NCBI GenBank assembly: GCA_036971475.1 | Contig: JBAIZL010000002.1 | Coordinates: 350,574,082-350,638,081 of the forward strand | DNA length: 64,000 nt | DNA from: Prosapia bicincta | Lineage: Eukaryota; Arthropoda; Insecta; Hemiptera; Cercopidae | Direction: 5' to 3' | Shown: piece by piece, positions 1-64,000 of the stretch | Layout of the letters: each line of letters starts with the position of its first letter | Position numbering within the stretch: position 1 is the first letter of the stretch | The notes under the pieces: generated by a model | What the model was told of the DNA's origin: nothing | Seen by the model: the letters and a program-made list of their open reading frames with translations, nothing else | Database searches by the model: none | Translations under genes and position numbers: made by a program

Positions 1-713
1 TGAAAATTGTATTTGTGTGTGTGTCTGTGAATGTGTGTGTGGATGTGTGTGTATTTTCAAACAACTCTATACCTGATCCTAAAAATCGAATTCCCTGTAA
101 AAACACAAACTCAGAGAAGTTTTTAAAAGCTAACAGTGTGAACGTGAAAACCAATTATCTGCAATAATGTAAAATGGGAAACATTGATCATTAATTTTAC
201 ATTTGATTTCAGTAAAAAGTGAAAAACTTATGAATTTTACTTGTCAATTTAATGATGAAAATTTCAATAGTCAAAGTGGTCAGCTAACATCACTAATACT
301 AAATATACATTTGAAATTGTAACTATCATGCAAAATTTCACATACACTATTTAACATAATTACCATTAAAATATCATAGAACAGCCAAATAGAACTTTTT
401 AATCCCCATCTTCCTCATATAATCTATAAATTTGGTTGCTGTCCGAATTAACAAGATACGTGCCCCATAGTGACGATTTTCAATTACCTGTCAAAGTAAG
501 CTAATATAGGTAAGTTTATAAAAAATTTTTTATGTAATAACAAGAATAAAGTTTATATTAGCAGCTCAAGATAAATATGGGTGGAAAGCGTAATTTTAAA
601 ATAAGAATTACAGAAAAAAATTGTCAATTTCTACTTATCTAAAAAAAGAAAAATTTTATTTTAGTTACTTTTTATTAAATAATTACATTACACTTTTTCT
701 ATTACTTGCAACC
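1..713. other. AT-rich sequence without a recognised gene
   Basis: No coding region could be supported on either strand. The segment begins with an imperfect (TG)n run in the first 50 bases and is otherwise AT-rich unique-looking sequence running up to the PLE-derived repeat. Confidence 0.5.
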
Positions 714-715
714 AG

Positions 716-776
716 ACTTTTTGTTAACTAAAAGTCGTTAAATTGCTAACTTACACTTGGAGGAAACGTTTTTCAC
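716..776 (-). repeat. PLE 3'-end repeat, left copy
   Basis: About 60 bp that recurs almost unchanged at 1214-1276, beginning ctttttgttaactaaaagt and ending ggaaacgttttt. The downstream copy runs straight into the 3' end of a Penelope-like element on the minus strand, and a third related stretch lies near 1556-1600. I infer that this is the untranslated 3' end of that PLE family. The two copies bracket a Tigger fragment. Confidence 0.55.
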
Positions 777-957
777 TAGTTTCCGGGTCCCTTGAAATTT
801 CAATGAAAAAATGTTTCTGTTTATCGAAAAGAAATTCTATATATCGAACTTAATTTTAAAGAAAATAAAACTACTTCACAAACCTATTTTTAAATAACAC
901 AAAACGTGTTATTGAATGTCACGTAGCCCTCCCATATCACACTATTCATTCAGAAAC

Positions 958-998
<41 letters not shown>

Positions 999-1213
999 AA
1001 CGTGACAATATGTTGACATCTGTTAAGACTTTGTCCGGGTGGTTGGTCATGACTAATGGCTCTTTCATACACTCTTACTCATTTCTTTCCAAGGCAGAGT
1101 GCAGTACTGTATTGTATTTCATGTGAACAAGTCTCATCCTTCGGTTATTGGTTAGTGCAGGTCTGGTTTGTTTAGATTACTTTAAATCAGTGTTCTTTTT
1201 TACTGTTTAACGT
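777..1213 (+). mobile_element. Tigger 5' fragment (non-coding leader)
   Basis: Nearly identical to 4003-4445 of the full-length Tigger downstream, including the gggtcccttgaaatttcaat start, the (GA)n run and the stretch leading into the transposase. It lacks the terminal inverted repeat and all coding sequence. Both ends stop exactly at copies of the PLE 3' repeat, so the fragment was cut or captured in a PLE-related rearrangement. Confidence 0.75.
961..997. repeat. (GA)n microsatellite
   Basis: An uninterrupted GA run inside the Tigger leader fragment. The matching run in the full-length Tigger is at 4182-4222 and is slightly longer, so the microsatellite is internal to the transposon family and varies in length between copies. 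Confidence 0.9.
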
Positions 1214-2300
1214 GGACTTTTTGTTAACTAAAAGTTGTTAAATTGCTAACTTACACTTAGAGGAAACGTTTTTCTCTGCGACTTCTTCAGCCTCATATTT
1301 TTGCCCCTAGGAATGCTGCAGTTGTGCTTCCTCGGTACCATTTTTTTTGAAAGTTAGAAGTGATGTGATCGAAGAGTATGTGTGATCTGTGTCGTGTTTG
1401 TAAGATGTCATTTTTATGTGTGTGGCTATGTCTATATATTTCATACTGCTCTAGTGTGTTTAATTTATGGCCTTTGTTGCATGTGTAGAGGATGCTCATG
1501 TTATTTTCCATACTTTTGCATGATTGTTTAGTGGCTATGAGGTGATTTGCGAAGGTGGAAACGTTTTCCTCTTACAACTTCTTCAGCCTCGTATTTTTGC
1601 CGCTAGGAATGCTGCAGTTGTACTTCCTCGGTACCATTTTTTTGAAAGTTAGAAGTGATGTGATCGAAGAGTATGTGTAATTTGTGCCGTGTTTGTAAGA
1701 TGTCATTTTTATATGTGTTGCTATGTCTATATATCTCATACTGCTCTAGTGTGTTTAATTTATGGCCTTTGTTGCATGTATAGAGGATGCTCATGTTATA
1801 TTCCATACTTTTGTATGAGTGTATAGTGACCATGAGGTGATTTGCGAAGGTGGATTCAATAGTAGTGTACAGTGCGCTTTTGTGTTCTTTATATCTTTCG
1901 GGGAAAGATCTGCCTGTTTGTCCAATATAGAACTTATTGCAGCGGTTGCATTTTAGTTTGTATACTCCTGGGTTATTGTATGAGTTGGTATAGTTATTAA
2001 TGCTGTGTCTGATAGCCATTTGGCTTTTATTTGTTAATCTGTAAGCTACATTGCATCATACATTGTGTTTTTTTTTAATTGGTTTGCTATTTTTTTGTGA
2101 GTTTGTTTATGTATGTGAGGGGGATGAATTTGTTTGTGCTCGTGATTTGTTGTTTGTGTTGTTACTGTTCTTGTTGAGTATTTTCCTGTGTAGTTTGTCT
2201 ATTAAATAATTTTCATATCCATTTTTGTGAGCTAAGTAGTGTTTAGTTACTCTGTGTAGTTAGTTGTGGACATAGGTATTTTATTTAGTCTGTGTAGTAA
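1214..2300 (-). pseudogene. Penelope-like element, decayed 3' end with GIY-YIG endonuclease
   Basis: The minus strand encodes the C-terminal GIY-YIG endonuclease of a PLE. The piece at 1603-2019 has GVYKLKCNRCNKFYIGQTGR followed by the ERYKEH motif, which is the typical start of this nuclease. Its last ~65 residues are repeated in a second copy at 1293-1511, with a repeat offset near 297 bp, so the 3' end is tandemly duplicated. Upstream on the minus strand (2020-2300) short broken stretches resemble the linker between reverse transcriptase and endonuclease. No reverse transcriptase core remains. PLEs mobilise by target-primed reverse transcription, and tandem or partial copies are usual for them. 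This copy is dead. Confidence 0.75.
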
Positions 2301-3940
2301 ATGTTTGAATGCTGCGTGTTTATGTTGTATTGGTGGTTCAAGGAATTGTGTATTAGCGCACCAAATGTACAACATTTTTCATCGGTAATACCGGGAGTAA
2401 GGAGGCGTGGCCTAATTCTCAGTTGTAGATTTCTATGCCAAATCAGTATAGAACTTCTACTATTTTGGCATAAGAACATACTATACTAAAATCGTTTAGC
2501 GCTATACTATAATAGAATAGTAATAAGTGAAATTATTATAGCCTTTGTTGTTGTTGTTGTCGTGTGACAAGTGCAATAAAAACAATAAAAAAAAGAAAGC
2601 AGGATAAAAATTATAACCTTTGCATCGCATTATAAAAAAGTGTTTGATGCACATTTTGTTAAAGGGGGCCCCAGATTTCTTTTCCCGAGGTAGGGGCACG
2701 ATTGCTTACCGTCGCCACTGTTTATTCTCAAAGAGAAACTAAAAATTGAAGAAAAGACCTAGAATTGAACAAGAAATCTGTCATACAATCTCAAAGCTTC
2801 AATTGATGTGATGGACTCTAGGCAACTGCCATTGGTTCATGTTATAGTTGGCAGGCAGGCATTTTAAAGAAACGAAAGGGGTGAAGATTCAGAGATAGGG
2901 AGTCAAAATACCAACGGGTTGCTACTGTCATCACCCAGAGTCAGGCTAAATTTGTTTTTGTTAAATAAGAATATGAATCAGGTAATAATACAAACTGTTT
3001 GTAAAATGAAGGAACACCATGATAAATGTGTTTACCTGATAAACAAAGCAATATGAAAACAAGTTGTTGTAGAGCAGCTTGATTATTTTAAGAAACAACG
3101 GAAGATAGAAATGCATATTATGAATTACTAATATTTACCTTGGATCACTATCTTGAGAATCGTTTCAGAAAATCCCAATTAAGAAACGGAAATGTACAAC
3201 AGCTGCAGGTACTAGCATAGTTGTGTAAAAACCTAGCCAAATATAATATAATGCAATTTTTTCTCCAAAATACTTTCTAACAAGCCAAAGTGATTGTTGT
3301 TTGACCATCTGCCAGCTCTGGCCCACTCTTTGGATGAAAGCTGAAAGAATGCATTCATGCAAAGGTATACTTACACAGATTAAATTTTAGTGTGATTTGT
3401 ATCAATTTTATTGTTTTTAAGGAACATGATTAAACATAACTTTATTTTATTAAAAATAATTTGATGAATACATTTCATGAAATTTCAGTTATTCTTCATT
3501 TTATGGTTAATAGTGGTTCATGATAAATAACCTCATATAGCCACATATAATAACCACATATATAAGAAAATCTATTTAGTTTTCAAAAATTATTTAACAA
3601 TAATCTGTTATATTTGCCAATATTTAAGATACAGATGTTAATTTATCTATTATGAATATTTTTTTCTGCAATGTATTACCTACATTATATGTGTTCTTGG
3701 GATATCTATTGCCTTGCAAAGTAAGAAATTAACTCTGTAACTAATTTTACTTATGCTATTACTTATTTTTTTTACAAACCTATTTTTTAACTTTAAGAGT
3801 AATTATCGTAAGAAGGAACAAAAAAGGTTACTGTGAAAATTATTGAATCAAATTCCGTCTATCAAAAAATTAACTAATAACTAAATGTTTGGTGAACGTT
3901 TGTTACTATTTTATTTACTTGCCTATCATTTAAATGTATA
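2301..3940. other. Intergenic sequence, no gene supported
   Basis: Only short open frames of 60-70 codons are present and none has a recognisable motif or composition bias. A short GC-richer stretch near 2660-2720 (ggggccccag ... gtcgccactg) looks like the edge of a dispersed repeat, but I cannot name a family. Confidence 0.5.
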
Positions 3941-3942
3941 TA

Positions 3943-4178
3943 CAGTCGGACCTCTATTTATCGAACTTCTATATATCGAAGTTTTATATTTATCGAGTTA
4001 TTTCCGAGTCCCTTGAAATTTCAATGGAAAAATGTTTCTGTTTATCGAAAAGAAATTCTATATATCGAACCTAATTTTAGAGAAAATAAAACTACTGCAC
4101 AAACCTATTTTTAAATAACACAAAACGTGTTATTGAATGTCACGTAGCCCTCCCATATCACACTATTCATTCAGAAAC

Positions 4179-4223
<45 letters not shown>

Positions 4224-6962
4224 AACGTGACAATATGTTGACATCTGTTAAGACTTTGTCCGGGTGGTTGGGCATGACTAATGGCTCTTTCATACACTCT
4301 TACTCATTTCTTTCCAAGGCAGAGTGCAGTACTGTATTGTATTTCATGTGAACAAGTCTCATCCTTCGGTTATTGGTTAGTGCAGGTCTGGTTTGTTTAG
4401 ATTACTGTAAATCAGTGTTTCATTTTTACCGTTCAACGTGGACTGTTTGTTACGTTTAGTAACATTACTGTAGTTTTGTTGAGTTTGGTTTTGAGTTTTT
4501 GTTGACGTTATGTCCAAATAAAAGTCCTTGAGTGTCACGGAAAAGATACAAAGATTAAAAGACGTTGATAGTGGAGTACAAAAAAAAGATGTGGCGCAGA
4601 AGTATGGCGTTCCACCCAGTACAGTGTCGACGATAATAAAAAAGCGCGAATCTGTTTTAAAAAGTTATGAATCTGTAAGAGGGGACAGAAAATGTTCAAA
4701 ATATGTAAATACGATGATGTTGACGAAGCGGTTTTCAAGTGGGTGAAAATGGTACGAGATAAAAACATGCCTATTCCAGGACCTCTCATAAAAGAAATGG
4801 CAATTGAATACGCGGAAAGATTAGGACACAAAGAGTTCCAAGCAAGTTCGGGATGGCTAGACAAATTTAAGAAGTGCCCTGAAATCGTAGATAAGGTTAT
4901 TTCGGGAGAAAGCGGATGTGTATCCCAAGCAGATTGTAGCCAGTGGAAAGCTACAATTTTAAAATCAATTGTAGAAGTGTATGAGCCTGACAATATTTTT
5001 AATATGGATGAAACTGGCCTTTTATTCAAGTGTTTACCAAATAAGACGCTAAACTTTAAAAACGATAAATGCTTTGGAGGTAAACACAGCAAAGAGCAAG
5101 TTACTGTTGTGGTATGTGCTAATATGTTTGGAAAAGAAAAATGTAAAATTTTGGTCATTGGAAAAAGCAAGCAGCCAAGATGTCTTAAAGGAGTGAAGTC
5201 GTTAGAAGTTGACTATGAATGCAATAAAAAATCTTGGATGATGAGTGAAATTTTTGAGAGGTGGATATTGAAATTTGACAAAGTAATGATTAAGCAAAAG
5301 AGAAAAGTCATTCTTTTTGTGGACAATTGCCCTGCAGATCCGTCTTTTGTCTCAAAAAAGTTGGTGATCGTGAAGCTTGATTTTTCCCTCCAAATACCAC
5401 TTCGAAACTACAACTGATGGACCGAGGCATCATTAAAACTCTTAAAATGTATTGTAGGAAACAGGTTCTTAAGAGACTTATTCTTGCATTGGAAAGTGAG
5501 AAACCTATTGAAAATGTTATCAACCTCAGGCTGTGTATATCACAATTATTAAAGGTTTGGCAAAATGATGTTGCGTATCGACGATAAGAAATTGTTTTTA
5601 AAAGCCTGCTTCTCTGAAAGATCTGTTGTGGAAGAAAGTAATGTACTGCCGCAAATTGAGGAATGTTGGGAGCATTTACAAACGGCAGGCACGATCAACG
5701 ACAATGTTTCACTAAACGAATTTTTAAGGGTGGATGAAGACGTTATTGTAGCTGAATATCCAACAGATGATGATATATTAAGTTCTTTAATAAATACTGA
5801 AGTTGAAGATGAGGGCATTGAGACAGAAGATATAGAACTTCCTAAACCTTCCAAGAAAGAAATGACGGCAGCATTTGAAACGATTCGTCGCAGACTTCAA
5901 TTCGAAGAAAACGTATCTGATGAAATTTTCCAGTATCTTATCAAATGTGAACATCTTTACGTAGAATCCACATCAAACTTTGTACAAAAGGATATTAAAA
6001 GTTATTTTACTACCCAACAATAAAATGAAATATTATTAACCCTTTGCATGCTTATTACGACAAATCACGTATTTACAATATTTTTTTTTTATGGAAGTCC
6101 TAGTTGTTTGTTTAAAGTCCATTAACATGTGTGACAATGTTTGTTTGGTGTAAATAAACTCCTCTGCTATGTTTATTGTTCTTGGCTACCGATCCACATT
6201 CAGTTGTTTTAGCCACCAGGCGCAATTACGTGATTTATGCACGCGCGTATGACGGGTATTCTCGGCAGGACGCAGCGTCTGCCAACTGTCATATTTTGTG
6301 TTGGCATTATGATTGCTATAGTTGTTTACTGTTTATGTGAGTGACCTTTATTTGTACTGTAACGATAATTTATTGTTTATGATTGAGTGAATAATAATAT
6401 TAGTTACTTTAATTTTATTTTAAATGGATTTATTGATATCTGGAATTACCAAGTGTAAAAATTGAAAAATTATAAAAATAACTAGTTTATAATTTTTTTG
6501 TTCAAATAGATCTTAAAAAAAAAAAAATAGGAACTCAGAATGAAATAGAACTTTGAACATTTCACAAAAAAATTGTTTTATCTAATAGCATGTAATCTGT
6601 TACTTGCTCTTTATATGTCCCCCGTGCTAAGGGTTATGGTATGTACGGTAAGATCAGTATTAACTAAATGCGTGTTTTCATGACTGTTTTTATTTTATAA
6701 TTTTCTAGCTCGTCATGAACAGCAACAAGATTTTGATATTTTAGTATAGTACGTAGCCCTATAATACTGTAGAAGAGAACAAACTTTATTGTAAACAAAT
6801 ACGGTAGGACTGTTTCTTAGGGATTATGGTTACGTTCGCGTAAACTTGCGTAATACTGTAATATGAGTCTTTACAGAAATATCAGATGTCTATTTATCGA
6901 AGTTTCCATATATCGAATTTTTTATAAGGAACCTACAATTTCGATATATGGAGGTCTGGCTG
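3943..6962 (+). mobile_element. Tigger (pogo superfamily) DNA transposon, full length, inactive
   Basis: Both ends are present. The left end reads cagtcggacctctatttatc, and the right end read in reverse is cagccagacctccatatatc. Each is flanked by a TA dinucleotide (3941-3942 and 6963-6964), the target duplication expected of Tc1/mariner-pogo transposons. Short tatatcgaa motifs repeat inside both ends and may be transposase binding sites. The 3.0 kb element holds a broken transposase (4510-6023), a ~570 bp leader containing a (GA)n run, and ~940 bp of 3' non-coding sequence. A leader fragment of the same family lies at 777-1213. Confidence 0.9.
4510..6023 (+). pseudogene. Tigger transposase, disrupted
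   Basis: The likely start is the ATG at 4510, but a TAA interrupts at codon 4 (4519-4521). The frame then gives an N-terminal CENP-B-type helix-turn-helix (VAQKYGVPPSTVSTIIKKRE) to about 4746. A frameshift moves to 4692-5417, which holds the Tc5-type DNA-binding domain and the first two catalytic aspartates of the DDE_1 domain: NMDETGL near 5005 and LFVDNCPADP near 5320. Another frameshift leads to the third region (PPNTTSKLQLMDRG near 5385-5430), where the usual MDQG is MDRG. After a third break the C-terminal tail at 5565-6023 ends in the family's typical SYF segment. Transposase cuts and pastes the element by binding its inverted repeats; with at least four breaks this copy cannot. Confidence 0.9.
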
Positions 6963-7182
<220 letters not shown>

Positions 7183-7640
7183 CAGTACAACCACTCAAAT
7201 CCGAACCTCAGCGAAATCCAAAACCATATTTTAAAAAAGTATCTAAATTATAATGAAGTATATACTGAAAGTTTGCTACTTACGTAAAATAGGACTGAGA
7301 TGTGCAATATATTGGAACTGACAATGTATAAACATGATATAAAACGTACTACTGTATCACTTCATTACCATAGAATTAATTGACAGTAAAATAAAAATAA
7401 AAAAGACAAAAACTCAACTATATGTTTCACTTAAAAAAACCCGACAAATACTTAACTACATTTTTCACTTAAAATCAGGAATCTACATCTGTCGAAGGGA
7501 TGTAAACCTTCCAAAGGATGCGATGTGAAGCCACCGTTTTTGTATTGGGTGATGCAGCCTCATGTTGTTATACGTAACGCAACACAATGTCGAGAGCGTC
7601 GGCAGCATCGGCATGAGTAGCAGCATTTTTCCTACCTATC
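7183..7640 (-). mobile_element. Tigger 3' fragment, opposite orientation
   Basis: The sequence starting cagtacaaccactcaaatcc at about 7184 has the form of a pogo/Tigger terminal repeat. Reading inward on the minus strand, 7560-7640 encodes a stretch containing ALDIVLRYV then QHEAASPN, matching the conserved segment near the C terminus of Tigger transposases (compare the tail of the element at 46467-48831). Frames are broken soon after, and the rest of the transposase and the other end are absent. It is a truncated 3' end of a family different from the neighbouring full-length Tigger. Confidence 0.65.
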
Positions 7641-7699
7641 GCTAACTGCTACATTATAATAGTGTTAATCCTGGACCATAGACACCATGTCATGCTCGG

Positions 7700-10600
7700 T
7701 ATATTCTTCATTGATGTATATTGTTTTCACACAATAGAATAACACTATTCTGGTATAATTTCTTAATGGTATCTATAAATTAAAAATTAAGTACTCAAGT
7801 TTTTCTGATATTCTAATCAAATGTAGTCTAGGCGATGATGAAACCTCCTTCATTAATGCTCAAAACTACAAGATTTACGCGTATGAGTTGATTACTGACT
7901 CTTTAAACTTAAAAGTAAGTTCACAAATCATACCCGTCACCCCAACAGCAACGAACCTGTTGCCATCTCGTGACCACGAGAACATCTGCAGCACTGTTTA
8001 TAAAACTATTTGTTCATACACAGATCCGTTGAAATTTTTTTAAAAATACTCATAAAAACACATCTGACAGTGAAACAAACTACAAGTAAAATGAGATTTC
8101 CTGAAGCAAATATGCATTACAAGGAATAAGAATATTTTGATGTTATCTTAAAGGTAGCTTTACAATGGCATGAACTTGAATTTTTTCACATATTCGAATC
8201 AAATATAGTCTAGGCGATATTGAATCATTCCTCTTTGCTGGGAAGAACTGCAATTATAACGCTAAAATTTATTACTTAGAATAAGACTATTCGGACAATA
8301 TTTCTTAACGGTATCTAGAAATAACATATTAAGTACTTAAGCATTTCCGATAATATAACCAAAGGTAGTCTAGCCGATGATGAAAAGTCCTTCATTTTGC
8401 ACAAAATTGAAAGAATGATGTGTCGGCATTGGTGAGTAACTCTTCCAGCCTAATGGCACAAACACCCAGCTTACACGTCACCCCAACAGTAAAAATCCTG
8501 TTACCAACTCATCGCTCCCAGCACTGTTGTTGAAGTTGTAGTTACATGTCTTTACCTAACAATCGAAACAAACTTTCGAAAGTAGATAGTGAAGTATTTC
8601 CCCAACCTTATATCTAAGTCGTAGTGTATAGACTACCATAATATAAAAATAATAAAGATAATTACATGATTTACCTTTTAGACTAATTTTATATTGTTAT
8701 ATACTAATTTTTAATTTACTATCATTCATTACGCACAGATTTTTATTTCATTTCTCTTATAAATGGTTGCATAAACACATCTGGCAGTTAGAAAATTAAA
8801 TGTAAAATGACATTACTCAAAGCTAATATTTAAAACATAGAATAACACTATTCTGGCATAACTTCTTAATAGTCTCACTAAATTAAAAATTAGGTACTCA
8901 AGTTTTTCCGATATTCTAACCAAATGTAGTCTAGGCAATGATGAAACCTCCATCATTCGTGCTCAAAACTGCAAGAAATATGCGTATGAGTTAATTACTA
9001 ATTCTAATCAAATGTAGTCTAGCCGATGATGAAATGTCCTTTATTTTGCGCAAAACTGTATGAATGATGTGTCGGCGTTGGTGAGTAACTCTTCCAGCCT
9101 AATGGTACTAACACCAACATACAGTAAGTATGTAATGCTAACATTAAGAAAACATATCAATATATTCTTATTCTATGTCATGAATATATTTGCTACAGGA
9201 AATCTCATTTTACATGCAATTTGCTATACTGTCAGAAGAATTACATGAGAAATTTAAAAAAAAATTTAAACGGATATTTGTATAAACCAACAAATTCATA
9301 AACAGTGTTGCAGACGCTCTCATGGTCAATAGATGGCAACAGGGTCGTTGCTGTTCCAGTGACGGGTATGATTGGTATTCTTACTTTTAAGTTGAAAGAG
9401 TGATTTACCGACTCATACTCGTAACTCTTGCAGTTTGGAGCACCAATGAAGGAGGTGTCATCATCGCTTAGACTACATTTGATTGGAATATCGGAATAAC
9501 TTGAGTACTTAAATTTTAATTTATAGATACCATTAAGAAATTATGCCAGAATAGTGTTATTCTATGTTTTATATATTAGCTTTGAGTCATTTTACATTTA
9601 ATTTTCAAATTGCCAGATGTGTTTATGCGACCATTTATAAAAAAGTAAAATAAAAATCGTACGTAATGAATGATAGTAATATACAAATTAGTATATTAGA
9701 GTTTAAAATTACTCTAAAAGTTTATTCATGTACTTAGCTTCAATATTTTTACAATATGGTAGTCTATAAACTACGTCTTAGATATAAGGTTGAGGCAAAG
9801 GAGAAACTTCACTATCTACTTACGATTGTTTGATTTCATTATTAGGTAAAAACCTGTAACTACAACTTCAACAACACTGTTGAGAGCGAAGAGAAGGCAA
9901 CAGGCTATTTACTGCTGGGGTTACGTGTAAGCTAATGTGGTGTTAGTACCAATAGGCTGGAAGAGGTACTCACCAAAACCGACACATCAATCTGCAGTTT
10001 TGCTCAAAATAAAGGAAATTTCATCATCGGCTAGACTATCATTGGTTAGATTATCTGAAATATTTAAGTACTTAATATGTTATTTCTAGATACCGTTAAG
10101 AAATATTGTCCAAATAGTCTTAATCTATGTAATAAATATTAGCTTCATTATTGCATTTCTTCGCAACAAATAGGAACGATTCAATCTAGACTATATTTGA
10201 TTAGAATTCGTGAAAAAATTTAAGTACATACCATTGTAATGCTACCTTTACAAAAACATATCAAAATATACTTATTCTATGTAATGAATATTTGCTTCAG
10301 GAAATCTCAATTTACATGCAATTTGCTATACTGTCAGATATATTTATATGAGAAAGTATGAGTTCGTAAACCACTCTTTCAACTTAAAAGTAAGAATACC
10401 AATCATACCCGTCACTCCAACAGCAACGACCCTGTTGCCATCTGTTGACCATGAGAGCATCTGCAGCATTGTTTATACTAATATCTGCCTAATTTTTTTT
10501 TTTAAATAACTCATGTAATTCTTCTGACAGTATAGCAAATTGCATGTAAAATGAGATTTCCTGAAGCAAATATATTCATGACATAGAATAAGAATATTTT

Positions 10601-13600
10601 GATATGTTTTCCTAAAGTTAACATTACAATGGTATGTACTTGAATTTTTTCACATAGCCTAATGTTACAACCACCAAGCTAACATGTCACCCCAGCAGTA
10701 AAAAACTTGTTGCCATATCATCGCCCCTTGCAGTGTTGTTGAATTTGTAAATAACAATCGAAACAAAGAATAGTAAGTATATATTGCATTTATTCCTTTG
10801 CCTCAACCTTATATCTAAGTCGTAGTATTTAGACTACCATAAAATAAAAATATTGAAGGTAATTACATGATTAAACTTATAGACTAATTTTATAATCTTA
10901 TATACTAATTTTTAGATTACTCTCATTCATTACATACAGATTTGTATTACATTTCTCTTATAAATGGTTGCATAAACACATCTGGCAGTTAGAAAATTAA
11001 ATGTAAATTGACATTACTCAAAGATAATATTTAAAACATAGAATAACACTATTCTGGTATAATTTCTTAATTTTATCTATAAACTAAAAATAAGTACTCA
11101 TGTATTTACAATATTCTAATCAAATGTACTCTAGGTGATATTGAATCATTTGTTATTCTTGCGAAGAACGGCAATTATGAAGCTAATAATTATTACATAG
11201 AATAAGACTGTTTGGACAATATTTCCTTACGGTATCTCGAAATAACATATTGAATACTTCAGCATTTCTGATATTCTAAACAAATGTAGTCTAGTTGATG
11301 ATGAAATATCCTTCATTTTGCGAGAAACTGCATGAATGATGTGTCGACGTTGGGGACAAACTCTTCCAGCCTAATGGTACAAATATTGAGGATAATTACA
11401 GGATTAAGCTTTTAGAGTAATTTTATATTCTTATATACTAATTTTTAATTTACTATCATTCATTACGTACGGATATTTATTATACTTTTTTTATAAATTG
11501 TCACATAAACACATCTGGCAATTAAAAAACTAAATGTAAAATGACTCAAAGCTAATATATAAAACATAGAATACCACTATTTTGGCATAATTTCTTAATG
11601 GTATCTATAAATTAAAAATTATGTACTCAAGGTATTCTGATATTCCAATCAAATGTAGTCTAAGCGATGATGAAACCTCCTTCATTGGTGCAAAAAACTG
11701 CAAGAGTAATGAGTATGAATTGGTAAACCACTCGTTCAACTTAAAAGTAAGAATACCAATCATACACGTCACTCGAACAGCAACGACCCTGTTGCCATCT
11801 ATTGACCATGAGAGCGTCTGCAGCATTGTTTATGAAATTGTTTGTTTATACAAATATCTGCTTAAATTAATTTTTAAATTTCTCATGTAGGTCTTCTGAC
11901 AGTATAGCAAATTGCATGTAAAATTAAATTTCCTGAAGCAAATATATTCATGACATAGAATAAGAATATTTTGATATGTTTTCTTAAAGTTAACATTACA
12001 ATGGTATGTACTTGAATTTTTTCACATAGTCTAATCAAATATAGTCTAAACGATATTGAATCATTCCTTTTTGTTGCGAAGAACTGCAATTATGAAGCTA
12101 ATATTTATTACATAGATTAAGACTATTTCGACAATATTTCTTAACGGTATCTAGAAATAACATATTACGTACTTAAGCATTTCCAAAATTCTAACCTAAG
12201 GTAGACTAGCCGATGATGAATAGTCCTTCATTTTGCGCAAATACGAAAGAATGATGTGTCGGCATTGAGGACTAACTCTTCCAACCTAATATTACAAACA
12301 CCAAGCTAACACGTCACCCCAGCAGTAAAAAACCTGTTACCATCTCATCGCCCGTCGCACTGTTGTTGAAGTTGTAGTTACAAGTCTTTACCTAACAATC
12401 AAAATAATGAATAGTAAGTATAAATTGAATTTTTTCCTTTGCCTCAAACTTATATCTAAGTCGTAGTAATTAGACTATCATAAAATAAAAATATTAAAGC
12501 TATATACATGATTAAACTTTTAGACTAGTTTTATATTCTCATATACTAATTTTTAGATTTGTATTACATTTTTCTTATAAATGGTCGCATATACACATCT
12601 GGCAGTTAAAAAATTAAATGTAAATTGACATACTCAAAGCTAATATTTAAAACAGAATAATACTATTCTGGCATAACTTCTTAATGGTATCTATAAATTA
12701 AAAATAAGTACTCACGTTTTTATGATATTCTAATCAAATGTAGTCTAGGCGATATTGAATCATTCCTCTTTTTTGCGAAGAACGGCAATTATGAAGATAA
12801 TGATTATTACATTGATTAAGACTATTTGGACAATATTTCTTATAGGTATCTAGATATAACATATGGATACATAAGCATTTCGATATACTAACCAAATGTA
12901 GTCGAGCCGATGATGAAATGTCCTTTATTTTGTGCAAAACTGCATGCATGATTTGTCGTCGTTAGGGACTAACTCTTCCAGCCTAATGGTACAAATATTG
13001 AAGATAATTACAGGATTAAGCTTTTAGAGTAATTTTATATTCTTATATACTAATTTTTAATTTACTATCATTCATTACGTACGGATTTTTATTATATTTT
13101 TTTAAATAAATGGTTGCATAAACACATCTGGCAATTAGGAAATTAAATGTAAAATGACATTACTCGAAGCTAATATTTAAAACATACAATAACACTATTC
13201 TGGCATAGTTTCTTAATGGTATCTATAAATTAAAAATTAAGTACTCAAGTTTTTCCGATATTCTAATCAAATGTAGTGTAGGCAATGATGAAACCTCCTT
13301 CATTGGTGCTCAAAACTGCAAGAGTTACAGGTATGAGTTGATGACCCACTCTTTCAACTTAAAAGTCTGAACACCAATCATACCCCAACAGCAACGATTC
13401 TGTTGCCATCTTTTGACCACGAGAACGTCTGCATTACTGTTTATGAAATTATTTGTCTATAAAAACATTCGTTAAAATTTTTTTTTTAATTCTAATATAA
13501 ACACGTCTGACAGTATAGCAAATTACATGTAAAATGAGATCTCCTGAAGCAAATATTCATTACAAAGAATAAGAATATTTTGATATATTTTCATAAAGTT

Positions 13601-13618
13601 AGCATTACAATGGTATTT
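7700..13618. repeat. Satellite A array, ~1.2 kb higher-order unit
   Basis: The stretch is a series of diverged units. Each carries about three related subunits of ~400 bp. Each subunit opens with acatagaataa-like sequence, continues with a tctataaatta or tctagaaataac block, and then has the conserved core ctaatcaaatgtagtctagg followed by cgatgatgaa. The subunit types are told apart by their flanks: one has aacagcaacgaccctgttgcc, one has agcaaattgcatgtaaaatg, one has gatgtgtcggcgttggtgag. Copies differ by many substitutions and small indels, so the array is old. Short open frames in it (around 11605-11890, for example) are repeat-derived. Confidence 0.8.
9118..10347 (-). repeat. Inverted satellite A unit
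   Basis: Within the array the orientation flips at about 9117 and flips back at about 10347. The block reads, in reverse, the same markers as the flanking units: the tctgacagtatagcaaattg block near 9220, the cgatgatgaa core near 9460 and 10020, and the gtgtcggttttggtgag marker near 9970. Its length is close to one complete higher-order unit. Confidence 0.7.
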
Positions 13619-14055
13619 GCAGGCTGTCAAAGTTTTATAGAGTAGTTCGCGCATGTAGGAGAACTGAGTGGGGAGTACATCCAGCTGTAGAAGTAATGAC
13701 TCACGTTAGATGCTTACGTTTGGAATGCGTTGTTTGGCTCGTTCTACTCCAGCTGACTTAAAGAAATGATAGTAGCTATTACAGTCGAATATTTTATTAT
13801 CTGTGGTCGGTGGACATTAGTGAAAAGCCCCCAAGGATACGAAAACCCTTCCACCATGTTGGAGGTCGCTCTTTTAGGAAAAAGAGGCTCCCGTAGGCCT
13901 AGACCATAAAAACCTACGGAGAAACCAGAAAATTTACTAAATATATTTTGGTTGCAGTATGGGCTACATCGGTTTAATACATTACTTGTAACTCATAATT
14001 TTATTTATAATGGCACAATGTCATCTGCGTCAGACTCTTCACTGTCACTCTCAGA
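13619..14055. other. Insertion of unknown type inside satellite A
   Basis: About 435 bp with no match to the satellite unit interrupt it between gcattacaatggtatttgc and the tattcattacatagaa block of the next subunit. It is more GC-rich than its surroundings and ends in a serine-codon-like stretch (gtcagactcttcactgtcac). I saw no clear inverted repeat, target duplication or coding frame, so its class stays open. It could be a transposon fragment or a captured exon. Confidence 0.5.
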
Positions 14056-14780
14056 TTTTCCATATATTCATTACATAGAAAAAGAATATTTTGATATTTT
14101 TTGTTAAAGGTAGCATTACAATGGTATGTACTTGGGTTTTTCAGATATTCTAATCAAATGTAGTCTAGGCGATAATGAGTGATTCGTATTGTTGCGAAGA
14201 ACTCCAATAATGGAGCTAAAACTTATTACATAGAACAAGACTATTTGGACAACATTTGCTAACGGTATCTAGAAATAACTTATTTAGTACTTAAGTATTT
14301 CTGAAATTCCAATTAAATGTAGTCAGCCAATGATGAAATGTTCTTGATTTAGCGCAAAACTGCAAGAATGAAGTGTCGGCGTTGGTGAGTAACTCTTCAA
14401 AATGAATTTAGTTTATTTTTTTTTAACATTCATTACAGAATGTTATTCCATTTTTTTTTAAATGGTGCCATAAATACATTTTGCAGTTAGGAAAATAATT
14501 GTAAAATGACATTTTTTGACGCTAATATTTAAAACATAAAATATTACTATTCTGACACCATTTTTTAATAGTTTAATAAAACACATTAAGACCCTAGGTT
14601 TTCCGATATTCTAATCAAACGTAGCCTAGACGATGATAAATGTACTTCATTGGTGCGTAAAACAGCAAGAATTTCGGATTCGTGTTGATGTCTCACTTTT
14701 TCAACTTTAAAGTAAAAACACCAATCAAACCCGTCACCCCAACAATGATATGTTTTCCAACTACACAACTACCACAGTTG
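14056..14780. repeat. Satellite A array, distal part
   Basis: Satellite A resumes with the agaatattttgatatt block and continues through two more cores (near 14160 and 14610). It fades out in more diverged, indel-rich copies around 14780. Confidence 0.7.
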
Positions 14781-14789
14781 GTACAGTGG

Positions 14790-16370
14790 GTATGGTGAAA
14801 CTAATCCAAGTTACTTCCAACAATTACAGAACGGACCACTGTATATATATTAACCAGTAGTCTGGTAAAAATAACCAAAAATTACAGACCAAAAACTAGG
14901 TTTTGTTGTAGTTTATTTGCTTTTTGGTAGAATTCAAACAGCTATTTTAGTTTCTTCCATTCCCAACAGTAAAACAAAAGTGCAATTGTTCTATATAAGA
15001 TTTATTTTGGTGATACAAAAATTATGATATTATTTGGATATTATAACTTTCTACAGTTCAAAATGTGGAACTTATGTGGACAGAATGAAAAATGAATTTT
15101 CTGTTGCTATTGTTAGTATATGAGGCTATTCAGGTTTTTGTGGTCTAGAAATTTGCTATTATATGTTAATGTATAATTTCAATACATTCAAGAAATGAAT
15201 TACCATAAAGGATCTTAATAAATAACCTTTCATTACCATTAATCAAACTCTTCAATATAATTTGGGCATTAATTCCTACTTTGTCTCTACATTTTTAAAC
15301 TCATAAAGTGACCGGGATAGCAAGTAATAGGACCTATAGACAAAATGGCACCAAAGGAAATGTGACTTTTGGCCCCTAAAAAATAAAGACCCTTTGAGGC
15401 TTTTGCACGTTTTTTGGTGACTATGCAAGATTTCATCAGGCCCCCCTCCAAACTCAATCCCATTACACACACCCAAAATTACACATCTGGAAAAATCATA
15501 ATACAAGCACACTGCAAGCAACGTGACAAGACACTATCAAATACTTGTAAACATAATAGGGTTATTAAACATACAAGTTCCATTATGTATGGCATCCAAT
15601 CACTTGTAAAGAAAGTTGTGCAGCTGATTAAGTCATGTTTAAACTTCGGAATTTTGATGATCCGTGTTATGTAAGTGTGCAGTAAGAAAGGATTTTGCAG
15701 GCTTTTTATTTTAAAGAGTAGAAATTTCCAAAAGTATGTCTTATAAGAAATGCAAAGAGCATATGACATAAACCATAACCATATTTTTGCAGATAAAGTA
15801 TTATTTAGCAAAATACTTTATACGAAAACAAATAATATTGAATATTATTAACAAATCTGATAGATTCTCAAAATAAAAATTATTATTGAATTATTAGGAA
15901 TGTTGCCCTGATCAACACACAGATAAAAATAAGAATTGTATTTAGATACTACATATATCGAGGATACATTCAATTAATAACAAAACAGTAAACTAACAAA
16001 GAATTTAGCAAAATTTCAATTTTAATGAATAAAAAGCAAACATTTGAAACAGGAAAACTTTAATATAAGAATGTGTAGACCTTTTTAAATATATACTTAT
16101 AAAGTCAACCATACAACAAGAGCAACGAGACCCATAATGTCATAATATGAGGGAGCTCTCATAGTGAATAATTATTGTTACACACAGTAATGTAAATACA
16201 CGGGAACTTTATTATGTTAAATATAATGATCTCGTGATTTTATGCTTTTCACCGTAAACAGTAGGTTTTATTTTCTACTTTAAAAAAATTCATAGACGAA
16301 ACCAAAAAAGTGAATACTAAGAAAGAGTTGGACTACGTAAATACTCAATAATAAATTTAAAAATCATAAA
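14790..16370. other. Intergenic sequence, no gene supported
   Basis: AT-rich, apparently low-copy sequence. Several 60-110 codon open frames overlap at 15276-15811 on both strands, but none shows a domain, a sensible start context or a consistent frame bias. I treat them as chance. Confidence 0.5.
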
Positions 16371-16531
16371 GATATCTACCTGCCACGCTACCTAAATAAC
16401 AAAAAGGACCCTATCTCCAAGAGCTTCATAATAACGTATATACCTGCCACCCTACCGAAATAAATCACAGTCTCTTTCTCCACCAAAATCATAAAAATAC
16501 CTTCTACCTACCACCCTACCTAAATAAAGGC
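16371..16531. repeat. Satellite B remnant (one to two monomers)
   Basis: The sequence from gatatctacctgccacgcta to accctacctaaataaa matches the 125 bp monomer of the satellite B array at 22960-25120. It is fused directly to a Tigger 3' fragment. Confidence 0.8.
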
Positions 16532-16848
16532 CGCCGCTATGAGACAGAACAAGCTCTCTATTGAAGATTTTTGGACACAATTCAATGTTTTAGATGCTTT
16601 GAGAATCAATGGATATTCTTAGAATGTAATTTCATAAAAAAACTTTGAATGTCGTTTGGAAAAAGGTCTGTGTATTTTTCACCACTGAAACTCAAGCGGG
16701 ATCAGTACCAGAGGCTGATGAAATTGAATGAAGGTTAATGTGATTGAAGAAGGTGTCGGGTTTACCCAACAATTCAATTTAGAAGTGGCTAATGATGACG
16801 TTCAAGAACTGCTGGATTTACTCAACCAGGAGCTGACAAATAAATGAT
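16438..16848. repeat. Direct segmental repeat, copy 1 (satellite B plus Tigger 3')
   Basis: Nearly identical to 19266-19668, from atacctgccaccctaccg to agctgacaaataaatgat. This copy has 8 extra bases (aatgaagg) near 16727 that are missing from the other. The pair flanks a Penelope-like element. The high identity points to a recent duplication. Confidence 0.9.
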
Positions 16849-17363
16849 GAGCTCATTGAAATGCGTGAGCAAGAGCTAAAATGTAGGCTCTTTAGACCCA
16901 GTTAATATAGAAGATGAAATTACGGTTAGAGACTTGACAAAATGCCTTAGTTTATTTGAGTAATGCTTACAAATTTTGGAAAACATAAGACTCCAATGAT
17001 GACCGTATTTCTGGCACAAAACGAAAAACATTAATGAGTTATGAGGAAAATCTGAGTGAGAAGAAAATGTCTTCAATTCGTCAAACGTATTTTATTGATT
17101 TTATGAACCATTCTATTTCAAAATTAATCCTTTTCACTTACTTCTTTGCAATATGTATGTATATAATATAATTTTTTGTTGTATTATGTATTTAGGATTT
17201 TAAATAAATACATTTTTCTTCTAAATTATTAATTTATTAAGTCTTTGGTCCCAATTAATCATGTTTCCTATTTGATTGTATGTAAAGTTATACCCCGACT
17301 TACATGAATTCGACTTACACTGCTATTGCTCGGTCCCACCTATCTCATAGATACGGGGTATTA

Positions 17364-17366
<3 letters not shown>
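16527..17366 (+). pseudogene. Tigger 3' fragment with transposase C terminus
   Basis: The plus strand reads the end of a Tigger transposase in broken frames. Near 16555-16590 it has IEDFWTQFNVLDALR, a conserved stretch of the family. It then has VVWKKV, and near 16785-16840 DDVQELLDLLNQELTNK, the usual acidic C-terminal tail. Stops and an 8 bp insertion interrupt it. Further 3' coding remnants reach about 17095. The element ends at the terminal repeat ending cggggtattactg next to TA at 17367. Its 5' two thirds are absent and satellite B takes their place. Read in reverse, the end begins cagtaataccccgtatctat. Confidence 0.75.

Positions 17367-17427
<61 letters not shown>
17367..17427. repeat. 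(TA)n microsatellite
   Basis: About 30 TA units directly abut the Tigger right end. On the far side it adjoins the 3' end of the minus-strand PLE. Confidence 0.95.
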
Positions 17428-17429
<2 letters not shown>

Positions 17430-17430
<1 letters not shown>

Positions 17431-19265
17431 ATAAATTTAAAATATTTCAAACACAAGAATACTTTTAATGAATATATTTATTCAAAGCTCTTCGCCAATA
17501 AAAAAGTATCAGCATCTTCAGGAAAAATAATTATCTAATAAAATACTTTTACAAAATTAAATCATATGTACTACAAAGAATCATATGTTTATAATTATTG
17601 CACTTATGTAAATTTTTCTATAACATCAATGACTTTATAAATAGTTTGGTGCCTTGATCTCACTTGAATTTGTTCATCAATTAATTTGTCTTTAACTTTA
17701 TGCTTATAAATTTCCAATGTTTCAAATATATTCATTTTTAATCCTTTATTTAATTCTTTTATTAATTTCATATTTTCTATTTCCGGAAACTCATGTCCAT
17801 TATTAATACAATGCGTAGCTAAATTGGATTTGTATATGTTTGGTTTGATATAAGCGTTTAAATGTTCTTTGTATCTTTCTTTTAATTTCTTTTTTGTTTG
17901 TCCTACATATAATTTATTACAAGTTTGACATTTTATATTATATACTCCATTTCTATCGTGCATATTATTTTGATTTTTGTTATTGTTTATTAAATTTGTA
18001 ATTTTATTATCGGTTTTATATATAATTTGTAAATTTGTTTCTTTAAATAATCATGTAATTTTATTTATTTCGTTACCAGTGAATGTAAAAGTTGTCCAAA
18101 TATTTTCTCTCTTATTAGGTACAAAATTATTTTCGAGTTTCTGTTTTCTTATTATATTATTATTTAATTTATCTATAGTTTTTCTTTTATATCCATTTTC
18201 TAAGCCAATTTGATATATTATATTTTTCTCCTTTATTTGATCATTTAAACTCATTGGTATTTTGTGCATTCTATGTAGTAAATTATAAAGCGCTGCCATT
18301 TTTTGGTTGTATGGATGGTTTGATTAATTGGGTATTATTTGATTTGTCTGCGTTGGTTTTCTATATATATTATATTCAAATGATTCTTTATTTCTAGTAA
18401 TTGTAATATCTAAATAATTTATTTTATTTTTTATTTCAAATTCATGAGTAAATTTTATATTTTCGTGTATATTATTTATACATTTTAATATTTTGTCAAT
18501 GTTTGAACCATTATTATTTGATATGTATAATCCATCATCTACATATCTAAACCAGTGTCCATTTTGATCATATGTTTTAATAATCTTATCTATATCAATG
18601 TCTATATTTTGTAAAAATATTTCCGATAATATGCTGGACATTGGAGAGCCCATTGTTAATCCATCCTTTTGTTTATAAATTTTATTATTATATAAAAAAT
18701 AATTTTGATTTAATATGATTTTTAATGTATTTATTATTTCTTGTGTTAATGTGTTATCTTTTTCAAATGTGTCTATATTATTTTTTATTATTTCAAGCGT
18801 TTTCATTATAGGTATGTTATTATACATGTTAGTAACATCAAATGATATTAATTTTGTATTATTATCAATTTTAATATCTTTTAATTTTTCAATAAGTTCA
18901 ATCGAGTTTTTTATATTATGAGTATTATTTAATTTTACCTTATCTTTAAGTAATAAAGCCAAATATTTTGAAATTTTATAGAAGGAGCTGTTGTAAAATT
19001 AACTAATGGCCTAATTGGTTTATCTTCTTTGTGCAATTTAATTAGTCCATTTAATCTTGGAATTTTAGGATTCTCATTTAAGTAATTATTAGTATATTTT
19101 TGATTAAATAATTTAGATGATGTTTTTATTATATTTTTTATTTCATTTTGATATTTGTCTGTGGGATCTTTATTTATTTCTGTATATTGGTTTTTAGATA
19201 TATAATTTTCAGTTTTATTTATATGTTCTTGTTTATCAATAATAACTACAGCATTACCTTTATCA
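17430..19265 (-). mobile_element. Penelope-like element, 5'-truncated
   Basis: A minus-strand PLE that retains its 3' non-coding end, the GIY-YIG endonuclease and most of the reverse transcriptase. Its 5' side stops abruptly at about 19265, where the second copy of the satellite-Tigger repeat starts. 5' truncation is the usual result of incomplete target-primed reverse transcription. It lies between two (TA)n runs and two near-identical flanking segments, so insertion and segmental duplication are linked here. It is much less decayed than the PLE pieces at 1.2-2.3 kb and 27.5-28.1 kb. Confidence 0.85.
17604..19265 (-). pseudogene. PLE reverse transcriptase / GIY-YIG endonuclease, frameshifted and 5'-truncated
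   Basis: Reading from 19265 downward, the first piece (about 19265-18963) has DKGNAVVIIDKQ and then PRLNGLIKLHKEDKPIRPLV, the PLE versions of early RT motifs. After a frameshift, 18962-18324 carries the RT palm: ISFDVTNMYNNIP (motif A aspartate), DGLTMGSPMSSILSEIF (motif B) and FRYVDDGLYI (the YVDD catalytic pair), then a thumb stretch ending in NIYRKPT. A short piece at 18299-18051 links on, and 17963-17604 is the endonuclease, with GVYNIKCQTCNKLYVGQT and ERYKEH. RT copies the element RNA at a nick made by the endonuclease. Frame changes between pieces and the missing N terminus make it inactive, but the catalytic motifs are intact. Confidence 0.85.
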
Positions 19266-19668
19266 ATATACCTGCCACCCTACCGAAATAAATCACAGTC
19301 TCTTTCTCCACCAAAATCATAAAAATACCTTCTACCTACCACCCTACCTAAATAAAGGCCGCCGCTATGAGACAGAACAAGCTCTCTATTGAAGATTTTT
19401 GGACACAATTCAATGTTTTAGATGCTTTGAGAATCAATGGATATTCTTAGAATGTAATTTCATAAAAAAACTTTGAATGTCGTTTGGAAAAAGGTCTGTG
19501 TATTTTTCACCACTGAAACTCAAGCGGGATCAGTACCAGAGGCTGATGAAATTGTTAATGTGATTGAAGAAGGTGTCGGGTTTACCCAACAACTCAATTT
19601 AGAAGTGGCTAATGATGACGTTCAAGAACTGCTGGATTTACTCAACCAGGAGCTGACAAATAAATGAT
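19266..19668. repeat. Direct segmental repeat, copy 2 (satellite B plus Tigger 3')
   Basis: The second copy of 16438-16848. It lacks the 8 bp insertion, so the transposase tail is open from 19473 to 19667 (64 codons) and closes at TGA after ELTNK. It is joined on the left to the truncated PLE and on the right to a (TA)n run, and it lacks the last 500 bp of the Tigger found in copy 1. Confidence 0.9.

Positions 19669-19671
<3 letters not shown>

Positions 19672-19733
<62 letters not shown>
19672..19733. repeat. (TA)n microsatellite
   Basis: About 30 TA units abut the duplicated Tigger fragment. Confidence 0.95.
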
Positions 19734-19736
<3 letters not shown>

Positions 19737-19739
19737 AAA

Positions 19740-20160
19740 AAAATCAGTAGGTGGTTTATTGACTTTATTCAGTTACTCTTTCTGAAATGGGTTGGCAGTA
19801 ATGATTGAAAGCACTATAAACATATAAGAAGAATTATTATTTGCTTCAATCTTCACGAGTTACTAGTTCTTCACTAAAACATTTGAACTAATGTTATAAG
19901 TTAAAATTGTTTTTTAGTGACTTATTTTTTTGATTACTAAAGATTGCTATTTTGTTTAACACAAGACTAATGACAACAATGTTCAGAATCCTTTGTGTAA
20001 CCAGTAATATAATAAAACACAGGAAATTGCAAAATTATTTTGTTATGCTATAGAATTGTTTAATTATATTTATAAACATACTATTCAAGATCTAAAATAT
20101 ATCACTACTTTTTAAAAAGTATAATTTATACTCTATGTCTTTATTTTAATTAGTGTCAGA
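19740..20160 (-). repeat. Segment inverted relative to 26060-26530
   Basis: The stretch with tgtgtaaccagtaatata near 19996 and gaaatgggttggcagtaatg near 19790 is found again in reverse at 26060-26530 (tatattactggttacaca near 26157, and the gggttggtagtcattactg complement near 26495). Both copies lack coding frames. Confidence 0.75.
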
Positions 20161-21735
20161 TGTAATTTAGTTCTGCAGACCTCACATTATATTTTTGATA
20201 ATTTTACAAAACGAGGTATTAGGAGTTACACACCGGGAGTCAATTATTAACAGCCTATCTATATGTTGGATGCTATTCTGCATACTGTAAATGGAAGCTC
20301 AGTCAATACATTACATACAAGCCAGTTATAAATGGTATAATAATCTACGAAATTCAATATTTGGATCTAGAAGTTATTTAAACAGCTAAAATAGGGGCCT
20401 ACGCAGGAAAGCAGCTAGAGAGACCTTACTTACCTTAATTTAAATTTAAAATATAATGTATCAATTCATGAGCCTAAAGCTTTTGTATTACACTATAACA
20501 CATGAACAAATGAAAATGTATAGTGATTATTGTGATGATTATATAAACATGACTTAACCATTAAATACAACATTCTCAGATATGAAGCTATCAACAGCAC
20601 AAGACACATAAATCCATACAGAATCAAAAAACACTTGAAGCAAATTAAACCCCCATAGCTTATAAATTAAATTTTCTACTTAAGCTTCACAAAACAGATC
20701 CTTTAACGCCTCTTAATTGACCACACCAGTACCCCACCCCATGTTGTAGCTAAATTTCCCCACAGAACTATTTAAATTCATAAAATCCACAGGCATTGTT
20801 CTATTGAAAAATTCCTAAATTTTATTCAACACAACAAATTTTGAAAATTTACAAATCGCAAATCAATGAAACAAAAGTAATCACATCACAAAATTACAAG
20901 CATTGATAGCCAGCATCTTGAGAGCAAGATTTAAACTCCATATTGAACCAAACCACACTTACAGTACAATAAATACTCAGGCAGCATCAAATCTGCTATA
21001 CATTTATCAATGATATCACATTCTATAGATGAAATAAACCCCTAACACGTATTTTAATATCTCAATTCTACACATACAAAACTAACATACACTATCAAAA
21101 CAGAAAAAAACAGTTGTTTTAATTACCTTGACCTAACAATTACATGTACAGACAAACCAACACAAATTTAACAAGTTAATTCTACATAAGACAAAAATAA
21201 GATTGTCCTTTCGCAGGTCAATGCAAGTTTCGCTAACACTTTCTTATAAAATATTTAAAGTCTAGCTCAATTATTTTGCTGCCAATTATATACTGTGAAT
21301 TTTTTAAACTGAAACTCTGTAAATTTATTAAAAGGCAAGAAATTACTATAATAATTGTCTGGTGTGGTTAAATACATGTTATCTTATAAGTGTTTTAAAA
21401 TAATTACTTTAAACATAAGATCATCCAAATAACATTTTTACAAAGTTTCAGTTTAATAGGTTTTTTGATAAACCAATCCATGAAACTAAGCGTAAGACTA
21501 GCTGATTTTAATTTATTTTAAATCTTTTCATTTAAACTATTATAAACGTTGCAGAGCTTTCTGTACAGAGTCAATAGAAGAATTAGAGTCTTGATAATAT
21601 TACTTTTGCAACTTATTAATTGCGAATGGTTGTTTGTGGTATTTCATCATCTTGTGTTTATAGAGTTTTATTCTTCTTCACTATACAAGAAATAGCTACC
21701 TCCAGAACATAAACATAAAAAGGGAGCCTTGAAGA
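20160..21735 (+). repeat. Segmental duplication, copy 1
   Basis: Matches 26660-28620 plus 29745-29845 in the same orientation. Shared markers are cattacatacaagccagtta near 20307 and 26785, aaaccaatccatgaaactaag near 21469 and 28465, and the gtggtatttcatcatcttgtg block near 21635 and 29747. No gene is visible. Parts may be PLE-derived, because copy 2 contains a PLE reverse transcriptase relic inside the matching region. Confidence 0.75.
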
Positions 21736-22810
21736 AAATATTCATTACATAGAATTAGAATATTTTGATATTTCTTAAAGGTAGCATTACAATGGTATGT
21801 ACTTGGGTTTTTTAGTTATTCTAATCAAATATAGTCTAGACGATAATGAATCATTCATTCCTCTTTGTTGTGAAGAACTGCAATAATGAAGCTAATATTT
21901 ATTACATAGATTAAGACTATTTCGAGAACATTTCTTAGTAGTATCTAGAAATAACATATCAAGTACTGAAGCATTTCCGATATTCTAACCAAATGTAGTC
22001 TAGCCGATGATGAAATAGACTTCATTTTGCAAATATGCAAGAATGATGTGTCGGCGTTGGTGAGTAACTCTTCCAGCCTAATGGTACAAACACCAAGCTT
22101 ACACGACACCCCAGCAGTAAAAAAGCGTATTGCCATCTCTACACCCAAACCACTGTTGTAGAAGTGTTACTTACGCGATGTTACCTAACAATCGGAACAA
22201 ACAATCGAAAGTAGATACTTGAAGTTTCTCCTTTGCCTCAATCTTATATCTAAGTAAAAGTCTAAAGACTACCAAAATGTAAAATTATTAAAGATAATTA
22301 CATGATTTAGTTTTTAGACTAATTTTATATCTTATATACTAATTTTTAATTTACTATCTTACATTATTTACAGATTTTTATTACCTTTTTTATAAATGGT
22401 TGCATAAACACATCTGGCAGTTATTAAATTAAATATAAAAATACATTTCTTGAAGGTAATATTTAAAACATAAAATACCACTATTCTGGCATAATTTCTT
22501 AATGGTATCTATAGTTAAAACATTAAGTATTTAACTTTTACCGATATTCTAATCAAATATAGTCTAGGCGATGATGAATCCTCCTTCATTGGTGCTCAAA
22601 ACTGCAAGAATTACGCGTTTGCATTGGCGACTGACTCTTTTAACTTAAAAGTAAGTACACAAATCATACCCGTCACCCCAACAGCAACGAACATGATTCC
22701 ATCTCTTGACCACCAGAACATCTGTAGCACTGATGATGAAATTGTAGTTACACGACTTTTTACAATATAAAAATAATCGGAAATACATACATGCAGCATC
22801 TCCTATGCTT
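21736..22810. repeat. Satellite A, isolated ~1 kb block
   Basis: Contains the satellite A markers in order: the ttgatatttcttaaaggtag block, the cgatgatgaa core near 22005 and 22570, gtgtcggcgttggtgag near 22050, and aacagcaacgaacatgatt near 22680. It is a displaced piece of the family seen at 7.7-14.8 kb, lying just upstream of satellite B. Confidence 0.8.
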
Positions 22811-22959
22811 AGACGTCTCAAGTTTAAGTCACAGTCTACTACGTTCTTTACATGTTAAAACGTCTTCAAACGTTTATGAATTAAAGCTCATAATCTTTTT
22901 AAATTAAAGTGAAACCATGGTGAGAGGTTGTACAATAATTAAAAAAGACCTTCATAATA

Positions 22960-25120
22960 ATGTATATACCAGCCACACTACCGAAATAAAATAGTCTCTT
23001 TCTCCACCGAAAACATAAAGATATCTACCTGCCGCCCTACCTAAATAACAAAAAGGACACTCTCTCCATGAGCTTCATAATAACGTCTATATCTGCCATC
23101 TTACTAAAAAAAACGTCTCTTTATTCACCGAAAAAATAGAGCTACCTACCAGCCAACCATATAAATAACAACCCGGTCCCTCTCTCCACCAGCTTCATAA
23201 TGACGTATGCAACCCTACCGGAATATATATCACAGTTTCTTTCTCCACCGAATAAATAGAGATATCTACCAGCCACCCCATAGAAATAACAACCAGGTCC
23301 CTCTCTCCAAGAGTTTCATAATGATGTATATACCTGCCACCGTAACCAAATAAAACAGTTTCTTTCTCCACTGAAAATATAAATATATCTACCAGCCAAC
23401 CATATAAATAACAACCCGGTCTCTCTCTCCACCAGCTTCATAATGACGTATGCAACCCTACCGGAATATATCACAATTTCTTTCTCCACCGAAAACATAG
23501 AGCTATCTACCAGCCACCCCATATAAATAACAATAAGGACCCTCTCTCCAAGAGCTTCATAATGACGTATATACCTGCCGTCCTACCGAAATAAAATACA
23601 GTCTCTTTCTCCACCGAAATCATAAAGATATCTACCTGCCACCCTACCTAAATAACAACAAGGACCCTCTCTCCAAGAGCTTCATAATGACGTATATACC
23701 TGCCGTCCTACCGAAATAAAATACAGTCTCTTTCTCCACCGAAATCATAAAGATATCTACCTGCCACCCTACCTAAATAACAACAAGAACCCTCTCTCCA
23801 AGAGCTTCATAATGACGTATATACCTGCCGTCCTACCGAAATAAAATACAGTCTCTTTCTCCACCGAAATCATAAAGATATCTACCTGCCACCCTACCTA
23901 AATTACAACAAGGACCCTCTCTCCAAGAGCTTCATAATGACGTATATACCTGCCGTCCTACCGAAATAAAATACAGTCTCTTTCTCCACCGTAATCATAA
24001 AGATATCTACCTGCCACCCTACCTAAATAACAACAAGGACCCTCTCTCCAAGAGCTTCATAATGACGTATATACCTGCCGTCCTACCGAAATAAAATACA
24101 CTCTCTTTCTCCACCGAAATCATAAAGATATTTACCTGCCACCCTACTTAATAACAAAAATGACCACCTCTCCAAGGGCTTCATAATAACGTATATACCT
24201 GCCACCTAACCGAAATAAAACACAGTTTTTTTCCTCCACCGAAAAATTAAAGATATCTACCTGCCACCCTACCTAAATAACAACGATGTCCCTCTCTCCA
24301 AGAGCTTCATAATGACGTCTATACCTGCCATCTTACTAAAAAAAACGTCTCTTTTTCCACCGAAAAAATAGAGCTATCTACCAGCCAGCCCATATAAATA
24401 ACAACCAGGTCCCTCTCTCAAAGTGTTTCATAATGATGTATATACCTGCCACACTACCCAAATAAAACAGTTTCTTTCTCCACTGAAAATATAAATATAT
24501 CTATCAGCCAAACATATAAATAACAACCCGGTCCCTCTCTCCACCAGCTTCATAATGACGTATGCAACCTTACCGGAATATATGACAGTTTCTTTCTCCA
24601 CGGAAGAAATAGAGATACCTACCAGCCACCCCATATAAAAAACGACCCGGTCCCTTTTTCCAAAAGCTTCATAATGATGTATATACCTGCCACCCTACCG
24701 AAATAAAACGCAGTTTCTTTCTCCACCGAAAAAATAGAGATATCTACCAGCCACCCCATATAAAAAAACGACCCGGTCCCTTTTTCCAAGTGCTTCATAA
24801 TGACGTATATACCTGACAATCCTACCGAAATAAAATACAGTCTCTTTCTCCACCGAAATCATAAAGATATCTACCTGCCACCCTACCTAAATAACAAGGA
24901 CCCTCTCTCCAAGAGCTTCATAATGACGCATATACCTGCCATCCTACCGAAATAAAACACAGTGTCTTTCTCCACCGAAAACATAAAGATATCTACCTGT
25001 CACACTATATAAATAACAATCCGGTCCCTCTCTCCACCAGCTTCATAATGTTGTATATACCTGCCATCCTACCGGAATATATCACAGTCTCTTTCTCCAA
25101 TGAAATCATAAAGATATCTA
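22960..25120. repeat. Satellite B array, 125 bp dimeric monomer
   Basis: About 17 tandem copies. The spacing of the caagagcttcataatgacg marker is 125 bp in the central, most regular part (23549, 23674, 23799). Each monomer consists of two related halves of ~62 bp: one with atacctgccgtcctaccgaa and tctctttctccacc, the other with atctacctgccaccctaccta and ccctctctccaagagcttc. Central copies are nearly identical and edge copies are diverged, as expected from unequal crossing-over. Short minus-strand open frames at 23316-24819 are repeat-derived. Confidence 0.92.
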
Positions 25121-26060
25121 CCCTATAAAGCTGCTCTTTTCTTAGTGGAAATAGTATCTTTGGATGTCATTGCATTATTGCCTATATTTTAAATAATATG
25201 AACATTTTTTGTGTAATTGTTATCTTATTTGATTGTTTCATATCTTAGTTGTGAGTTGAACATTGATAGTTATAATCACTCTCACTAACTCTCTCACTTA
25301 CAATCATTAAAGTACTCTCTGATTCCACAAACCAACTATAAATCTCTCTTTCATTAGGGTGAGGATTGTATTTCAAAATTATACAAGTAACATTATACTC
25401 AAACGCACATGAAAAGACTGCAAAATATAAACACGCAATAAATAAAAATATCATACTAAACACACAATAAATACTAAAACAAAATAAAACAACTCAAAAT
25501 TTAAAAAACACAACCATAATGGTCAACTGTGTATAAACCTTCTAAAAGTCAAAGTGATTTGATAGGTTAACAGTTAAATTACTAGGATCATGTACATAGA
25601 TACATGCTGCACCCCCTATCTTTTAAATCCAAAGATGATTGATTGTTAAAATATTAAGAAATGTTGCCAATTACAGTCAACTGGACATAGGTTAGTTTTA
25701 GGTACTGTCTGTTATAAAATAAAAATATTTTATAGAGTATTTTTATTTGATAGAAAAAATTTAACAAATTATGTGGTAATTCTGATTATATATTTGTTAT
25801 CAAGTTTTGATACTACATTTCAGTGAATATATTAATGACTTACATTTTATGTCATATAAAATTTTGCGATGTGTCCCAATTTTCAAAAATATCCTTTGGC
25901 CATTACAAGTAAATAAATTTTTTTTAAATTTAATCCAAATGCATTATTCAAAATAATAAATCTCAGGTATTTTAATGGGGGGTCTGCTAGAACTAAATTA
26001 AATCTAACAGAAATTAAAGTGAGACCTAGAATATAAATTACACTTTTTAAATATGTAGTC
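25121..26060. other. Intergenic sequence, no gene supported
   Basis: AT-rich, with only short frames (25245-25463 and 25883-26095 on the minus strand) that show no motif. Nothing else was recognised. Confidence 0.5.
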
Positions 26061-26530
26061 AGGATATGTTTTTTAACCTTGAAAATTAAGTTCATAAATA
26101 TAATTAAACAATCATATAGTACAACAAAATAATTTTAGAATTTCCTGTATTTTCAATATATTACTGGTTACACAAATGATTCTTAACATTGTCGTCATTA
26201 ATCTTGTGTTAAACATGTTTTCTTTATGAATCTTTTTTTAGGAATAAATAAATTTATTACTAAAGACACGTGTAAATAAATAACATTTAATAAAAACTAG
26301 GTACTCATGTGATGATGGAATCAATTATAATTAATTCAATGTTAAATATAATTATCTTATAAAACTAGATTCACTTCCTCTAGATTGAGTTGACAAGAGT
26401 TTCTAGTGAAAAACTTGTCTCAAATGCAGATGGAATCAAATAATAGTTTTTTATATGTTTATAAGAACATATAAACTACGCCTTCAGTAATGACTACCAA
26501 CCCATTTCACTAAGAGTTTTTTCTTGCTCT
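26060..26530 (+). repeat. Segment inverted relative to 19740-20160
   Basis: The partner of the inverted copy described there. It adjoins segmental duplication copy 2, so the two source blocks were rearranged relative to each other. Confidence 0.75.
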
Positions 26531-26659
26531 GTTGTTCAGTGACAATACAGTACCGGAGAATTCAACACCTGTGATGTGTGAATAATTTTCCCATGAAGCC
26601 TTAAGAACCATTACATTCGATGGAAGGTAATGTTGAGTTAGCAAAGTTCAATAATTTTC

Positions 26660-29600
26660 CATCCATAAGAGATATTTGATAATTTTACAAACCAAGGTAT
26701 TTAGGGTTACACACCAGGAATCAATAATTAACAGCCTATCTGGTTGGATGCTATTCGATGGACTGTAATTGCAAGTTCAGTCAATACATTACATACAAGC
26801 CAGTTATAAATGGTATAATAATCTACACAATTCAAAATTTGGATCTAGAACTTATTTAAACAGCTAAAATTGGAACGAGCAGCTACAGACCTTACCACAT
26901 TGAATTGTCTGGAGACTGTGTAGTGAAACATGCGTAATTTAAATTTTAAATAAAATATAATGTAACAATTCACTAGCTTAAAGCTTTCATAGATCACTAA
27001 AACACATGAACAAATGGAAATGGGCGGTCTCTTAGGAGAACCATCTATTTTGGATATAGAAGTTGTAATCGTAGGTAATGTAAATTGGTGATTATTTTCT
27101 TGATTATATAAAAATTTATTAAACCATCAAATAGAGAAATTCAAAGAAATGAACCTATCAACAACACAATACACATAAATCCATATAACAGCAAAAAACA
27201 CTTTAAACAAATTAAACCCCATAGCTCGTAAAGTAAACACAATACTTGAGTTCCCCAAAATGAATATCCTTTAACTCCCATTAATCAACCCCATCAAGCC
27301 TCATCCAGTCTTGTATATAAATTTTCCTACAGAACTATTTAAATTTGTAAAATTCACAATCATTGTTGTATTAAAAATTCCCCAATTTTAATGAACACAA
27401 AATATGTTGAAATTTCCATAAATTTACCCCACAAAAACCAAATCAATAAAATCATTACGAATCAAAACTAATCACATCACAAAATTACGAGCATTCGTAG
27501 CAACCATCTTAATGACAAGATTCCAACTTCACTAAAAACCTAAAAACAAACCAACACCCAAACCACAACTCTAACAACAAAAAATTCATAAACCTAACTA
27601 AAACACAATTCACTGAAAAAGAAAAAATAATAACAAATGCTTTCAAATATAACCTACCCAATTTTGACAAAAACCAAATAATAAAAAACCTAATAGTTGA
27701 CACAGGATCTAATATCTATAAAATTACGCACCAAAACACTGAACACATAGGAAACAACATTCATAATAATAATAATAACCTAATAAAAACCCCAAAAAAA
27801 CAAAGCAATTTATAAAAAAAAAGAAATTATTCAACTCAAAGAAAAACTAGGAAACAACGATACGTAATATTAAAATCAGCTAAAACCAACACACCAGTTA
27901 TAATAGAAAATACCAAATACATCAATTCAATGACAAACCACATAAATGAAAATAAATACGAACAAATCCCAGACCCAACTAACAAATACCTTAATACAAT
28001 AAAAAAACCTAATAGTCACACACAGAAATACGCTAAACTATAACAATAATTTAAAATACCACACAAGACTTTACCCATTCAAGCCATGTACACCAATATT
28101 AACAGGCATACCTAAAATCCACAAACCCGACTGGTTTGGTCAACATCTCACCTCAAGTTGAACGTTATTGTCGGTCTAAACAAATTCCTTTTAAAGTAAT
28201 TCCTATTAATTGACAATGCACCTGGTCATCCTCCCACTACTTTAAATTCTACACACGAGTGTAAGTGTATATACTGTAATTTTTTTAAACTGAAACTTTG
28301 TAAATGTATTAAAAGGCATGAAATTACTATAATAGTTGTCTGGTGTGGTTAAATACATTTTATGTTATAAGTGTTTTAAATAATTATTTTAAACATAATT
28401 ATAATAATATATAATATCATCCAAATAACATTTTTACAAAGTTTCAGTTTGATAGATTTGTTGATAAACCAATCCATGAAACTAAGCATAAGACTAGCTG
28501 ATTTTAATTTATTTTAAATCATTTCATGTAAACTATTATAAATATTGCAGAGCTTTGTGTACAGAGTCGATGAAATAATGAGAGTCTTGATAATATTACT
28601 TTTGCCACTTATTATTATGAATATGCACAGCAAAATATAAAGCCAATTCTGACATTCAACATAACATTTTTAAAATTACACAAATACTAATGATCGATGT
28701 TGTCCCCGAAACTAGCAAAGAAAAAAAATGTTATAGAAAACAGAAAGGCTCTCTCAGTTCTATCACAGAAAACAGCGGATTTTTAAACATGAAAATCACA
28801 AAACGTAGATCGTATATTAAAAGCTCTTTTACAATTCAAAACAAACAATACAGATAAAAAGTCAAAACTACAAATTATCAGATTAACTACCAGAAATTCT
28901 TCTCATTTGAGCACATTCATACACAATGGATGTTAAATATTTGTGCATAATTCAATGAAAAGTTATAACACAAGTATCCATCTCTATTACTTCTATTATA
29001 ATTGTATTTAAAACATTAGATGTTTTTGACAAGTAGCAGATTTATTTCTGTATCCATTACACTAACTCAAAAACCAAAACAGAAAATTATCTCATCAGGT
29101 ATGAGCTTTGAACGCATTAAAATTTTATCTTAAACCAATCAAACTTGAACTCTCGAATGTAAGATTTTATTAGGAAAGTTTACAATGGTGTCATTATTAT
29201 AAACAGATAGATAGCTGCATATAATGGAATCTCGAGTTATCATCCAGGTAATTCTATTTTGACCCTGCTTGTGGCTGATGACAGAGACAACTTCAAAGAG
29301 TCACCTACATTTCCTTTGCATTATCAATCTATCAGTACTAGATTAGTCTATCCATTAGATCAATCTATCTATCTGGGAGACTGTTGGAGTTAGTGTACCA
29401 GTTTTGTATTATTGTTTTAAAAATCAGTGGCGTGGTAAGATTTTTAACTTCACTCTCATAGTTTTATAAACATATGTTTTTAATTTATCTACAAAAATTG
29501 TAATATCTCATTTAATCCTTTTGAAATATATCTGTGAATGGATATCGGTGTTAACTAACAGATGCAAGGACTATTTGGTGTAAGAGGAAGTGGATACAAC

Positions 29601-29845
29601 ACATAAATCTCTGCAGTCTAGTTCTAACCTTAAATGTCTTTGTATAACTGCCAAAATAAAGATGATTCCTGCTACTCAACTAATTTCTGTAGTTTTTTTG
29701 TACATTTTTATATTATTTACGAAGTAGTATTTTTTTCTGAGTGTTCGTGGTATTTCATCATCTTGTGTGTACAGTTTTATTCTTCTTTACTATACAAGTA
29801 ATAGCTACCTCAAGAACATAAACATAAAAAGGAAGCCTTTAAGTA
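26660..29845 (+). repeat. Segmental duplication, copy 2 (with extra sequence)
   Basis: Matches copy 1 at 20160-21735 but is twice as long. Extra material lies at about 27540-28260 (PLE relic) and 28620-29740 (no gene recognised). Divergence is considerable, with many substitutions and indels, so the duplication is older than the satellite-Tigger repeat at 16.4/19.3 kb. Confidence 0.7.
27540..28145 (+). pseudogene. Decayed PLE N-terminal / early reverse transcriptase region
   Basis: The plus strand has scattered coding remnants in different frames: INLTKTQFTEKEKIITNAFK (near 27590-27655), which looks like the region before the RT in PLEs; QIPDPTNKYLNTI (near 27965-28000); and GIPKIHKPDWF (near 28105-28140), which matches the PLE RT motif usually written LPKIHKP. 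Many stops interrupt it. No palm catalytic motif or endonuclease follows. The identification rests on short motifs only. Confidence 0.5.
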
Positions 29846-29849
29846 TTTT

Positions 29850-31790
29850 TGGGCACAAACCAAATGCTCCCAAAAAAAACTAAGAAAAATGTAATTGTAC
29901 TATGCACAATGTATTTTAATGATAAATTAGAAGCAACAAATAATGAGGCATATAGATCGAAAATTATAACTGTCTACAATGGTAGAAAAAGTGGAATGAT
30001 GTTGAGGACCGAATAAAACAAAGTATATTTTAATCACTTTTATAGGTAAGTGATTAAATAAGTTTCTCAGAATGAAAAGTATTTTTATTAAGATAACAAA
30101 TAATTGTTGCATAGTGAAAGCTTAAAAGAAACACTTTTTTAATTTTTATTGAGCAAATGGGACCAAACTAATAGCTACATAACAATACATATGAATATTT
30201 CAGAATAGTATTGTAAGTATTGATTTCAGAAGAGTATTTCAGAAAGAACTTCAATCCTTTTTCAAAATTCTATTAGGACAATTTACTAAGTACTCTGAAA
30301 AAAACCTACTAAAAAACTGCCAAAGAAATTGCTAGATCTTAATTTCAAGTTCCACTTAAGGGAGGTAAAATATTTCTTGATCATTTTAATGTTTTAAAAA
30401 ACAGGAAAGGTTTTCACTCTACATTGAAGTGGAGATTCTGTAGTGAAACCAATATACTATTTGTTTTAGGTTTTTTCCTCTTAGTTGAAAAGACATACAA
30501 TAAATATAATAGTATCAAATAATATTAATCAATTTTGAGTAAGTATGTAGGTAAACAATTACTTGTTAACAAATTTAAGGTCTTCATATTTTATTTTCAA
30601 TTTCTATCATTTTTAGTCTTGAACAGGGTTTAAAACTATTTAAGGAACAAGTTGGAAAATGAATGGCTCAAACAAAATTTGATTTTTAAGGCCATTTTAA
30701 GTACTGTACTTCCAAAAATATAAATAGAAGTTTTTTGAGAAATCTACCCTTCTCACATTATTTAATGCTGAATGGTTACACTCCAGGTTAAGGCAAATAC
30801 TACGTCTCTTCCGTCAAGTTGTAACTTGGTTTGTATTGCGTCAGATATTTGTACAAGGAAAATCGATTTGTCTTTTCAAGAGATTCATTTTTTGTTCTTA
30901 TGACTTTTTTGATGTAATATAAGGCTTTCAAGTTATTTGAAATAAATCGAAAAACACATTTTTAGATAAAAACCGACATTTTAATTTGCGAATAACTCGA
31001 AAAGTATTAAAATGTTGAAAACCTCTGCAGCATTTCTTGCTTCTATCGAAGTCCTCTTTCTGTATTTATTTTGAGTTTAACAATATTCGCCTTCGAGAAG
31101 GCGCGGCATTCACCCCCTAGGGTAAAAGAATAAATCGACTCTATAATATAGCTTTGTTCTTTCACATATTTCAGGTCAATCGATGGAGTAGTTTAGAATT
31201 CTGAGTAAAAACTGTGAAACTGAACTAGATAAAGGAATATTGTGCTCCAGCTGGTTCCAGCTAACATTAGCCCTGCAAATGGTTGCCGCTGTAGTGTCGT
31301 TGCTATATTCGGCCGACGGCATAGTGCAGCATTATGGGAAAATGAGTTTTTTAATAAAAAAAAGCTAATGATAGTAAAACATAGTCTTTAGGTAATGTGG
31401 CCAGATGTCCGGGACAGTCGCGCTTTCTATAAATGTGTCCTGTTTTCCCGACTATCCCCTGGGGACCCTTATTTGTCCCGTTTTGGTAGAATAGTAACTG
31501 ACGTACTACTTTTTAAATATTTATTAAAATATTTAGAGCAGATAAATAGTGAGTGCTTTAAAAACTAAATTGAAGGTCTAGTACTACAGATTTGATAGTA
31601 CAAATTCTTAGTATATTTTATTGTACTATTGCGTAGTACTGCCACAGCAATGATGCCAAGATTAATTCCAACCGCAGCAGCTCTGGTAGGTTGCCTATCT
31701 CACCCCTAATTGAAAATATTTTTTTTTTTTAACGAGTGTGATCAGTGATAACGTTTATTTTATTAACGACTAAACATACTTCAAACATTT
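29850..31790. other. Intergenic sequence, no gene supported
   Basis: No coding region was found. The part at 30900-31200, with repeated aactcgaaaa-type phrases, looks like a dispersed repeat, but I cannot assign a family. A GC-richer patch at 31390-31490 is also unassigned. Confidence 0.45.
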
Positions 31791-31794
31791 ATTT

Positions 31795-32520
31795 TTAATT
31801 CTCTAACTTCAAAAAGAATCCAGGCGTGTCTCCACGGACCCCCATAGTTTAAAGCTTGCTATTTAGCTCTCTAACTTCAAAAAGAATCCAGGTGTGTCTC
31901 CATGGACCCCATTAGTTTAAAGCTTCCTATTTAGCTCTCTAATTTCAAAAAGAATCAAGGATATCTCCATGGACCCCCATAGTTTAAAGCTTCCTATTTA
32001 GCTCTCTAATTTCAAAAAGAATCAAGGATATCTCCAAGGACCCCCATAGTTTAAAGCTTGCTATTTAGCTCTCTAATTTCAAAAAGAATCAAGGATATCT
32101 CCATGGACCCCTATAGTTTAAAGCTTGCTATTTAGCTCTCTAATTTCAGAAAGAATCCAAGGGTATCTCCACGGACTCCTATAGTTTAAAGCTTGCTATT
32201 TAGCTCTCTAATATCAAAAAGAATTCAGGGGTGTCTCCATGGACCCCCATAGTTTAAAGCTTCCTATTTAGCTCTTTAATTTCAAAAAGAATCAAGGATA
32301 TCTCCATGGACCCCCATAGTTTAAAGCTTGCTATTTAGCTCTCTAATTTCAAAAAGAATCAAGGATATCTCCATGGACCCCTATAGTTTAAAGCTTGCTA
32401 TTTAGCTCTCTAATTTCAAAAGGAATCAAGGGTATCCTCGTGGACCTCCATAGTTTAAAGCTTGCTATTTAGCTCTCTAATTTCAAAAAGAATCCAGGGG
32501 TATCTCCACGGACCCACCAC
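31795..32520. repeat. Satellite C array, 67 bp monomer
   Basis: About 11 tandem copies of a unit containing agctctctaatttcaaaaag, aaggatatctccatgg and agtttaaagcttgctattt. Spacing of the agctctct marker is 67-68 bp. Copies differ at a few fixed positions (cctattt or gctattt, for example), suggesting alternating subtypes. Confidence 0.95.
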
Positions 32521-32930
32521 TTTGCTGGAGATATTCCTTTCAAAGCTGTCAGAGGAAACTGTTCCGTTTTGATCTTCCAGAGATTTGGCCACATTTTAAA
32601 TAGGCGATTTTTTCTGTAAGTAATAGGGAAATCGTGGCACTAATTTATTTCGTTAACATGAAGATTGACCACCATAGAAAATGTTTTAAAATTCTTACTT
32701 ACAGATTACCGAGGGTTGTGATGAATGTTTTACGCAGGGGAACTTGGATAATGTGAAGCTAAAGCGACCAGTTTAAATTCTGGTTATAAAGTCTCCTGAA
32801 ATCTGCCCTGAAATGTATCCGGTATCAGACAATGACACAACTCCACCACCTTTCCAACGAGAATTCAAATACATTTAGATCAAATATATACATATCTTTA
32901 AAAAACGTCCCTATAACCCCTATAGATAGT
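32521..32930. other. Spacer between satellites C and D
   Basis: About 400 bp of non-repetitive sequence with no coding frame. Confidence 0.5.
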
Positions 32931-32939
32931 TGGTCTACT

Positions 32940-35705
32940 TGAACAAGGCGACTATGAGCGCAGGACTTGATCCGTTCACGGCTTCTGCCATGGTTTTACG
33001 TTCCTACCTTTATCCTAACTATAGGCCTATACGCGACTATGCTCACTTGACGATATGATCTGTCCAAAGCCTCGGCCATGGTTTTTACGTCCCTACTTTT
33101 ATCCTACCTATAGGCCTATAAGCGACTATGCTCACTGGACGATATGATCCATCCTAGCCTCTGCCATGGTTTTTACGTCCATACCTTTATTCTACCTATA
33201 GGTCTATACGTGACTATGCTCACTGGATGATATGATCTGTCCACAGCCTCGGCCATGGTTTTTACGTCCATACCTTTATTCTACCTATAGGCCTATACGC
33301 GACTATGCTCACTGGACGATATGATCTGTCCACAGCCTCGGCCATGGTTTTTACGTCCCTCCCTTTATTCTACCTATAGGCCTATACTCGACTATGGTCA
33401 CTGGACGATATGATCCATCCATAGCCTCTGCCATGGTTTTTACGTCCATACCTTTATTCTACCTATAGGCCTATACGTGACTATGCTCACTGGATGATAT
33501 GATCTGTCCACAGCCTCGGATATGGTTTTTACGTCCCTACCTTTATTCTACCTATAGGCCTATACGCGACTATAATCACTGGACGATATGATCCGTCCAT
33601 AGCTTCTGCCATGGTTTTTACGTCCATACCTTTATTCTACCTGTAGGCCTATAAGCGACTATGCTCACAAGACGATATGATCCATCCATAGCCTCTGCCA
33701 TGGTTTTTACATCCCTACCTTTATTCTACCTATAGGCCTATACGCGACTATGCACACTGGTCGATATGATCCGTCCACAGCCTCGGCCATGGTTTTTACG
33801 TCCTTTCTTTTATTCTACCTATAGGCCTATACGCGACTATGCTCACTGGACGATATGATCCGTCCACAGCCTCTGCTATGGTTTTTACGTCCCTACCTTT
33901 ATTCTACCTATAGGCCTATACGTGACTATGTTCACAGGATGATATGATCCGTCCATAGCCTCTGCCATGGTTTTTACGTCCCTACCTTTATCCTACCTAT
34001 AGGCCTATAAGCGACTATGCTCACTGGACGATATGATCCGTCCACAGCCTCTGCCATGGTTTTTACGTCCGTACCTTTATTCTACCTATAGGGCTATACG
34101 CGACTATGCTCACTGGACGATATGATACGTCCACAGCCTCTGCCATGGTTTTTACGTCCCTACCTTTATTCTACCTATAGGTATATACGCGACTATGCAC
34201 ACTGGTCGATATGATCCGTTCACAGCTTCGGCCATGGTTTTTACGTCCCTACCTTTATTCTACCTATAGGACTATACGCGACTATGCACACTGGTCGATA
34301 TGATCCGTCCACAGCCTCGGCCATGGTTTTTACGTCCCTAACTTTATTCTACCTATTGGCCTATACGCGACTATGCTCACTGGACGATATGATACGTCCA
34401 CAGCCTCGGCCATGGTTTTTACGTCCCTACCTTCATTATACCTATAGGCCTATACGCGACTATGCTCACTGGACGATATGATCCGCCCACAGCCTCTGCC
34501 ATGGTTTTTACGTCCCTACCTTTATCATACCTATATTCATATACGCGTCTATGCTCACAGGATGATATGATCCGTCCATAGCCTCTGCCATGGTTTTTAC
34601 GTCCCTACCTTTATCCTACCTATAGGCCTATAAGCGACTATGCTCACAGGACGACATGATCCGTCCACAGCCCCTGCCATGGTTTTTACGTTCAAACCTT
34701 TATTCTACATATAGGCCTATACGCGACTATGCTCACTGGACGATATGATACGTCCACAGTCTCGGCCATGGTTTTTACGTCCCTACCTTTATTCTACCTA
34801 TAGGCCTATACGCGACTATGCACACTGGTCGATATGATCCGTCCACAGCCTCGGCCATGGTTTTTACGTCCCCAACTTTATTCTAAGTATAGGCCTATAC
34901 GCGACTATGCTCACTGGACGATATGATACGTCCACAGCCTCGGCCATGGTTTTTACGTCCCTACCTTTATCCTACCTATATTCATATACGCGTCTATGCT
35001 CACAGGATGATATGATCCGTCCATAGCCTCTGCCATGGTTTTTACGTCCCTACCTTTATCCTACCTATAGGCCTATAAGCGACTATGCTCACAGGACGAC
35101 ATGATCCGTCCACAGCCCCTGCTATGATTTTTACGTCCAAACCTTTATTCTACCTATAGGCCTATACGCGACTATGCTCACTGGACGATATGATCCGTCA
35201 ACAGCCTCTGCTATGGTTTTTACGTCAATACCTCTATTCTACCTATAGGCCTATACGCGACTATGCTCACTGGACGATATGATCCGTCCACAGCCTCTGC
35301 CATGGTGTTTACGTCCATACCTTTATTCTACCTATAGGCCTATACGCGACTATGCTCACTGGACGATATGATACGTCCACAGCCTCTGGCATGGTGTTTA
35401 CGTCCATACCTTTATTCTACCTATAGGCCTATACGCGACTATGCTCACTGGACGATATGATCTGTCCACAGCCTCTGCTATGGATTTTAAGTCCATACCT
35501 TTATCCTACCTATAGGCCTATAAGCGACTATGTTCACAACATGATATGATCCATCCATAGCCTCTGTCATGGTTTTTACGTCCCTACCTTTATCCTACCT
35601 ATAAGCATATACGCGTCAATGCTCACAGGATGATATGATCCATCCACAGCCTCTGCCATGGTTTTTACGTTTCTACCTTTATCCTACCTATAGGCATATA
35701 CACAA
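32940..35705. repeat. Satellite D array, 89 bp monomer
   Basis: About 31 tandem copies of a unit containing cctataggcctatacgcgac, tatgctcactggacgatatg, gatccgtccacagcctc and gccatggtttttacgtcc. The marker gccatgg recurs every 88-89 bp. The segment cctataggcctata is close to palindromic. A longer pattern is visible: the block with ttcatatacgcgtc appears near 34535 and 34980, roughly five monomers apart. The 65-codon frame at 34284 is repeat-derived. Confidence 0.95.
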
Positions 35706-35709
35706 TCAT

Positions 35710-37029
35710 AGGTAGGTGATAATAGCTAATTTGGTGGTTCGCCTCAACTATAGAACTCAAATTCTACTGTTCCTAAGTAAATTTAAAACTTTGTTCGGGT
35801 CTAAATAATTTTGAATGGAGTGGAAGTTATAAATGTGTCCAATTTTCCACAACTACCTACCATTTATTGCATTATAATTATTTAGTCGTTGCTAAATATA
35901 GATATTACTTGAAGAAAAATTTGATTTGTGTAAAATTTAAAATTTTAATTAAATCAGTTTACAACCCCTTCTTTAACAGAAAGCATTCAAAGCAGACGTA
36001 TGCATAAGAAGGAATGAGTTCTACAAGAAAATATATTGTAACTGTAGGGTACAATAGACAATTTATTGTTTCACTTGATTAAAATATTTCAGCTAATAGA
36101 CACGCACGAGTGCGATGATGTAATCGTAAGTGACGCATATATTTCACACAAATTTGGTGTGAAAATTCCTCTACGAAATATTCCTCTACGAAGAGGAAAA
36201 TCGTAGAGTCTCTCTAATAAGAAAATATCTTGAAGATTCAAGTGATGAGGAGTTTTTTGAACGGTCTTCTACCTCAAATAAGTGTCCAAATAATAGTGAA
36301 AATGAATATTTAGTAGAAGGTAATCATGTCAAATATACGGACTCGGGGACTATGCAGACGCAGATGTGACTTACCTTCCCGAATTTGGAGCCATAGCGAA
36401 TATCAGACAGTGAATACTGACAGTGATACTGGGTATCGACCACGGAGGAATAAAAAACGCCGCAGAAAACTAGGACTATGTGATCCTCCGAGTAGCGCTG
36501 AACCTCCTCGTATCTCCGACATTTCACGTGACACCGAGTCTCCTCCTAGTGCGTTTCTCCGTATGGCGATCCTCCATCTAACATCTATTCTTCACCTCAT
36601 GCCGATCCTCTACCTGATGACAACCCTCTATATAGTGCAAATGGCAGATCTGGTCGTGAACCTAATCTTAACCTATTTATCTCAACATCTTTATTCATTG
36701 GAGCTGAATATAAGTACTGTATCTAATAAGCACTGATCCTGATCCGGTTAATACTCGCGCTCCAATACGTAATATTGTGGGCGGTTTTAAAGCGAGATGT
36801 GAGGACTATACCAGAATAACGTATACCCCACAACGTTATACCCATATAAAATATTTCTTTAGTTATTCGACGTAGATATGGAGATACACTTACCGCAAAT
36901 GTGATCCTGTCTTGAAACGCCTAACAGAGAAACTGTTAGTAGGAAATAGCTTTGTATGACAGACCTACTCTCTACCGGGGAGATCAGGTGAAAAGATTTT
37001 ATTAATGCAGAGGATAGCATGACTATTTA
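35710..37029. other. Low-copy sequence with an unassigned coding-like stretch
   Basis: Between two satellites lies ~1.3 kb without visible repetition. The 136-codon plus-strand frame at 36326-36736 is rich in Arg, Ser and Pro codons and then becomes a periodic Leu/Thr/Ile stretch. The other frames over the same span also show short coding-like runs (for example DEEFFERSS near 36250 and DPPSNIYSSPHADP near 36570-36610). It may be an exon or transposon fragment with frameshifts, or chance. I do not recognise a family. Confidence 0.35.
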
Positions 37030-40000
37030 GCGAAAGATAGAAAAAGAGTTAGTTAACGTAGGAACTGTCTGACATAACCTCTACCAGGAAGCCATTAGGC
37101 GGTTCTAAAATTACATCAAAAGATTTTATTACCGCCGAATACAATAAGGAATTTGTAGATAAAGTCAGGTAAAACGTTTGTTTACGTAGGCATTTTCGTA
37201 ACCAAAGACCTACTATCGGGGATATAAGGAGGTTCCCAATCAACATGAAAAGATTTTATTATTGCAGCAAATAATATGACTTTGTAGCTAAAGGCAGATA
37301 AGGAATTAGTTTACGTGGGAACTGTTATTGTGTGACTTGGACGTACTCTCTACCGAGAGGTTATTAGGCGGTTCTAAAATTACATCAAAAGACTTTATAT
37401 TGCCAGTGAAAATGTTAGTTTACGTAAAAAATGGCGTTGTCTAACTTAGAGCTACTCTCAACCGGGAACGTGAAGCAGCTATAACATTTGCACCACAAGT
37501 AATGATTATTACAATTTATAAAATAGACACTGTAGCTAAGGACAGAGAAAATAGAATTCACGTAGGAAATGACGTTGTCTGACTTAGACCTACTATCTAC
37601 CGGGGACATTTAGCTGTTATAACATTAGGACCACAAGTAGTGATTATTACAATTAATAACAATTACGCTGTAGCTTAACACACAGAAAGTATTAGACCAC
37701 GTAGTAAATGGCGTTGTCTTAATTAGACCTACTCTCTACTGGGGACATGAAGCAACTGTAACATTTGCACCACAAGTAATGATTATTACAGTTTTTAATA
37801 ATGAAGCTGTAGCTAAAGTCAGAGAAAATGTTAGTTCACATAGGAAATGGCGCTGTCTGATTTAGACCTACTTTCTACCGGTGACAAGTAACAGCTATAA
37901 CATTTGCACCACAAGTAATGATTATTAAAACTTATAAAAATAACGCTGTAGCTAAAGACAGAGATAATATTAGTTCATCTAGGAAATGGCGCTGTCTAAC
38001 TTAGTCCTACTCTCTACTGGGGACATGAAGCAGCTATAGCATTTGCACCACAAGTAATGATTATTACAATTTATAACTATGACGCTATAGCTAAAGACAC
38101 AGAAAATGGTAGTTCACGTAGGAAATGTCGTTGTCTGACTAAGACGTACTATCTACAGGGGACATGAAGCAGCTATAGCAATTGCACCACAAGTAATGAT
38201 TATTACAATGTATAACTATGACGCTGAAGCTAAAGACACAGAATATGGAAGTTTACGTAGAAAATTGCGTTCTCTAACTTGGACCTACTCTCTACCGGGG
38301 GTGAAGCAATTATAATATTTGCACCACAATTATTAAATAATACATTTTATAGCAATGACGCTGAAGCTAAAGACAGAGAAAATGTTAGTTCACGTAGGAA
38401 ATGTCGTTGTTAGACTTAGACCATCTCTCTTCCAGGGACATGAAGCAGCTATAGCATATCCAACACAAGTAATGATTATTACAAATTATAATAATGACAC
38501 AGTAGGTGAAGATAGAAAAAATGTTAGTTCACGTGGGAAATGGCGTTTTCTGACTTAGACCTACTCTCTATCGGGGACATGAAGCAACTATAACATTTGC
38601 ACCAAAAGTAATGATTATTACAATTTATAACAATTACGTTGCAGCTAAAGACAGAGAAAATGTTACTTCACGAAGGAAATGGCGTTATCTGACTTAGACC
38701 TACTCCTTACCGGGGACATGAAGCAGTTATAACATTTGGACCACAAATAGTGATTCTTAGAATTTATAACAATGACGCTGCAGCTAAAGACAGAGAAAAT
38801 GGAAGTTCACGTAGGATATGTCGTTGTCTGACTAAGACGTACGCTCTACAGGGGACATGAAGCAGCTATAGCATTTGCACCACAAGTAATGATTATTACA
38901 ATTTATAACAATGAAGCTGTAGCCAAAGACAGAGAAAATGGATGTTCACGTAGGATATGTCGCTGCCTGACTAAGACGTACGCTCTACAGAGGATATGAA
39001 GCAGCTATAGCATTTGCACCACAAGTAATGATTATTACAATTTATAACAATGAAGCTGTAGCCAAAGACAGAGAAAATGTTAGTTCACGTAGGAAATGGT
39101 GTTGTCTGAATAAGACGTACTATCTACATTGGACATTAAGCAGCTATAGCATTTGGACCACAAATAGTGATTCTTACAATTTATAACAATTACGCTGTAG
39201 CATAAGCCTAAGCGTTCGTTCACGTAGGAAATTGTGTTGTCTTAATTAGACCAACTCTCTACCGGGGACATGAAGCAGCTATAACAATTGCACCACAAGT
39301 AATGATCATTACAATGTATAACTATGACGCTGTAGCTAAAGCAGAGAAAATGTTTGTTCACGTAGAAAATGGCGGTGTCTGACTTAGATCTACTCTCTAC
39401 AGGGGTTCATGAAGCAGCTATAACATTTGTACCACAAGTATTGATTATTACAATTTATAACTATGACGCTATAGCTAAAAACACAGAAAATGGTAGTTCA
39501 CATAGGAAATGTCGTTGACTGACTAAGTCTACAGGGGACATGAAGCAGCTATAGCAATTGCACCACAAGTAATGATTATTACAATGTATAACTATGACGC
39601 TGAAGCTAAAGACACAGAAAATGGAAGTTCAAGAAGGAAATGGCGTTATCTGACTTAGACCTACTCCTTACCGGGGACATGAAGCAGTTATAACATTTGG
39701 ACCACAAATAGTGATTCTTACAATTTACAACAATGACGCTGCAGCTAAAGACAGAGAAAATGGTAGTTCACGTAAGAAATGGCGTTGTCCGACTTAGACC
39801 TACTCTCAACCGGGGACATGAAGCTGCTATAACATTTGGACCAAAAGTAGTGATTATTACAATTATTAACAATTACGCTGTAGCTTAACACACAGAAAGT
39901 ATTAGTTCACGTAGGAAATGGCGTTGTCTTAATTAGACCTACTCTCTACTGGAGACATGAAGCAGCTATTACATTTGCAACACAAGTAATGATTATTACA

Positions 40001-43000
40001 ATGTATAACTATAACGCTGTAGCTAAAGACAGAGGAAATGTTAGTTCACGTAAGGAATGGCGTTGTCTGAGTTAGATCTACTCTCTACCGGGGACATGAA
40101 GCAGCTATAACATATGCACCACAAGTTATGAATATTAAAATTTATAAAAATAACGCTGTAGCTAAGGACAGAGATAATATTAGTTCACCTAGGAAATGGC
40201 GCTGTCTAGCTTAGTCCTACTCTCTTCCGGGGACATGAAGCAGCTATAGCATTTCCAATACAAGTAATGATTATTACAAATTGTAACAATGACACAGTAG
40301 GTAAAGATAGAATAATTGTTAGTTCTCGTGGGAAATGGCGTTTTCTGACTTAGACCAACTCTCTATCGGGGACATCAAGAAGCTATAACATTTGCACCAA
40401 ATGTAATGATTATTACAATTTATAACAATGACGCTGAAGCTAAGGACAGAGAAAATGTTACTTCACGAAGGAAATGGCGTTATCTGACTTAGACCTACTC
40501 TCTACCGGGGACATGAAGCAGTTATACCATTTGGACCACAAATAGTGATTCTTACAATTTATAACAATGACGCCGCAGCTAAAGACAGAGAAAATGGTAG
40601 TTCACGTTGGAAATGGCGTTGTCTGACTAAGACGTACGCTCTACCGGGGACATGAAGCAGCTTTATCATTTGCACCACAGGTAATGATTATTACAATGTA
40701 TAACTATGACGCTGAAGCTAAAGACACGGATTATGGAAGTTTACGTAGAAAATTGCGTTGTCTAACTTGGACCTACTCTCTACCGGGGGTGAAGCAATTA
40801 TAATATTTGCACCACAATTAATAAATAATACATTTTATAACAATGACGCTGAAGCTAAAGACAGAGAAAATGTTAGTTCACGTAGGAAATGTCGTTGTTA
40901 GACTTAGACCAACTCTCTTCCGGGGACATGAAGCAGCTATAGCCTATCCAACACAAGTAATGATTATTACAAATTATAACAATGTCACAGTAGGTAAAGA
41001 TAAAAAAAATGTTAGTTCACGTGGGAAATGGCGTTTTCTGACTAAGACGTACGCTCTACCGGGGACATGAAGCAACTATAACAATTGCAACACAAGTAAT
41101 GATCATTACAATGTATAACTATGACGCTGTAGATAAGCAGAGAAAATGTTAGTTCACGTAGAAAATGGCGTTGTCTGACTTAGATCTACACTCTACCGGG
41201 GTTCATCAAGCAGCTATAACATTTGCACCACAAGTAATGATTATTACAAGTTATAACTATGACGCTATAGCTAAACACACAGAAAATGGTAGTTCACGTA
41301 GGAAATGTCGTTGTCTGACTAAGACGTATTATCTACAGGGGACATGAAGCAGCTATAGCAATTGCACCACAAGTAATGATTATTACAATGTATAACTATG
41401 ACGCTGAAGCTAAAGACTCAGAAAATGGAAGTTTACGTAGAAAATTGCGTTGTCTAACTTGGACCTACTCTCTACCGGGGGTGAAGCAATTATAATATTT
41501 GCACCACAATTAATAAATAATACATTTTATAACAATGACGCTGAAGCTAAAGACAGAGAAAATGTTAGTTCACGTAGGAAATGTCGTTGTTAGACTTAGA
41601 CCAACTCTCTTCCGGGGACATAAAGCAGCTATAGCCTTTCCAACACAAGTAATGATTATTACAAATTATAACAATGTCACAGTAGGTAAAGATAGAAAAA
41701 ATGTTAGTTCACGTGAGAAATTGCGTTTTCTGACTTAGACCTACTCTCTACCGGGGACATGAAGCAGCTATTACATTTGCAACACAAGTAATGATTATTA
41801 CAATGTATAACTATAACGCTGTAGCTAAAGACCGAGAAAATGTTAGTTCACGCAGGAAATGGTGTTGTCTTACTTAGGTCTACTCTCTTCCGGGGACAAG
41901 AAGCAGCTATAGCATTTCCAACACAAGTAATGATTATTACAATTTATAACAATGACACAGTAGGTAAAGATAGAAAAAATGTTAGTTCACGTGGGAAATG
42001 GCGTTTTCTGACTTAGACCTACTCTCAACCGGGGACATGAAGCAGCTATAACATTTGGACCACAAGTTGTGATAATTACAATTATTAACAATTACGCTGC
42101 AGCTTAACACACAGAAAGTATTAGTTCACGTAGGTAATGGCGTTGTCTTATTTAGACCTACTCTCTACTGGGGACATGTAGCAGCTATTACATTTGCAAC
42201 ACAAGTAATGATTATTACAATGTATAACTATAACGCTGTAGCTAAAGACCGAGAAAATGTTAGTTCACGTAGGAAATGGTGTTGTCTGACTTAGGTCTAC
42301 TCTCTTCCGGGGACAAGAAGCAGCTATAGCATTTCCAACACATGTAATGATTGTTACAATTTATAACAATGACACAGTAGGTAAAGATAGAAAAAATGTT
42401 AGTTCACGTGGGAAATGGCGTTTTCTGACTTAGACCTACTCTCTACTGGGGACGTGAAGCAGCTATTACATTTGCAACACAAGTAATGATTATTACAATG
42501 TATAACTATAACGCTGTAGCTAAAGACAGAGGAAATGTTAGTTCACGTAGGGAATGGCGTTGTCTGACTTAGATCTACTCTCTACCGGGGACATGAAGCA
42601 GCTATACCATTTGCAACAAAAGTAATTGTTATTACAATTTTTAATAATGAAGCTGTAGCTAAAGACAGAGAAAATGTTAGTTCACGTAGGAAATGGCGCT
42701 GTCTGATTTAGACCTACTTTCTACCGGTGACAAGTAACAGCTATAACATATGCACCACAAGTTATGATTATTAAAATTTATAAAAATAACGCTGTAGCTA
42801 AAGACAGAGATAATATTAGTTCACCTAGGAAATGACGCTGTCTAGCTTAGTCCTACTCTCTTCCGGGGACATGAAGCAGCTATAGCACTTCCAATACAAG
42901 TAATGATTATTACAAATTGTAACAATGACACAGTAGGTAAAGATAGAAAAACTGTTAGTTCACGTGGGAAATGGCGTTTTCTGACTTAGACCTACTCTTT

Positions 43001-46000
43001 ATCGGGGACATGAAGCAGCTATAACATTTGCACCAAATGTAATGATTATTACAATTTATAACAATGACGCTGAAGCTAAAGACAGAGAAAATGTTACTTC
43101 ACGAAGGAAATGGCGTTATCTGACTTAGACCTACTCTCTGCCGGGGACATGAAGCAGTTATAACATTTGGACCACAAATAGTGGTTCTTACAATTTATAA
43201 CAATGACGCTGCAGCTAAAGACTGAGAAAATGGTAGTTCACGTAGGAAATGGCGTTGTCTGACTAAGACGTATTATCTACAGGGGACATGATGCAGCTAT
43301 AGCAATTGCACCACAAATAATGATTATTACAATGTATAACTATGACGCTGAAGCTAAAGACACAGAAAATGGAAGTTTACGTAGAAAATTGCGTTGTCTA
43401 ACTTTGACCTACTCCCTACCGCGGGTGAAGCAATTATAATATTTGCACCACAATTAATAAATAATACATTTTATAACAATGACGCTGAAGCTAAAGACAA
43501 AGAAAATGTTAGTTCACGTAGGAAATGTCGTTGTTAGACTTAGACCAAATCTCTTCCGGGGACATGAAGCAGCTATAGCCTTTCCAACACAAGTAATGAT
43601 TATTACAAATTATAACAATGTCACAGTAGGTAATGATAGAAAAAAATGTTAGTTCACGTGAGAAATTGCGTTTTCTGACTTAGACCTACTCTCTACCGGG
43701 GACATGAAGCAGCTATTACATTTGCAACACAAGTAATGATTATTACAATGTATAACTATAACGCTGTAGCTAAAGACCGAGAAAATGTTAGTTCACGTAG
43801 GAAATGGTGTTGTCTGACTTAGGTCTACTCTCTTCCGGGGACAAGAAGCAGCTATAGCATTTCCAACACATGTAATGATTATTACAATTTATAACAATGA
43901 CACAGTAGGTAAAGATAGAAAAAATGTTAGTTCACGTGGGAAATGGCGTTTTCTGACTTAGACCTACTCTCTACTGGGGACGTGAAGCAGCTATTACATT
44001 TGCAACACAAGTAATGATTATTACAATGTATAACTATAACGCTGTAGCTAAAGACAGAGGAAATGTTAGTTCACGTAGGGAATGGCGTTGTCTGACTTAG
44101 ATCTACTCTCTACAGGGGACATGAAGCCGCTATAACATTTGCAACAAAAGTTATGATTATTACAATTTTTAATAATGAAGCTGTAGCTAAAGACAGAGAA
44201 AATGTTAGTTCACGTAGGAAATGGCGCTGTCTGATTTAGACCTACTTTCTACCGGTGTCAAGTAACAGCTATAACATATGCACCACAAGTTATGATTATT
44301 AAAATTTATAAAAATAACGCTGTAGCTAAAGACAGAGATAATATTAGTTCACCTAGGAAATGACGCTGTCTAGCTTAGTCCTACTCTCTTCCGGGGACAT
44401 GAAACAGCTATAGCATTTCCAATACAAGTAATGATTATTACAAATTGTAACAATGACACAGTAGGTAAAGATAGAAAAATTGTTAGTTCACGTGGGAAAT
44501 GGAGTTTTCTGACTTAGACCTACTCTTTATCGGGGACATGAAGCAGCTATAACATTTGCGCAAAATGTAATGATTATTACAATTTATAACAATGACGCTG
44601 AAGCTAAAGACAGAGAAAATGTTACTTCACGAAGGAAATGGCGTTATCTGACTTAGACCTACTCTCTACCAGGGACATGAAGCAGTTATAACATTTGGAC
44701 CACAAATAGTGGTTCTTACAATTTATAACAATGACGCTGCAGCTAAAGACAGAGAAAATGGTAGTTCACGTGGGAAATGGCGTTGTCTGACTAAGACGTA
44801 CGCTCTACCGGGGACATGAAGCAGCTATAACAATTGCACCACAAGTAATGATCATTACAATGTATAACTATGACGCTGTAGATAAGCAGAGAAAATGTTA
44901 GTTCACGTAGAAAATGGCGTTGTCTGACTTAGATCTACTCTCTACCGGGGTTCATGAAGCAGCTATAACATTTGCACCACAAGTAATGATTATTACAATT
45001 TATAACTATGACGCTATAGCTAAAGACAAAGAAAATGGTAGTTCACGTGAGAAATGTCGTTGTCTGACTAAGACGTACTATCTACAGGGGACATGAAGCA
45101 GCTATAGCAATTGCACCACAAGTAATGATTATTACAATGTATAGCTATGACGCTGAAGTTAAAGACACGGAAAATGGAAGTTTACGTAGAAAATTGCGTT
45201 TTCTAACTTGGACCTACTCTCTACCGGGGGTGAAGCAATTATAATATTTGCACCACAATTAATAAATAATACATTTTATAACAATGACGCTGAAGCTAAA
45301 GACAGAGAAAATGTTTGTTCTGGTAGGAAATGTCGTTGTTAGACCTAGACCAACTCTCTTCCGGGGACATTAGGCAGCTATAGCCTTTCCAACACAAGTA
45401 ATGATTATTACAAATTATAACAATGTCACAGTAGGTAAAGATAGAAGAAATGTTAGTTCACGTGAGAAATTGCGTTTTCTGACTTAGACCTACTCTCTAC
45501 CGGGGACATGAAGCAGCTATTACATTTGCAACACAAGTAATGATTATTACAATGTATAACTATAACGCTGTAGCTAAAGACCGAGAAAATGTTAGTTCAC
45601 GTAGGAAATGGTGTTGTCTTACTTAGTTCTACTCTCTTCCGGGGACAAGAAGCAGCTATAGTATTTCCAACACAAGTAATGATTATTACAATTTATAACA
45701 ATGACACAGTAGGTGAAGATAGAAAAAATGTTACTTCACGTGGGAAATGGCGTTTTATGACTTAGACCTACTCTCAACCAGGGACAGGAAGCAGTAACAA
45801 CATTTGGTCCACAAGTAGTTATTATTACCATTATTAACAATTACGCTGTAGCTTAACACACAGAAAGTATTAGTTCACGTAGGAAATGGCGTTGTCTTAA
45901 TTAGACCTACTCTCTACTGGGGACATGAAGCAGCTATTACATTTGCAACACAAGTAATGATTATTACAATGTATAACTATAACGCTGTAGCTAAAGACCG

Positions 46001-46464
46001 AGAAAATATTAGTTAACGTAGGAAATCGTGTTGTCTTACTTAGGTCTACTCTCTTCCGGGGACAAGAAGCAGCTATAGCATTTCCAACACTAGTAATGAT
46101 TATTACAATTTATAACAATGACACAGTAGGTGAAGATAGAAAAAATGTTAATTCACGTGGGAAATGGCGTTGTCTGACTTAGATCTACTATCTACCGGGG
46201 ACATGAAGCAGCTATAACATTTGCAACAAAAGTAATGATTATTACAATTTTTAATAATGAAGCTGTAGCTAAATACAGAGAAAATGTTAGTTCACGTAGG
46301 AAATGGCGTTGTCTGACATAGATCTACTCTCTACCGGGGTTCATTAAGCAGCTATAACATTTGCACCACGAGTAATGATTATTACAATTTATAACTATGA
46401 CGCTATAGCTAAAGACACAGAAAATGGTAGTTCACGTAGGAAATGTCGTTGTCTGACTAAGACG
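37030..46464. repeat. Satellite E array, ~139 bp monomer with higher-order structure
   Basis: Roughly 68 tandem monomers. The consensus order of markers is cacgtaggaaatggcgttg, ctgacttagacctactctc, taccggggacatgaagcag, catttgcaccacaagtaatg, attattacaatttataac, then gctgtagctaaagacagag. Distances between monomers are about 137-140 bp. Distinct variants recur in the same order, notably the shortened monomer with gggggtgaagcaattataat and attaataaataatac (near 38290, 40785, 41475, 43425 and 45230), indicating higher-order repeats. Because the monomer is not a multiple of three, the 60-75 codon frames found throughout are not genes. The array is later interrupted by a Tigger and a Polinton. Confidence 0.95.
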
Positions 46465-46466
46465 TA

Positions 46467-48831
46467 CAGTACAGTCTCGCTAATCCGGTCTCCGATGATC
46501 CGGACGTCCGGCTAATCCGGACGGCCCAAAATTTTTGTTTAGTTATAGTATTTTACAGTGCACAATCAGTCTGCCGTCCACAAAAATATTTACTTTTATA
46601 CTACTATATGTTATTTTTCAAAGGGGTTTTCCTACTCTAATAGACAAATAATATGTTTATTCATTAAAATATGAATTTACCCTATTATTTGTTTCTTTTG
46701 CCTGTTAAAGTAGGAAAAACTTCTTTGAAAAAATATATTCACATTAGATCTCCCAACACTACAACGCACGTGATATCAAGAGATATCTTGCGATAAACGA
46801 AAGATAAAGGACCGCTGGCTAAACGGATAGACAGTCTATCCGTCTGGCGTCAGGTCAGTTCGGTTGTCGGACGGATGCCACCGTTACTGCTTCTCGCAAG
46901 ATATCTGCTTAGTTGTCATTTAATTCTAGTGCAATATTGATCTGTGTTTTATATTTACGTCTCGTTCAGTGTTCAGTGAAAATGGCGACTAAACGTAAGT
47001 CAGTGACAGTGACATTGGAACAAAAACTCCAATCTTTGTTTCGTATTGATGGAGGTGAATCGCATACTAAAATTGCAAAAGAGTTAGGCGTGGGAAAACA
47101 AACTGTTTCCGATCGGAAAAAAGTAACAGGAAATTGAAGATTTTTGTGCAAAAATTGTTAGTAAAGACATTTTAGGCGGCAGAAGCAAAAAAAAAAAAAA
47201 CTAAACCCTAGATGATGCTTTGTATGTATGGTTTTGCCAACAACGGGACAGGGTGTTCCATTATCGGGTGTAAATTTGCAAAGATCGCGCTGAAACTGAA
47301 TGAAAAGTTAAAAGGAGACCCTAATTTTAATGCCAGTGTGGATTGGCTATCACGGCGGAAGGAACGACACGGCATCCGTCAACTCGGAATAAGTGGTGAA
47401 ATTTTGTCAGGTGACAGTGATGCCAGTGAAAATTTCAAAGACAAATTTGGCAAGTTTCTCAGAGATGAAAACTTACAACCTTGTCACGTGTTCAACGCTG
47501 ACGAAACCGGATTAAATTATAAATTGTTCTTAAAAACAAATTTAGCTTCCAAATTAGATTCAGTAGCAAAAGGCCATAAAGTTAAGAAAGAACGTATGAC
47601 TTTGTTGCCCTGCAGTAATGCTCCTGGCGATCTAAAATTTCCACTTTTGATGATAGGGAAATCCGCAAAGCCGAGGGTTTTTAAAAATGTAAATTTAAGT
47701 GTTCTACCGGCCCAATACAAGTTCCAAAAATCAGCGTGGATGAACAGTCAAATTTTTAAGGACTGGTTTTTTGAAAACTTTGTTCCAACAACAGACAAGT
47801 TTTTAAAAGAGAAAAAACTCACTTGAAAAGCGGTTTTACTAATTGATAATGCCCCATGCCACCCAAATGAAGAACAATTGTGTCATGGTGACATTTTTGT
47901 TAAATTTCTTTCTCCTAACGTCACGGCTCTCATTCAGCCGACGGACCAGGGTGTGATAGAGGCGATAAAACTGCCATATAGAAAAAAGTTAATTTTATCG
48001 CTTTTGTAACAACAAGAAGCAGATCCAGCTACACAATTTATTGAAATTCTTAAAAGAGTTACTATAAAGGATGTCATTTATATGGCTGCAGACCTACTAA
48101 TGACGGCGCCGAATTTGTTCAGATTTTTCAACAATTGGAGGGTTGTGCCGTGTTGAAAGACACTGATATTTCCGAGTGGATTATCAGTGATAGTGACATT
48201 GGTCATCAAGTGCTCAACGAGGACGAAATCGTCGCTGTGTGCATTGCAAACGCAGAAAATGACAGCTCGGAAGAGGAAGACTACACAGACGAACCGGTCA
48301 GCCCAACTCATGATGGGGCGGCTGCAATGCTGGAGGGGTTGATAGCCTACTTTGAGAAACAGAGTGATACGTCAACTGCGGAGCTACTGACCTTGAAACG
48401 CCTACGAGATCTTACTGTGAAACGACGCCATTTATCGTTAAAACAAAAGAACTTACAGACTTTTTTCACTAAGTTTTTTAAAGTTTATTTTTGTTTCAGT
48501 TTCATTTTTGTTTGAGTTTCTTTGTGCGTTTATACAGTATAGTGTAAATAACTTTATGTGAATACATTTATTCAACGAGAAAGATGCTTTGATATTTATT
48601 CATGTCATACCTTTTCTGTTACAATTACAGTATTTTTTGCTAAATAAGCTATGAAATACTGTACTGTATAGCTATAATTAGGCCTCAATTTCACTAAAAC
48701 TACAATTTCAATGTTTCCCCGACTAAAACACATATTGTATGCATTTGTCTGGCTTTTTCCGTCTAATCCGGACTTTCGTTGATCCGGACAGGGTCCGGTC
48801 CCATCAAGTCCGGATTAGTGAGACTGTACTG
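46467..48831 (+). mobile_element. Tigger (pogo superfamily) transposon inserted in satellite E, inactive
   Basis: Ends are perfect in form: the left end is cagtacagtctcgctaatcc, and the right end read in reverse is cagtacagtctcactaatcc. They are flanked by TA duplications at 46465-46466 and 48832-48833. Removing the element and one TA joins gacgta to ctatctacag, exactly the sequence of neighbouring uninterrupted monomers (for example near 38147), so the insertion site is proven within the window. Length is 2.37 kb. The inner side of both ends has repeated atccgga motifs. The element holds a broken transposase. Confidence 0.95.
46982..48515 (+). pseudogene. Tigger transposase, disrupted
   Basis: The start ATG at 46982 opens an N-terminal CENP-B-type helix-turn-helix (HTKIAKELGVGKQTVSDRKK) that ends at a stop at 47137 after a frameshift. 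The next piece (47150-47826) has the Tc5-type DNA-binding domain and the first catalytic Asp in FNADETGL. An in-frame TGA at 47824-47826 precedes the second Asp (LLIDNAPCH, ~47838-47865). The third is in [13 protein letters not shown] (~47935-47970). A TAA at about 48007 and another frameshift lead into the C-terminal tail at 48135-48515, with an acidic stretch (SSEEEDYTDE) and the usual final QTFFTKFF. All three catalytic aspartates survive in the decayed sequence. Confidence 0.9.
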
Positions 48832-48833
48832 TA

Positions 48834-49316
48834 CTATCTACAGGGGACATGAAGCAGCTATAGCACTTGCACCACAAGTAATGATTATTACAATGTATAA
48901 CTATGACGCTGAAGCTAAAGACACAGAAAATGGAAGTTCACGTAGAAAATTGCGTTGTCTAACTAGGACCTACTCTCTACCGGGGTTGAAGCCTTTATAA
49001 TATTTGCACCACAATTAATAAATAATACATTTTATAACAATGACGCTGAAGCTAAAGACAGAGAAAATGTTACTTCACGTAGGAAATGTCGTTGTTAGAT
49101 TTAGACCAACTCTCTTCTGGGGACATTAAGCACTTATAGCCTTTCGAACACAAGTAATGATTAATAAAAATTATAACAATTACACAGTAGGTAAAGATAG
49201 AAAAAATGTTAGTTCACGTGGGAAATGGCGTTTTCTGACTTAGAGCTACTCTCTACCGGGGACATGAAGCAGCTATTACATTTGCAACACAAGTAATGAT
49301 TATTACAATGTATAAC
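48834..49316. repeat. Satellite E, short block between Tigger and Polinton
   Basis: About 3.5 monomers continuing the array after the Tigger insertion, including one of the shortened attaataaataatac variants near 49015. Confidence 0.95.
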
Positions 49317-49322
49317 TATAAC
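49317..49322. repeat. 6 bp target site duplication, left
   Basis: The sequence is tataac, matching 61820-61825. The flanks joined through a single tataac give tgtataactataacgctgt, the exact sequence of other satellite E monomers (for example near 42500). Confidence 0.95.
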
Positions 49323-49872
49323 AGTAGTAAGGGAGTTGCTGGGCCTAGCGGGGCCAATTTCCAGCTGGGCTTAGCGGGACCAATCTCCAAAATTTAGCTC
49401 GAAGAGCATTTCAGGGGTACCTATCCGTCTTATCGGCGTTTCTATTGGTCGCCCCCTTATTTCTCCCACCGTTTCATTTACTTATCCGCTTTCCGATTGG
49501 CCGCCCCTCTCGTTTTCTCATATGTTTTCCTTCCTTGGCGGGTTGTGCGGGGGGCCCCTCGGCCCCCCCGTCCGAAGAGCATTTCAGGGGTACCCAGTTC
49601 TCTTTTCCCATTGGTCCCCCTTCTCGTTTTCCTTCCTTGGCGGGATGTGCGGGGAGCTCCAGCTCTCCCCCCTCTCAGTTCTCTGGTTCAGAAAAGTCTA
49701 TCGCGTTGTGTAATACGTAAATTGCGTCATCACCTTGGGTAAACAACCGCCATCGATACGCGGAACTCATTCAAAATAATTGTGCTGGGTGTGATTGTAA
49801 ATAAAATATTTATTGCTTTGTGTAATAGATAAATTGCATCAGGACCTTGGACTTTAGTATTGTTTGTGCAAC
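49323..49872 (+). repeat. Polinton left terminal inverted repeat
   Basis: Nearly identical to the reverse of 61351-61819 for the first ~415 bp. After that this copy carries ~100 extra bases, with a second version of the gtgtaatagataaattgc block, before the shared agtattgtttgtgcaac ending. Much more GC-rich than the surrounding DNA. Internally it holds two direct repeats, each with gaagagcatttcaggggtacc followed by ccttccttggcggg, about 165 bp apart. Proline- and arginine-rich open frames over it, on both strands, are compositional artefacts. Confidence 0.95.
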
Positions 49873-49881
49873 GCCGCTAAT

Positions 49882-50175
49882 ATGTTATCTGCAGCAGAAC
49901 GTGTGTTTGCATTATCGTCACATCCAAACCTTTGTGCATGCGGAAAAACCATGGCTCATTATTACATAAGCAAGGCCAACGCCTATGTAGAGAATTATGG
50001 TTTGGAAGACTATGATATGGCTAGTAAGCACTATAAAAGCTGTGCATGGTCCTGTCAGTCGTTTACAGGAGACGGCCCAGACATTTGTGTTTGTGCGTTA
50101 TTTGAGGAAGCTTTGAGAAAAGCTCTAGACGTTTTGGAAGGCAGCTTTGAAAGCGTGTTACAAGAATCATTCTGA
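49882..50175 (+). CDS. Unknown small Cys-rich protein of the Polinton
   Basis: An intact 97-residue frame from the ATG at 49882; codons in the same frame upstream lack an ATG. It begins just inside the left TIR, where a terminal promoter would place a first gene. It has seven cysteines, including CACGK near the start, CAWSC in the middle and CVC before the end, which could bind metal or form disulfides. The C-terminal third looks helical (FEEALRKALDVLEGSFESVL). I recognise no family. There is no signal peptide or membrane segment. Its frame is undamaged, unlike most genes of this element. Whether it is expressed is unknown. Confidence 0.55.
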   Translation: MLSAAERVFALSSHPNLCACGKTMAHYYISKANAYVENYGLEDYDMASKHYKSCAWSCQSFTGDGPDICVCALFEEALRKALDVLEGSFESVLQESF

Positions 50176-50279
50176 AAATCTTGAACATATATATGACAGA
50201 TTGCCAGACAAAGATATTTTAGAATATTTGCCTTGTGATAAACATAAAATACGAGTTATAAAAAAAAAAATATTGCACA

Positions 50280-50530
50280 TTTTGTAATCCTATAATGTGT
50301 GAAAAATTCTAACACATTGTATGTATTTTATTAAGTTTAAAAATGAAATTTTTAATAAATATAACAAAATTGTGTAAATATTTATAATAGATTGTATTGC
50401 GTGAAAAATTCTAACAGATTGTCTGGTAAACACATTGTGTGTATTTTATTAAGTTTAAGTAAAGAAATTTTTAATAAATATATCAAATTTGTGTAAATAT
50501 TTATAATATTGTGTACAGAATTTTTTACAC
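50280..50530. repeat. Two-copy tandem repeat upstream of the BIR gene
   Basis: The phrases gtgaaaaattctaaca, tgtattttattaagttta and gtgtaaatatttataat occur twice in the same order, about 120 bp apart, ending just before the BIR start codon. It may hold promoter elements, by position only. Confidence 0.7.
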
Positions 50531-50536
50531 TTAAAA

Positions 50537-50968
50537 ATGACGTCTTCTTTTATTGATACTGATGAAAATGCGTGTATTGATGGTTTTGTAAAAAAACATT
50601 ACTGCGGTTTGGAGGGTTTTATTGAAAATAGTAATAACAACGAAAAAATATGTTGTAAAGATGTAAATGACTGTATGAGAAAACAAATGTACAAAATTTT
50701 AAATCTAAGTTGTATTGGCCAACATTATGTAGAGTGTAAGTTGTCCATTTTTGATATAGAGAAGAAAATGCGAGATACGTTCGCAAATTGGCCAAAACCA
50801 TATCCAAATATTGACGACATAGTACAATCTGCTTTTTATTATAATTCAATTGGAGATCATGCTGTTTGTATTTGTTGTAATATACAAATTCATAGTTGGC
50901 AGGAAAAAGACGTTCCAGCTATTGAACATCGTATTTATTCACCAAAATGTAAATTAGTTAATAAGTAA
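50537..50968 (+). CDS. BIR-domain (IAP-like) protein
   Basis: An intact 143-residue frame with an ATG in good context. Residues 75-139 form a baculoviral IAP repeat: the R79 and TFANWP start, the AFYY turn, and the zinc ligands C111, C114, H131 and C138 with exact spacing C-x2-C-x16-H-x6-C. W121 and the aspartate of the EKDVP turn are in place. BIR domains bind caspases or IAP antagonists, and viral members block apoptosis of the infected cell. There is one BIR and no RING finger, so ubiquitin ligase activity is not expected. Residues 1-74 are Cys-rich and unlike anything I know, perhaps a second degenerate finger. The domain call is firm; the anti-apoptotic role is inferred from the family. 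It lies in the left part of the Polinton, on the plus strand. Confidence 0.88.
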   Translation: MTSSFIDTDENACIDGFVKKHYCGLEGFIENSNNNEKICCKDVNDCMRKQMYKILNLSCIGQHYVECKLSIFDIEKKMRDTFANWPKPYPNIDDIVQSAFYYNSIGDHAVCICCNIQIHSWQEKDVPAIEHRIYSPKCKLVNK

Positions 50969-51033
50969 ACAGGAAAAGATGTAAATTAGTTTGTATAAAA
51001 TAAATGTTTCAATTTATGTGTTAAATAATTTAT

Positions 51034-51408
51034 TTATTCACCTTTACATTGTCTATAATAATTTCTGTTGCTGATTTTGGACGTAAACACACATGTCACA
51101 GCAACTCCTATTGTCCTAACATTGAAAACAGGTAATTGTCCATCTGATTTTGGACGATGACCCCACCTTAATAATTTTCTGTATTGTGGATAGTTCATTA
51201 GCATGAAATCATCACTCAATAAACTCTCTTTGGAATACACTCTTAAAAATTCGTATACTTCATTATCGGGTATATTTATAGTCATAATATCTTTTAATAA
51301 TGAATAATTGTATCCATCAGTATTGCGTTTGATTAACACCTTCTTATAAGATTCGTGCAGACACTTAATAATCGTAGTGGGTAATTCAAGGCTATCCAAA
51401 TAATACAC
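51034..51408 (-). CDS. Unknown frame, possibly partial
   Basis: A 124-codon minus-strand frame facing the BIR gene. It has no ATG near its 5' end; the first in-frame ATG is about 42 codons in. It is therefore a short protein, a spliced exon or the end of a broken gene. The sequence has a normal protein composition (LKDIMTINIPDNEVYEFLRV, for example) and ends with a basic, Cys-containing tail (NRNYYRQCKGE). No domain is recognised. Its 3' end lies ~65 bp from the end of the convergent BIR gene. Confidence 0.4.
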   Translation of the reverse strand: MYYLDSLELPTTIIKCLHESYKKVLIKRNTDGYNYSLLKDIMTINIPDNEVYEFLRVYSKESLLSDDFMLMNYPQYRKLLRWGHRPKSDGQLPVFNVRTIGVAVTCVFTSKISNRNYYRQCKGE

Positions 51409-51452
51409 AATTGAAATAACGATTTATTCATTTTAGGCTAGTCAGAACAACA

Positions 51453-51830
51453 ATGACAACGCCAGCTGTAACAGTGAGGAGGAGCATTGCGAGAGAGATT
51501 CATAAACAGGCTCGTAGGAATTTTCCCACTCGTCATGTTGAGGTGAAAGGATTGTATGATCTTTACCAAGCCGACCTTGTGGAAATGCTGTCATTCGCTA
51601 GAGCAAATAAAGGTTATAAATTGTTTTAGTAAATATGCGTTGACGGTGCTGAAGAAATGGAAAAGTCATTACAACCGATTTTAGATACATATTCTATGCG
51701 TCACTTACAGTATTGTACTCCTGAGGATGTTGGTAATGTAAACCAACGAAGGGCTTTGAGTTTATTATTCAATAAATTGAATATTCCTGTATTTGTGTGT
51801 ATTACGAATATTATGTGTGACCAGAGGTGC
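51453..51830 (+). pseudogene. Polinton-type (retrovirus-like) integrase, fragment
   Basis: The first 58 codons from ATG 51453 read as the region before and at the first catalytic aspartate: IHKQARRNFPTRHVEVKG, then LYQADLVEM, where D41 is the first residue of the DDE triad. A TAG follows at 51627-51629. The frame shifts to CFSKYALTVLKKW, then again to MEKSLQPILDTYSMRHLQY and PEDVGN, the position of the second aspartate, followed by ALSLLFNKLNIPVFVC. Homology fades near 51830, so the third catalytic residue, the C terminus and the zinc-binding N terminus are missing. The integrase inserts the element with a 6 bp stagger. It is the most decayed gene of this Polinton. Confidence 0.8.
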
Positions 51831-52123
51831 CGATTTCATGACATGTGTGGACTTTACAGGGATTCCGGGACAAATTAACCAGGTCTCATGGTTTGACATA
51901 TTTCATGATATAATTTTTAAAATAAATGACTGTACTTTTTGAATGGCATAGCATATGGCGGTATAAAAAATAAATTCAACCGGCATGAGTAGTCAAAACA
52001 AAGGCTTATTAAATAAATTTTAAAAAATTCTGTAAATGGCTGTATAAAAACAAGCAATATAACAAAAACGTTTTTGTAAGTAAATTTCTACTGAGGTCAA
52101 CAAAGACAAAAATTATTTTAGTT
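51831..52123. other. Gap between integrase remnant and LINE insertion
   Basis: No coding frame. It begins where integrase homology stops, near accagaggtgccgatttcat, so a deletion or a small unidentified insertion replaced the rest of that gene. Confidence 0.5.
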
Positions 52124-52135
52124 ACTTTTTATTAT
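52124..52135. repeat. LINE target site duplication, left
   Basis: The sequence is actttttattat, identical to 52707-52718, flanking the LINE fragment. Confidence 0.9.
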
Positions 52136-52661
52136 GGCAAATGTATTGGCTACTCGGTCGAAATTCACGGGTATCAATATACAACAAGCTATTGGTATAT
52201 AACCAAATCCTCAAACCGGTTTGGACGTATTGTATACAGCTTTGGGGCTGTGCCAGCAAATGTCACATACAAGGGATACAACGCTTCCAGAACAAAGTAC
52301 TAAGAAACATCGCCAACGCTCCTTGGTATGTGCGTAACAGTGACTTGCATTGCGATTTTGGTGTACCCATGGTCGAGGAAGTCATAAAACAGAACGCCAT
52401 CAAACACGTAAATCGGCTCACTCAACACGAAAATCCTGAGGCACTGAGACTTCTCGACAACAACCACCTGACAAGACGACTCAAAAGGACAAAACCATTT
52501 GAACTCGTTGAACGACAAGAGTGACAACAATACTCTTCCTCACGCCGGTTGGCTTCCAACATCAAACAAGATACAAAAGAAATCAATGGATTCTTTGTAA
52601 TATAAGCTAAAATATAATTATTAAATGTAAATTAATGGTTGGTCAGAAATGACCAGTTTTA

Positions 52662-52706
<45 letters not shown>
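52136..52706 (+). mobile_element. Jockey-type LINE, 5'-truncated, with poly(A) tail
   Basis: It contains the extreme C terminus of a non-LTR reverse transcriptase (52141-52524), a ~140 bp 3' UTR and a ~43 bp poly(A) tract, bounded by a 12 bp duplication. The signature phrases LLVYNQILKPVWTYCIQLWG, IQRFQNKVLRN and NAPWYVRN are typical of Jockey-clade elements of arthropods. The coding piece is open to its natural stop and the tail is long, so insertion was recent relative to the Polinton it interrupts. Confidence 0.92.
52141..52524 (+). pseudogene. Reverse transcriptase C-terminal fragment (Jockey clade)
   Basis: 127 codons after the catalytic palm: thumb and tail region only, with no YxDD motif and no endonuclease. 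The frame is intact to TGA at 52522-52524. It cannot act in retrotransposition. It ends 140 bp before the poly(A) tail, as usual for the second reading frame of the clade. Confidence 0.9.
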
Positions 52707-52709
<3 letters not shown>

Positions 52710-52718
52710 TTTTATTAT
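52707..52718. repeat. LINE target site duplication, right
   Basis: The sequence is actttttattat, the partner of 52124-52135; its first base is shared with the end of the poly(A) tract. Confidence 0.9.
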
Positions 52719-53414
52719 ATAATTACAATTATAAATATGTACAAAACATTTGGCTGAAGTACCTTTGATGAGGGCTTCTAAGGCAGACCTGTAGTTGCCG
52801 AATCGGTGTAATTTTTTTATTATAAATAAATAAAACAGTTTTAATCACAATGCACTTTTTTATTGTAAAGGAATTGTCATCAGAGGATATGACTACAAGA
52901 ATGAGACTTGTGGTTGGAGGTTTTATTTATTTTATAGTTTTAAAAAACTTAAATTTTATTGAAATAAAAATATATGAATGTAAAAAGATATTTGTAGAGC
53001 AAATACTATGTAGATGTCTTTGTTACCATTGTAGCTGTATATAATGGTAAAAAGTATATAAGTAGTAATCATTAATATAAACAAGTTTTAAAGTCAATTC
53101 TTACTTGAATCAACAAAGAAAAAATTTATTAAATGATTACAATTAATACAGTTAATGTAACATAACCTTTAAAACAGCCACCACATAACTTTTAACATAA
53201 AATCAGCTGTTTTGTGAAATCATACGTTATAACTTATTTGGGACGAAATTACCATATTGCATACATTGCCCCGTTTGTTAAAAGTTCCTCCCATATAAAA
53301 CTAAAATTAATTAAATAAATTTAGTTAATGAAGAAAAATCTATATTAATTGTATTTCTTTTTTTAACTGAGAAAATAAAAAGTTGTACACAAAAATAGTG
53401 TATTTTATTTATAA
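52719..53414. other. Polinton internal region without a recognised gene
   Basis: Only a 64-codon plus-strand frame (52850-53044), rich in hydrophobic and Cys residues, is present, and I cannot support it as a gene. Capsid or packaging genes often lie in the middle of Polintons, but none is visible here. Confidence 0.5.
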
Positions 53415-53615
53415 GACCCACTTTCTGTTACCAAAATTTATAGGATATAGACAATGGATAATTCATAAAATGCTATTTTGTTTTATCTTTATTAATTTAC
53501 AAACATTAACATAACATAATTTTGTGTTTCCAAAAATTTGTAGGATATAGGATTAAATAACTTTTCACAAAATGCTATTGCTGTTTTTTCTTTATTAATC
53601 TACAAACATTAACAC
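53415..53615. repeat. Two-copy 100 bp tandem repeat downstream of the polymerase
   Basis: The phrases taggatatag, aaaatgctatt and acaaacattaaca occur twice, 100 bp apart, ending at the 3' end of the polymerase gene. The role is unknown. Confidence 0.75.
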
Positions 53616-53622
53616 AGGAGAA

Positions 53623-56600
53623 TTATTTATCTTTTAACATAACATGGCCATATGCCAACGTATGTACACCATCTTTACATATATATCTTTTATCGTCATC
53701 GGGGCTGAGAGCCAATTTATCAACAGTGACGGTTTGAACTATATGTTTTTTCGATGTAAATGAAATGATTTCTCGCCTGCTTTTAATAAATGATTCTAAA
53801 CACTTTCTGTAGTCGTCAAAATATACAGTCTTAAGCGCTGTTTTAGTGATGCCTTTAGCTTTTTTTTCAATTTTATTTACCGTTCTAAAACTGTATAATT
53901 TAGCTCTCAGTCCGATGAATTCAGACAAACCAACGCCTTTGCATTCGTCTTTGAAACAGCCCAATTTCTTAGCATTATCTCTGAAATAACCTTCATGATT
54001 TTGAGGAAGATCGGACATATCAAAATGATTTCTCAAATCATCATTCACCTTAATATCTTTATAGAAATTATCAGTAAAGATTTTATAAAATAAACCATCT
54101 GTGTCTAAATACAAAAGATTAATTTTTGATTTATAGAAATCTTTCAAAACATCGTAGTGTATTTCGTACATACGTGTTTTACTTATTTCTAAAACCGTAA
54201 AACCAATATATATTGGCTTGTTAAAATAAATCGATTCTTTTTCCCATTCAATAGCGCACAAAGATTCATCGTAGATTATGTGATTCAAAAAGGTGGGTTT
54301 CCTAATCAACGCATTCAATTTTCTCTCCGAGCTAATTAATTTTAAATTTTTTCTCTTCCTAATATTTTCAATTGTTTTGCCAAACATTGCGTTTATGACA
54401 AATTTATAGAAGTCTTTTTCAAAATCGTTTTTAGCGTTTTGTCTTTTTTTCGTATTAAAGAGAACATACGATGACAACCATGCGCTTTGTTTAAACTGCA
54501 TAATCCTATGAATCTTTGTAATTACCAGTCCGTGACGCAACGCTTGTTTCAAATTAACATAATGACAAATGTAATTCTTTTTTACTTCTAAAGTTGTCAA
54601 TAATTTAGATTGTTTACTGCCTGGCAGACATTTAGTTTCCGGTAGAAATGGCAATTGATTATGATCATCATGCAAGTAGCTAGGATATGCAATATCCACT
54701 TCTAAAATATATCCTATGGGAGAGTCATCCGCTATAGCCAAAACATCAAACGTATTTATTTCTTTAGACCTTTTCCATTCAAAAGAGGCGTACGGCATGG
54801 GTTTTGTCATACTCCATCCGTACAAATTTGTTGCATCAATATACATTATATATGACAGAGGTTCGGCTATTTCAAAATCGTCTCCCAATAGGGGGTTATT
54901 GGCTTTGCCATGCCTAGTAATACAAGAAGTTATCCCGCCTCTAATACCTTGTTCTATAAATAAAAATTTATCATAATCTGTAAATAAATCTAATTGAATT
55001 TGAGTGAATTTGAGCATTGCGTCAAACGTTAAACCTGGTAATGTAAAATAATAGGCACAATCTAAATCATAATTTGTTAAAGATAAATCTCTAAAATTTT
55101 CAAACACATCACACAACAACAATACGTCAGTTAAAAGATACAAATCGCTATATTCGCCCAAAGTTTTAAACTTAAAATGTTGCCACACATTTTGTGCGTG
55201 TTTGTATTCATCATCAGAGATATGGCTGGCTTCTAGCATATTATAAAAATCATTTTTTGTCGGCAATTCGGTTTCTTGCAATTTTTCCCAAGAATCTGTA
55301 TAATTGTACGGATATACACCTTTTCTAGTCACAAAAGGTATATCGTGTACAGAAAAATGTTTTTTCGTATATTTAAATTTTTCATTTGGCAAATTATTAA
55401 CTAATTTACTCAGATTTGTGCTCACAAATTTATATGTATCAATAAATCGTAATGCAATACCATTTTTAGTATTTTTCGAAAATGTAATATACTTCTCGTT
55501 TGTGTGTGGTATCACACGAATGTCATTTGTATCGCAACCCAATTGTCGGACAATGAAATGACTGTCATAACTAGAGCTGCCGTGTATAAATATAGGCAAG
55601 AAATTTTGTTGTTGCCTCAACAAATTGCACTTACTACATAAAACAGATCTGAATTTACCAGTAATATGACAATGATCTTTAACAGGACTATTAATTAGAG
55701 TAAACTGATGGTTACAAGATTCACATTTATTGGCTGTTTCAAATCTATACTTTTCATCTTCACTTAATTTTCTCATTGATTTATTAGTTTTACATATTTC
55801 ACCAATATTATTAGCAAGTTCAATAAGATACGACATAAATTGTTCTGCCGCTCCTAAACCTCTATACACATACGGTTTTTTAGGTAATTTGTCTAAAATT
55901 TCGTTCGGCAAAACCAAATCAACATCAATAACTAAATATACTGCAAATGACATTGGTTCGTGGATGTCGTTTAATTTGACACACTTGCTAATTTTTTTGT
56001 TTACCGGTTTCAACAGACACTCAAAATCTGCATAAACAACAAAAGGCACTCTGTATTTATAGTGATAATGTTTAAATTTCAAGATACTGTCATCATGCGA
56101 AGGCATTTTTACCTTTACAGGTTTTGTTTTTTCACACACACTCAAATGATTGTTCAAATTTACATCTTTATTTTTTCCACTATAATGTACTAAACATCTT
56201 TTACAAAAAACCAATTTTTTTGTATGTTTATTGATTTGACTATTCATTAATCTTGAAAAATGTTTAATATAACAATAATGACTATTTCCCGACTGATTAG
56301 TTAACAATAATAAATCATAATGATTTTTCTTAATACTCTTACTGATTCTTAACGGATAAATATTGTTATTACCATCTTAACTTATTGCATAAACGTTTAC
56401 ACTGGTATTTACATTATGTTTTTCAAATTTTGAAATCTGACGCAAAGGCGTTGGAAAATCAATACCCTTAAGATTAAATATATTAGACAATTTAAAATAA
56501 CGATTATTTACTATGTTCAAATGTTTGATATCTGTTTTTATATACGGGACTAAAAGTGACCATAAAAAGCATTTATTATCATAAAAATTTTGAGGGTTTA

Positions 56601-57096
56601 TAATGGCCTTTTTATTTTTTATTGAATTAGGTAAAGGCAGATATGAGCTGGGAGCTAGCTGATTAAATTTACTAAATCGAAGTATAATTCGGGTAACCCT
56701 ATCCAACGACCAACCGCTTCCTTTATCTATATATTCTTGCTCCTCGACACATATCTTACGAAATAAATTGTTTAAAATATTGTATAAATTGGAAGTCACA
56801 AATACAGGCACATTTTTTGTTTTGAAATACCTTAATTGTCTTTCTTGCGTCAACAGTTTTATGTAAGAAACTTCAACCACTATATTGAATTTCAACATAT
56901 TATAAGTCCTAATCATAATGTTAATTAAACGGATCATTTTCGCTCTAGTGAATATTAACAATAGACAGATATCGCGTATGCTAGAAGTGTTATTTAGTAG
57001 GAATGTTTTTAAGTTTCCTCGGAACGCATGATCAGTTTCTACAAAATCGTCGTCATCATCAACATCCATTGGTGCAACGTTCTCTTCATGGTCCAT
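53623..57096 (-). pseudogene. Protein-primed family B DNA polymerase (PolB) with one in-frame stop
   Basis: One reading frame of 1157 codons from ATG 57096, a normal Polinton PolB length, broken only by TAA at 56377-56379 (codon 240). The part before the stop shows family marks: GSGWSLDRV, AIINPQNFYDNKCFLW and PTPLRQISKFEKHN. Position n below counts from codon 264 (56307) as 1. A C2HC-like finger is at 35-58. Exonuclease motifs are YADFEC (D94), SSSYDSHF (D248) and YSDLYLLTDV (D394). A Cys/His insert with DHCHITGKFR is at 195-228. Polymerase motifs are YIDATNLYG (D491), FVINAMFGK (~637-644) and YLDTDGLF (D735, D737), where Gly replaces the usual Ser after DTD. It would replicate the element from a terminal protein primer. 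A lone nonsense change in so long a frame suggests recent loss, or readthrough; I favour loss. Confidence 0.93.
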
Positions 57097-57117
57097 AATT
57101 ATGATAATAAACGCCTT

Positions 57118-58128
57118 TTATGACAAACTGTAATAGAAACAAATCCTAATTAAAAAAAAATTTCTTTTTTTATCTAACTTCACAATTTCGTTATTTACAT
57201 GTTTAATTTTACTGATTCTTTCGGCAGCAGTACATATAGTCTCATCAATCTTCTTATACAATTCGTCGTCTGACGACTTGACCAGAAAATAAGCTTTCTT
57301 ATATACCTTCGTCCAATACTGAGACTCGCTTACGCACTCTTTTAAATCGCGACAATCAGTTACTTCAACTTTTATAAGGAAACTGCCTTCCTCGCCTGGG
57401 GAAATTAATTTCCGTCTGCTACCATTTTTTTGATATTGCACATATTGTTTAATAACTGTCGGTGCTCTTTTAATTTTTTTAAAAATATTTTCCAATTTTT
57501 CTTCGCACTCAGATTCTGAAGCGGCCTCCGAATCTGAACCGATATCGTCAATATTTGACGAAGGCATATTTTTTTTCAAAATTTTCTTGTTAGATTTTCG
57601 TTTTCTACTTTCACTATCATTATTACTAAAGTTTAGGTTTGGTAGTAAACCGGAATTATTTCCTTTAACCTCTTCCAAAGCAGGTCGTATACAGGCAAGA
57701 GCCCTCTGCACAATTTGTATAGAAAACTTAACAGGTATTTGAGCTTGGCCAACATTTCCACCCAATATTTCAATAATCTCTTCAATTGTTAATTCTTTGT
57801 CTAAATATTTAGGTATTTTATACTGCGAATTTACGGTAGAGTGGAAATGTTCATTAAGATTTATATAAATTTGCTTTAAATGTAAATATAATGAGGTGAA
57901 CCCATTCTCTACAATCTTATTTTTTTGTATGTTAATAAAAATAGCAGCTACTCCTATTTCCCATTTACTAACGGACGTTAATCCTGCGAGGAATAAAGTT
58001 TCAATTAATGCTAAAAATGTTACTACATTTTTGTCATGTTGACCACCATCTGCAAGTACTTGCTCCTCGTGGGCCACTATTTCCAAATCGACATTGCCTG
58101 CTTGCGACGACGGCGGTTGTGACGACAT
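57118..58128 (-). CDS. Unknown acidic/basic protein upstream of PolB
   Basis: An intact 336-residue frame from ATG 58128 (first residues MSSQPPSSQ). The frame is open to 58179 with another ATG, but that start would overlap the dUTPase and add a hydrophobic stretch encoded by a T-rich run. Residues ~1-30 are polar, ~35-165 look helical, ~180-205 hold a basic run (RKRKSNKKILKK) that could be a nuclear signal, and ~205-230 are strongly acidic (SDSEAASESECEE). The rest is mixed charge. It lies 21 bp upstream of PolB and 22 bp downstream of the dUTPase stop, so the three are probably co-transcribed. I recognise no family. A terminal protein, DNA-binding or virion core role is possible but unsupported. 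Confidence 0.65.
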   Translation of the reverse strand: MSSQPPSSQAGNVDLEIVAHEEQVLADGGQHDKNVVTFLALIETLFLAGLTSVSKWEIGVAAIFINIQKNKIVENGFTSLYLHLKQIYINLNEHFHSTVNSQYKIPKYLDKELTIEEIIEILGGNVGQAQIPVKFSIQIVQRALACIRPALEEVKGNNSGLLPNLNFSNNDSESRKRKSNKKILKKNMPSSNIDDIGSDSEAASESECEEKLENIFKKIKRAPTVIKQYVQYQKNGSRRKLISPGEEGSFLIKVEVTDCRDLKECVSESQYWTKVYKKAYFLVKSSDDELYKKIDETICTAAERISKIKHVNNEIVKLDKKRNFFLIRICFYYSLS

Positions 58129-58150
58129 AACTATTAGGAAAAAAAATATA

Positions 58151-58561
58151 TTAATTATCTCCCCTTTCCGTAGTTTCATCTAAATTAATTATTTCAATTA
58201 ATTTGGGATAAGCACACATCTCACAAATTAGTTGGGCCACTTTATCACCTCGTTTTATAAAAACATCTTTATTTGAATGATTAAATAACAGAACTTTAAG
58301 ACCACCCTTAAAATCTTTGTCAATTACCCCTGCACCCACATCTAAAAAATATGTCAATGCGAGCCCAGAACGAGGCGCTATGCGACCATAACATTGGGGG
58401 GGGGGGGGTATTTTAATGGCTACATCTGTGTTTACTAGACACTTTCCAAATTTAGGCACTACGTAATCATAAGCACTTCTGAGGTCAAAACCGGCTGCAT
58501 TTACAGTTGCCTTTTCAGGAGCATAAGCATTTTCGGTCAATTTTGTGTACCCTAATTCCAT
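58151..58561 (-). pseudogene. dut: dUTPase, motif V missing
   Basis: A 136-residue trimeric-type dUTP pyrophosphatase, which hydrolyses dUTP to dUMP and keeps uracil out of DNA. Motif I AAGFDLRSAY is at 22-31, motif II GRIAPRSGLA at 59-68 with the catalytic-loop serine, motif III GVIDKDFKGGLKV at 78-90 with the D81 general base (Phe at the usual nucleoside-stacking Tyr), and motif IV RGDKVAQLI at 104-112. The protein stops right after TERG, so the Gly-rich motif V that closes over the phosphates is lost. A run of 13 C in the coding strand (58396-58408 as G on the plus strand) turns the normal turn before CYGRIAPRSG into IPPPPQ and is a likely slippage site. The gene may be functionally dead even though its frame is open. 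Such genes are common in DNA viruses; the symbol is the general one for the family. Confidence 0.9.
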
Positions 58562-59275
58562 ACTGAAATCATATGAGACAAATTATAATTAATATTTAAA
58601 AGCAAATGTAGGAAAAACATTTTTTGACAACTTTTTAGAGAACAAATATTCAAATACTATTTATTAAGACTTTATTTTTTTTTGACAATTATAACAATGC
58701 CAACGAATTACAAAAAGCTCTGATTAAATGACACTTTATTTTAGAGTCAAATTTCTATACCCTAATGAAATAATATTTACCTACAAAATGATATGAAACA
58801 AATTACAATTATTATTTAAAAGCAAATGTAGGAAAAACATTTTTTTGACAACAATGTTAACGAAATGACAATTATAGCTCTGATTAAATGAGACTTTATT
58901 TTACAGACAAATTTCTAAACCCTAATGAAATATTTAGAAAACACTACGAATTACAAAAAGCTCTGATTAAATGAGACTTTATTTTAGAGTCAAATTTCTA
59001 TACCCTACTGAAATAATATTTACCTACAAAATGATATGAAACAAATTACAATTATTATTTAAAAGCAAATGTAGGAAAAACATTTTTTTGACAACAATGT
59101 TAACGAAATGACAATTATAGCTCTGATTAAATGAGACTTTATTTTACAGACAAATTTCTAAACCCTAATGAAATATTTAGAAAACACTACGAATTACAAA
59201 AAGCTCTGATTAAATGAGACTTTATTTTAGAGTCAAATTTCTATACCCTAATAAAATAATATTTACCTGCAATAT
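58562..59275. repeat. Tandem 243 bp repeats upstream of the dUTPase
   Basis: Two full copies and one diverged partial copy. Markers are gatatgaaacaaattacaat (58789 and 59032, 243 bp apart), aaaagcaaatgtaggaaaaac, and ctctgattaaatgagacttt, which appears twice per unit. The block lies directly before the start of the dUTPase, unknown-protein and PolB series, all on the minus strand. By position it could carry promoters or a replication signal; no such motif was identified. Confidence 0.85.
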
Positions 59276-59638
59276 CTTCTTGCAACTAACAGACACTAAG
59301 AACTGGAAATTAATTCTGATGGCTCTTACTGACTCTCAACGTATTTAAACTCTTACGTCAACACCTAATTATGCAGGCTCATTCAATTATTCTAAGATCT
59401 GTACTTACATTCACGAGTTCCGCATGCTGATATTTATAGTTTAATGACAGTTTAAAATGCTCAACTGCTTGGTCTTTTCCTATTACATCATCAATTATTA
59501 AAAACACTTGCATTAATGCTGTTTATCCTTGACGCTATATTGTAGAAGGCAGTTATTTGAAATAATGTACACAAGGAAAATTACAAAACATATTTATTCT
59601 CACAGAGTACAATTACAAAACTTCTTTACTCCTTCAGC
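59276..59638. other. Spacer between repeats and metalloproteinase gene
   Basis: No convincing frame. A 116-codon plus-strand frame at 59529-59879 overlaps the antisense of the metalloproteinase and is rejected. Confidence 0.6.
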
Positions 59639-61191
59639 TTACAACAATTGCAAAACCAATTTTTTAAATTTATTTAAAACAGAGACATTATTTGCGACGG
59701 TGTTTAAACATGTTATTCCAAAGACGTCTAAATTATTTTCAATCGTTTGTTGTATATTTTTCGTAAATTCGTTATATTGCACAATAATATTGTTTTTAAA
59801 AAAATATAACAATCCGTTTGTATATCTAAATACAGACTCCATATGGGTCGGTAAAAATGGAAAGTTGTTTGAAATGTAGCCGTATTTCTTGACATGAAAT
59901 ACCTTTTCATCTAGTTCCAAAAAGTAAATGTCATTGAAAAAGATATAAGTTATACCCCTATACGAATTCACAACCCCGTGTATTTTCATCTGGCTTCCAC
60001 CACCCAAAAAGGAAATATGTTTCGGGTAATCTTTAACTAATTTTAGAGATGGATATTCTATCATAAATATCTGCTCTTCTGCGAAGAATACAATTTCACC
60101 AGATGGTCTCTGATAAATAAAATCTATTTTTGTAAAATTCGGTGATAAAAACGGCAACCATTCTACAATTTTTTGAACTTTGTCAACATATTTATTACCC
60201 AACATTACTGACCAAATCCATTTTTCGTGAAATATATACAATTCTTTATTAACAACTAAAAACGTTTTTAGATTTTTAAAATTGCACAAATTCGGTGTAA
60301 CAATGTCTTCCACTTTCTTTGTAGGCAAGGTTTTCGGTTTCAATGTAGTTGATGTTATCTTTTTCTTTCCGTATAACGTCTGTATGGCGAAAATGTCGTC
60401 TTCTCCAAGATCAGCCAAATCGCTTTCATAATATGGATACATAATTGAATCTAAACGATTGGAATGTGATATTCCCAATGCATGTCCTATTTCGTGTATT
60501 AAAACATTTAATAGGAAATGTTTACCTGAACCGCATTTTTAATATTGTTTTCTAAACACCAATCTGCATCGCTATTTAAATGGATTTCTCGAGTTGATTG
60601 GTCTATATGGGGTAAAAACGCGTGTCCCAGTAAATTGGCGTCAAGTGGATATGAACAATAATTTGGAGATTTTTCAAACGTGTGCCTGGTCCGTTTAAAG
60701 GAAAGTAATATATCCGGTTGGACTCTATCTTTCACAAAAACCAAATCGGTATGTTTTTCCCAAGCGTTAAAACCCTGTCTTGTTAACTCATTTATTTGGG
60801 ACGTTGCTAAAACAAAATGATAGCCCAAAACTTTTTTACGCCATTTCACATGATGGAGTTTAAAAGGCAGTATAGAGTCTTTAAGACCACATCGCGGTTT
60901 TTTCATAAAATCTAAAGTAGCATTGTCAATTTTTCCATTAGTATTTATATTGTATGTCTCTTGAAAGAGATGTAAAGCATCAGTCACAAATGTTGAATTG
61001 ATGTTCGACAAACCAATTGATGACGCGTTCAAATATCCAAATTTATGTAAATAACTTACAACAAAATTATAATTCTTATCCGTACAGCTTTTTCCTTTCC
61101 CTACACACACATTAGCATCAAACAATTCTTCTCTAACAGGATACGTATTTACAAACGCAATAATCACAAAATATATCATTAGAAAAAACAT
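59639..61191 (-). pseudogene. Matrix metalloproteinase, secreted, with hemopexin-like tail; one frameshift
   Basis: The start is the ATG at 61191, giving a hydrophobic signal peptide (MFFLMIYFVIIAFV); codons upstream lack an ATG. Residues ~39-96 are the peptidoglycan-binding-like prodomain, followed by the cysteine switch KKPRCGLKD (C101), where the free Cys holds the catalytic zinc until activation. The catalytic domain follows (LLGHAFLPHID, REIHLN). At about 60515-60545 the frame shifts next to an A-rich run and the first frame ends after NISY. The other frame continues with the zinc site HEIGHALGISH (60496-60464) and the Met-turn SIMYPYY. Then comes a linker and ~190 residues with hemopexin-like blades (LYIFHEKWIWSV, ITYIFFNDIYFLELDEK, LLYFFKNN). 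MMPs cut extracellular matrix, and some insect DNA viruses carry one. This is the gene nearest the right TIR. The family call is very firm; the break makes this copy inactive unless it is a sequencing error. Confidence 0.93.
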
Positions 61192-61350
61192 TCTTGTGTT
61201 GAACTCGACGCGTCGTTCAACGAACTGACAAAATATAACGAAATAATTCGTGATAACCAAATTTCAGTCGTTCAACGAACTGACAAAAAATAACAAAATT
61301 TCTCTCTTGACTCTGAAAGCATTCATGACTCATTTATATGTATATTATTT

Positions 61351-61819
61351 GTTGCACAAACAATACTACTGACCAAGGTGATGACGCAATTTATCTGTTG
61401 CACAACGCGATAGACTTTTCTGAATCGGAGAACTGAGAAGGGGAGAGCTGGAGCTCGCTCTACAGAGAATTGGGGGGCCAAGGGGCTCCCCGCACAACCC
61501 GCCAAGGAAGGAAAACGAGAAGGGGGACAAATGGGAAAAGAGAACTGGGTACCCCTGAAATGCTCTTCGGACGGGGGGGCCGAGGGGCTCCCCGCACAAC
61601 CCGCCAAGGAAGGAAAACATATGAGAAAACGAGAGGGGCGGCCAAACGGAAAGCGGATAAGTAAATGAAACGGTGGGAGAAATAAGGGGGCGACCAATAG
61701 AAACGCCGATAAGACGGATAGGTACCCCTGAAATGCTCTTCGAGCTAAATTTTGGAGATTGGTCCCGCTAAGCCCAGCTGGAAATTGGCCCCGCTAGGCC
61801 CAGCAACTCCCTTACTACT
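61351..61819 (-). repeat. Polinton right terminal inverted repeat
   Basis: The partner of the left repeat, 469 bp, with only scattered differences over the shared part. It contains ~25 bases (around aattctctgtagagcg in reverse) that the left copy lacks. Confidence 0.95.
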
Positions 61820-61825
61820 TATAAC
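61820..61825. repeat. 6 bp target site duplication, right
   Basis: The sequence is tataac, the partner of 49317-49322; it continues directly into satellite E sequence (gctgtagctaaa). Confidence 0.95.
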
Positions 61826-62215
61826 GCTGTAGCTAAATACAGAGAAAATGTTAGTTCACGTAGGAAATCTTGTTGTCTGACTTAGGTCTACTCCCTTCCG
61901 GGGACATGAAGCAGCTATAGCATTTCCAACACAAGTAATGATTATTACAATTTATAACAATGACACAGTAGGTGAAGATAGACAAAATGTTAGTTCACGT
62001 GGGAAATGGCGTTGTCTGACTTAGATCTACTCACTACCGGGGACATGAAGCAGCTATAACATTTGCAACACAAGTAATGTCTATTACAATTTTTAATAAT
62101 GAGGCTGTAGCTAAAGACAGAGAAAATGTTAGTTCACGTAGGAAATGGCGCTGTCTGATTTAGACCTATTTTCTACTGGTGACAAGTAACCGCTATAACA
62201 TATGCACCACCAGTT
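61826..62215. repeat. Satellite E, block right of the Polinton
   Basis: About three monomers continuing the array from the target duplication. The last monomer breaks off at gttatgat near 62220, where a different repeat starts. Confidence 0.95.
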
Positions 62216-62220
62216 ATGAT

Positions 62221-64000
62221 GGGTTGCGTTCAAATGACCAAATTTCATCTAACCAAACTGTACACACACAATTTACGCTGCCGTTAATTAACCAAATACG
62301 CGACTTTCAAATAATCGTAATACACGGACTTTAAATAACCAAATACGCGCATTTCAAATAACCAAATACATCGACTTCAACTAAAAGAAATGTTGCGGGT
62401 TATCGCTATGCCGCTCAGTAGGCGTTCAACGTACAACTTGAAGTTAATAAATAAATGGGAACTAATATTTCTATAAATATACAAACTTAGTAGTTATTAT
62501 TACTACCTTTAAATTATTTCTCAACATTCTACGGTTTAACTTTATCGTTATTAAAATAAATGTAGTGCAGGGATATTATTAGGTTTGATTAGACCATAGA
62601 TCGTAAAGTATCTTATTATAATTGTAAATAGTATACTTGAAAATCTTTTTGAATAATAAGTGTAATTTCAAAAACTATGGGAAATATGATACAGTTATTA
62701 TTATTGTAAACAAATGCAGAATAAACAACATATTGAAACTGAAATAACTAACGTAATAAATATTTAAACATCGTGTTGAATAAAAGTGTAGTTGAAAACG
62801 ATAATTAATATAATAAATTGATTGTTTTTCAAACGTTTTTAAAAATGATTCTAGATGTAAACAGCATAGCGATACCTTAATATTAAAGTAAACCAGTCAA
62901 AGTAAAAGGTAAACTAGTCCTTCATCAAGGATCTACAATTTACAATACATTGTTATTAAGAAGAAAACTTGTCACGTTTCTTTTCATAAAACCATAAAGT
63001 AATTGGAAACAACTAAATATATTATCTATACCAATACCGTACATATTTTTCTCTTCTAATCTGTGTATATATAACTGAATATTTGTATGTATGTATGTAT
63101 GTATCTTATTATAATTGCAATAGTCTACTTAAACATCGTTTTAAACATTGAGTGTAATTTACAAAACGACAGTAATATGATGTAGTGTTTATATTTAAAA
63201 CAATTATAGATTTAATAAAATACTGACACCTAAATATTAACGTAATTAACAAATCGCCCATTATAGCCTCCTATCAAAACTAAAAAATGCATTATCCAAA
63301 ATGTACACACACACTTTACGCTGCCGTTAATTAACCAAATAATCGTAATACACGTACTTTAAATAACCAAATACGCGGATTTCAAATAACCAAATACACC
63401 GACTTCAAGTAAATTTAATATTACGGGTTATCTATATGCCACTCCGCAGGCGTTCAACGTACAAATTAAAGTTGAAATTGATAATTGTTGAGTAATATTT
63501 CTATAAATAATTTAAATTCGTGAAGAATGGCAGCGCAATTACAAAACTGTAAACAATATGATAAAGGTGATATCAGATTTATTTTAAAAGTAATTAACAC
63601 CTAATTAGTAAATCTGAAGTAGTCTTGTCTTTGCAAAGTTATTTGTATTAATGCCTTTAAATATTTTTTTAAAATTCTAATTTCTAAATTTATAGTTACT
63701 TGAGTAAATGTAATGGAGCAATATTTTTCGGTTTCATTATACCATAGATCATAAACATCTTTTTTATTTTAATATTTAAACATCGATTTAAAAATTAAGT
63801 GTAATAACAAAACGAAAGTAATATGGTGTAGCGATTATATTTAAAACAATTCTAGATTTTAAAAAATACCGAAACCTATATATTACCGTAAATAAATCAC
63901 TGTTGTGTCCCTGCAAGGGGTGCGACCAATGAAATACACACTTGAGTATAACAAGAATTTATTTCATAAAACAAATACAAGATTTTGCAATAAGTAAACT
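62221..64000. repeat. Satellite F, tandem unit of about 1.04-1.15 kb
   Basis: The marker tacacacaca followed by tttacgctgccgttaattaa occurs at 62261 and 63303 (1042 bp apart). It is followed in both by aaccaaatacgcg repeats and then by ggcgttcaacgtacaa (62424 and 63451). A second section with ataccatagatc- and aaacatcg-type phrases recurs at 62590, 63100 and 63735 at uneven spacing, so units have internal repeats and indels. No coding frame. The array runs out of the window. Confidence 0.75.

What the first reader, a model, noticed from the sequence alone, without database searches (positions are those of the whole stretch)
49323..61819. Polinton carrying a metalloproteinase, an IAP-like BIR protein and a dUTPase
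The sequence directly shows TIRs, a 6 bp duplication, an integrase remnant and PolB, which define a Polinton. The added genes are a secreted MMP with cysteine switch and hemopexin-like tail, a single-BIR protein and a dUTPase. This set is known from large insect DNA viruses (baculoviruses, entomopoxviruses), where such genes help spread through tissue, block cell death and protect DNA synthesis. I know of no described Polinton with this combination, though I could not search. I infer a virus-like ancestor that infected animal cells.
Basis: partly seen in the sequence, partly recalled or inferred. Interest (0 to 1): 0.92.

Follow-up and report, generated by a model that had tools for sequence, protein, structure and literature searches.

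The report
Insect Polinton split into two halves
This is a virus-derived mobile element in an insect-like genome that carries a tissue-dissolving enzyme gene, an apoptosis-inhibitor-like gene and a dUTPase gene, and its recent copies come as two complementary halves, one with the DNA polymerase and one with the capsid and integrase genes, with the window holding a copy of the polymerase half.

Summary
It holds PolB, an integrase stump, a matrix metalloproteinase (MMP), a single-BIR protein and a dUTPase. The cargo genes are family genes, not later insertions: the MMP recurs at 131 places in the same 2.2-Gb genome, and a second family (MMP 61-62%, PolB 74-75% identical) carries MMP, dUTPase, BIR, PolB and capsid gene together. 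MMP in a Polinton is not new: GenBank names a 'collagenase' in Ladona dragonfly adintovirus. What looks new is the architecture. Young copies fall into two complementary forms. Form A (this window): PolB, usually dUTPase, no capsid gene, integrase cut at about residue 110. Form B: integrase, packaging ATPase, double-jelly-roll capsid gene, no PolB. None of 38 young PolB copies has a capsid gene on its 3' side within 12 kb; of 64 young capsid copies, 47 leave no room for PolB and 15 more, probed, lack it (2 unprobed). Old copies and the second family are mostly in one piece. Best reading: a one-piece Polinton broke into two halves that spread separately and probably complement each other. That dependence is inferred; an unseen one-piece helper is the main rival.

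The parts
49317..49322 (.). left 6-bp target-site duplication TATAAC
61820..61825 (.). right 6-bp target-site duplication TATAAC
49323..49660 (+). left terminal inverted repeat (tip AGTAGTAAGGG)
61482..61819 (-). right terminal inverted repeat, 98.5% like the left
49858..50175 (+). small cysteine-rich ORF (105 aa, function unknown); parts of it seen in 3 of 10 capsid-form stretches probed
50507..50968 (+). single-BIR protein, no RING; first ATG at about 50537
   Evidence: Pfam BIR 5.7e-16; 153-aa match at 95-97% in 9 of 10 capsid-form copies probed
51034..51423 (-). ORF of 129 aa, unknown; recurs in sister copies
51420..51878 (+). integrase remnant (about residues 1-110 of 325), interrupted by stops
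51880..53341 (.). junction stretch of the polymerase form, with no match in the capsid-form and one-piece copies examined (L093, L096, L098, L099, L101, L102); contains the LINE
52136..52707 (+). nested LINE 3' end with poly(A), Jockey-like by eye; absent from L095, and no match in 20 stretches of relatives probed
53623..56376 (-). PolB, main part (917 aa)
56377..57117 (-). PolB N-terminal part, separated by one in-frame stop
57118..58179 (-). ORF353, unknown protein found with PolB; 31-52% (partial matches) in the second family
   Evidence: single-sequence fold uninformative
58151..58582 (-). dUTPase (143 aa; most of the closest copies have open frames of 149-151 aa)
58703..59272 (.). 243-bp tandem repeats between dUTPase and MMP
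60508..61263 (-). MMP, signal-like N terminus (by eye), propeptide with PRCG cysteine switch, first half of catalytic domain
59639..60538 (-). MMP, HExxHxxGxxH active site and hemopexin-like propeller, in another frame
48832..49316 (.). host 139-bp satellite, left side of the insertion
61829..62219 (.). host 139-bp satellite, right side of the insertion

Best explanation
The window holds a young, decaying copy of the polymerase half of a Polinton that has come apart into two elements. SHOWN: in the one-piece form (most old copies and the second family) capsid gene and PolB lie side by side. Young copies are either form A (PolB, mostly with ORF353 and dUTPase, with or without MMP, integrase cut at about residue 110, no capsid gene) or form B (325-aa integrase, packaging ATPase, capsid gene, BIR, usually MMP, no PolB; dUTPase near 1 of 64). 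Each form has its own recurrent junction; form-B copies examined carry their own tips and 6-bp duplications, so they inserted as units. INFERRED: form A supplies PolB, and form B supplies integrase and capsid in trans, so the two act as parts of one divided genome. MMP loosens extracellular matrix or basement membrane for cell-to-cell or tissue spread, the BIR protein delays cell death, and dUTPase keeps uracil out of the element's DNA.
For: PolB: 50 scored, 38 at >=96% identity, 25 of these 38 with stop-free open frames of 1163-1164 aa (counted by eye); 0 of 38 have a capsid gene on the 3' side within 12 kb, while 7 of 7 second-family PolB do, at 974-1360 bp. Capsid gene: 64 copies at >=98%; 47 lie less than 3 kb from MMP with no room for PolB, 0 lie at one-piece distance, and the 15 probed of the 17 without MMP all show the form-B filler and no PolB. 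Of 14 capsid copies at 85-97%, 6 are 6.1-10.5 kb from MMP, 3 at short distance, and 5 without MMP all have the PolB end beside the capsid gene. Form-A junction: of the 20 top-ranked PolB relatives 17 share the window's filler, 19 the integrase stump, 0 show the capsid gene. Form B: 8 of 8 copies readable at both ends have the AGTAGTAAGGGG tip and equal 6-bp flanks (flanks compared by eye). dUTPase (all 150 scored places): near 34 of 38 young PolB copies (7 kb) but 1 of 64 young capsid copies (12 kb), against 11 of 14 older and 18 of 25 second-family capsid copies. Purifying selection between the two families: dN/dS 0.175 MMP, 0.123 dUTPase, 0.091 PolB part, 0.032 capsid part (dS is near saturation). 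Capsid-form proteins: DJR capsid 2.2e-102, rve 7.3e-9, Pox_A32 4.3e-7, PLA2 2.1e-13.
Against: No virion, transcript or movement was seen; dependence between the forms is untested. The inner parts of the terminal repeats of the form-B copies probed differ from the window's (30 bp at 83-90%); only L102 matches over 246 bp at 98.4%. 18 of 38 young PolB copies and 17 of 64 young capsid copies have no scored MMP beside them, so MMP is not needed for copying. Three of 14 capsid copies at 85-97% already have the short spacing, so the split is not sharply dated. 3 of 20 PolB relatives lack the shared filler. Rearranged exceptions exist: one young PolB (97%, one stop) lies 1.2 kb from the 5' side of a capsid gene, and one young capsid copy has a dUTPase within 12 kb. 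The genome holds many other PolB families (197 PF03175 matches) that could serve as helpers. Searches score only the best candidates.
Confidence: 0.55

Rival explanations
1. Both young forms are ordinary defective derivatives, like defective-interfering genomes or non-autonomous transposons, copied in trans by a one-piece virus of the same family that is not in this assembly (an exogenous adintovirus, or copies in other individuals).
For: Internal-deletion derivatives are usual for DNA transposons and viruses (established knowledge). One-piece copies did exist. The integrase stump in form A looks like plain decay.
Against: No one-piece young copy among 38 PolB and 62 of 64 capsid copies checked, although a helper that integrates should leave young copies too. 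The losses are complementary, and both halves keep long open frames (25 of 38 PolB stop-free at 1163-1164 aa).
Confidence: 0.3
2. The two forms depend on another Polinton of the same genome: the second family or another PolB family copies form B, and its integrase moves form A.
For: A second family in one piece is present (7 of 7 PolB with capsid gene), and 197 PF03175 matches show other PolB families.
Against: Second-family PolB is only 74-75% identical and its MMP 61-62%; protein-primed copying is usually specific to the element's own ends (recalled).
Confidence: 0.13
3. MMP, BIR and dUTPase are later, nested insertions in one copy of an ordinary Polinton.
For: None found; the only nested insert seen is the LINE.
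Against: 131 MMP places, the same gene order for MMP, dUTPase, ORF353 and PolB in two families, no bounding repeats around the cargo genes.
Confidence: 0.02

Closest known systems
Adintoviruses / Eupolintoviridae, in particular Ladona dragonfly adintovirus
   Same: PolB 45-46% identical and a collagenase/MMP 42% identical over 96% of the queried piece; in sister copies an rve integrase with a weak chromodomain match and a DJR capsid protein.
   Different: Here young copies are divided into a polymerase form and a capsid form. Whether Ladona virus has BIR and dUTPase was not tested.
Polinton/Maverick elements
   Same: TIRs, 6-bp duplication, PolB, integrase, packaging ATPase, DJR capsid protein.
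   Different: MMP, BIR and dUTPase cargo; split organisation of young copies.
Lycorma delicatula Polinton gene models
   Same: One predicted protein joins a BIR-RING IAP to a PolB (P0033); a 'collagenase 3-like' relative is 38% identical.
   Different: That IAP has a RING; the window's BIR protein has none, and the two match at only 20% identity over 69 residues.
Bidnaviridae (Bombyx mori bidensovirus)
   Same: A virus with Polinton-derived PolB and a genome of two separately packed segments (PMC4061559, passages).
   Different: ssDNA, parvovirus-like capsid; not a divided Polinton with its own DJR capsid and integrase.
Helicoverpa zea nudivirus 2
   Same: Encodes an MMP with hemopexin domain, a dUTPase and short IAPs (PMC3280521, passages).
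   Different: 231-kb circular virus of another kind.

Membership tests
Polinton/Maverick | terminal inverted repeats and 6-bp target duplication | tested here: met
   8 of 8 form-B copies readable at both ends
Polinton/Maverick | protein-primed PolB | tested here: met
   palm and exonuclease motifs recognised by eye (recalled). Pfam PF03175 itself did not match the window's piece.
Polinton/Maverick | retrovirus-like integrase | tested here: met
   remnant in the window; full 325-aa rve integrase in sister copies. The window copy alone fails this.
[quoted passage not shown]
   sister copies: DJR-like 2.2e-102, Pox_A32 4.3e-7. Absent from the window copy.
Polinton/Maverick | Ulp1/adenain-like protease and minor capsid protein | tested here: inconclusive
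   no Pfam match for these in the form-B ORFs scanned
Adintovirus (Eupolintoviridae) | integrase with C-terminal chromodomain | tested here: inconclusive
   Chromo 1.2e-4, 22.4 bits against a cut-off of 25.1
Adintovirus (Eupolintoviridae) | PolB with N-terminal OTU-like domain | not tested
   definition read in PMC11071296 section 16
Adintovirus (Eupolintoviridae) | hexon recognisable by BLASTp against known adintovirus hexons | not tested
   no adintovirus hexon set at hand
Matrix metalloproteinase (M10A) | cysteine switch, HExxHxxGxxH, hemopexin-like tail | tested here: met
Inhibitor-of-apoptosis protein | BIR domain | tested here: met
Inhibitor-of-apoptosis protein | blocks cell death | not testable with these tools
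   the Gly and Asp usual in the peptide groove of type II BIRs appear replaced (recalled, aligned by hand), so binding is uncertain
dUTPase (trimeric) | dUTPase domain with five motifs | tested here: inconclusive
   domain 2e-36; the last motif (recalled) is not seen in the 143-aa window copy

The most novel reading that the evidence does not exclude
A Polinton/adintovirus lineage has become a divided (bipartite) integrated virus: one provirus of about 12 kb carries replication genes, another of about 11-12 kb carries integrase and virion genes, each moves with its own tips, and neither is complete without the other.
Probability: 0.45. Interest if true: 0.88.

Novelty: new variant of a known kind. 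Interest (0 to 1): 0.76.

Why it matters
If right, it is a divided genome in a Polinton, the group placed near the root of many eukaryotic DNA viruses, caught with the one-piece ancestor still in the same genome; I know of no described case. It makes the question of how multipartite DNA viruses arise testable by dating copies. It also shows that MMP and dUTPase are retained genes of animal Polintons, under purifying selection between two families, which supports spread through animal tissue and not only vertical inheritance.

Tried and rejected
Nested-cargo explanation: rejected. Viral contigs (IMG/VR): ORF353, the single PolB piece and the first MMP piece found no relative. The dUTPase found one distant locus. 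The PolB alignment gave 33 loci, of which two match over most of PolB (34-38% identical; L001, L002); these two show no match to MMP, BIR or dUTPase better than E about 1. The other 31 match short stretches and were judged from the table only. The MMP alignment gave 40 short matrixin-like matches, also judged from the table only. The BIR homologue search found none. ORF353 single-sequence fold had mean pLDDT 45.5 and was not used. The PF03175 hits L075-L082 show no similarity to the window's proteins by tblastn and are other families. A first cross-table from MMP positions alone could not tell form A from loss of the capsid gene, so small probes and the PolB search were added.

in detail: 20 stretches asked for, two too short to tell. 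Of 18 stretches of 1000 bases, 11 showed PolB or ORF353, two were withheld (N), two showed nothing, and three showed other parts of the element (ATPase, '401' gene, integrase stump). A first dUTPase cross-table used 53 of 150 places, picked partly for lying near PolB; it was done again with all 150, with the same 34 of 38 and 1 of 64.

Papers: searches (listing and abstract starts seen) showed no paper announcing a divided Polinton or a Polinton with MMP+BIR+dUTPase. The library is partial; the adintovirus paper (Starrett 2021) is not held and is recalled only. Passages read: PMC11071296 (also its section 16), PMC8363768, PMC5803895, PMC3280521, PMC12451622, PMC11071308, PMC4061559.
Full report
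The element. The window stretch 49323-61819 is one insertion. Its ends are 338-bp inverted repeats, 98.5% identical, flanked by TATAAC, and joining the flanks restores a 139-bp host satellite in register. Inside lie, left to right, a small cysteine-rich ORF, a BIR gene (+), an unknown ORF (-), an integrase stump (+), a junction stretch with a nested LINE end, then on the minus strand PolB, ORF353, dUTPase, a 243-bp tandem repeat and the MMP. The few differences between the terminal repeats, one stop in PolB and one frame change in the MMP fit a fairly young insertion that has begun to decay (inference).

Cargo identity. The MMP has the cysteine switch PRCG, the active site HEIGHALGISHS, and a tail that folds as a propeller, matching MMP-13 at 3.5e-15 and isolated hemopexin domains. 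Of 668 candidates, 20 proteins pass E<=1e-5. One is named 'collagenase [Ladona dragonfly adintovirus]', one is from Lycorma delicatula, three from Lamprigera yunnana (a firefly, recalled); the other 15 are unnamed. In a tree of 21 rows the window piece falls in a 19-row group (99/97) apart from two outlying MMPs, with no finer placement. MMP cargo in adintoviruses therefore predates this finding. The BIR protein matches Pfam BIR at 5.7e-16 and has no RING. The dUTPase is of eukaryotic type; its best PDB matches are a shrimp enzyme and CG4584-PA (a fly gene name, recalled).

Family in the same genome. G000 has 2.2 Gb. The MMP piece matches 131 places: 73 at >=97%, 38 at 83-96%, 20 at 61-62%. 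Of the 73, 46 have open frames of at least 530 aa without a stop in the match. Ten 10-kb stretches (L093-L102) were read gene by gene. Four (L094, L095, L098, L099) have MMP, dUTPase, ORF353 and PolB in the window's order; of these L098 and L099 are older copies that still hold capsid-gene pieces beside PolB (by eye). Three (L093, L096, L102) have a 325-aa integrase, packaging ATPase, further ORFs including a PLA2 domain, a 405-aa double-jelly-roll capsid gene (interrupted in L102) and then MMP, with no PolB, ORF353 or dUTPase. L097 is rearranged and partly withheld. L100 and L101 belong to a second family: BIR, PolB, duplicated ORF353, dUTPase, MMP, with the capsid-gene end also visible in L101; in both copies the capsid gene lies at one-piece distance. 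Pfam confirms the capsid protein (2.2e-102), integrase (7.3e-9), ATPase (4.3e-7), PLA2 (2.1e-13) and second-family BIR and dUTPase. The two BIR genes are only 26% identical over 54 residues and sit at different places in the two families, so they may be separate gains.

Two complementary forms. Capsid-gene search: 103 scored matches of 1548 candidates. Of 64 at >=98%, 47 lie less than 3 kb from an MMP, none lies at one-piece distance, and 17 have no MMP; 15 of these 17 were probed and all 15 continue into the form-B filler, none into PolB. Two of the 64 were not probed. Of 14 at 85-97%, six lie 6.1-10.5 kb from MMP, three at short distance, and five without MMP all show the PolB end next to the capsid gene. 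Of 25 second-family matches eight lie 5.7-7.4 kb from MMP, none at short distance, and 17 have no scored MMP. PolB search: 50 scored of 1086 candidates. Of 38 at >=96%, 25 have stop-free open frames of 1163-1164 aa (by eye), 20 have MMP, and none has a capsid gene on its 3' side within 12 kb; one has a capsid gene nearby in another arrangement. All 7 second-family PolB have the capsid gene at 974-1360 bp. The 20 top-ranked PolB relatives were probed beyond their 3' end: 17 share the window's junction filler, 19 the integrase stump, none shows the capsid gene or the LINE. With all 150 scored dUTPase places, a dUTPase lies within 7 kb of 34 of 38 young PolB copies, and within 12 kb of 1 of 64 young, 11 of 14 older and 18 of 25 second-family capsid copies.

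Form B as a unit. Nine form-B copies were probed at both ends; one end was partly withheld and showed no tip. The other eight have the AGTAGTAAGGGG tip at both ends and equal 6-bp flanks (by eye); three of these flanks are TATATA and carry little information. From the coordinates and the tip positions I compute by hand lengths of 10,976-12,034 bp. The window's form-A copy is 12,497 bp, about 11.9 kb without its LINE. A full-length BIR match is present in 9 of 10 form-B copies probed. BIR and MMP thus flank the deletion, while dUTPase goes with PolB.

Mechanism. Shown: an older one-piece arrangement; two young arrangements with complementary losses; form-A relatives largely share one junction, and form-B copies share another; form B inserts as a unit; both halves keep long open frames. 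Inferred: form A supplies polymerase, and form B supplies integrase and virion proteins, so that the pair behaves as a divided provirus. dN/dS between the two families is 0.175 for MMP, 0.123 for dUTPase, 0.091 for part of PolB and 0.032 for part of the capsid gene (Nei-Gojobori, one pair of copies each, dS above 1.2), which says that MMP and dUTPase were kept for use. The proposed roles (matrix cleavage for spread, delay of cell death, clean DNA synthesis) follow from the roles proposed for these families in insect viruses such as HzNV-2 (PMC3280521, passages); none is shown here.

Against. A one-piece helper outside this assembly would explain the same pattern. The inner terminal repeats of the form-B copies probed differ from the window's. 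MMP is missing beside many young copies. Three of 14 older capsid copies already have the short spacing. Rearranged loci exist. The searches score only the best candidates, so counts are lower bounds, although the scored lists for MMP, capsid gene and PolB reach down to the second family.

Known and new. The element is a Polinton of the adintovirus kind; its cargo is partly known; the complementary two-form organisation is, to my knowledge and in the searches named, not described. Bidnaviruses, which took their PolB from Polintons, are the nearest known case of a divided genome in this neighbourhood (PMC4061559, passages).

Noticed in passing
G000, PF03175 matches: 197 matches (several per gene) to other PolB families in this genome, many in long open frames (1273, 1308, 1407 aa) with near-equal scores; L075-L082 are unrelated to the window's PolB by tblastn.
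   Followed up: partly
G000, dUTPase matches: A third group of dUTPases (55-56% identical, open frames of 158-171 aa) lies a few kb from the 1308-aa PolB family at several places (searches compared by eye), so dUTPase is probably cargo of more than one Polinton lineage here.
   Followed up: no
L097: A rearranged derivative joins ATPase and '401' gene pieces to BIR and ORF129 fragments and an MMP with a 544-aa frame; part of the stretch is withheld. Other MMP copies share the same score and frame length.
   Followed up: partly
L093:3369-3950 (+): A form-B gene carries a phospholipase A2-like domain (2.1e-13), as in some virion entry proteins (recalled).
   Followed up: no
P0033 (Lycorma delicatula gene model): A predicted protein fuses a BIR-RING IAP to a Polinton PolB, probably two neighbouring Polinton genes merged by annotation.
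   Followed up: partly
window 4671-6023 and 47212-48515: Remnants of DDE_1 transposases (Tigger/pogo type by eye).
   Followed up: no
window 17604-18998: Reverse transcriptase (RVT_1) followed by a GIY-YIG-like stretch, by eye a Penelope-like element.
   Followed up: no
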